Origin: an uncultured delta proteobacterium
GTDB taxonomy: Bacteria > Myxococcota_A > Polyangia > Polyangiales > Polyangiaceae
Assembly (NCBI GenBank): GCA_903894755.1
Contig: CAITRH010000137.1
Span: 1 to 34,615 of the forward strand
Direction: 5' to 3'
DNA: 34,615 nt
The notes under the pieces were generated by a model that saw only the letters and a program-made list of their open reading frames with translations, made no database searches and had not been told where the DNA came from. A program made the position numbers and the translations under genes. This document shows, piece by piece, positions 1 to 34,615 of the stretch; position 1 is the first letter of the stretch, and every line of letters begins with the position of its first letter.

Positions 1-26
1 CCCCCTCCCCATCGATGGGGAGGGGG
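1..26. repeat. perfect 26-bp palindrome at the window edge
   Basis: Bases 1-13 are the exact reverse complement of bases 14-26 (C5-T-C4-ATC then GAT-G4-A-G5), with no spacer between the arms. It lies about 100 bp upstream of the CoA-transferase gene. It could be the hairpin of a terminator for a gene left of the window or a two-fold symmetric protein site; no T-run follows on the + strand. It may extend beyond the window, so its full length is unknown. Confidence 0.6.
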
Positions 27-122
27 ACCTTGTGAACGCACCGGATCGTGCGGGGGTGAGGTCCTCGGGATCGCCCGCGACGAAGTTGCAGTTTTCAAGA
101 TAGGTTTGGTTTAGGAGGAGCT

Positions 123-1340
123 ATGAACGGTATTTTGCAAGGTATGCGCATCGTCGAGGGCTCGGCCTTCGTCGCCGCCCCACTCGGTGGAATGACCCTC
201 GCCCAGTTGGGGGCCGACGTGATCCGCTTCGACCCCCTCGAGGGGGGCTTGGACTACCACCGCTGGCCCGTGACCCACGACGGCAAAAGCCTGTTCTGGG
301 CAGGTCTCAACAAAGGAAAACGATCCATCGCAGTCGATATCAGTCATCCCAAGGGCCAAGAGCTCCTCACCCAGCTGATCTGCGCCCCAGGCCCCGAAGG
401 AGGACTCTTTCTCACCAATTTCCCCAACCGTGGATGGATGGCGTACAGCCGTCTCGAGAAGATCCGTGCGGACCTCATCATGGTCAACATCATGGGAAAC
501 CGCCACGGAGGCAATGCCGTCGATTACACGGTCAATCCTTCCGTTGGATTCCCCCTCGCCACCGGTCCGGAGGATATCCGCGGTCCCATCAATCATCTTC
601 TGCCAGCCTGGGACAAGATCACCGGACAGATGGCGCTCGTGGGGCTGCTCGCCGCGGAACGATACCGAACGCGCACGGGCAAAGGCCAACTGGTCAAGCT
701 CGCCCTGGCCGATGTCGCCATGGCAACCGTTGGCAACTTGGGGAAAATTGCCGAGGTCCAGATCAATCGATCGTCAAGACCCAAATATGGCAATTACCTC
801 TACGGCGCCTTTGGTCGAGACTTCAAAACCCTCCACGGCACCCGGATCATGATTGTCGCCCTCACCGAACGCCAATGGTCCGGGCTCTGCAAAGCGACTG
901 GGCTCAAGCCCCACTTCGACCGCCTGGCCAACGAACTGTTTCTAGACTTCAACAAAGAGGGGGACCGCTTCAAAGCGCGCGAGGAGATCGCAGGCATTCT
1001 CGAACGTTGGGTGCGTCACCGCTCGCTCGACGAGATCCGCGTGCTCTTCGAGCAAAACCACGTTTGCTGGGGCCCCTACCAGACCTTCAAGGAGCTCATC
1101 GAAGAAGACACGGAATGTTCCGCGCAAAACCCGCTCTTCAGCAATGTGGAGCAGCCAGGCATCGGCACCTACCTGACCCCAGCGTCGCCGTTGGACTTTT
1201 CCGAGGTCCCACGACTGAGCGCGACGCGTGCTCCCCTGCTTGGAGAGCACACCGACGAAGTCTTGTCGTCGATCCTGGGGTTGACCTCTGGAGACATTGG
1301 CAAGCTTCACGATGAAAAAGTGGTTGCAGGACCAAAATAA
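123..1340 (+). CDS. mct: family III CoA-transferase, probable 2-methylfumaryl-CoA isomerase (mesaconyl-CoA C1-C4 CoA transferase)
   Basis: This 405-aa protein has the length and motifs of the CaiB/BaiF family, which moves CoA between carboxylates through an aspartyl-CoA thioester. The N-terminal stretch around residues 11-37 (GSAFVAAPLGGMTLAQLGAD) and the later segments LNKGKRSIAVD, YTVNP and GNYLYGAFGRD match what I remember of Mct, the intramolecular CoA-transferase of the 3-hydroxypropionate bicycle. Asp164 in PAWDKITGQ sits where the family's catalytic aspartate is expected. The ATG at 123 follows a strong GGAGGAG ribosome site at 114-120. It is 18 nt upstream of a histidine kinase gene, which may be cotranscribed. 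Family membership is secure; the Mct assignment is from recalled similarity and no other bicycle gene lies in the window. Confidence 0.85.
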   Translation: MNGILQGMRIVEGSAFVAAPLGGMTLAQLGADVIRFDPLEGGLDYHRWPVTHDGKSLFWAGLNKGKRSIAVDISHPKGQELLTQLICAPGPEGGLFLTNFPNRGWMAYSRLEKIRADLIMVNIMGNRHGGNAVDYTVNPSVGFPLATGPEDIRGPINHLLPAWDKITGQMALVGLLAAERYRTRTGKGQLVKLALADVAMATVGNLGKIAEVQINRSSRPKYGNYLYGAFGRDFKTLHGTRIMIVALTERQWSGLCKATGLKPHFDRLANELFLDFNKEGDRFKAREEIAGILERWVRHRSLDEIRVLFEQNHVCWGPYQTFKELIEEDTECSAQNPLFSNVEQPGIGTYLTPASPLDFSEVPRLSATRAPLLGEHTDEVLSSILGLTSGDIGKLHDEKVVAGPK

Positions 1341-1358
1341 GCCAAAGGGGCCAAGCGT

Positions 1359-2324
1359 ATGCTCAGTCGGTCGCGGTCTCTGGGTTCATGCGGTCGCGGC
1401 CCGTGGGTTTACCTGGCCTTTGGTGTGATCGCCGGCGCAGGTTACGGAACCCTCAACAGGCTTTTCGATTCATGGGACCGCGGCCATCCTCTCATCGACA
1501 CGCTAGCAACGCTGCACGACGTGATCGATCGCGGGGTTCCGGTGTTGGTGGGGACACTGCTCGGGTTGGCTGTGCACTGGTTGACTCTTCGTTCAGCGCT
1601 CGCGCGAAGTGAGAGGCAGCGCGCCGAGGATCTCCATGGACGGCTTCTACGTATTGAGCGCGATCAGGCTGTGTGGGTAGTGGCTACAGCAACGCTTCAC
1701 GATGTACAGAATCCGCTTCATACTGCCGGGCTTTTGCTCGACGAAGCGGTGCTGCTCGAGGGGGACGAACAACGTGCATTCGTGGAGCGGGCTCGCGGTC
1801 ACATGGCGCGTGTCGCCTCGGGGTTTGCAGCACTTCGGCGTCTTGCGTCGGCGGCTCGCCCCTCGCTCGGCCCGGTCCTTGTGGACTCGGTTGTGGAAGA
1901 CGTGGTTCGCGACTTGGGGCCGCTCGCCGAGCGCGACGGGGTCAAGTTGGCGGTCCACATGGGACGTCCCCTGCAAGTTCAGGGAGATGCAACCTTCGTG
2001 CGGATCATTCTGGAAAACCTTGTTGCAAACAGTCTCGACGGGCTGCGAGGCCGAGGACACCCGGGGCATGTCGAGGTCGAGATGGCGCGTACGGGCGACC
2101 AGGTGGCCGTGCGGGTGCGCGACGACGGGCCGGGGATGGACCACGCGCTCCGTTCCACGGTTTTTGAACCTCTCAGGACGACCAAACCCCAGGGGCTCGG
2201 TTTAGGCCTCGCCATTGCCCGTGCGCTAGCCCGCGCGATGAAAGGGGACGTCGTATTGGAAGACGAGCCGGGATGGGCCACGACGTTTCTGTTACTGCTT
2301 CCCCTTCCCACGACAGTTCCATGA
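1359..2324 (+). CDS. membrane sensor histidine kinase
   Basis: The 321-aa protein has two hydrophobic segments (about residues 15-37 and 60-82), leaving only a short extracytoplasmic loop, so it probably senses a membrane or cytoplasmic signal. The phosphoacceptor helix carries His114 in ATLHDVQNPLH. The ATPase domain follows, with N box ENLVANSLDG, G1 box DDGPGM and G2 box GLGLGLAIA. An AAGGGG sequence lies about 9 nt before the ATG. Its TGA stop overlaps the ATG of the response regulator (ATGA), so the two form a coupled two-component system. The target genes cannot be read from the sequence. Confidence 0.9.
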   Translation: MLSRSRSLGSCGRGPWVYLAFGVIAGAGYGTLNRLFDSWDRGHPLIDTLATLHDVIDRGVPVLVGTLLGLAVHWLTLRSALARSERQRAEDLHGRLLRIERDQAVWVVATATLHDVQNPLHTAGLLLDEAVLLEGDEQRAFVERARGHMARVASGFAALRRLASAARPSLGPVLVDSVVEDVVRDLGPLAERDGVKLAVHMGRPLQVQGDATFVRIILENLVANSLDGLRGRGHPGHVEVEMARTGDQVAVRVRDDGPGMDHALRSTVFEPLRTTKPQGLGLGLAIARALARAMKGDVVLEDEPGWATTFLLLLPLPTTVP

Positions 2325-2902
2325 GAGGGCGGGTGATCCTGGTGGAAGACGAAGCGGACGCTCGGGAGCTTCTTGGGCGTGCTCTTACGCGGGCTGGGGT
2401 TCTATGCGACCTTGCGGAGAATGCCGAGCAAGCGCGTCGTCTCGCCCAGCAGCCGTTCGATGCCGCTGTCGTCGACATCGTGTTGGGCACGGACGAACGA
2501 GGGGGGCTACGTCTGATTCCGGAGCTTCGGCGTGCGAGGGGGGTCATCGTGGTGATCACGGCGTTTGCGGATCTCGACCTCGTGAAGGCGGCGCTCAACG
2601 AGGGGGCGTCGTACCTGCTCGAGAAGCCGTTCCGAGCGCAGGAGCTCGTGGAGGTCCTTGGGCGACTCCTGGCGGAGCGCGACGATCTTTCGCATTTTGT
2701 CGACCGAGCGCTCCTAGGTGTGTCGCTCACGGACAAGGAGCTTGCGATCGCGCGTTTGGTGCTCAAGGGGCTTCCCACTGCCGAGATCGCGCGACTCGAA
2801 GGCAACAGCGACAAGACGGTACGGCAACACCTCACGCAGATTTACGCCAAGTGCGGTGTCGCGAGTCGCGCCGAGCTTTTTCACTACGTGTTCCCGTCCT
2901 GA
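2321..2902 (+). CDS. response regulator, receiver plus LuxR-type HTH
   Basis: This 193-aa protein is the partner of the preceding kinase. The receiver domain (residues 3-120) shows the acidic pocket VEDE, the phosphoacceptor Asp52 in VVDIVLG, and the conserved Lys in LEKPF. The C-terminal part (about 130-190) is a LuxR/NarL-type helix-turn-helix with LTDKELAIARLVLKGL, TAEIA and KTVRQHLTQIYAK. The open frame extends upstream to 2273, but the ATG at 2321 overlaps the kinase stop as ATGA and begins directly before the first beta strand, so I chose it. It should be a DNA-binding transcription regulator activated by phosphorylation. Confidence 0.9.
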   Translation: MRGRVILVEDEADARELLGRALTRAGVLCDLAENAEQARRLAQQPFDAAVVDIVLGTDERGGLRLIPELRRARGVIVVITAFADLDLVKAALNEGASYLLEKPFRAQELVEVLGRLLAERDDLSHFVDRALLGVSLTDKELAIARLVLKGLPTAEIARLEGNSDKTVRQHLTQIYAKCGVASRAELFHYVFPS

Positions 2903-2939
2903 GTTCCGTTGGCGGGCGAAGGGTGTAGAGTCGCAGGTC

Positions 2940-3749
2940 TTGAGCAACGAGTTGGAGCCAGGTCCCCCCTTTGCGACGCGTGTCACCGAAGCGCTTCTTC
3001 GGCCGATACTCGACGCACTCGACGATGTCGGCGCCACGGTGCTGCTAGGGGTCGAGGCGGTCTTCTGGATGGTGCGTCCTCCTTTTCGTTGGGCGCAGCT
3101 TCTACTGGCCCTAGATTTCGTGGGGGCGGGGTCGACGTTCATCGTGGCGCTCGTGGGGCTTTTCACGGGGATGGCGTTTACCGTGAGCACGATCGTGGGG
3201 TTTCGGCAGTTTTCGGCCGAAGGGATGGTGGGAGGGGTGGTGGCTCTTGCTCTTACGCGGGAGTTAGCGCCGGTGTTGACGTCGGTCGTGGTGACGGCGC
3301 GTGCAGGAAGCACGATGGCGAGTGAGCTTGGCAACATGAGGGTCACCGAGCAGATCGACGCGATCACGACGATGGGAGTGAGTCCTGTGCAGTACCTGGT
3401 GGTGCCGCGTGTGGTGGCGACGACGCTGATGTTGCCTCTTTTGGCGGTCTGTTTCGGTGTGGTGGGGATGGCGGGGGCGTACATCGTGGCGGTTGTATGG
3501 CAGGGGATCGACCCGGGGCTTTTTTTCGATAAGATCAAGCAGTTCGTAGAAGTTCGGGATCTTCGCATGATGCTCGTGAAGAGCGTCTGCTTCGGCCTTA
3601 TCGTCAGCGTAGTTTGCTGCAAGAAGGGGTTTCATGCGTCGGGCGGGGCCCGCGGTGTCGGGGAGGCCACGGCGCAAGCGGTGGTCGCGAGCATCGTTGC
3701 CATTTTTGCGTCCGACTACGTGATCACGACGCTGCTGACGGAGCTCTAA
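2940..3749 (+). CDS. MlaE/YrbE-type lipid-transport ABC permease
   Basis: From the TTG at 2940 the protein is 269 aa, the usual MlaE size. It has several membrane segments and the family core: FTGMAFTVSTIVGFRQF, then ALTRELAPVLTSVVVTARAGS, then MASELGNMRVTEQIDAI. It also has the C-terminal CFGLIVSVVCCKKGF and GGARGVGEATAQAVV. MlaE proteins form the membrane core of phospholipid transporters between inner and outer membrane, working with an MlaF ATPase and an MCE (MlaD) protein. Neither partner is adjacent here. The start is uncertain: no ATG or GTG fits, the open frame runs into the upstream regulator, and TTG at 2940 gives family length with a GAAGGG about 14 nt before it. Confidence 0.85.
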   Translation: MSNELEPGPPFATRVTEALLRPILDALDDVGATVLLGVEAVFWMVRPPFRWAQLLLALDFVGAGSTFIVALVGLFTGMAFTVSTIVGFRQFSAEGMVGGVVALALTRELAPVLTSVVVTARAGSTMASELGNMRVTEQIDAITTMGVSPVQYLVVPRVVATTLMLPLLAVCFGVVGMAGAYIVAVVWQGIDPGLFFDKIKQFVEVRDLRMMLVKSVCFGLIVSVVCCKKGFHASGGARGVGEATAQAVVASIVAIFASDYVITTLLTEL

Positions 3750-3774
3750 GCAGGGCGTTGATAGGAGCTTTCGG

Positions 3775-3846
3775 TGGGCGCAACAGGATTTGAACCTGTG
3801 GCTTCGTCCGTGTGAAGGACGCACTCTACCGCTGAGTTATGCGCCC
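3775..3846 (-). tRNA. tRNA-Val (anticodon CAC)
   Basis: Read on the minus strand, this 72-nt sequence folds as a complete cloverleaf. The acceptor arms GGGCGCA/TGCGCCC pair over 7 bp with discriminator A. The D arm is ACTC/GAGT. The anticodon stem CGTCC/GGACG encloses loop TTCACAC, which reads CAC (Val, GTG codons). The T arm is ACAGG-TTCAAAT-CCTGT. CCA is not encoded. The 5' leader CTTTC can pair with the trailer GAAAG, extending the acceptor stem in the precursor. Confidence 0.95.
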
Positions 3847-3927
3847 GAAAGGCAACTCCCCATCTAGTCGCGTCGAACGCACTTCGCAAGTCCGAAGCAT
3901 CGTTTCTTCGATGGGAGGTGCCGCGAC

Positions 3928-5187
3928 CTAGCGTGGCTTAGAACGCGAGCGGGAGCACCTATGCGCCACCTGCGACAGCACGTCCCAGAGGCGCAGCAGA
4001 TGTGGCCCCAAGAACGGCTTGCCCGAGGTCAACAGCGCCGCCGCCACCCCGCGCGCCGGATCGGCCCACGTGATCACGTTTACAAAGCCGTAATGCCCAA
4101 ACGCTTTCGACGTGCCCGGTCCGTAGGGACTCAACCACTTGGCTCCTAGCATCAGCCCCAACCCGTAACGCACCGGCAGCCCCAAGGTCAGATCGGCCTC
4201 GAGATACGACGTCTCCGTAAGCGCCCTGCGCACCGTGCGTCGGTCGAAAATGCGCACACCGTCAAGCTCCCCCTCGTTGAGCAACACCTGATAAAACGCT
4301 GCCATCTCCGGCGCGGTCGACACTAGGTTTCCCGACGGTACCACCGCAGTCAGATACCGCGCGTCGTTCGACACCGTCACGGCCTCGCCAAACCCTACCC
4401 CCAACGCCCTCCGCACCAACATGGCTGCACCAGGAGGAAGCGGAAACCCTGTCACCGCATTGTGCGCGACAGCCCCAACGTCCTGCGCAGACACCCCGTA
4501 GTTGAACCACCGGAAACCCAATGGACGTTGCACTTCGTCGCGCAAAAACTCCCGGATCCCCTTGCCCGTGATCCTCCGTACCACCTCGCCCAGAATGAAC
4601 CCGCCCGTAATGGCATGGTAGGCAAGCCGTCGACCAGGAACCGACGTCGGTGCAGCGTCGCAAAGAAGACGCAGTACCTTCTGGTCGTCGGTCAACATCT
4701 CAACATCGTTGCCATCCCCTGCGACCGAGGGAATGCCCGCGCGGTGGGTCAAGACATGACGCAGTGTGGTCCGCTGCTTGCCCTTGGTGCCGAATTCCGG
4801 GATATACTCTTCGATGCGGTCGTCGAGACGAAGCAGATTGCGCCCGTCCAGAAGGTGAATCACCATCGCCGTGATGGCCTTCGACGCTGAAAACACACAG
4901 AAGGGGGTGTCGGGGGTGGCGAGCACTCCAGGACCAGTGTCCCCTGGAGCGTTTCCATGGGAGTGCCCAATCGCACGGTTAAGCACCACCTGACCGTGGC
5001 GACGAAGGCAAAAGGCGATGGCGGGTTGGGTCCCTGTTTGGTACAGGCGCTCGACGGCGGTCCAGATGGCCTCCACGTCACTGGAGGTCATGGCGACGAT
5101 GCGCGGGTCGCCTTCGGGGCCATGCGAGGTGACTTCTTTGAGGTCTTCGGGAACACGAACGCGGGCATAGGGAAATAGCGTGGTCAT
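3928..5187 (-). CDS. class C beta-lactamase-like serine hydrolase
   Basis: This is a 419-aa member of the penicillin-binding/beta-lactamase superfamily (AmpC/esterase EstB type). Ser100-x-x-Lys103 in FSASKAITAMVIHLLD is the nucleophile motif. The second motif is unusual: YHAITGGFILGEVV stands where Y-S-N is common. GHYGF near residue 380 matches the final (H/K)xG motif. No clear signal peptide is visible, so it may act in the cytoplasm or be surface-attached. The frame is open to 5349, but the ATG at 5187 avoids overlap with the upstream gene, which stops at 5213. Members of this family include esterases, peptidases and lactamases; the substrate cannot be predicted. Confidence 0.85.
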   Translation of the reverse strand: MTTLFPYARVRVPEDLKEVTSHGPEGDPRIVAMTSSDVEAIWTAVERLYQTGTQPAIAFCLRRHGQVVLNRAIGHSHGNAPGDTGPGVLATPDTPFCVFSASKAITAMVIHLLDGRNLLRLDDRIEEYIPEFGTKGKQRTTLRHVLTHRAGIPSVAGDGNDVEMLTDDQKVLRLLCDAAPTSVPGRRLAYHAITGGFILGEVVRRITGKGIREFLRDEVQRPLGFRWFNYGVSAQDVGAVAHNAVTGFPLPPGAAMLVRRALGVGFGEAVTVSNDARYLTAVVPSGNLVSTAPEMAAFYQVLLNEGELDGVRIFDRRTVRRALTETSYLEADLTLGLPVRYGLGLMLGAKWLSPYGPGTSKAFGHYGFVNVITWADPARGVAAALLTSGKPFLGPHLLRLWDVLSQVAHRCSRSRSKPR

Positions 5188-5212
5188 GAGGCTCGGGAGT
5201 TGGAGGGATCGC

Positions 5213-5683
5213 TCAGTTGTCGCTTCGGTTGGACGAGGGCTCGTCCTCGCACGGTTGCACTTCACTTGCTGCGGCTTCTTGCATGGTCGTCGTGAACTTT
5301 CGCCGCGCGGAATCGATGATCGACAGGACGCGCGGAAGAATGGTGCCAAGGGAATTCAGATTCGGTAAGAGCAGCTCGACGCCGAACGATATGTCGCGGT
5401 CGTCTTCGTCGATCAGGATCCTCGCCACCTTGATTCGAGCATGGACCTTGTTGACCACCCGAAAGGCGCGAGCAAACTCGACGTCCGACTCGAGAGGCCA
5501 ACAGCGCGGAAGAATGAGGTGCAGGAACTCCGGATCGCGCGCGTCGAGCAAGACGAGGTAGTTGAGCCCCTCGCGTTTGAAGGTCAGCACCTTGCCAGTG
5601 TCGATGACACGCGGACGGTATCCCTCGTCGGCAAGTAGGTTCAGCCAGATTTGCTCGGCGGTCCAGCCGCTCGCATCGCTCAT
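5213..5683 (-). CDS. YbjN-like (type III chaperone fold) small protein
   Basis: This is a 156-aa protein with a pattern typical of the YbjN/type III secretion-chaperone-like fold. It has an N-terminal helix (WTAEQIWLNLLADEGY), then beta strands (VLTFKREGLNYLVLLDA), then alternating strand and helix to a long C-terminal helix. The last 20 residues are acidic and polar, probably disordered. The ATG at 5683 is preferred over upstream in-frame codons because the residues before it do not look like a protein. It is 25 nt upstream of the beta-lactamase-like gene and probably cotranscribed. The family has no settled biochemical role, so I assign none. Confidence 0.65.
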   Translation of the reverse strand: MSDASGWTAEQIWLNLLADEGYRPRVIDTGKVLTFKREGLNYLVLLDARDPEFLHLILPRCWPLESDVEFARAFRVVNKVHARIKVARILIDEDDRDISFGVELLLPNLNSLGTILPRVLSIIDSARRKFTTTMQEAAASEVQPCEDEPSSNRSDN

Positions 5684-5732
5684 CACCCAAGACCTCCGCG
5701 CGCACCTTAGCCCGAGGTCCTTCGAAACGCCG

Positions 5733-6401
5733 TCATCCGCGCGTGAAAAATTCGATGGTCCGCGCAAGCTCGTCGCGACGTGCCACGAGAAGCACGGTCA
5801 TGCCGCCGCTGACGACCGACGATCCTTTGGGCGCCTCCACCCGACCTGCGTCGTAAAGCACCGCAAACACACACGAGGTCGGAAACCTTGGGTCCTGCCC
5901 GATGTCTCGGATGGTCTTTCCCGCCATCAAGGACTCGATCGGGATCGCAAGCTCGAAGGCTACGGATTCCCCCGTGCCGAGGGTCATCGAGTGACGTACC
6001 GCTTCGTGCTCGATGGCGGTGGCAAAGGTGCCCACGAACACGTCGCTTTCAGACAGAATTCGGCTCACCCCGGCAGAGAGATAGACGGGACGGTAGGCGT
6101 CGTCGCGCATCCGCACCATCACGCGTTTGGCCCCGGCTTCCTTGGCAAGAAGCGCAACGGCGAGGTTGTCTGCGTCGCGACGGAGCATGGCCACCACGAC
6201 GTCGGCCCTCCCAGCTTCGGCCTCGTGAAGAAGCGCTCCGTCGGTCGCATCCCCCTCGAGCAAGACCAGTCCGTGCTGGTCGTAGACGCGTTTGAGCACC
6301 GCGGCATCGCGGTCGACGACGATCACCTGGTGGTCGAGGGTCCGCAGGTGAAGCGCCACACTGAGTCCGGCCCGTCCCGCCCCTGCAATGAGTACGCGCA
6401 T
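5733..6401 (-). CDS. RCK/TrkA-type NAD(P)-binding regulatory subunit of ion transport
   Basis: This 222-aa protein has an N-terminal Rossmann RCK_N domain (MRVLIAGAGRAGLSVALHL with GxGxxG, then VVDRD, then LEGDAT, then DVVVAMLRRDADN). It is followed by an RCK_C/TrkA-C domain at about 130-215, with the typical VAFELAIP start and a final VLLVARRDEL strand. Such proteins bind nucleotides at the cytoplasmic face and gate potassium channels or antiporters. The gene begins 3 nt after the stop of the CPA1 antiporter, so the two are almost certainly one transport system, the RCK protein being its regulatory subunit. Confidence 0.85.
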   Translation of the reverse strand: MRVLIAGAGRAGLSVALHLRTLDHQVIVVDRDAAVLKRVYDQHGLVLLEGDATDGALLHEAEAGRADVVVAMLRRDADNLAVALLAKEAGAKRVMVRMRDDAYRPVYLSAGVSRILSESDVFVGTFATAIEHEAVRHSMTLGTGESVAFELAIPIESLMAGKTIRDIGQDPRFPTSCVFAVLYDAGRVEAPKGSSVVSGGMTVLLVARRDELARTIEFFTRG

Positions 6402-6404
6402 GGT

Positions 6405-7925
6405 CTACGGGTCCTCCGTTACTTCGAGCGCCATGAGCCGTCGATCGAGATCCGACACGGCAGCCTCCGCGGCCTCGCTCCCCAAGAGCCCCTTTCGTAC
6501 GGCATCGAGCAGCGCCGCCTTCTGCGCCGTGAGCACCGAGACCTGCACGCCGTGGTCGCGAGTCCCCTGGGTGCGCACGCGAAGCTCTCGCTCGGCGTCG
6601 ATCAGCTGCCTCTGGAGCGCCGCACGCCACTCTGCATGCTGCTTGCGCGACACAAGACCCGCCGACATGAGCTCGTCGAGCTCCGTCTGACCTCGCCTCG
6701 CGGTGATCAAGGTCGCCCGAGCCGCGTCGATGGACTCGGTTCCCGCCGAAAGCGACACGCGAAGCACGCGAAGAAGCCACGCGAAGGGGAGCGCCTGCAC
6801 CACCAGGGTCACGAAGGTCACTCCAAACACGATGGCCACCAGCCGATCCCGCAAAACAAAGCCGGCAGGAAGCGCCAGAACAGCCGCCATCGAAAGCGCC
6901 CCCTTGATGTTTCCTGCCACCATCACGTGTTGCCAACGGAGCGGCACCTGGTCTTTGCCTAACGCCCGAAGCACCCCGAAACAGCCGTAGACCGCCACGG
7001 CTCGTCCAGCATGAAGCGCCAAGAGCGACAACAAGATCGAATCGGCTTCCTCTACCAGCGTGCGGGCGTTGATCTGCATTCCCACGAGAAGAAAAAGAAG
7101 CACGTTGATGCCAAACCCGGCGGTCTCCCAAAAGCCGAGCAGGGCCAGCACGCGGGACGGGTCGAGAAGACGCCGCGCGGCTTTGCCTACGAAGAGTCCT
7201 GACACCACGACCGCGATGATCGCCGAAGCGTGCACGCGCTCTGCGAGCACCGACGTTGCAAACACCAGGACGATGGAGGCCAAGATGGCGGTCAGATGGT
7301 CCGGTGTGGAGCGAAGGATCGCCGTTCCGATAACCCCGAGAGCGAGTCCGACGAGTGTGCCGAGCACGATGGCGATACCAAGCAGACGCAAGGTGGTCAC
7401 CGAGTCGAACACGCCGGTAGACACCACGGTGGCCGCCAGGCTCACGAGCACGAGGGCGGTGCCATCGTTGAATAGGCTCTCGCCCTCCATGATCGCCGCG
7501 AGTCGATGGGGCACCTTCACAGCCCGAAAGGCGAGGAGCACGCTCACCGTGTCGGTGATCGACAGAAGGGCTCCGAGCAGGAGGGCAATGGGAAAGGGGA
7601 GCTTTAGAACGAACGTGGCGACCAGGGCTGTCCCGAGCAAGGACAACGCGACCCCTGGAACGGCAAGGGCCAAGATGGGACGTGCCGAGCGACGGAGCCC
7701 GTCGGCATCGGCGAACAGCGCCCCTTCGAACACAAGAACGGGGACAAAAAGTTCGAGCACCACACTCGGGTCGAGGGGGGTGTTGGGGAGCACGTTGGCG
7801 AGCACGAGGAGCAGGCCCACGATCACGAGCGCCACGTTGTAGGGGATCTTCAGCCGCTTGGCGCCGATGGCCACTGCGGCGCCCACGGCAACCACGAGGA
7901 GCAGTGGCTCGAGGCGTTCGCGCAT
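6405..7925 (-). CDS. CPA1-family cation/proton antiporter
   Basis: This 506-aa protein has about a dozen membrane segments over residues 1-390 and a soluble C-terminal tail of about 115 residues. CPA1 signatures are visible: VFEGALF, SITDTVSV (Thr124-Asp125) and EGESLFNDGTA with the ion-binding Asn153-Asp154 pair. ILLFLLVGMQI and GNIKGALSMA lie in later helices. It should exchange Na+ or K+ for protons across the inner membrane. It is transcribed divergently from the Ser/Thr kinase gene and is followed at 3 nt by an RCK subunit. The tail is charged and helical and may contact the RCK protein. Ion selectivity cannot be decided from the sequence. Confidence 0.9.
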   Translation of the reverse strand: MRERLEPLLLVVAVGAAVAIGAKRLKIPYNVALVIVGLLLVLANVLPNTPLDPSVVLELFVPVLVFEGALFADADGLRRSARPILALAVPGVALSLLGTALVATFVLKLPFPIALLLGALLSITDTVSVLLAFRAVKVPHRLAAIMEGESLFNDGTALVLVSLAATVVSTGVFDSVTTLRLLGIAIVLGTLVGLALGVIGTAILRSTPDHLTAILASIVLVFATSVLAERVHASAIIAVVVSGLFVGKAARRLLDPSRVLALLGFWETAGFGINVLLFLLVGMQINARTLVEEADSILLSLLALHAGRAVAVYGCFGVLRALGKDQVPLRWQHVMVAGNIKGALSMAAVLALPAGFVLRDRLVAIVFGVTFVTLVVQALPFAWLLRVLRVSLSAGTESIDAARATLITARRGQTELDELMSAGLVSRKQHAEWRAALQRQLIDAERELRVRTQGTRDHGVQVSVLTAQKAALLDAVRKGLLGSEAAEAAVSDLDRRLMALEVTEDP

Positions 7926-7928
7926 CGG

Positions 7929-7943
7929 TGATCAATTAGATCA
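7929..7943. promoter_or_regulatory. inverted repeat TGATC-N5-GATCA over the antiporter -10 box
   Basis: The arms TGATC (7929-7933) and GATCA (7939-7943) flank AATTA, and the element overlaps the predicted -10 of the antiporter promoter. This position would suit an operator for a repressor. The arms are short, so chance is a real possibility. Confidence 0.3.
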
Positions 7944-7962
7944 AAGCGCACCGACAAGACAA
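7935..7962 (-). promoter_or_regulatory. predicted promoter of the antiporter-RCK pair
   Basis: On the minus strand a TTGTCT box (7962-7957) is separated by 16 nt from TCTAAT (7940-7935), which differs from the sigma-70 -10 consensus at one position. The antiporter ATG is at 7925, which leaves a very short leader. This is the only AT-rich stretch in the 118-bp divergent gap. Confidence 0.4.
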
Positions 7963-7987
7963 GACAGCGCAAAGGACTAAGGCCGCG

Positions 7988-8016
7988 TTGACCCACGATC
8001 CCGCCGCAGGTAACGT
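7988..8016 (+). promoter_or_regulatory. predicted promoter of the Ser/Thr kinase gene
   Basis: TTGACC (7988-7993) matches the sigma-70 -35 box at five of six positions. It lies 17 nt before TAACGT (8011-8016), a poor -10 match. Transcription would start near 8023, about 20 nt before the GTG start of the kinase. Confidence 0.35.
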
Positions 8017-8043
8017 CGGCTTGGCATCCAGGAATTTGTCACC

Positions 8044-10725
8044 GTGACCCGTCCCCAGACCTTCGGCAGTTATGAAATCCTTCACCGCATCAGTGCCGGC
8101 GGGATGGCCGAGGTGTTCCACGCGATCCACACGCCGACGGGCAAACACGTGGCGCTCAAGAGGATCCTTCCCGAGATCAGCGAGGACGAAGAGTTTATCA
8201 GGATGTTCGAAGATGAGGCCCGCATCGCCTCGAAGCTCGAACACCCGTACATCGCGCGTTGCCTCGACTACGGCAATGTCGACCAGGCCTGGTTCATCAG
8301 TTTCGAGTTTGTGGACGGCAAAGATCTACGCAGCCTCTTCGACCGCTCGGCCCGCTTGGGCGAGAAGATTCCGCTCTGGTTTGCCCTCTACGTGATCGTT
8401 CAGATAGGCGAGGGGCTCGCGTATGCCCACGCGCGTCGCGACGACCAGGGGTCGCCCGTCTCTATCGTGCATCGCGATATCAGCCCGCAAAATGTCATCG
8501 TTTCGTACGAAGGGGACGTCAAACTCATCGACTTTGGCATCGCCAAGGCCTCGGGCAAGTTGTCGCGGACTCAGGTGGGGACCATCAAGGGCAAGTTTGG
8601 TTACATGAGTCCCGAGCAGGTGTCGGGCGAGCCCATCGACCAGCGGACCGACATCTTTTCGCTTGGCATTTGCCTGTGGGAGCTCGTGACCCAGAAGCGT
8701 CTGTTTTCAGGTGAAAACGAGCTCGTGATGCTCGAACGCATGCGCACCTTCGATGTCGCGGTGCCGTCGCGCGAGGCTCCTGGGATTCCGCCCGACCTCG
8801 ATCGCGTGATCCTCAAGGCGCTCGCGAAGAGGCCGGATGATCGCTATCGGTCCGCAAAAGATTTCTATCGAGACCTGAACCAAGTGGCCCACGGCATGAA
8901 CCAGGTCGCAACCCGCGAGCAGATCGCACAGCACGTGCGCCGCCTGTTTCGCGAGGGACGCGATTCGGTGGCGGTGGGAAGCGGCTATCATGCCGCACCG
9001 TCAGAGGAAACCCATTCCATGGCAAAAGAAAAACCGCCCTTGCCGCCGCCGGGCCCGGCTTTCGATCGTCCAACCCCCGCCCCCGGATCCGACCTCGACG
9101 TGTTCGAGGGGCTAGGGAAAAAACCACTTCGTCCGCTCGCCCCCCCCGCCGCTCGTCCCCCCGCCGCTCGGCCACTCCCTCCGCCTGTCCCGCCCCCCCC
9201 CAGGTCGTTCCCACCGCCTCCACCGCCGCGGACCGACAAACGCACCCTTCCCGGAATGCAAGGGGGCGAGGCGCCTCCTCCTTCTAGATCCGGTCCTCCG
9301 CCCGCCGTGCGAGGGTCGCTCCCCCCCATCGTCGCGCCTCCTGCCCGTCCCGTTCCCCCTCCTCCTCCGCCTGCCCCTCCTGCCCCGCTGGCTTCCAAGC
9401 CCTTGGGCATGAACATGGACTGGGATGACGAGGAGGACGAAGCCACCCACGTGTTCGACAAGGTCGAAACCCGCTCACTCCAAACGATGGAGTTCGTCAA
9501 AGCCCCTCCCGCGCCCGCCGTCGTGCTTGGTCCGGAGGCTCCGAAGTCCGCGCCCATTGAACCTGTCCGCCCGCCTGCTGTGAGCCGTTTCGAGCCCACG
9601 GCGCTGCTAGTGACTCCGCGAAGTCGGACTTGGCTCTGGGCGACCTTGACCGCAGTGCTCTTGGCGGTGCTCGGTGCCGTGTTGGTCGTCTTGCTCCTGC
9701 CGAAGACGGGACGGGTCGTGGTGACCGTGACCGATGAGACCGGCGCGAGCCTGTCGCATGTCGAGATCTTCATCGACGGTCGCAAACACTGCGATAGCTC
9801 GCCTTGTATCCTCGAGCCGGTGACCTCCGGGTCCCACTTCGTGAAGGTCTTGGCCTTCGAAGGGACCAAAGAGCAGAGTCGAGAGCAGACCGTGACCGTC
9901 GAGGCCCGTCGCGATACCGCCGTTGCGTTCCGTCTCCCCATCGCCGCCAGACGTGCCCCGACAGGACTTCGCGTCGGTGGCACCCAGGCGGGAGTCAAGC
10001 TCGTCGTGGATGGCAAAGAAATCGGCCCGCTTCCCCAGGAGCTCACCGACCTCGCGCCAGGAGACCATGCCCTGCGCTTCTCGGGGGGCGACCGCTACCA
10101 GGCCATAGAACGTCAGGTGGTCGTGGTCCGCAACGAGATGCTGGACCTGGGAGCCATGACCCTCAAGGTGGTCAAAGGCAAAGCCAATATCGAGCTCGCG
10201 ACCCCCGGGGCGCGGGTGGTTTTGGTGTCGGGGGCCGATCGACGTGACCTTCCGAAGCTCCCCATCACCCTCGACATCGATACGTCGAAGGCCTGGTTTC
10301 TCGAGGCCACCAAGCTTGGCTACAACGACTTTCGCAAGGCCGTGGAGTTCGACGATGGCCAGGCAGAGAAGACGTTCCGTGTGGCGCTCGATCTGAAGGG
10401 AGTAGTCCCGGTGGTGTCCTTGGCTCCCGTGCCTACGGTCCCCGTGGCTCCGACGGTCCCGCCGACGGCTCCTCTGACGACCTCGGCCCCCACGGAGAGT
10501 GCGGCTCCGGTACGGTCCGAGGCCTTTCTCACGATGAACTCGATCCCCCCCTCGCAGGTGTACCTCGACAACCGTCTGCTCGGCATGACCCCGAAGATTG
10601 GGTATCCGGTGACCCCTGGCACCCACATCGTGAAGTTCGTCAATCTCGACCTCAACGTCACCAGGATCCTCACGGTTACCGTCGGACCTGGCGAGACCAA
10701 GCAAGCAATTGCGAAACTGAACTGA
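8044..10725 (+). CDS. transmembrane Ser/Thr protein kinase with PEGA-type extracytoplasmic domains
   Basis: The 893-aa protein begins with a complete Hanks-type kinase domain (about 8-275). It has glycine loop ISAGGMAEVF, Lys39 in VALKRIL, catalytic HRDISPQN (Asp145), DFGIAKA (Asp163) and the substrate segment GYMSPEQ. A proline-rich linker fills about 329-453, with PPPP runs. One membrane helix (about 529-552) precedes roughly 340 extracytoplasmic residues. These contain PEGA-like repeats (for example VEIFIDGRKHC, VKLVVDGKEIG and VYLDNRLLGMTP), which are beta modules found in myxobacterial surface proteins. The GTG at 8044 follows AGGA at 8030-8033, 10 nt upstream. The outer part may sense an envelope or sugar signal. 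Targets are unknown. Confidence 0.92.
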   Translation: MTRPQTFGSYEILHRISAGGMAEVFHAIHTPTGKHVALKRILPEISEDEEFIRMFEDEARIASKLEHPYIARCLDYGNVDQAWFISFEFVDGKDLRSLFDRSARLGEKIPLWFALYVIVQIGEGLAYAHARRDDQGSPVSIVHRDISPQNVIVSYEGDVKLIDFGIAKASGKLSRTQVGTIKGKFGYMSPEQVSGEPIDQRTDIFSLGICLWELVTQKRLFSGENELVMLERMRTFDVAVPSREAPGIPPDLDRVILKALAKRPDDRYRSAKDFYRDLNQVAHGMNQVATREQIAQHVRRLFREGRDSVAVGSGYHAAPSEETHSMAKEKPPLPPPGPAFDRPTPAPGSDLDVFEGLGKKPLRPLAPPAARPPAARPLPPPVPPPPRSFPPPPPPRTDKRTLPGMQGGEAPPPSRSGPPPAVRGSLPPIVAPPARPVPPPPPPAPPAPLASKPLGMNMDWDDEEDEATHVFDKVETRSLQTMEFVKAPPAPAVVLGPEAPKSAPIEPVRPPAVSRFEPTALLVTPRSRTWLWATLTAVLLAVLGAVLVVLLLPKTGRVVVTVTDETGASLSHVEIFIDGRKHCDSSPCILEPVTSGSHFVKVLAFEGTKEQSREQTVTVEARRDTAVAFRLPIAARRAPTGLRVGGTQAGVKLVVDGKEIGPLPQELTDLAPGDHALRFSGGDRYQAIERQVVVVRNEMLDLGAMTLKVVKGKANIELATPGARVVLVSGADRRDLPKLPITLDIDTSKAWFLEATKLGYNDFRKAVEFDDGQAEKTFRVALDLKGVVPVVSLAPVPTVPVAPTVPPTAPLTTSAPTESAAPVRSEAFLTMNSIPPSQVYLDNRLLGMTPKIGYPVTPGTHIVKFVNLDLNVTRILTVTVGPGETKQAIAKLN

Positions 10726-10788
10726 CCTCGCGTCCGGTCTGCGCTTTGCGTTTCTGCCGATGACGCTACACTGGCTCCTTGCAGCACC

Positions 10789-11838
10789 ATGTCTGACCTT
10801 AGTTCCCGAGCGCGCCAGGTTCTCTACCACGCCGTCACCGAATACGTAGCCACCGGCGAGCCGGTCGGGTCACGCACCCTTTCGAAAAAGTCCGGTCTAA
10901 ACCTATCGCCCGCAAGCATTCGCAACGTGCTGAGCGATCTCGAGGAGGCGGGCTATCTGCGCCAGCCTCACGCGAGCTCGGGACGGGTCCCGACGGACCG
11001 CGCCTTCCGGCTCTTCATCGACGCACTGATGAAGCTCCATGAGCTGTCCGATTCCGAGAGTGCGCTGATCCGCGAGCGCGTTTCGGCCCTCGTCGCAGGA
11101 CCGTCCTTTCTGCGCGAAACAGGAAAGTTCTTGAGTGAGCTCACCGGGACCGCAGCCGTGGTGATGGCACCGCGCGCCGAAACGCAGACGCTCACCACCA
11201 TGCGTTTCATTCGGGTTTCGAGCGAGCAGCTCTTGGCGGTCTTGGTGCTTGCGGACGGTACCGTGCAAAACCGCTTCTTGCAGGTGCAGTTGAGTGAAGA
11301 CGACCTGACACGGATCCACAATCTGCTCGACCAGGTCATCGAGGGGCGGACCCTTGGCGAGCTTCGAGACCTTTTTGCACGTCGTCTGTTTACCGAGTCT
11401 GTGCAACACGACCCAGTGCAACGTCGGGCCTTCGAGCTTGGCGACGAGGCCCTGTCAAGCGTGATGGGAGCTGCCAAAGACTTGGTGATCGAAGGCCACG
11501 ATCGTCTCCTCGACAAGCCGGAGTTCGCCGGGCCCGACGGGATGAAACAGGTGGTATCGGCGCTCGACGCCCGCGAAAAGCTCATGAAGCTACTCGACGC
11601 CACCCTCGAGGCCAAAGGGGGGACGGTCACCGTGGGGTTCGAAGCAGGAGAGCTCGGCGGAGGACAGCTTTCCATTGTAGGAGCCGCGTACAAAAATCAC
11701 GGCCAGACCGCAGGGAGCGTCGGGGTCATTGGTCCCACCCGAATGGACTACCCCAAGGTACTTCCGCTGGTCATGGCGACCGCACACGCAGTTGGCGAAA
11801 TGCTGGACCGTCCGAGCCGCAAGGGGCATGACCCGTGA
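10789..11838 (+). CDS. hrcA: heat-inducible transcription repressor HrcA
   Basis: This 349-aa protein is full length for HrcA. The N-terminal winged helix is clear (SRARQVLYHAVTEYVATGEP, then SPASIRNVLSDLEEAGYL, then SSGRVPTDRAFRLFID), followed by the GAF-like and dimerisation regions ending in IGPTRMDYPKVLPLV. HrcA represses groE and dnaK operons by binding CIRCE elements and responds to chaperonin load. The gene has 63 nt of space after the kinase. A weak TTGCGT-15-TACACT pair at 10746-10772 could be its own promoter, with almost no leader and no visible ribosome site. I see no CIRCE sequence near it and no grpE or dnaK follows, unlike many bacterial hrcA operons. Confidence 0.93.
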   Translation: MSDLSSRARQVLYHAVTEYVATGEPVGSRTLSKKSGLNLSPASIRNVLSDLEEAGYLRQPHASSGRVPTDRAFRLFIDALMKLHELSDSESALIRERVSALVAGPSFLRETGKFLSELTGTAAVVMAPRAETQTLTTMRFIRVSSEQLLAVLVLADGTVQNRFLQVQLSEDDLTRIHNLLDQVIEGRTLGELRDLFARRLFTESVQHDPVQRRAFELGDEALSSVMGAAKDLVIEGHDRLLDKPEFAGPDGMKQVVSALDAREKLMKLLDATLEAKGGTVTVGFEAGELGGGQLSIVGAAYKNHGQTAGSVGVIGPTRMDYPKVLPLVMATAHAVGEMLDRPSRKGHDP

Positions 11839-12062
11839 GTTGGGCGTCAGGGCTAAGCGCGTGGCTTGAAATCGGATTGAATGACTTCTCCAAACAAACC
11901 ATTCTGCGCGTGGCACCCGCAGCAAGAGAAGCCTTGCAGACACGGGCAGTGTCTGCATTGGTCCTGTTGGGTAGAAGCCTCCTGGCAGGGCCGCTGCAAC
12001 ACCTCTGGACCATCCCACTCGTCGCTGCCGAGTTTGACCCTCTTCATCCGGTCAGTGAGTGA
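11835..12062 (+). CDS. possible small protein coupled to hrcA (uncertain)
   Basis: A 75-codon frame begins with GTG overlapping the hrcA stop as GTGA. Its product would have an amphipathic middle (REALQTRAVSALVLLGRSLL). About 60% of third codon positions are G or C, lower than expected for genes here. The overlap alone is weak evidence, because GTGA arises whenever the last codon ends in GTG-like context. It lies opposite another candidate frame (11853-12218, minus); probably at most one of the two is real. I recognise no family. Confidence 0.2.
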   Translation: MSWASGLSAWLEIGLNDFSKQTILRVAPAAREALQTRAVSALVLLGRSLLAGPLQHLWTIPLVAAEFDPLHPVSE

Positions 12063-12214
12063 GTCGGCTCTTCCGCCACGAGGTACCGGGAGTGTCCAAG
12101 GACTTCCGACGCGAGCTACTAGCTGGTAACTGCCTCCTCCGCGGTCCACTTGCACTCGGAACGTTCTGTACGAAGGACAACCCGACAATTTGTTATTGCG
12201 TCTCGACCCCGCAA
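11839..12214. other. 376-bp convergent gap between hrcA and the synthase operon
   Basis: No gene of recognisable family is present. The gap holds one perfect hairpin (11936-11956) and two overlapping low-confidence frames on opposite strands. It is where transcripts of hrcA and of the 12-gene operon should end, but I see no hairpin followed by a T-run for either strand. Confidence 0.6.
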
Positions 12215-12218
12215 TCAC
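11853..12218 (-). CDS. possible Cys-rich small protein at the operon end (uncertain)
   Basis: A 121-codon frame begins with GTG at 12218, overlapping the stop of the membrane-fusion gene as GTGA. An internal ATG at 12047 would give 64 aa. The C-terminal third is rich in cysteine (QCRHCPCLQGFSCCGCH: eight Cys in about 30 residues, counting an earlier one), which could bind metal or be a ribosomal-peptide core. The first 57 codons have near-random third positions, while the part after the internal ATG has about 70% G or C there. I cannot tell a real gene from an open frame by chance; the cysteine cluster overlaps the hairpin sequence. Confidence 0.25.
   Translation of the reverse strand: MIAGSRRNNKLSGCPSYRTFRVQVDRGGGSYQLVARVGSPWTLPVPRGGRADSLTDRMKRVKLGSDEWDGPEVLQRPCQEASTQQDQCRHCPCLQGFSCCGCHAQNGLFGEVIQSDFKPRA
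11936..11956. terminator. perfect 8-bp hairpin in the convergent gap
   Basis: GCAGACAC (11936-11943), loop GGGCA, then GTGTCTGC (11949-11956). It is symmetric and could act on transcripts from both sides, about 100 nt after hrcA and about 260 nt after the operon's last recognised gene. No T-run follows in either direction, so it is not a classical intrinsic terminator. Confidence 0.4.
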
Positions 12219-13429
12219 TCCAGTACAACCCGATCGCCCTCCTTCAGACCCAACACCTCCACGAACTCCGCATCGGCCACGCCAAGACGCACTGCCTTCG
12301 CCCGACGAAACACCCCATCGGCCAGCTCCACATCTACGCCCCCATTGCGAACATGCACTGCGCGCCGCGGAAGCCTCGCTCCCACCGACCGCGACGGCAA
12401 CTCGATGCTAGCCTCCAGCCGCTGGCCCAGAGGAAGCCATAGCCTTGGAGTCCCATCCCACTCGACCCACACACTCCGCACCAACCCGTCCGCACGCACT
12501 GTCGATGGGTCACTCCCAATGCTTCGACGCTCACACTTGGCTCCGAGACGCGCCACCCGACCTGTCCCCACTGGCTCGCCATTGCTCCGAACTGTCACTT
12601 GCAGCCCAAGAGCCACCCGCGCCATGTCCGGCTCCTCAAGCTCCACACGCACTTCAGTCCGCGTCACATCCGCAATCTCGAACAACGGAAGCGAGGTAGT
12701 GTCGAGAATCCCATTGACTGTGTCCCCGGGATCGGCACGCCGCGTCAGTACGACCCCTCGGATCGGAGACGTGAGCTGCGACCGCTCCACCTCGCGCTTG
12801 GCCATCTTCACCAGTGCTTCCGCCGCAAGGAGCTGCTGACGTACCATGCGCACGTCCTCCGGTCGTCCACCCGCCCTGCCAAGACGCAGACGAGCCTGGG
12901 CAGCGTCAAACAACGCGCGCGTCTGCTCGGCCCGGCGCTTGGCACGATTGCGAGGCTCCTCCGAAATGGTGTGGCTGTCGAAAAGCTGCTGCTGCCGTTC
13001 TGCGTCCTCCGCTGCCAGCTCGGACTCGGCCTTCGCAGCACGACCCGATGCCTCCAGCTCCACGATTTCCTCAGGACGAACCCCCTGGATCACTGCCCTC
13101 GCACGAGCCTCTAATGCGTGCAGATCAGCCTCCCGCCTCCGCAGTTCCTCGTCAAGTGCAGCCCCCGTTCCAATTTCAGCCACAAGCTGCCCCGCCTCCA
13201 CTGCATCCCCCTCACGTACCAACACCCGCGTCACACGCCCCTCCACAGTAGACCGCAGCTCCGCAACGCCGTCGATCGCTACTAGCGTCGCTCGCGCCAC
13301 AATGCGCTCCGTCATGGTTCCCGACGAGACAGCAACAGTCTGCGCCGCACTGCGCCTGTAAAACCAGCTCCCCGCCACCGCAACTGCCAGCGTAAGAGCG
13401 ACCGAGCCCGCAACTATCCCCTTGTTCAT
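12215..13429 (-). CDS. periplasmic membrane-fusion protein of the ABC exporter (HlyD/DevB type)
   Basis: This 404-aa protein has one N-terminal membrane anchor (about 5-25, GIVAGSVALTLAVAVAGSWF). A biotinyl-lipoyl half (VEGRVTRVLVREGDAVEAGQLVAEI) follows, then a long helical hairpin of about 120 residues, the second lipoyl half (SPIRGVVLTRRADPGDTV) and a beta-barrel region. It should bridge the inner-membrane ABC complex to an outer-membrane channel. Its ATG overlaps the ATPase stop as ATGA. In DevBCA of heterocyst-forming cyanobacteria the homologous subunit works with a TolC-like protein to export glycolipids. No TolC gene is present here, so that partner must be elsewhere. Confidence 0.9.
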   Translation of the reverse strand: MNKGIVAGSVALTLAVAVAGSWFYRRSAAQTVAVSSGTMTERIVARATLVAIDGVAELRSTVEGRVTRVLVREGDAVEAGQLVAEIGTGAALDEELRRREADLHALEARARAVIQGVRPEEIVELEASGRAAKAESELAAEDAERQQQLFDSHTISEEPRNRAKRRAEQTRALFDAAQARLRLGRAGGRPEDVRMVRQQLLAAEALVKMAKREVERSQLTSPIRGVVLTRRADPGDTVNGILDTTSLPLFEIADVTRTEVRVELEEPDMARVALGLQVTVRSNGEPVGTGRVARLGAKCERRSIGSDPSTVRADGLVRSVWVEWDGTPRLWLPLGQRLEASIELPSRSVGARLPRRAVHVRNGGVDVELADGVFRRAKAVRLGVADAEFVEVLGLKEGDRVVLE

Positions 13430-14184
13430 GGCAACTTCCCCTGATCCTGCGATGCGCGAATGTCAAACCTCGACGATGTCCAATGGCGATTGGGCGCGCG
13501 ATCTGCCGCCAGCTCCCCGTCTTCGAGCTCCACCACCCGATCGGCAAAGCGCTCGAGCCGATGATCGTGCGTCACAATGAGCACTGCGCTGGAAGACGTA
13601 ACATGATCGCGCAGGATCTCCATCACACTCAACGCCGTCTGCCCATCAAGAGCCCCAGTCACCTCATCGCCGACGATCACCCTGGGTTTGGACGCAAGCG
13701 CCCTCGCAATGGCCACACGCTGCTTCTGGCCCCCAGACAGTTCCCCGGGACGATGCTTCATGCGGTCTGCAAGCCCCACCCGACCCAATGCGTCTTCTGC
13801 TCGCTTGCGCGCTTCCCCGGCTGCCATCCCCTTGAGCCGCAAGACCTCCATCACATTGTCTCGCGCAGTCAGCGCGGGAAACAAATTGTAGGTCTGAAAG
13901 ATAAACCCGAGCTCGCGACGGCGAACCGCCGACACCTGCCCGTCCCCAAGCTCGCTGATCGGCTCGCCACAAAGCTCCACTTTCCCAGAGCTTGGCCGAA
14001 GGAGCCCAGTGAGAATAGAGATCAACGTTGTCTTGCCCGATCCAGAGGGCCCCATCAGGAGCGTAAGCTGACCAGCATGCACAGAGAGCGTGACCCCATG
14101 CAATACAGGTACCTGCAAAGCCCCGTCTTCAAAAGTCTTGCGCACATCCCATGCCCGCAGAAGCACCGAGAGCTCGCTCGTCAC
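13426..14184 (-). CDS. ABC exporter ATPase (DevA/MacB/LolD type)
   Basis: From the GTG at 14184, which overlaps the permease stop as GTGA, the protein is 252 aa. It has Walker A GPSGSGKTT, the Q-loop in FIFQTYNLFPALTA, signature LSGGQKQRVAIARAL, Walker B VIVGDEVTGALD and the switch His in VTHDHRL. It powers the permease encoded just upstream. The Walker B region reads D-E-V-T where D-E-P-T is usual; the catalytic Glu is kept, so activity is expected. The frame is open to 14421, but that part overlaps the permease and is not needed. The closest functional models are exporters of lipids and lipoproteins. Confidence 0.92.
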   Translation of the reverse strand: MTSELSVLLRAWDVRKTFEDGALQVPVLHGVTLSVHAGQLTLLMGPSGSGKTTLISILTGLLRPSSGKVELCGEPISELGDGQVSAVRRRELGFIFQTYNLFPALTARDNVMEVLRLKGMAAGEARKRAEDALGRVGLADRMKHRPGELSGGQKQRVAIARALASKPRVIVGDEVTGALDGQTALSVMEILRDHVTSSSAVLIVTHDHRLERFADRVVELEDGELAADRAPNRHWTSSRFDIRASQDQGKLP

Positions 14185-15305
14185 TTGAACACCTCGGCAG
14201 CCTGGAGCTTCAATACCTTGCGGATACTCATAAAGCTCGCAGCCACGCACATCAGAATCACGGCTCCTAGCCCCACTGCCATGACCGAGGACGACAGCAC
14301 GATAGTGAGTCCTCCAGCGGCCGCCGCCCCGGTTGTCATGAACGCAATGACAGACCCCAGGGTACTGCCGATCAGCGCGAGAAATCCCGCCTGCCACCCC
14401 ACGAATCGAACCAACTCCCACGAGGTCGCCCCAAGCGCCTTCAGTGTCGCCAGCTCCCGCTCGTAGTCTTTGGTCATGGTGTACAATGTCTGCCCCACTA
14501 CGACCACCCCCACAATGAGACCGAGCAAGGCACTGAAGCCAAGCGCCGGTCCCACACCGGAGCCACCGATCCAGTAGTTCTGCGTCATGGTCACGAAGTC
14601 TTCTCGACGTACCGCCATAAGCTGCGGATTCCGTTGAATGTCCCCCATGACCTGCTCCGCACAGGCAGGATCCTTAAGATCGACAACCCAGTAGTTCGCC
14701 TCGCCGTCCCCAAGCCCCGCCATTCTCCTGGCATCCCGTATGTTGGTGAACACGAATGGAAGCAGCGTGAAGGACCGTACGCCTTGCGTGATCCCCGCAA
14801 TCTCGGCCCGCTGCCCCCCAATGTCGAGACGCGCGCCGATGGGATCCCCCTGGATCTGCAGCTTGCCAAGATCGAACGCGTCCACTGCAACACGCCCAGG
14901 CCCCTCGAGATCGCTGGGAAGCCCCCGCTCTAGCTCCCAAGGCATGATAGGCCCCCGTCCCCGCTCAACCCCCACCACACGCACACTGTCTCGGGTCCCA
15001 CCAGCCTTGCGAATGAAGGACCACACAAAGACCAGCGGACGCACGTCGGACACACATGGATGCGCCCCCACCGCCGAACGTGTCCCAGATGACAAGATCT
15101 CCACGCTGTCGAGGACCTCTGTACCTCGTGGCATCACCCACACGTCGCCCCCCATGTGGGTGATGGTTGCTGACGAAATCGTCAGAAATCCCGCATACAC
15201 CCCCATTTGTAACAGCACCAGCACCGCGGCAAAGGTCACCCCTGCAATGGACGCCACAAGCTTGCTGCGATCGTGGATCAGTGACAATAGCGCTATGCGT
15301 CGCAT
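14181..15305 (-). CDS. ABC exporter permease (DevC/FtsX type)
   Basis: This 374-aa protein has one N-terminal membrane helix (about 16-38), a periplasmic domain of about 220 residues, then three helices in the C-terminal FtsX-like domain (from about 255). The coupling segment YERELATLKALGAT is typical of this family. The periplasmic part contains MGGDVWVMPRGTEVLDS, which resembles DevC-type permeases. It forms a DevCAB set with the following ATPase and membrane-fusion genes. Four nt overlap with the ATPase start. MacB-like permeases move substrates from the outer leaflet or periplasm to the outside, which fits a lipid product. Confidence 0.88.
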   Translation of the reverse strand: MRRIALLSLIHDRSKLVASIAGVTFAAVLVLLQMGVYAGFLTISSATITHMGGDVWVMPRGTEVLDSVEILSSGTRSAVGAHPCVSDVRPLVFVWSFIRKAGGTRDSVRVVGVERGRGPIMPWELERGLPSDLEGPGRVAVDAFDLGKLQIQGDPIGARLDIGGQRAEIAGITQGVRSFTLLPFVFTNIRDARRMAGLGDGEANYWVVDLKDPACAEQVMGDIQRNPQLMAVRREDFVTMTQNYWIGGSGVGPALGFSALLGLIVGVVVVGQTLYTMTKDYERELATLKALGATSWELVRFVGWQAGFLALIGSTLGSVIAFMTTGAAAAGGLTIVLSSSVMAVGLGAVILMCVAASFMSIRKVLKLQAAEVFK

Positions 15306-15314
15306 GCTCCCGGC

Positions 15315-16226
15315 TCACCCCACGGACCAGGACAGGCGGTTCACTCCAAACGCCTGCACGCAAAGGCTCACGTAAAACCCTACGAGAAACAGTGTCGCCA
15401 ATGGCTTAAGCTTGCACCGCTCCGCTCGCTCCCGCAAAAACCGACGCAGCCCCAACACCGCTGCCACCAGCGCCGCAAGCACCAACGACGCCCCCCAGAG
15501 CGGCGCACCACGCTCCAAAAAAAGATGCACCACCAGCCCGCACGCCACCAACGCGCAGCCAAACGCAGCACCAATGGCCGCGTGAGGACCCAGCTCCCTC
15601 GAATACAGCCGCTCCGTAGCCTCGGTCAGGTGCGGCCACGCTATCTTCCGAGACAGCTCATAGTGCAGAAAAGCAAAGGCAAAGGCCACCACAAGAAGCC
15701 CTCCCGGCGTCCCCAAGGAAACACTATGGGTCTGCGACGCCAAGACACATGTGTAAACGCTCAGTGCCACATTCACCGGATAGGTCACAAGCAGGTTGAC
15801 CATCATCCCGTCGCGCACCCGAGTCGACACCCGCTCCAGCCACACGAGCAATACGCCCCACCCCATGTCGGCCAACACAATCCCCGCAAGCTTCCATGAC
15901 ACCCATGCGTTCACTGCCACGACCAGAACCGCAGTCACCGCCATGTACCCCCAGAGCTGACGCAAGGTCACGACCCCCTGCACCAGGGGACGGTCCGGAT
16001 TGTACACGCGGTCGTAGTCAAGGTCCTTCCACTCGTCGACCGCGCGCAAGAAAAACAACGTCATAAACAGCGTAAGGACCCCAAGCATCGTGTGCAGACC
16101 TAGTTTCCAACGCTCCGCTCCCGACAGGAACACAAAGGCCCCTTCCAGCCCAAGGAACCACGCGGCCGCATACGCCAGGTGAAGCCCCGGCGCGTAGACA
16201 TCCTTTACGAACCTTGTCAGGGCCAT
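15315..16226 (-). CDS. UbiA-superfamily membrane prenyltransferase-like protein
   Basis: This 303-aa protein has about eight to nine membrane helices. The first Asp-rich motif is present in variant form: AVDEWKDLDYDRVYNPDRP (Asp63, Asp67, Asp69, Asp71, then N-P-D-R-P), matching the N-D-x-x-D-x-x-x-D...NPxRP pattern of UbiA enzymes. These attach prenyl or similar chains to aromatic or sugar acceptors. The second Asp-rich motif is not obvious: SRKIAWPHLTEATERLYSRELG occupies its place with Glu but no Asp pair. The ATG at 16226 is 3 nt after the preceding stop and has GGAGG 7 nt upstream. It may join an isoprenoid to the synthase product, but the weak second motif leaves catalysis open. Confidence 0.8.
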   Translation of the reverse strand: MALTRFVKDVYAPGLHLAYAAAWFLGLEGAFVFLSGAERWKLGLHTMLGVLTLFMTLFFLRAVDEWKDLDYDRVYNPDRPLVQGVVTLRQLWGYMAVTAVLVVAVNAWVSWKLAGIVLADMGWGVLLVWLERVSTRVRDGMMVNLLVTYPVNVALSVYTCVLASQTHSVSLGTPGGLLVVAFAFAFLHYELSRKIAWPHLTEATERLYSRELGPHAAIGAAFGCALVACGLVVHLFLERGAPLWGASLVLAALVAAVLGLRRFLRERAERCKLKPLATLFLVGFYVSLCVQAFGVNRLSWSVG

Positions 16227-16229
16227 CGT

Positions 16230-18932
16230 TCAGCCTCCGTCAGGCAGCACGGTCACCACCCCTGACGCCCCGTCCATCTCGATCCAAGCCCCGTCCGGAA
16301 TGCGCGTCGTGGCTCCAGCAAGAGACACAATGGTGGGAATGCCGAACTTGCGCCCCGTAATGGCCGTGTGCGACAGCATACTTCCTCGCTCCACCACGAT
16401 CCCCTTGGACGCCAACATAAGAAAGAGCCATCCCGGATCGGTCTCCCGAGCGATCAGGATCGTGTCTTTGCCAAGCTCCTCTGCGCAGTTGGGATCCAGA
16501 ACAACCCGGGCCCGTCCCCGCACCTTGCCTGTACTGGAACCAAGACCTCGCAGCTCACCGGACGACACCTCAGTTCGAGGACGTGATGCCAGCTGGTTGG
16601 CGCGCACTGGCCCCAGCGTTGTCAGCTCCATAGGGGTCTCGACCGCCTGGTTCTGCTCGAACTCGGAGCGACGCAAGTCAGCAAGCGCCTGCAGATTCTC
16701 GGTCACGCCAGTACCATCCACATAGCCGAACACCTCATCTTGGGTCAAATGGTAGATGTCGTCGGCCCGACGCAGCACGCCGCTGGAGGCAAAGTGGTCT
16801 CCGAGGGCGCGAAAGATGTTCTTGCTAAAGCCAAAGAGCTCGCTTCGGCAGTAGCGGCTGTTCTCGCGCCATCGTACGAGCTGTCGCAGCGCTCGCAGCA
16901 GATAGCCCATCACCAGTTTGCGCTCAGGATGCCCTGACAGGGCACTTGCAAGACGCTTCTCGCCCTCGAGCCGGACTGCGCGCTCCTTGTCTTTCATGTC
17001 GTCGACAGAGATGCTCTTGGAAACGTAGGATTGCACCATCTTCATGAGCACTGCGGGATTGTGTCGCAGGTTAGGCTGTTCCATCTTGAGCTCTTGGAGC
17101 CCCCGATCGCCGTAACGATGGCAATGCTCGCGCGCGGCCTGGACAAACGCGGCCTCGAGCTCCGCACGCTCGACGGCCTCCCAGAGTTGCTCTGGAGTCT
17201 TTGTCTCAAAGGCCCTCCGCAGGGACTCGTCCTTGCGCACTCGCTCGGCCAAACGCACCGCAGAATGGATGATCTCCACGCTCAACAGCTCCTCGTCGCC
17301 GCACAATAGGTCGCTCAGAAGGGACGTGTCCACCGACAGCCCCCATCGCGTGAACAGCTGCTCGGTGAACCCGTAGATCACAGGCAAGTAGGTGTCGTTC
17401 AACAGGGTGACGCCCCACTGATTGCCGACCTCTGTCCAGACACGATGGAACTCCCCAAGAAGAACCATTGGATCGAGTCCAGGAAAGGACTTGCCACGCA
17501 GAGGACCAAAGAGTCCCTCCCACCAGCGGAAGAAGCTTGCCATCGCGCGGTCATGGGTCGCGTAGCGGAACAGGATCACCAGCGCCGCAGCTCCCGTCTC
17601 GCTCCCCTTGGTGACGTACTGGAGGGTGCGTTCGAGCAGGTTGCGCGGCTGCGTCTCGTAGGAGGTCCGAAACCCCATCATCTTCTCCCAGTGCCCTCGA
17701 AACACTGGAAAGAGCGGGCTCTGACTGTGCAGATGGTAAAATGACGTCAGACAGTAGTAGACCCGTCCGCCAAGAAACCCGATCATGTGGTCGAGCGACT
17801 CATGGTTGTCATGCAAGCCCTGCATGCTGAGACCCAGCTTGCGGTAGCAGTCGAAGAAGATGACTCGATAGAAGTAGCGCGAGAACGAATAGGTCAGCGC
17901 TGTAGTGACCCCCGGGAAACTCTCGGTCACGTTGGCGTTGGTCCAGACCCGCATGCGCCGGTAATCGAAGGCAATGGGCCTCGCCTGCAGAAACGTGATG
18001 GCTCCACTGTCGGTGATAGTCCCCTCGATGTCCTGAGGACAGGCAAAGATCTTCTCGATCGTTTGGCCGTAATCAACTAGGCTCCGTAGCTCCTGGTCCG
18101 TAAGACACGGGAGACCACGCAATGCCTCCTCTACGGGGGCCGCTATCAGACCGTAGCCGCGCTCTTTGTCAAAGGTGAGCTTGTCGGTCTTATCGACAAT
18201 TTCCCTGCGAATGTCACGGGTGGTGTTGTTGATAAAGTAGTGGTCACAGGCGACTTTGTCCTGCACGACCCCCTCCCCAATGCCCCATCCTGCCACAATC
18301 ACCGTGTCGCGCGAGGCCGTCTTGGGGTCGCAGGTGAAGAGGACAAACGACCGCTCACCAAAGACCATCTCTTGGATCGCTACGCTGACAGAGAAGCCAA
18401 GCAGATCCATCCCCTGGGCATGCCTGTAGATCAGCGACTCCTCAGAGAAGCCCGAGCCCCAGCAGAGACGCACCTTCTCGGTCACTTGGTCCCTCAGAAC
18501 GTAGAGGAAAGTCTCGCTCATGCCGGCAAAAGGGTTGCTCGCTGAGTCCTCGCTCTCCTCCAGTCGGTGTCCCACAGTGGACGCACGCACGGCAACCCTC
18601 GTCGAAGCTGCAAAATGGGCGTCGAAGGCGTCCAGAATGGCCTTTTCCTGGTCGGAAGTCAGCGACATCTCTCGGAAGAGCGCGCGAACATCCGTCGCAG
18701 CTGAGCGCACCGAAGTGACATGGTGAAAGTCGATGGCTTCCAGACGACGTTGCACACGCTCTCGCAATGGGGCAAAGGCCTCATCGAAAAAGGCGGCGGT
18801 AAGCCCGAACAGCCTCGCCACTGGAAGATGATGCTGCGCCAAGACTCGCTGCCTCGAAAGCTTGCCACCTACCGCCTTCTCGTCGAGCAACTGGTCATCC
18901 ACCGCTATGCGCTTGTTGTCTAACTTCTGCAT
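16230..18932 (-). CDS. PEP-synthase-like phosphotransferase (rifampicin phosphotransferase/PigC architecture)
   Basis: This 900-aa protein has an ATP-grasp PEP/pyruvate-binding domain (about 90-330), with VRASTVGHRLEESEDS, FAGMSETFLYVL, QEMVFGERSFVLFTCDP and DIEGTI...LQARPI. A central domain of about 450 residues follows. The C-terminal mobile domain (about 800-900) has catalytic His855 in GSMLSHTAITGRKFGIP. True PEP synthase carries a PEP/pyruvate TIM barrel after the His domain; that is absent, so the protein belongs with rifampicin phosphotransferase and the prodigiosin-condensing enzyme PigC. These phosphorylate or condense small molecules via a phosphohistidine. The ATG at 18932 overlaps the previous stop by 1 nt (TGATG). 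The substrate is presumably an intermediate of this operon. Confidence 0.85.
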   Translation of the reverse strand: MQKLDNKRIAVDDQLLDEKAVGGKLSRQRVLAQHHLPVARLFGLTAAFFDEAFAPLRERVQRRLEAIDFHHVTSVRSAATDVRALFREMSLTSDQEKAILDAFDAHFAASTRVAVRASTVGHRLEESEDSASNPFAGMSETFLYVLRDQVTEKVRLCWGSGFSEESLIYRHAQGMDLLGFSVSVAIQEMVFGERSFVLFTCDPKTASRDTVIVAGWGIGEGVVQDKVACDHYFINNTTRDIRREIVDKTDKLTFDKERGYGLIAAPVEEALRGLPCLTDQELRSLVDYGQTIEKIFACPQDIEGTITDSGAITFLQARPIAFDYRRMRVWTNANVTESFPGVTTALTYSFSRYFYRVIFFDCYRKLGLSMQGLHDNHESLDHMIGFLGGRVYYCLTSFYHLHSQSPLFPVFRGHWEKMMGFRTSYETQPRNLLERTLQYVTKGSETGAAALVILFRYATHDRAMASFFRWWEGLFGPLRGKSFPGLDPMVLLGEFHRVWTEVGNQWGVTLLNDTYLPVIYGFTEQLFTRWGLSVDTSLLSDLLCGDEELLSVEIIHSAVRLAERVRKDESLRRAFETKTPEQLWEAVERAELEAAFVQAAREHCHRYGDRGLQELKMEQPNLRHNPAVLMKMVQSYVSKSISVDDMKDKERAVRLEGEKRLASALSGHPERKLVMGYLLRALRQLVRWRENSRYCRSELFGFSKNIFRALGDHFASSGVLRRADDIYHLTQDEVFGYVDGTGVTENLQALADLRRSEFEQNQAVETPMELTTLGPVRANQLASRPRTEVSSGELRGLGSSTGKVRGRARVVLDPNCAEELGKDTILIARETDPGWLFLMLASKGIVVERGSMLSHTAITGRKFGIPTIVSLAGATTRIPDGAWIEMDGASGVVTVLPDGG

Positions 18933-19933
18933 CACTGGGCCTCTCGGTAAAGCAAGTCCGCGGCACGCCGCAGGACAACCATTGGATCGCGTTGCACTAT
19001 CCCGTAGGGCTCCCCCAATTCCTGGGCAAGCCTATCGGTGCAGACATGATGGGGAAGCCCTAGCAGTTCCAGCTTGGTCGCTAGCGATTGAAGGGATCGC
19101 GAGGGGCCACGGCGCAGAAACCTGCAAAAACCAGCGCCTACAGGAACCCTTAGCCGCGGAGCCGACAGACTGAAACGCTCGGCAAGAACAGAAACCATGT
19201 CGTCGAAGGTCACTGGCTGCGCATACCCAACATGCAGCGCACTTCGACAAGGGCGCTCTTCGGCCGCTCGTACGGCTACGCGCTCGGCAAGGCGTAACAG
19301 CATCGCAGCATAGTCGTCCACATCGACAATGGTATAGGCTTGCTTGCCCGTGCCAATGCCGATCCCGCGGCGAAGCAGCTTGTAGATGCCAGGCAATGTC
19401 GAGCGGTCACCTTGTCCAAGGACAAAGCGTGGGCGAAGTAAGAAGACGCTCCAACCTCGTCGCTCTGCTTCCTCCAAGATCAGCCGCTCCGCCTCAACCC
19501 GCGACTGGGCCAAAGCGGTCTCGGGACACAGGGGCGCATCTTCATCGTGTCCCTCCTGTGGCCCCTGTCCGTACACGGAAAGAGAGCTACCATAGAGCAC
19601 TCCCATGCAGCCGGGCGTTAGGGACTGCAGCAAGCTGCGCGTCCCCTCGACGTTGACCTTGGCGAACCCTGTACCGTCGCTGTCGACCTGACGGGTGGCA
19701 AAGTGGATGACAACGTAGGGTTCAGCAGGAAAGAGCTCCCGAGGAACCTCTCCTAGCTGGCCGAGCACGGAAACAATATGGGGACTCGCCAGCCGCGCCA
19801 GGTCCCCTCGCACCAGTGCCCGAGCCTCGATGCGCTGGCCCGCGTTGCCAATGCGTCGGCAAATCGCTGATCCCACGAATCCGGTGGCACCCAGCAACAC
19901 AAGGCGAAGTGGAGAGCTGCGATGGTCTTGCAC
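18932..19933 (-). CDS. extended SDR (NAD-dependent epimerase/dehydratase-like), catalytic Tyr and Lys replaced
   Basis: This 333-aa Rossmann protein has the nucleotide loop GATGFVGSAI (about 15-24) and the usual VIHFAT, VNVEGT and GSSLSVYG segments. C-terminal features of epimerase-like SDRs follow (RPRFVLGQGD, DVDDYAAMLL, LHVGYAQPVTFDDM). Where family members have Y-x-x-x-K, the sequence reads L141-A-Q-S-R145 followed by VEAERL, so both catalytic residues are replaced. It may bind NAD(P) without acting as an oxidoreductase, or use other residues. The start is a GTG 3 nt after the preceding stop. Most likely it acts on, or holds, an intermediate of the pathway. Confidence 0.8.
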   Translation of the reverse strand: MQDHRSSPLRLVLLGATGFVGSAICRRIGNAGQRIEARALVRGDLARLASPHIVSVLGQLGEVPRELFPAEPYVVIHFATRQVDSDGTGFAKVNVEGTRSLLQSLTPGCMGVLYGSSLSVYGQGPQEGHDEDAPLCPETALAQSRVEAERLILEEAERRGWSVFLLRPRFVLGQGDRSTLPGIYKLLRRGIGIGTGKQAYTIVDVDDYAAMLLRLAERVAVRAAEERPCRSALHVGYAQPVTFDDMVSVLAERFSLSAPRLRVPVGAGFCRFLRRGPSRSLQSLATKLELLGLPHHVCTDRLAQELGEPYGIVQRDPMVVLRRAADLLYREAQ

Positions 19934-19936
19934 GGC

Positions 19937-20581
19937 TCACCAGACCAGCGGAAGAATGCGAGGTCTTCCTCGGCTGTACTCCGCATACCCGTCAAGCTCC
20001 ATGAGGACCTGCTCCTCGATGCGGATGCGCAGCACAACTGCGGGAACAAAGAGAACCAGGAGAATTCCAAGACTCACCCAGTTGAAGAAGAAAAGGACCA
20101 CCCCAAGGTGCGCAAAAAGCATCCCTGTGTAGGCGGGGTGGCGCACGAACCGATAGGGCCCCGTGTCGATGATCTTGTGTCCCCCCACCACCCGGACTCG
20201 GTGCGAGTAGAACCTTCCAAGCTCCCGTATGGCTACCAGTCGAAAGGTCACCGCTGCCAGGAACAGTCCAAATCCCACATAGCCACGCACCGAGACCTCG
20301 GTGCCAGCAGGAATTCCAAGCGCCGTAAGCACCGTCGCCGCCCGTGCAAAAGCATAGAGCTCCAAGGTGCCGCGGTCCAGCGACGTCTTCCCTTTGTCAA
20401 GCTCCTTCACGGCTACCTTGGCCTCGACTACCAGCCAGAGCAGATACGACGCGACCAGCGCGATCGCAATCCAAAGTGACACACCGGTCCAGAACCGAAG
20501 CTTGTTCACCGACAGCCCGACGATGGCCGTCACAAAGGTCACCGACAGTAGAATGGGCAGGCGCTCTTGAAAACCTTTCAC
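19937..20581 (-). CDS. ICMT-like membrane methyltransferase, second copy
   Basis: The protein is 214 aa from the GTG at 20581, which has AAAGGAG 6 nt upstream; the longer open frame overlaps the previous gene and is rejected. It has about five membrane helices and the isoprenylcysteine-carboxyl-methyltransferase/phospholipid-methyltransferase motif GPYRFVRHPAYTGMLFAHLG. The closing segment is RIRIEEQVLMELDGYAEY with the conserved Glu pair. Such enzymes methylate carboxyl, hydroxyl or amino groups of lipid-like substrates with S-adenosylmethionine; BpsB of Bacillus O-methylates alkylpyrones made by a polyketide synthase. It is 11 nt from a paralogue of the same length. Confidence 0.85.
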   Translation of the reverse strand: MKGFQERLPILLSVTFVTAIVGLSVNKLRFWTGVSLWIAIALVASYLLWLVVEAKVAVKELDKGKTSLDRGTLELYAFARAATVLTALGIPAGTEVSVRGYVGFGLFLAAVTFRLVAIRELGRFYSHRVRVVGGHKIIDTGPYRFVRHPAYTGMLFAHLGVVLFFFNWVSLGILLVLFVPAVVLRIRIEEQVLMELDGYAEYSRGRPRILPLVW

Positions 20582-20592
20582 CGTACGCTCCT

Positions 20593-21237
20593 TTAGTAGA
20601 TCCCAGGAAACAGCGACCATGGAACACGTTCCGCGTAACGCACATACTCGGGTACGGACCGCAGGTAGCGATCCTCCCATACGGTTCGCACCATCACCGC
20701 CGGACACCACAACAGCACCAACGCGCCAACGGACCACGGATTGGGCAGCAAGAACACCACCCCTGTGTGGGCAAGCAAGGTCCCAAGGTACGCTGGATGC
20801 CGCACGACCCGGTACGGCCCGCTGACGATGAGAGGAAGCTCCGGGAGACGAATGCGGTGGCTGTAGGCCGTGCCAAGCTCCCGGACCGAAGAGCCCCGGA
20901 TGACAATGCCTAGCACCATCAGCACCAATCCCACCACCGCCAGCCAAACGACGGGAACAGTCGCTGGAAGGAGCGCGCCCGTTAGCAGCGAAAGCTTCGC
21001 AAATGCTGCAAACTCCATGGTCCCTCGGTCGCGGTCCACCGAGTCCTTGGCGACCTCCCGCACTGACACTCGCGACTCCCAGAGCAGCCACGCGCCGTAC
21101 AACCCGAACCCCGTTGCCACCAGCGCGCCCGACATGGTGACGCCGAGACCATAGAGCCTGCGGATTCCCAGTGCCCCCATGAAAACAAAGCCCGCCACGG
21201 TCAATAGCAGCGGCGCTAAGGCGTGCAGCTTCTTCAT
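20593..21237 (-). CDS. ICMT-like membrane methyltransferase, first copy
   Basis: The protein is 214 aa from the ATG at 21237, which overlaps the stop of the AMP-ligase-like gene as ATGA with a GAGGGGG just upstream. It is a membrane protein with the same plan as the next gene. It has YSHRIRLPELPLIVSGPYRV, then RHPAYLGTLLAHTG, then a C-terminal end with WEDRYL where the paralogue has IEEQVL. The two copies share layout (DRGTMEFAAFAK against DRGTLELYAFAR) and look like an old tandem duplication. The Glu-Asp in place of Glu-Glu may indicate a changed substrate. It probably methylates a lipid intermediate or product at the inner membrane. Confidence 0.82.
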   Translation of the reverse strand: MKKLHALAPLLLTVAGFVFMGALGIRRLYGLGVTMSGALVATGFGLYGAWLLWESRVSVREVAKDSVDRDRGTMEFAAFAKLSLLTGALLPATVPVVWLAVVGLVLMVLGIVIRGSSVRELGTAYSHRIRLPELPLIVSGPYRVVRHPAYLGTLLAHTGVVFLLPNPWSVGALVLLWCPAVMVRTVWEDRYLRSVPEYVRYAERVPWSLFPGIY

Positions 21238-23012
21238 TGCCCCCTCGGTTGCACCAGGATCTGTCGCCGGTACAACATGACCTTGCGCGGAACCTTGTGC
21301 GGCGAAAGGTGCGCCTTGCAAAACTCAATGACCCCATTGGTGTCCAGTGTCGCGTCAGCCTTCGTGATCACCGACACAGACAGCCTCTCGCCCGTCAGTT
21401 GCCCGCTGGTCACCGTTACCTTCGCGTCGGACACCTCCGGGTGACTGCGCAGAAGCTGCTCGATCTCCACCAGGTCCACCATCTGCGCCATCACCTTGGT
21501 GAAAGGCCCCGAGCGACCGTGAAAGTGCAGGAACCCGTCGGAATCAATGTGCCCAAGATCGCCCGTGTGAAACCAACCGTCTCGCATAAACTGCGCCGTT
21601 TCCTTGGGACGTTTGATGAAGCCAGACATCAGCGTGGGTCCAGAGACCGTGATCTCGCCGAACCTTCCATTAGGTACCTCGTTGCCGTCCGCGTCAACAA
21701 TGCGAATGTGGATCCGGTCGCTGAGAGGGACCCCGAGGCTTCCAGGAAGGTTGCGATCCGCGTGGTTTGCAACCACTGGCAGCGTCTCTGTCAACCCATA
21801 GCCTTGGTAAGGCTCGATACCGAGAGCTGCGATCACCGCGTGTGTCAGCTCCTCGGAGAGATGCGTTCCGCCCGACGACAGCACTAGGTCCGGATGAAGC
21901 TTCTTCTTCATCTCCGGGTTGGCTTCGGCCCCCATGACGAGGGGAGCAAACAACATTGGCACCATACAGACCACCCGCACCTGATGTCTCACAAGCAGGT
22001 CGAGCAGGTCGGCCTTTGCGATCTTGTGAATGATCAGCAGCCGGGCTCCGATGGCCAGAGGCGCCATCACCGCCGCAAGCAGGCTGTACACAGGATAAAT
22101 GGGGAGACCCAAAAGATGCACGACATTGCCCGTGGTCGCGTAACGTCCTATGAGCGCCTGGATGCAGTGCGTATAGTTCGCATAAGTGTGCAGCGCTCCC
22201 AAGGGATAACCGAGCCCCTTGTAGGTAAAATGACAGCTTACGACCGTCTCCCCATCCGGAGCAGCCAGTTGAGAAGGCCAACTCGTGATCGCGTCTAGGT
22301 AGGTCAACTTTATGCCGTGCGTGTCCACATTGGGCGGCAGAGGAGCCGTAACCAGAGCAAAACGCAGCGGACCTATATTTCGCAGGATCCGAAGTGCACG
22401 GGACTCATGAAACACCACCGCAATAGGGGTTGCGTCGCGCAGGATCGGCTCAATCTCGTAGGCTGTCATCCGAGGGTTCACTGGAACCGCAATGGCCGAC
22501 AGGGACGCTAACGCGTAGACGCTTGCAATCAGCTCTGGGCCCGATGGGAGCAAGAGCAGAACGCGGTCGCCATCCTGTACGCCAAGCTGGTCAAAGACGC
22601 TGCGGAAACGCTCCATCAGCTCCTTCAGCTCTCGATACGTCAGAACCCTCTCCCCGGCTTCTATGTCAATGGCCACCGCATCGGGGGCCGCCGCCACCTG
22701 AGTGAGAAATCCCTCGATGAACCCCCCCGAGTAGCCCGAAATAGGCAGCGCCGCGCGGAAATAACTTGACGCCGCGATCTCGGCTACTTGCACATGCCCC
22801 GATGGAGTCGCCTCGGTCACCCGCATCCGATGGTTTGGCGTCGACTCCACAATCCGCACACGTCCCGATGGCGTTACCTCGGTGACCTTGAGACGCCCGG
22901 ACGGCGTTAGGTCAGTCAGTTTGATCCTTCCCGACGGCGTCGCATCGTCGGTCTTGGTTCGAGCCGATCGTACGGGTTGCGCGGACTTAATGTGTGTTGA
23001 CTTTTGAGCCAT
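21234..23012 (-). CDS. AMP-ligase (ANL superfamily)-like protein with degenerate motifs and an N-terminal repeat
   Basis: The 592-aa protein begins with five 11-residue repeats (about 25-79). An acyl-CoA-ligase fold follows, with YQGYGLTETLP (A5), GWFHTGDLGHIDSDGFLHFHGRS (A7) given here in part, and VDLVEIEQLLRSHPEV (A8). The ATP phosphate-binding loop, normally TSGTTGxPKG, reads FTYKGLGYPLGA and lacks its Ser/Thr-Gly core and Lys. The C-terminus stops at RRQILVQPRGQ, before the usual GK with the catalytic A10 lysine. Adenylation is therefore doubtful; it may bind or transfer an acyl group without ATP. It follows the synthase genes and overlaps the next gene by ATGA, so it belongs to the same pathway. 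Confidence 0.85.
   Translation of the reverse strand: MAQKSTHIKSAQPVRSARTKTDDATPSGRIKLTDLTPSGRLKVTEVTPSGRVRIVESTPNHRMRVTEATPSGHVQVAEIAASSYFRAALPISGYSGGFIEGFLTQVAAAPDAVAIDIEAGERVLTYRELKELMERFRSVFDQLGVQDGDRVLLLLPSGPELIASVYALASLSAIAVPVNPRMTAYEIEPILRDATPIAVVFHESRALRILRNIGPLRFALVTAPLPPNVDTHGIKLTYLDAITSWPSQLAAPDGETVVSCHFTYKGLGYPLGALHTYANYTHCIQALIGRYATTGNVVHLLGLPIYPVYSLLAAVMAPLAIGARLLIIHKIAKADLLDLLVRHQVRVVCMVPMLFAPLVMGAEANPEMKKKLHPDLVLSSGGTHLSEELTHAVIAALGIEPYQGYGLTETLPVVANHADRNLPGSLGVPLSDRIHIRIVDADGNEVPNGRFGEITVSGPTLMSGFIKRPKETAQFMRDGWFHTGDLGHIDSDGFLHFHGRSGPFTKVMAQMVDLVEIEQLLRSHPEVSDAKVTVTSGQLTGERLSVSVITKADATLDTNGVIEFCKAHLSPHKVPRKVMLYRRQILVQPRGQ
22776..22940 (-). repeat. five tandem 33-bp units encoding an 11-residue repeat
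   Basis: The units are TPSGRIKLTDL, TPSGRLKVTEV, TPSGRVRIVES, TPNHRMRVTEA and TPSGHVQVAEI. The Thr-Pro start is invariant and hydrophobic positions 6 and 8 and the acidic tenth position are mostly kept, while DNA has diverged, which points to selection on the protein. Alternating polar and hydrophobic residues suggest short beta strands joined by Pro-Ser-Gly turns, perhaps a docking or oligomerisation element. I do not recognise it. Confidence 0.8.
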
Positions 23013-23021
23013 CGTTGCACC

Positions 23022-23144
23022 CTAGGCCGTGATGAGGTCCAGATACGGAGCGTACAGTAAGGCGACAGCGCTTCGCAGGAAATCGTCACGTCCCGCCAGC
23101 ACCAGTGTCGAAAGATCGCTGCCGCGCCGCGTCAGTCGCCTCAT
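23022..23144 (-). CDS. 40-aa small ORF coupled to the KS gene
   Basis: ATG at 23144 overlaps the KS-gene stop as ATGA and the TAG ends 9 nt before the AMP-ligase-like start, so it fills the only gap between the two. The product has a basic start (MRRLTRRGSD) and a hydrophobic C-terminal half (FLRSAVALLYAPYLDLITA). Seventy percent of third codon positions are G or C, in line with coding DNA here. No family is recognised. It may be a small subunit or a spacer that keeps translation running between the large genes. Confidence 0.45.
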   Translation of the reverse strand: MRRLTRRGSDLSTLVLAGRDDFLRSAVALLYAPYLDLITA

Positions 23145-26100
23145 GGCCCCGCCGATCGCCGCTGCTGCTCGTACGTCTTGGCGTCTACCACCTGCGACTT
23201 GATCCGAATCGCGCCGAGCTCCCCTTGCGGCGACATCAGCACCATGCGCACACGCGCAATCCACATGGTCTCAATCCGTGTCAAAGGCTCCATTGCAAAA
23301 CGAAGCCGAAGCCGCGTGCCTCTCCACACAGGCCCTGCCAATGTCATCGCCACCGCAATCAGGTTCATTGGCATGCCCAGCGGAATCTTCCCAACGTCAT
23401 GTGCCCCTGTCATCACCATCTGTCGCGCTACCTCCAGCAAAAATACCGGGGAATAGTACGCCGTACTGCCATCCTCAAAGAAATGCCCGGGCGGCGGAGC
23501 CAGAACGTCACACATGTACCCTTCCGGCATCTCCTCAAGAGGCCCAATAAGCACATTCTCCTGCCGCTGCTTGTGCATCAACGTCGCATCCCCAGCCGCC
23601 ACACGCTTTCCCCCCCCGCTGGCTCCACCTCTGCGCAACGGCGTCTGCCCCACCTCCAAAGAAAAGGTCGCTACCTGCTCCCCCCGTTGTACCAGACTTC
23701 CCGTGAACGCCTCTTGCCCCTTGCGCAATAGGTTCACACGAACCCCCCCTTCCGTCTCGCAAAACCTGCGAAAACGAAGGTCGAGCCTGCGAATGTCACG
23801 CTCTTCCTCCTGCCCTGTTGCCCCCATCCCAACCGCATGCTCGGCCAACTGGACAATCCCCTCGAGAAGCAATATGCCCGGCACATGGTCCAGTGGATGA
23901 TCAAAAAAGTACGGATGCCCCTGATCCACCACGAGATCGCAGGACACCCCCGCCTCCGTCCGCTCCACCCCCGCAATCACCACGTTCTCGGCACGTCGCC
24001 TTGCAACCGCAGACTCATCGTCTCTCCCAAGAAGCTCCACAGCCGCTCGCTGCGCCGCAAAAAAACTCTGCATCGCCCGCTCCGCAGCTCGAAGCCACGC
24101 TAACCGTGCCCCTTCCCCCATAAACTGCGCCGCCCTCCTAGGTGACGGCGAAACCACTGCGGACGGTCCCAGCACTCGAGGCGCCGGTGGCTTCGCCCCG
24201 CGATGCAGCGATACCTCCAGTGGAATTCTCTTCGTCTTGGCCTCGAACCGCGCCTTGCCCCCCTTGTCGAAAAACAACGTTGCACGCAGCTCTCCCCGCT
24301 CGCACAACGACACAGTCGCTCGTCGCTCCCGCCCAAGAAGCACCCGTGACAATACCTCAACCCCGGTCGCCTCTGCTAAAAACCCAGTCCTGCGGCTCGT
24401 CACCGACGTTGCAGATACATGCTCCCCGTCAAGCTCGCTCGTCTCCCGAAGCTCCACAGACGATGCCTCTACACCCGCTACTTTGCACGCGCCTTCCCAC
24501 GACGACGCATGCTTCGCTGGCACCACCCGCAACGTCGCTAGCACCGACACGCCCTCCTTGCGCGCCGCCTCCGCGGATTGCAATAAAAACAGTGCCGCGC
24601 CTTCACCTGATGGCGTCCCCTCCCGATCGAGCCGCAACACCTCTTTCCATTCCACCGGACTCTTGATCAGCCTCGCCCCTCCAAGCAGTAGCCGCTCGCA
24701 ACGTGTCTGTAGCCAGTAGGGCGCTGTCAAGAGACCAAGCCAGAACGTTCCCGCCCCTCCGTTCCAGGTCTCGTGAAATGCTCGCAAGTTGAAATGGTAC
24801 GCTAAATAGCCTGACGCCATCGTCGGAAGACTCGATGCCAATGCCTCCAACGTCGTCTCCGGCCCCATGCCCTCCTTGGAGCCCGCTCCCAGCAAGACTG
24901 CCGCCTTTCGAGCTAGACGTAGACTGATTTCCCCGCCAAAGTTGCTGGCTACTATAACCCCCGTGGTCGCTGAGTCGCTTGCCTTCGGATTGCGCGCCAA
25001 AAGCTCGTGGGCTAGATGCGTCGTTAGAAGCTGCAAAGGGTCGATGCGCCGCAGAAAGTTTGGCCCCATCCGAAGCCCCTGCGCCTCCACCTCGAACTTG
25101 TCAGGAAAAAGCCGAATCCGCGCAGGCTCCTCCGGCCCCTCCAGCCGCTTGGACCATCCCTCGCTGCTCGTTTCCCCACCCAACGCAGCTTCAAAATCCA
25201 AGATCGCCAGTTCGAACGCGGCCTCGGTCCGAATCTCTGCGCCCACCGCTACTGCAACAGCGCGCTCTGGCTCGGACTCCAGCACCACATGGACATTGGC
25301 ACCGCCAAACCCAAAGGAGGAAATTCCTATCCGCCGTCCCCTTGTGCCCACCTCCGGCCAAGGCTTTGCCTCGGAAAGCAAGGTCAGACAGGTCTCCCTA
25401 AGGCGACCATGCGGGGTCACCGGAATGTGCGGCGGAAGAACCCCATGACGCAACATCAAGAGCCCCTTGATCAGCGACGCTATGCCCGCTGCCGCTAGCG
25501 TGTGTCCAATCAGACTCTTCACCGAGCCAATGGGAAGCTTCGTGGAGCGATGAGGCCCAAAGAACTCGTGCAAACAGGAGAGCTCCGTCTCGTCGCCAAG
25601 CACTGTCGCCGTGCCATGTGCCTCTACATAGTCCACATCGCCAGCAGACAGCCCAGCGTAGGCCCGCTCGTACGCAAGCCTCTGTCCGTCCGCCCCGGGT
25701 GCAAACACCGAGCGCTCTGCACCGTCCGCCGCTATCCCAAGCGAGCGCACAATGGCCCGAGGACTCCGTCCCGCACTTCGCGCTCGCTCCAGAGGCTCTA
25801 CTATCAGCGCCCCCGCACACTCGCCCGGTATGATCCCTGACGCGTCGCTCGCAAAAGGTGCAATACGACCCTGCATCGACAGCGCCATCAGCTTGGAGAA
25901 CCCAAGGTACAAGAAAGGCGGCAAGAACACGTTGAGTCCCACCACCACCACCGCGTCCGCCTGCCCCCGTGCAAGCAGCGCCGCCGCAACGTCCAGGGCG
26001 TACAGCGACGACGCACATGCTGTGTCCACTGCAACCTTTGGCCCTCGCAGCGTGGGAGCCAGTGCCTCGAGCTGCGCTTCGCACGAATAGGCGGGCCCGG

Positions 26101-26512
26101 AAGGCTGCGGGAGTCCAAGCACCGCTGCCGTGTCATGGGCAAAGTAGCTTGGCGCACTCCATGAAGTCCCAGCCACCAGCGCCACATGGTCTAGGTCGAG
26201 CGGCCTGCCCACCTGCGCTACATCGGCAAGCGCCGCTTGGACCACATGCCGCCCCGCTCGTACCTGCACGTCGCTCTCGCCTGCATCGCCGATCCCGTCC
26301 ATGGTCAGTGAAAAGCCCTGATCCATGTAGATCCGATCCGCTACGCCCGGTGTCCCCAAATAACGATCGCGCGCAATCCCCCAGCGCTTCTCCTGCGACG
26401 ACAGCGGCGCCACTTGAGCCGCAAGCACTTGGTCCCAAAAGCGATCTGCGTTGTCTGCACCCGGAAACACTCCGGCCCATCCAGTTACCGCAAGGGGCTC
26501 AAATGGACGCAT
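23141..26512 (-). CDS. synthase subunit KS-(degenerate KS)-AfsA-AfsA
   Basis: This 1123-aa protein starts with a complete ketosynthase (1-425): Cys166 in VDTACASSLYA, His in EAHGTATVLGDE and His in KSLIGHTLAAAG. A second KS-like domain (about 430-760) has ETWNGGAGTF at the nucleophile position and no His motifs, so it is inactive, like the chain-length factor of PfaC. Two hot-dog domains follow: GHPYFFDHPLDHVPGILLLE (about 825-955) and HKQRQENVLI...SPVFLLEVARQM (about 985-1115). Their motifs fit the AfsA/ScbA family, which acylates dihydroxyacetone phosphate in butyrolactone synthesis, better than FabA-like dehydratases. The ATG at 26512 has GAAGGA upstream and overlaps the previous gene by 14 nt. 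Confidence 0.9.
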   Translation of the reverse strand: MRPFEPLAVTGWAGVFPGADNADRFWDQVLAAQVAPLSSQEKRWGIARDRYLGTPGVADRIYMDQGFSLTMDGIGDAGESDVQVRAGRHVVQAALADVAQVGRPLDLDHVALVAGTSWSAPSYFAHDTAAVLGLPQPSGPAYSCEAQLEALAPTLRGPKVAVDTACASSLYALDVAAALLARGQADAVVVVGLNVFLPPFLYLGFSKLMALSMQGRIAPFASDASGIIPGECAGALIVEPLERARSAGRSPRAIVRSLGIAADGAERSVFAPGADGQRLAYERAYAGLSAGDVDYVEAHGTATVLGDETELSCLHEFFGPHRSTKLPIGSVKSLIGHTLAAAGIASLIKGLLMLRHGVLPPHIPVTPHGRLRETCLTLLSEAKPWPEVGTRGRRIGISSFGFGGANVHVVLESEPERAVAVAVGAEIRTEAAFELAILDFEAALGGETSSEGWSKRLEGPEEPARIRLFPDKFEVEAQGLRMGPNFLRRIDPLQLLTTHLAHELLARNPKASDSATTGVIVASNFGGEISLRLARKAAVLLGAGSKEGMGPETTLEALASSLPTMASGYLAYHFNLRAFHETWNGGAGTFWLGLLTAPYWLQTRCERLLLGGARLIKSPVEWKEVLRLDREGTPSGEGAALFLLQSAEAARKEGVSVLATLRVVPAKHASSWEGACKVAGVEASSVELRETSELDGEHVSATSVTSRRTGFLAEATGVEVLSRVLLGRERRATVSLCERGELRATLFFDKGGKARFEAKTKRIPLEVSLHRGAKPPAPRVLGPSAVVSPSPRRAAQFMGEGARLAWLRAAERAMQSFFAAQRAAVELLGRDDESAVARRRAENVVIAGVERTEAGVSCDLVVDQGHPYFFDHPLDHVPGILLLEGIVQLAEHAVGMGATGQEEERDIRRLDLRFRRFCETEGGVRVNLLRKGQEAFTGSLVQRGEQVATFSLEVGQTPLRRGGASGGGKRVAAGDATLMHKQRQENVLIGPLEEMPEGYMCDVLAPPPGHFFEDGSTAYYSPVFLLEVARQMVMTGAHDVGKIPLGMPMNLIAVAMTLAGPVWRGTRLRLRFAMEPLTRIETMWIARVRMVLMSPQGELGAIRIKSQVVDAKTYEQQRRSAGP

Positions 26513-29500
26513 GGCTTTCCTTCAGGCCCATCGCGGCCGCCGCGGCTTGCGGATTCAACGCCAGTTCGAGCATGGCACGCGGCGTCAGCAGTACCCAGTC
26601 TTCGCTCTTGTCGCCAAACTGTAGCTCCTGAAGAAACCCTGACACGCCCACATGGTTGGAAATGCCCTCGATGCCCAGCCTAGTCATCTGCCGCTTGAGG
26701 GCCCGACTCGCAAGCCCCGACTCGGACCACACCCCCCAAAGAAGCGCCCGCACTGGATAGGACACCCCCCGATTCCACTCCTCTGCCACCGCACCCACGA
26801 TTTCGTTGGCTGCTACGTAGTCGGTCTGTCCTGCAGTCCCCGTGTGCGCCGCAAGCGAGCTGAAAAGGAAAGCAAACTGCATTGGGTCTCTCTCGAGCAG
26901 CGCCCGAAGGTGCCTGGTCGAATGCGCCTTTGCATGCAACACCCGACGGAACGACTCCAGCGACTTCGCTCCTATCCGCGCGTCTTCGATGCAACCCGCG
27001 CCATGCACCACGCCATGGATCGGCCCGTGCGCCGCTCGGATCGCTTCCAGTGCACGTGCCAGCTCGCCCTCCTTCGTTGCATCGGCCTGCTCATAAAAAC
27101 ATGGACTCCCAGCCCGCACCAAACGCTCTCGGGTCCGCCAGACCGCCCGCTGTCGAGACACGCCACGCAAACGCTCCCGAAGCATCTCTGCTTCACTGCT
27201 GCCGTCACTCCATCCGTCCCGTCGAAGCTGCTCGACCAAAAGCCGCATCACCGAAGCGTCGTCCGAGGCTTCGGGTAGTGGTAAACTTGTAGGCATCGCT
27301 GTACGTCCCACAATCGCCAGTCGACACTGGTACTTGCGCGCAAGTCCGTAGCCAATCTCCGCAGTGATCCCATCCCCCCCGCCGACCAAGAGCACCAGCG
27401 AGCTCGCGTCGAGATGCACTGCCGAGGGGGCCCTTGCCCCGCAAGACCGCACTTGGAGCTCGCGCCGCAATAGACGCTCTCCCACTTGGACAACATCGAG
27501 CTCGCTCGGCCCCGAGAACAACGCGTCAACCACACGGTGCGTATCAAAGTTCCCCTGCTCACGAAGCCACATGCAACGAACGTTCGCCTTTGGCCACTCC
27601 CGCGCTAGGGCGCGCGCCACTCCGCGAGCTCCTGTCCATGCAGTCGACGCTCGGTCGGTCCCCAACACCGCAAGCCATCCCACTCCTGGCGCCGCCTCAA
27701 GCGCCTTTGCAATCACGAAAAGCCCCGTGGCTCCCCACTCCACTGCGCGCTCCCAAGATGTCCCGTCGCCGCTTGCGTAAAGAACCCCCACCGGCGTTGA
27801 CGACAGCAGCGGCTGCAGCGCTTGCCCCAGCGCGGACCAGTCCTCAAAGCCTATGGGCTCCTGGCCCCCTGGAAGGACCCACCCCTGTTCCTCGAGACGG
27901 AGATGTAGCACACTTACGTCCTGTGCCAAGAGCGCCTTTTCCAGAGCGTCGGCCTGCAGTCCTGGCTGGGAGACCAAGAGGACTTGTGAAGGCCAGACCT
28001 GCGGCTTCGCTTCGACCACCGGCACCTCGACACGGACAAAGCGGTCAAGGTTTTGCAGTTCGAGAGGAGCATGACCAAGCTGCTTGCAAAGGCGCACAAG
28101 CTCGTCGACCGTCTGCGCACGTCCAAGCTCGTTGCCAGCCAATGCAAGCTCAGGGTGCATCCGCACAATGGCCTCCACGATTTCGTTTCGGGTGAAGGCG
28201 TCGAGGTTCAGGTCGTCGTCAAAGTGCGTGGTGCCATGGAGGCTCGCCCGGTCGATCCCCTTGGCTGCCACAATGCGCTCGATGATCTCCGCCTTCAGGT
28301 CGGCAACTGGAACCGCCGCCACGACACTGTCCACAGGAGGCGGCAACTTGGGTTCTTGCAGCTTGACAGGCACAGGCTTTGGTGGCGTTGGGGAATCAGC
28401 AGGTTTGCTTGATGCACCCGAGGCGATATCGGCGAGCAGCTCCAGCACCTGGCCCACTGCGCGGCACTTCTGAAAGTCCTTCCGGCGCGCCTCGATGGGT
28501 GGAAACTCCTTGACAAGAGCAGCGTAGATCTCCACGAGGGTCAGGGAGTCGAGGCCGAGGTCCCGCTCGAACTCGCTTTCGCGGCGGATCATATCGTCTG
28601 GAAAACCCGTGAGCGTCACGATCTGCTTTCGCAGCCAGGGTTCGCTTCCTGGAGTTAAAGCCTCTTGTTGCTGGCGCACGGGCTCGGCGGGCTCGGCAGG
28701 CTCGGCAGGCTCGGCAGGCTTCGCAGGTTGCACGGCTGGAAACGCGTTGGCCATGGCTGCAAGCATGGGGGGACGAGCGGTTGCAGCAACGGGCAAGCCA
28801 AGGAGTCCTAGGGCTCGTTCCTGGGTGGCGAAGAACTGCCCGAGGGTGCGCTCGTTGGCCTCCAATGCTGCATGAAAGAGCTGCTGTCGCTCCGATGCAG
28901 AGGCTTCTGTCACGAGCCCGGCGAGCTTCTGCTGCTGGGAGAAGAAGGCCTCCATCACGCGGGCATTGGTTGCAAAGAAAGTTTCGAGCGGCGCGTGTTC
29001 GGGGGAAGTGGAGACGGACGGCGACGGGATGGCAGACGGGGGACGGTTCATGGAGGCTCCGAAGGGACTGGCGTTGAGGGGCACGCCGAGGCTGGCAAGT
29101 CGGGCAAACAGGTGAGCCCAGTGGACTCGAGGATCTTTTTTGAGCGGGTCGAGGGGGAGCACAGTGTAGGAACGGGTTTCCAAGATCCGCGCTGTCAGGT
29201 CACTGAGGACCCGTCCAGGCCCCACCTCGAGGAAGATACGGGCGCCGGAGGCAAACAGCTGCTCGACGCTGTCGACCCAGCGCACGGGAGCCGTGATCTG
29301 CCGCTCGAGACCTTCCCGAAGCGCGTCGACGGTCTCAGCGTACGGTCTTGCCGTGACGTTGCCGACAATGCGGGAGGCGCCAATTGGATGAAAGACTGCT
29401 TGGTCGAGGACAGTCCGCCATCGCGTTGCCACGGGCGCCATGAGGGGGGAGTGGAAGGCGCAGGAGGTTCGCAGTCGTACGGTGCGAAGTCCGAGTCGAG

Positions 29501-30320
29501 CAGCGTTCGCTTCGACTGCTTCGAGGCTTGCAAGAGCACCGGACAGGACCACCTGGTCAGGGGCGTTGTGGTTGGCGACCACCACTGTACCGTGGACTGC
29601 ATCGAGCAAGCGACCGACGACGTCGGCGGGGGCGAACACAGCGGTCATGGCCCCTGGGGCCTGGTCACCAGCCTCGCCGAGAAGCCGACCGCGGGCCTCA
29701 CTGAGGCGAAGGAACGTGTGGTCGTCGAGGACCCTGGCGATCGCGAGGCTTGACAGCTCGCCGTAACTATGGCCCGCCAGGGAATTGGGGGTGATCCCGA
29801 GGGCTTCGAGCGCTCTTGCGGCGGCCAGGGAAACGAGGCCGATGGCAGGTTGGGCGCGACGAGTGTCGCGAAGCTCCCTGTCGTTGGCGTCGGTTTTTTG
29901 GCGATGGACAACCGCGAGGAGCGACTCTTGGAACAGCGATTTCCATGTGTCATCGAGGGCGCCGAGGTGCGCATGGAAGTTGGGCAGAACGCCGGAAAGC
30001 CCAGCGAGCATGCCGGTGTATTGACTCCCTTGACCTGGCAGCAAGAATGTGAGTGAGGCAAGGCCTGGTGGAGACGGGTCGAAGTAGATGCCGTGGTCGG
30101 CGAGGGCGATGGGAGCTCCATGGGCGAGCTCGCGGAGGGCGATTGCGGCTTGTGCCGATAGGGAGCCGTGGTGGGGTTCGACAAGGGCAAGGGTGAGGGG
30201 GCCATCGCCGTAGGTGCCGCCGATTGCGTCTTGTTGGAAGCGGAGGGGGTCGAGGTGCTCTGCGATGGCAGCTGGGGACGCACCGCGCAGCAACCAGCAG
30301 GAAGGGGCTTTGGCATTCAT
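26499..30320 (-). CDS. synthase subunit AT-ACP-ACP-KR
   Basis: The 1273-aa protein has an acyltransferase (about 85-390), with LLPGQGSQ, Ser185 in GHSYGE, CAFHSPL and FLEVGPGRVL. A helical, Pro-Ala-Glu-rich linker precedes ACP1 (about 565-640, attachment Ser592 in DLGLDSLT). ACP2 (about 680-760) reads DLNLDAFT with Ala708 where the phosphopantetheine Ser should be. A ketoreductase (about 770-1240) follows, with VGGGDGITAEIG, FLFSSLAAHTG and GQTDYVAAN, all catalytic residues present. It lacks a KS, which the next gene supplies. Together they resemble PfaA plus PfaC of polyunsaturated fatty acid synthases with domains redistributed. The first codon is ATG without a clear ribosome site. No dehydratase or enoyl reductase is present. 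Confidence 0.92.
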   Translation of the reverse strand: MNAKAPSCWLLRGASPAAIAEHLDPLRFQQDAIGGTYGDGPLTLALVEPHHGSLSAQAAIALRELAHGAPIALADHGIYFDPSPPGLASLTFLLPGQGSQYTGMLAGLSGVLPNFHAHLGALDDTWKSLFQESLLAVVHRQKTDANDRELRDTRRAQPAIGLVSLAAARALEALGITPNSLAGHSYGELSSLAIARVLDDHTFLRLSEARGRLLGEAGDQAPGAMTAVFAPADVVGRLLDAVHGTVVVANHNAPDQVVLSGALASLEAVEANAARLGLRTVRLRTSCAFHSPLMAPVATRWRTVLDQAVFHPIGASRIVGNVTARPYAETVDALREGLERQITAPVRWVDSVEQLFASGARIFLEVGPGRVLSDLTARILETRSYTVLPLDPLKKDPRVHWAHLFARLASLGVPLNASPFGASMNRPPSAIPSPSVSTSPEHAPLETFFATNARVMEAFFSQQQKLAGLVTEASASERQQLFHAALEANERTLGQFFATQERALGLLGLPVAATARPPMLAAMANAFPAVQPAKPAEPAEPAEPAEPVRQQQEALTPGSEPWLRKQIVTLTGFPDDMIRRESEFERDLGLDSLTLVEIYAALVKEFPPIEARRKDFQKCRAVGQVLELLADIASGASSKPADSPTPPKPVPVKLQEPKLPPPVDSVVAAVPVADLKAEIIERIVAAKGIDRASLHGTTHFDDDLNLDAFTRNEIVEAIVRMHPELALAGNELGRAQTVDELVRLCKQLGHAPLELQNLDRFVRVEVPVVEAKPQVWPSQVLLVSQPGLQADALEKALLAQDVSVLHLRLEEQGWVLPGGQEPIGFEDWSALGQALQPLLSSTPVGVLYASGDGTSWERAVEWGATGLFVIAKALEAAPGVGWLAVLGTDRASTAWTGARGVARALAREWPKANVRCMWLREQGNFDTHRVVDALFSGPSELDVVQVGERLLRRELQVRSCGARAPSAVHLDASSLVLLVGGGDGITAEIGYGLARKYQCRLAIVGRTAMPTSLPLPEASDDASVMRLLVEQLRRDGWSDGSSEAEMLRERLRGVSRQRAVWRTRERLVRAGSPCFYEQADATKEGELARALEAIRAAHGPIHGVVHGAGCIEDARIGAKSLESFRRVLHAKAHSTRHLRALLERDPMQFAFLFSSLAAHTGTAGQTDYVAANEIVGAVAEEWNRGVSYPVRALLWGVWSESGLASRALKRQMTRLGIEGISNHVGVSGFLQELQFGDKSEDWVLLTPRAMLELALNPQAAAAAMGLKESHASI
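28681..28725 (-). repeat. five 9-bp units encoding Pro-Ala-Glu repeats
   Basis: Near-identical GGCTCGGCA units on the + strand are read on the minus strand as Pro-Ala-Glu repeats in the linker before ACP1. Three units are identical and the outer two differ by one or two bases, so unit number may vary by slippage without breaking the frame. The likely role is a flexible arm for the carrier domain. Confidence 0.85.
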
Positions 30321-30373
30321 GTGGCGATTGGGTCGGTGGAGTTAGCGGAACGTATCGCCGAGCGCGGTCGAAC

Positions 30374-30394
30374 GTTGTTTTTATTTTTTCAAAT
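30374..30394 (-). promoter_or_regulatory. AT-rich island, probable promoter or UP element of the synthase operon
   Basis: A run of 21 bases with only three G or C (GTTGTTTTTATTTTTTCAAAT on the + strand, given in part here as T-rich) stands out in very GC-rich DNA. It lies 54-74 nt upstream of the operon's first ATG. On the minus strand it contains TTGAAA. I could not place a convincing -10 box, so it may be an UP element or a bending site rather than the core promoter. Confidence 0.4.
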
Positions 30395-30511
30395 CGCCAG
30401 AGACCTGGTCCCCCCGCCTGCGGTCTCCTCGGCGTTCCTGCGGACCGCGGCGGCGGTCACCAACGTCGACATGCGGGAGCCGATCTCGAGCACACGCCGC
30501 GGCCGCCGAGC

Positions 30512-30638
30512 GCGGGTGGGTCCCGAAGTGCTGCGGGTGGGTTCCGAAGTGCTGCGGGTGGGGTCCCGAAGTGCTGCGGGTGGGTTCCGAAGTGCTGCGG
30601 GTGGGTCCCGAAGTGCTGCGGGTGGGTTCCGAAGTGCT
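30512..30638 (+). repeat. six 21-22-bp tandem repeats with alternating unit types
   Basis: Six complete units of GCGGGTGGGTYCCGAAGTGCT are present, plus a partial seventh from 30639. The Y position alternates strictly C, T, C, T, C, T, so the array is three copies of a two-unit block of about 42 bp; the third unit has one extra G. The array ends about 10 bp before a GATAAT box (30655-30660) that could serve the lipoprotein gene. No spacers separate the units, so it is not CRISPR. Confidence 0.9.
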
Positions 30639-30703
30639 GCGGGTCGAAGGGCCGGATAATACGTTGCTGGTGCGCCGCCCCCCGCCGTACTAAGCGGGCT
30701 TCC

Positions 30704-31741
30704 GTGAGAGCCTCTGCTGCCTTTGTTTTCCTTCTTGCGCTGATTTCCTGTAACCGCAGTTCCGAAGGGATGCCCGACGCGGGCCCAACCCCCTCGTCCG
30801 CACCGCCCGCGCTCGAGGCGTCAGTGTCAATGGCGCCCTCCTTCGATGCAGGCGCGCTGGACTCTTCCGATGCTGCCTTGGGGGTGGTGTTGGACGGGGG
30901 CTTGTCGGCATGTCCTGCGGGGATGGCCCTTGTGGCGGGAGATTACTGCACTGAGGTCGACCAGAGCTGCAAAAAGAGCTGGTATGCCAAGTGGAACGAC
31001 AAGACCATTTGCCTCGAGTTCGATGCGCCCACCAAATGCCGAGGCAGGAAGGTTCCCAAGCGGTATTGCGTGGATCGCTACGAATATCCGAACCGACCTG
31101 GGGTGCGTCCGACGGTGATGAACGATTTCCCCCAAGCGCAGCGTCTCTGCGCCGAGCAGGGCAAGCGCGTCTGCACGGAAACCGAGTGGACCATGGCTTG
31201 CGAAGGCCCTGAAGCCAAGCCTTATCCCTACGGATACGTGCGTGACGCCACCATCTGCCGAGGCGACCAATCGGGAGTCGAGCCCGAAGCGGAGGGGAAA
31301 GACCACCGGGGAATCGCCTTTTACAGGTTTGCTTCGAAGGACCGCAAGGTGCGTGCTACCGAGCTCGAACGGCTTTGGCAGGGGGTCCCCTCCGGCTCGC
31401 AGCCAAAGTGTGTCAGCGACTACGGTGTGTACGACATGCCTGGCAACGCCGACGAGCTCGCGGCTGCGGAAGCGCCCGAGAGCAAGTTCGACAATGTCAC
31501 AACGGGCGGCCCTTGGCGTCTTGGAGTCCGAAACCAATGCCGCCCCAAAATCTACACGCACAACGAGGGATTTGCCTACTACTACCTGAGTTTCCGTTGC
31601 TGCGCCGAGCCCGATGGCAAGCCAACCGATCCTAGAGCTCCCAAGCAGATACGACGCAAGGAAAAGTGGACCGGCGGAAAACTGCCCGTTCGCGACTCGT
31701 GGGATGGCGACCCCATGCCCGACCCAGAGCCGCATCGGTAG
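30704..31741 (+). CDS. lipoprotein with formylglycine-generating-enzyme-like (SUMF1) domain
   Basis: From the GTG at 30704 the product is 345 aa and begins with a short lipoprotein signal ending in LALISC (lipid-modified Cys16). A Ser/Pro/Ala/Asp-rich linker of about 50 residues follows. The FGE-like domain starts at CPAGMALVAGDYC and contains YCVDRYEYPN, GKRVCTETEWTMACEG, YGVYDMPGNADEL and LSFRCC. The usual G-N-x-x-E-W motif is degenerate, so it is probably a binding or structural domain rather than an active enzyme, as in many myxobacterial surface proteins. The frame is open back to 30224 through the repeats, but the signal peptide decides the start. A GATAAT box is at 30655. Confidence 0.8.
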   Translation: MRASAAFVFLLALISCNRSSEGMPDAGPTPSSAPPALEASVSMAPSFDAGALDSSDAALGVVLDGGLSACPAGMALVAGDYCTEVDQSCKKSWYAKWNDKTICLEFDAPTKCRGRKVPKRYCVDRYEYPNRPGVRPTVMNDFPQAQRLCAEQGKRVCTETEWTMACEGPEAKPYPYGYVRDATICRGDQSGVEPEAEGKDHRGIAFYRFASKDRKVRATELERLWQGVPSGSQPKCVSDYGVYDMPGNADELAAAEAPESKFDNVTTGGPWRLGVRNQCRPKIYTHNEGFAYYYLSFRCCAEPDGKPTDPRAPKQIRRKEKWTGGKLPVRDSWDGDPMPDPEPHR

Positions 31742-31745
31742 CTTT

Positions 31746-31765
31746 GCGTCGCTCGCGACGCTTTT
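31746..31765 (+). terminator. intrinsic terminator of the lipoprotein gene
   Basis: GCGTCG-CTCG-CGACGC (31746-31761) forms a 6-bp GC-rich stem with a 4-nt loop, followed by TTTT, only 4 nt after the stop codon at 31741. Confidence 0.75.
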
Positions 31766-31813
31766 CGGCGAGGCTCTAGGTAAGGCGCTCCCCCTGGCGC
31801 TCTGGCGTTCCAA

Positions 31814-31829
31814 CGTCAAGGTCTTGACG
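31814..31829. promoter_or_regulatory. inverted repeat CGTCAAG-GT-CTTGACG
   Basis: Perfect 7-bp arms with a 2-nt centre, in the gap upstream of the second FGE-like gene. The right arm contains TTGACG, a good -35 match at 31824, but no -10 box is visible at the right distance. The form suits a dimeric regulator site. Confidence 0.35.
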
Positions 31830-31851
31830 ACGGAGCACCACCCAGCAGCCG

Positions 31852-31891
31852 CCATGGCCGCCGGGAAATAACGCGTCACGCGCGGCCATGG
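31852..31891. repeat. 10-bp inverted repeat around a 20-nt centre
   Basis: CCATGGCCGC (31852-31861) and GCGGCCATGG (31882-31891) are perfect complements. In RNA this would form a stable stem-loop about 45 nt before the start of the second FGE-like gene. It could be a leader structure, a backup terminator for the gene to the left, or an operator pair. Confidence 0.5.
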
Positions 31892-31933
31892 ACTTGCAGC
31901 TACTTCCGAAAATCTGCTAGGAGCTGCACCACC

Positions 31934-32980
31934 GTGGAGAACCGCCCCCATCACCGTTTTGCTCGCTGGATCGCTCCCCTCGCCACCGCAGTTGCCGTGG
32001 CCCTCGTCGGCACGCTCGGATGGGCCAAGGCCACCAAAGCCCCAAAGAAGCGCCAAAACCACCCCGCAGCGTCCGCCTCCGCCGCTTCGGTCCCTCGCGC
32101 GACCGCTACGCCCAAAAAGCGTCCGCGCAAGCAGTCCACGACACGCGCCGCGACCCGCAAATCGGCCGCACGTGGCGGGCTCACTTCCATTGTCCGCAGC
32201 GCCGAGAGGTTCGTTCAAGAAGGCGACCTCGCCCCGTCCGTCTCTGGTGGAACCTGTCCTAGCAGCATGGCCTCCATCGACTCGCGTTACTGCGTCGACA
32301 AATACGAGGGGTCGCTGTTCGACATGACCCACCAGGTTGCCTGGTCCTCTTTCGACGTGGTCCCCGAGGGAGTGCAGGTGCAAGCGATCAGCGCGCCCGG
32401 GGTCTATCCCACGGGCTACATCAGCGGTGCAACAGCACAAAACGCCTGCCGCAATGCGGGAAAGCGCCTCTGTTCGCCTGTCGAGTGGCGCAAAGCCTGC
32501 TACGGCCCAGACAACGTGCTCTTCGGCTATGCGGCCACCCGTCAGGCTGGACGATGCAACGATCGGGGACGGAGCCCGATGCAGCACTTTTATCCTCAGG
32601 TCAACGTGAGCTGGAGTCTGGTGGGTATGGTCGAAATGAACGACCCCCAACTGAACCAGCTCGATGGGACCCTGATGAAGACCGGCGAAAGCTCAGGATG
32701 CTCCAACGGATACGGGCTCTTCGATATGGTCGGCAACCTCCATGAGTGGACCTCCGACCCTCACGGCACATTCCAGGGGGGCTACTATCTCGACACGCAC
32801 ATCAACGGGGACGGCTGCGGCTACCGCACGACCGCCCACGAGTTCACCTACCACGATTACTCAACAGGCTTCCGCTGCTGCGCCGACATTGTGCGACCGT
32901 CCTCCGCAGTTGCCTCGCCAGGTCTGTCGGCCCAACCTGCCCCTGTAAGCTCCTCCCCCGCAGGCCAGTCCACACTATAG
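31934..32980 (+). CDS. membrane-anchored protein with formylglycine-generating-enzyme-like (SUMF1) domain
   Basis: The 348-aa product starts at a GTG with AGGAG about 10 nt upstream. A signal or anchor helix (about 10-31) is followed by a strikingly basic Lys/Arg/Ala/Pro segment (about 32-80) resembling a histone tail. The FGE-like domain begins near CPSSMASIDSRYCVDKYEG and has GKRLCSPVEWRKACYG, YGLFDMVGNLHEW and a C-terminal GFRCC with several paired cysteines. It keeps the G-N-x-x-E-W motif better than its neighbour. It may be a periplasmic or surface binding protein; catalytic activity is not established by the motifs. A Pro/Ser tail ends 6 nt before a convergent gene. Confidence 0.85.
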   Translation: MENRPHHRFARWIAPLATAVAVALVGTLGWAKATKAPKKRQNHPAASASAASVPRATATPKKRPRKQSTTRAATRKSAARGGLTSIVRSAERFVQEGDLAPSVSGGTCPSSMASIDSRYCVDKYEGSLFDMTHQVAWSSFDVVPEGVQVQAISAPGVYPTGYISGATAQNACRNAGKRLCSPVEWRKACYGPDNVLFGYAATRQAGRCNDRGRSPMQHFYPQVNVSWSLVGMVEMNDPQLNQLDGTLMKTGESSGCSNGYGLFDMVGNLHEWTSDPHGTFQGGYYLDTHINGDGCGYRTTAHEFTYHDYSTGFRCCADIVRPSSAVASPGLSAQPAPVSSSPAGQSTL

Positions 32981-32986
32981 CAAGCA

Positions 32987-34063
32987 TCACTTGGGGAGCA
33001 GCCGGCCTCTCGTCGTGGCCGGTGCGCTAACCCCATGGTGGAGCACAATGTTGCGTCCAGCGTTGTGTCCGTGCGTATACGCCTCGGTCCGTCTTGGGCC
33101 GGCGCAGCGATCGTAGCGGATACTCGGATGGCGCTTGCGATAGAACTCGGTCAGGTCGCCATCCTGGACCCACACAAGACCTTCGGTACGTTGGGTGGCC
33201 ACCTGCTGGGCAAGCTTGTCGGCAAAGCCCGCCATCACGCCCGACAGGAAGGTGCGTCGATCGCGATTGGAGGATATTTGCGTCTTCTCCTTGTGCTCCT
33301 CCCAAAGGCGCGCAGCGGTCTTGTAAAGGAACCCGTGGACGTATTCGGCGATCGCAAGGTTCGCATCGGTCCCACAGATTTCCAGCACCGTACCGCGGCT
33401 CGCGGTTTGCGCGACATAGACAGGGACCCATATGGTTTCCACAAAGAAGTACTTGCCAAGCACCATGGCAAGGCCCCGATCGCTCGCCTGCACCCTGCCC
33501 GTGGGGATTCCTAGGTGGCGAAAGCGGTACCCAGGGGTCGTGCCTGCGCTTCGGAGATCGAGGTTGTACTTGAGCATCAGCCGTTGGGCAGCGTTCATCG
33601 CAGCTTCGGCTTCGTGTTGGTTCTGGCTCTGCGCGAGAGCAAGCAAACGGGCAACACGCTGAAGCACGCGGGCCTGCTCAGTGCCTTCGTCGGACGCCTC
33701 GGTGGGGAGTCCCTTGGCGCGTCCATCGATACCGAGGCGATTGCACAGGTCGCGAAACACAGCTCCGTGGGGGGTCTCGTCGGTAACTTTGAGCACTTCT
33801 GACACGAACTGGTGGGCCATTTCGTGCCTCAACACCTCGAGGACCACCCCCCATGGCTGTTCGATGACAAGAGGGCGCGAAAGCTCGAGGATCCGACTCG
33901 ATGGGTTCCATCGGCCCAGGTTCGTACGTCCCTGGGTCAGCATAAACATCGGCGACGCTAGCCGTCCGCTAAAGTGCGTCGCATTGGCATGGTGCCAGGC
34001 GCTCGTAAGCGCGCGAACTAGGGACGCTTCCAGGGTCACGGTCCATTCGGTCACATTGGGCAT
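32987..34063 (-). CDS. SprT-like metallopeptidase domain fused to DUF2786
   Basis: The protein is 358 aa from the ATG at 34063, which has AAGGA 7 nt upstream; the longer frame to 34234 has unlikely sequence. The first part (about 1-130) contains VLRHEMAHQFV with the zinc HExxH motif, as in SprT/Spartan-like proteases, and TPHGAVFRDLCNRLG. The next part is DUF2786, with RVARLLALAQSQNQHEAEAA and a QRLMLKYNLDL segment. SprT-like domains in eukaryotes cut DNA-protein crosslinks; the role in bacteria is little known. It is convergent with the FGE-like gene across 6 nt and could be associated with DNA repair, but no neighbour supports this. Confidence 0.85.
   Translation of the reverse strand: MPNVTEWTVTLEASLVRALTSAWHHANATHFSGRLASPMFMLTQGRTNLGRWNPSSRILELSRPLVIEQPWGVVLEVLRHEMAHQFVSEVLKVTDETPHGAVFRDLCNRLGIDGRAKGLPTEASDEGTEQARVLQRVARLLALAQSQNQHEAEAAMNAAQRLMLKYNLDLRSAGTTPGYRFRHLGIPTGRVQASDRGLAMVLGKYFFVETIWVPVYVAQTASRGTVLEICGTDANLAIAEYVHGFLYKTAARLWEEHKEKTQISSNRDRRTFLSGVMAGFADKLAQQVATQRTEGLVWVQDGDLTEFYRKRHPSIRYDRCAGPRRTEAYTHGHNAGRNIVLHHGVSAPATTRGRLLPK
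33002..33022 (+). terminator. possible terminator hairpin for the second FGE-like gene
   Basis: CCGGCC (33002-33007), a 9-nt loop, and GGCCGG (33017-33022) lie 22 nt after the FGE-like stop, inside the 3' end of the convergent SprT-like gene. No T-run follows, so it is only a suggestion. Confidence 0.25.
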
Positions 34064-34124
34064 GCCGTGTCCTTGCACACTCCGAGCGGGAGGACAACAA
34101 GACAACAGGACGCCCCTTCGAATT

Positions 34125-34615
34125 TCAAACGCGAGAAAAGGACTCCTTCCAGCGCAGCACGGGGCGCTCGAAGTACCGATACACAAGCGACGCCACACCG
34201 ATGGACATCGGTCCTGCCACCGCAAGTACGACAAACGTGCTCTCGTGAAACACCCGCTTGACTAGGCCGATCACCACCATGTGAAGCAGGTAGATACCGT
34301 AACTTATCTTGCCGACATGCGACAGCAGCGGCGACCCAAGCCCAGGGACTGCCGAGCGCATCGCAAGCCCACCTACCAGCGCCGTCACCCCCAGGTACAA
34401 CAGCTGCGCCCCCACGCCACTCTTGTCGTGCAGTTCGACCAATGCCAGCCCCGCTCCCAGGAGCACTCCCAACCCCCCCAACACCGGACCGCGCGCCAGC
34501 CACGAAACGTAGTGAAAGAGCCCTTTCACCTGCAGTGCATACGCCAGAAGCACCCCCCCGAGGACCGGCTCTGCATAACATAGCCCTATACGCCACCCCA
34601 AGGTGTCCAGGTCCA
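34125..34615 (-). CDS. OafA-type membrane acyltransferase, C-terminal part (runs off the window)
   Basis: The frame is open from the right window edge to the stop at 34125, giving about 163 residues of a longer protein. It has several membrane helices and the typical C-terminal signature of the acyltransferase-3 family, SHVGKISYGIYLLHMVVIG, then a final VYRYFERPVLRW. These inner-membrane enzymes add acetyl or other acyl groups to sugars, peptidoglycan or lipids. The catalytic N-terminal His motif would lie outside the window. It ends 61 nt before the SprT-like gene start, and the two may be cotranscribed. Confidence 0.85.
   Translation of the reverse strand, partial: DLDTLGWRIGLCYAEPVLGGVLLAYALQVKGLFHYVSWLARGPVLGGLGVLLGAGLALVELHDKSGVGAQLLYLGVTALVGGLAMRSAVPGLGSPLLSHVGKISYGIYLLHMVVIGLVKRVFHESTFVVLAVAGPMSIGVASLVYRYFERPVLRWKESFSRV

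Follow-up and report, generated by a model that had tools for sequence, protein, structure and literature searches.

A predicted AfsA-type double hot-dog with swapped halves at the C-terminus of an iterative ketosynthase subunit from an uncultured member of the Polyangiaceae

The window analysed here, a stretch of 34,615 nucleotides from an uncultured delta proteobacterium (contig CAITRH010000137.1), carries a tight same-strand operon that runs from 30320 to 12215 on the minus strand. At its head lies a PKS subunit (26499..30320) with the order AT-ACP-ACP-KR and no ketosynthase (KS), identified by Pfam, NCBIfam and residue alignment. The AT has Ser185 and the first ACP Ser592; the second ACP has Ala708 where the phosphopantetheine serine is expected (LNLDAF), and therefore only one loaded ACP is expected in this subunit. 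The KS-bearing protein (ORF 23141-26512) follows, and then an AMP-dependent acyl ligase (21234..23012; Pfam, NCBIfam), which is syntenic in relatives and probably loads the starter. Two methyltransferase genes come next. The first encodes an ICMT/PEMT-type membrane enzyme (20593..21237; PF04140, 50 bits), its start inferred as the ATG that overlaps the ligase stop; the second, ICMT-type (19937..20584; Pfam, start also inferred), is the C-terminal part of a 466-aa ORF (19937-21337). We rejected this longer ORF as a fusion, since its N-terminal part overlaps the ICMT ORF 20593-21321. Two ICMT genes likewise occur in the loci L037, L062, L063 and L066.

Further along the operon are an SDR or epimerase-family reductase, OleD- and 3beta-HSD-like (18932..19933), and a PEP-synthase-like, PigC-like dikinase (16230..18935), both identified by Pfam and NCBIfam. 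The dikinase has the swivelling-His motif GSMLSHTA at 851 and is matched at 57-60% identity in L027 and L037. A UbiA-family transferase homologue (15315..16226; NCBIfam, and Pfam at 27.5 bits, under the cut-off) retains the first Asp motif, DEWKDLDYD; a second DxxxD motif was not found in its sequence. Profile matches identify a MacB/DevC-type ABC permease (14181..15305) and a HlyD-type periplasmic adaptor (12215..13429), with an ABC ATPase between them (13426..14421) whose annotated start is probably too early. No PfaD-type ER was seen in the operon, and no HAD phosphatase in the window cluster. Upstream of the operon, a 607-aa ORF (30827-32650, minus strand) has no Pfam match at E 0.01.

ORF 23141-26512 (minus strand) encodes 1123 aa from an ATG and is free of internal stops. 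Residues 1-420 (25253..26512) form a ketosynthase domain (Pfam ketoacyl-synt, 135 bits; Ketoacyl-synt_C, 111 bits) in which alignment with seven homologues places an intact Cys166/His299/His337 triad. Residues ~430-715 (24368..25225; Pfam, alignment to homologues) are a second, apparently inactive KS. Its active-site Cys is absent in the window protein and in the seven homologues, and in being Cys-less this domain resembles a chain-length factor (CLF). The remainder holds two hot-dogs, at residues 835-955 (23648..24010; Pfam, half-profiles, residue alignment) and 976-1123 (23144..23587; Pfam, half-profiles, AF2 model), marked by the motifs HPYFFDHPLDHVPGILLLE at residues 866-884 and NVLI...LLEVARQ at residues 986-1031. 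The order KS, inactive KS, hot-dog, hot-dog, first read from the letters alone, is thus confirmed by Pfam and residue alignment, and it means that this PKS polypeptide ends in an AfsA domain. The same KS-CLF-AfsA fusion was seen again in more than 30 loci of other genomes and is therefore not a chance event.

The hot-dogs had been proposed to be of the AfsA rather than the FabA type, and the profile searches bear this out. AfsA (PF03756) matches in two stretches with 70.1 bits against a cut-off of 24, which each stretch passes singly in a genome search, and ScbA/BarX (NF041195) matches in two stretches with 94 bits, short of its equivalog cut-off of 200. FabA and DH models gave no Pfam match to the ORF at E≤0.01, and neither Pfam nor NCBIfam matched the pair to a thioesterase family. 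Profile comparison related hot-dog 1 to FabZ with an E of 2e-4 and to active PfaC hot-dogs with 3e-5; AfsA/ScbA profiles score far higher than these, and the likeness to PfaC or FabZ appears to go to superfamily level only. A higher score for FabA or PfaC dehydratases, with their His/Asp pair in place, was not found. The genome's own two FabA-family hot-dogs lie in ORFs of ~150 aa, neither in a PfaC-like protein. At the two key motifs most of the ScbA invariants are, by alignment, retained: D871, H872, D875, H876 and G879 in hot-dog 1 (DHxxDHxPG) and H980, E1027, R1030, Q1031 and H1038 in hot-dog 2 (H...E..RQ......H), and each of these ten residues, D871 to H1038, is conserved at 92-100% among the proteins of the swapped family described below. 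A His and a Glu also lie near the FabZ catalytic positions in the profile alignment; this Glu884, in hot-dog 1, is retained in only about half of that family. An AF2 model of the pair is a confident double hot-dog (pLDDT 91.6, pTM 0.91). Structure searches with it returned generic double hot-dogs, with no AfsA entry among the matches listed, and PDB sequence searches with the query gave no useful match. The fold alone suits dehydratases, cyclases and thioesterases equally.

The two hot-dogs are rejected as separate enzymes by BLAST and by half-profiles, which make them halves of one double hot-dog. In BLAST alignments with ScbA proteins from plasmids, it is their C-terminal half that the first hot-dog matches. 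With half-profiles, hot-dog 1 matches the ScbA C-terminal half at E 1.6e-30 and the N-terminal half at 0.07, and hot-dog 2 matches the N-terminal half at 1.8e-14 over 141 columns and the C-terminal half at 1.4e-6 over 58 columns. Judged by these matches, the hot-dogs are jointly one AfsA-like double hot-dog in which the order of the halves is the reverse of that in ScbA/BarX. A canonical query, by comparison, matches at least 80% of its own length in one place, collinearly, in 141 plasmid records. The swapped order was found in 75 of 83 proteins, the canonical order in two (Yokenella and Serratia microhaemolytica), and six were ambiguous; because similarity to the window decided the ranking of the 80 loci, these figures do not measure how common the swapped order is in nature. 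In a tree with the halves re-ordered, swapped and canonical proteins split on a branch with 100/100 support. The swapped order and this single, fully supported split from canonical ScbA give a clean marker for such clusters. A free AfsA-related gene of swapped order, its second half weak, occurs on plasmids of Aliiroseovarius crassostreae (L015:13917-14819), where it adjoins UbiD/UbiX-type genes and an MMPL transporter.

Relatives were collected by scanning genome contigs; a protein search of 377 genomes of the phylum gave no full-length relative. The window KS and those of 15 other KS-CLF-AfsA proteins form a clade with 100/100 support, drawn from Pseudomonas, Serratia, Neisseria, Desulfobacteraceae, Syntrophomonadaceae, Bdellovibrionota and Myxococcota. 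The PfaC KSs (from Azospirillum and a Myxococcota genome) form another clade (100/97), apart from the window KS. The window protein shares with PfaC of the PUFA synthases the domain order [KS-CLF-DH2] and the split from a subunit with AT, ACP and KR (PMC3098273), but its hot-dogs are AfsA-type rather than FabA, and its partner, without a KS and with one ACP lacking the Ser, differs from the PfaA partner [KS-MAT-ACP4-6-KR]. The sequence-only reading had raised the possibility that AfsA and the PfaC dehydratases are linked in evolution, which therefore finds no support: since the KS lies outside the PfaC clade and the hot-dogs' likeness is at superfamily level, the KS-CLF-hotdog order is best read as convergent assembly. 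The KSs of the modular PKSs L060, L064 and L091 also fall away from the window clade, so that PKSs of at least two KS lineages have acquired an AfsA pair. L060:3335-10843 and L091:3080-10894 are single ORFs of ~2500-2600 aa with the order AMP ligase-ACP-KS-AT-DH-ACP-TE-AfsA, and thus carry on one polypeptide both an AfsA pair and a TE, the latter an alpha/beta-hydrolase. In the other Myxococcota loci L022, L023 and L024 an AfsA hot-dog region of ~160 residues lies in ORFs of 225-574 aa with one AfsA stretch and no fusion; these are possibly single-hot-dog relatives.

The neighbourhood of the hot-dog gene is also conserved. ICMT and PEP-synthase-like genes accompany it in 39 of the 80 loci (ranked, as above, by similarity to the window), most of which also have a UbiA homologue and some an SDR, and these loci range from Actinobacteria to Bdellovibrionota. 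The conserved module thus comprises the hot-dog, a PEP-synthase-like enzyme and one or two methyltransferases of the ICMT type, as a rule with a UbiA homologue and often with an SDR. The acyl source varies among the loci, being an iterative KS-CLF, KAS III enzymes (which the actinobacterial members adjoin) or a modular PKS that itself includes a DH and a TE. A second group of clusters, in Pseudomonas, Serratia, Neisseria and others, combines KS-CLF-AfsA with an acyl ligase, HAD phosphatase, FAD monooxygenase, ACP pair and SRPBCC cyclase; no KR was found in its Pseudomonas loci. One of these, L029:1281-12225, stands with ~25 similar loci for a conserved and apparently undescribed cluster of the P. 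fluorescens group, comprising an SDR, acyl ligase, HAD phosphatase, FAD monooxygenase, ACP pair, KS-CLF-AfsA, SRPBCC cyclase and outer-membrane barrel. Canonical ScbA genes, too, have HAD phosphatase neighbours.

Among characterised proteins, AfsA/ScbA/BarX (PF03756, NF041195) have in common with the window protein the homologous hot-dog halves and most signature residues; the window protein differs in its swapped halves, its fusion to KS-CLF and its score under the ScbA equivalog cut-off, and its neighbours are ICMT, PEP-synthase-like and UbiA genes, whereas that of ScbA/BarX is ScbR. A functional parallel may be the phosphorylated-butenolide-synthase domain of the gladiostatin/gladiofungin PKS, which is likewise AfsA-type, likewise sits at a PKS C-terminus and takes the place of a thioesterase (PMC7756379, PMC7756420). 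The gladiostatin domain condenses 3-ketothioesters with dihydroxyacetone phosphate (DHAP) in vitro (PMC7756379), and production of gladiofungin was abolished when most of the AfsA domain was deleted (PMC7756420). The release of a 3-keto thioester proposed there is what, by analogy, may be suggested for the window protein, although the former belongs to a trans-AT modular assembly line and the latter is an iterative KS-CLF subunit.

From the computed domain identities, their order and conservation, the kinship to AfsA, the swapped halves, the invariants and the recurrence of fusion and module, we infer a reaction and its acceptor, the point at which the KR acts, what the tailoring enzymes do and in which order, a product and its export. 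An iterative type I PKS, split into AT-ACP-ACP-KR and KS-CLF subunits, would build a beta-ketoacyl chain on an ACP, and the C-terminal double hot-dog would pass this acyl chain to a hydroxyl group on a small C3 acceptor, for which DHAP is the likeliest candidate. The resulting beta-ketoacyl ester could cyclise into a head group of the (phospho)butenolide type, to be tailored by the methyltransferases, the SDR, the PEP-synthase-like enzyme and the UbiA homologue, and the MacB/DevC-HlyD transporter may then export the product. We consider it probable, with real room for doubt, that the AfsA-type pair releases a beta-keto chain onto a hydroxylated C3 acceptor, be it DHAP or a compound like it. 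Release or transfer of such a chain had been suggested earlier; it holds as the best reading of the profiles, the invariants, the relatives and the gladiostatin precedent, with both the reaction and the hydroxylated acceptor putative. This reading is favoured because relatives have a PKS DH or showed no KR, because of the phosphatase neighbour and because of the gladiostatin/gladiofungin precedent: in L060 and L091 the AfsA pair is probably not a dehydratase, since one is already there together with a TE, and the HAD phosphatase of the L029 cluster fits a DHAP-derived phosphate. Against it, the window KR makes a beta-hydroxy intermediate available, a HAD phosphatase is absent from the window cluster, the ScbA equivalog cut-off is missed, Glu884 is missing from about half of the family, and the fold would equally suit other hot-dog enzymes. 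We know of no enzyme of the swapped group with an assay.

Alternatively, the pair could serve as dehydratase in an iterative synthase of the Pfa-like kind whose product is an unsaturated or hydroxy lipid, its likeness to AfsA reflecting shared hot-dog ancestry only. The partner subunit has a KR, the KS-CLF-hotdog-hotdog order is that of pfaC (PMC3098273), a His and a Glu are retained near the FabZ positions, and the best structural matches include PKS DHs. Even so, we regard a dehydratase as unlikely, given 70 bits for AfsA against no FabA match at E 0.01, the far stronger scores of the ScbA-half profiles, a KS outside the PfaC clade, and relatives that have a separate PKS DH or whose cluster yielded no KR; in the Pseudomonas L029 cluster, where no KR was found, a dehydratase would be without its usual substrate.

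If the chain is instead left unreduced, the pair might act as an aldol cyclase or aromatase, like a product-template domain, to give a phenolic lipid prenylated by UbiA and methylated by ICMT. The product-template domain of PksA is a fold match (Z 17, a score it shares with many others), a FAD monooxygenase and an SRPBCC polyketide cyclase are encoded in the Pseudomonas cluster, and the operon holds a UbiA homologue. The AfsA-specific residues are kept, however, the second Asp motif of UbiA was not found, and the actinobacterial members go with KAS III enzymes, a setting that makes a polyketide chain less probable, all of which makes cyclisation quite improbable. Least credible is a hydrolytic thioesterase that frees the beta-keto acid, which we judge very improbable: although double hot-dog thioesterases of the TesB/FatA type are among the top structural matches, no thioesterase family matched by sequence in Pfam or NCBIfam, and L060 and L091 have an additional alpha/beta-hydrolase TE.

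An AfsA domain as the release domain of a PKS is already known from gladiostatin/gladiofungin. In the literature searched, which included few subscription papers, we found neither an iterative KS-CLF-AfsA fusion nor the swapped order nor the conserved module described. For the salinipostin (spt) cluster of Salinispora, AfsA homologues have been reported in 12 phyla, according to the paper that cites this survey (PMC12114271), and as far as that account goes the survey may overlap the actinobacterial part of the module. The spt system, taken here by its description only, offers a possible parallel to the AfsA genes beside KAS III in actinobacterial loci. Foxicin was also checked and is unrelated.

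One may speculate, though we hold the idea to be rather doubtful, that the module of swapped AfsA pair, ICMT, SDR, PEP-synthase-like dikinase and UbiA is an undescribed, phylum-crossing pathway. According to this speculation, beta-ketoacyl chains from three sources (iterative KS-CLF, KAS III or modular PKS) would be led to one head group, in which the DHAP phosphate is possibly kept as a methylated or alkylated enol phosphate, as in cyclophostin and the salinipostins. The recurrence of the fusion and its neighbours across several phyla points to a route, not described so far, by which lipid-like natural products are completed. If the release onto a C3 acceptor is true, AfsA chemistry would be the off-loading step of iterative Pfa-like synthases in several phyla, beyond its place in signalling or modular-PKS release. 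The family would then include many Pseudomonas species open to cultivation and mutation, and its conserved neighbours make the head-group chemistry testable one gene at a time.
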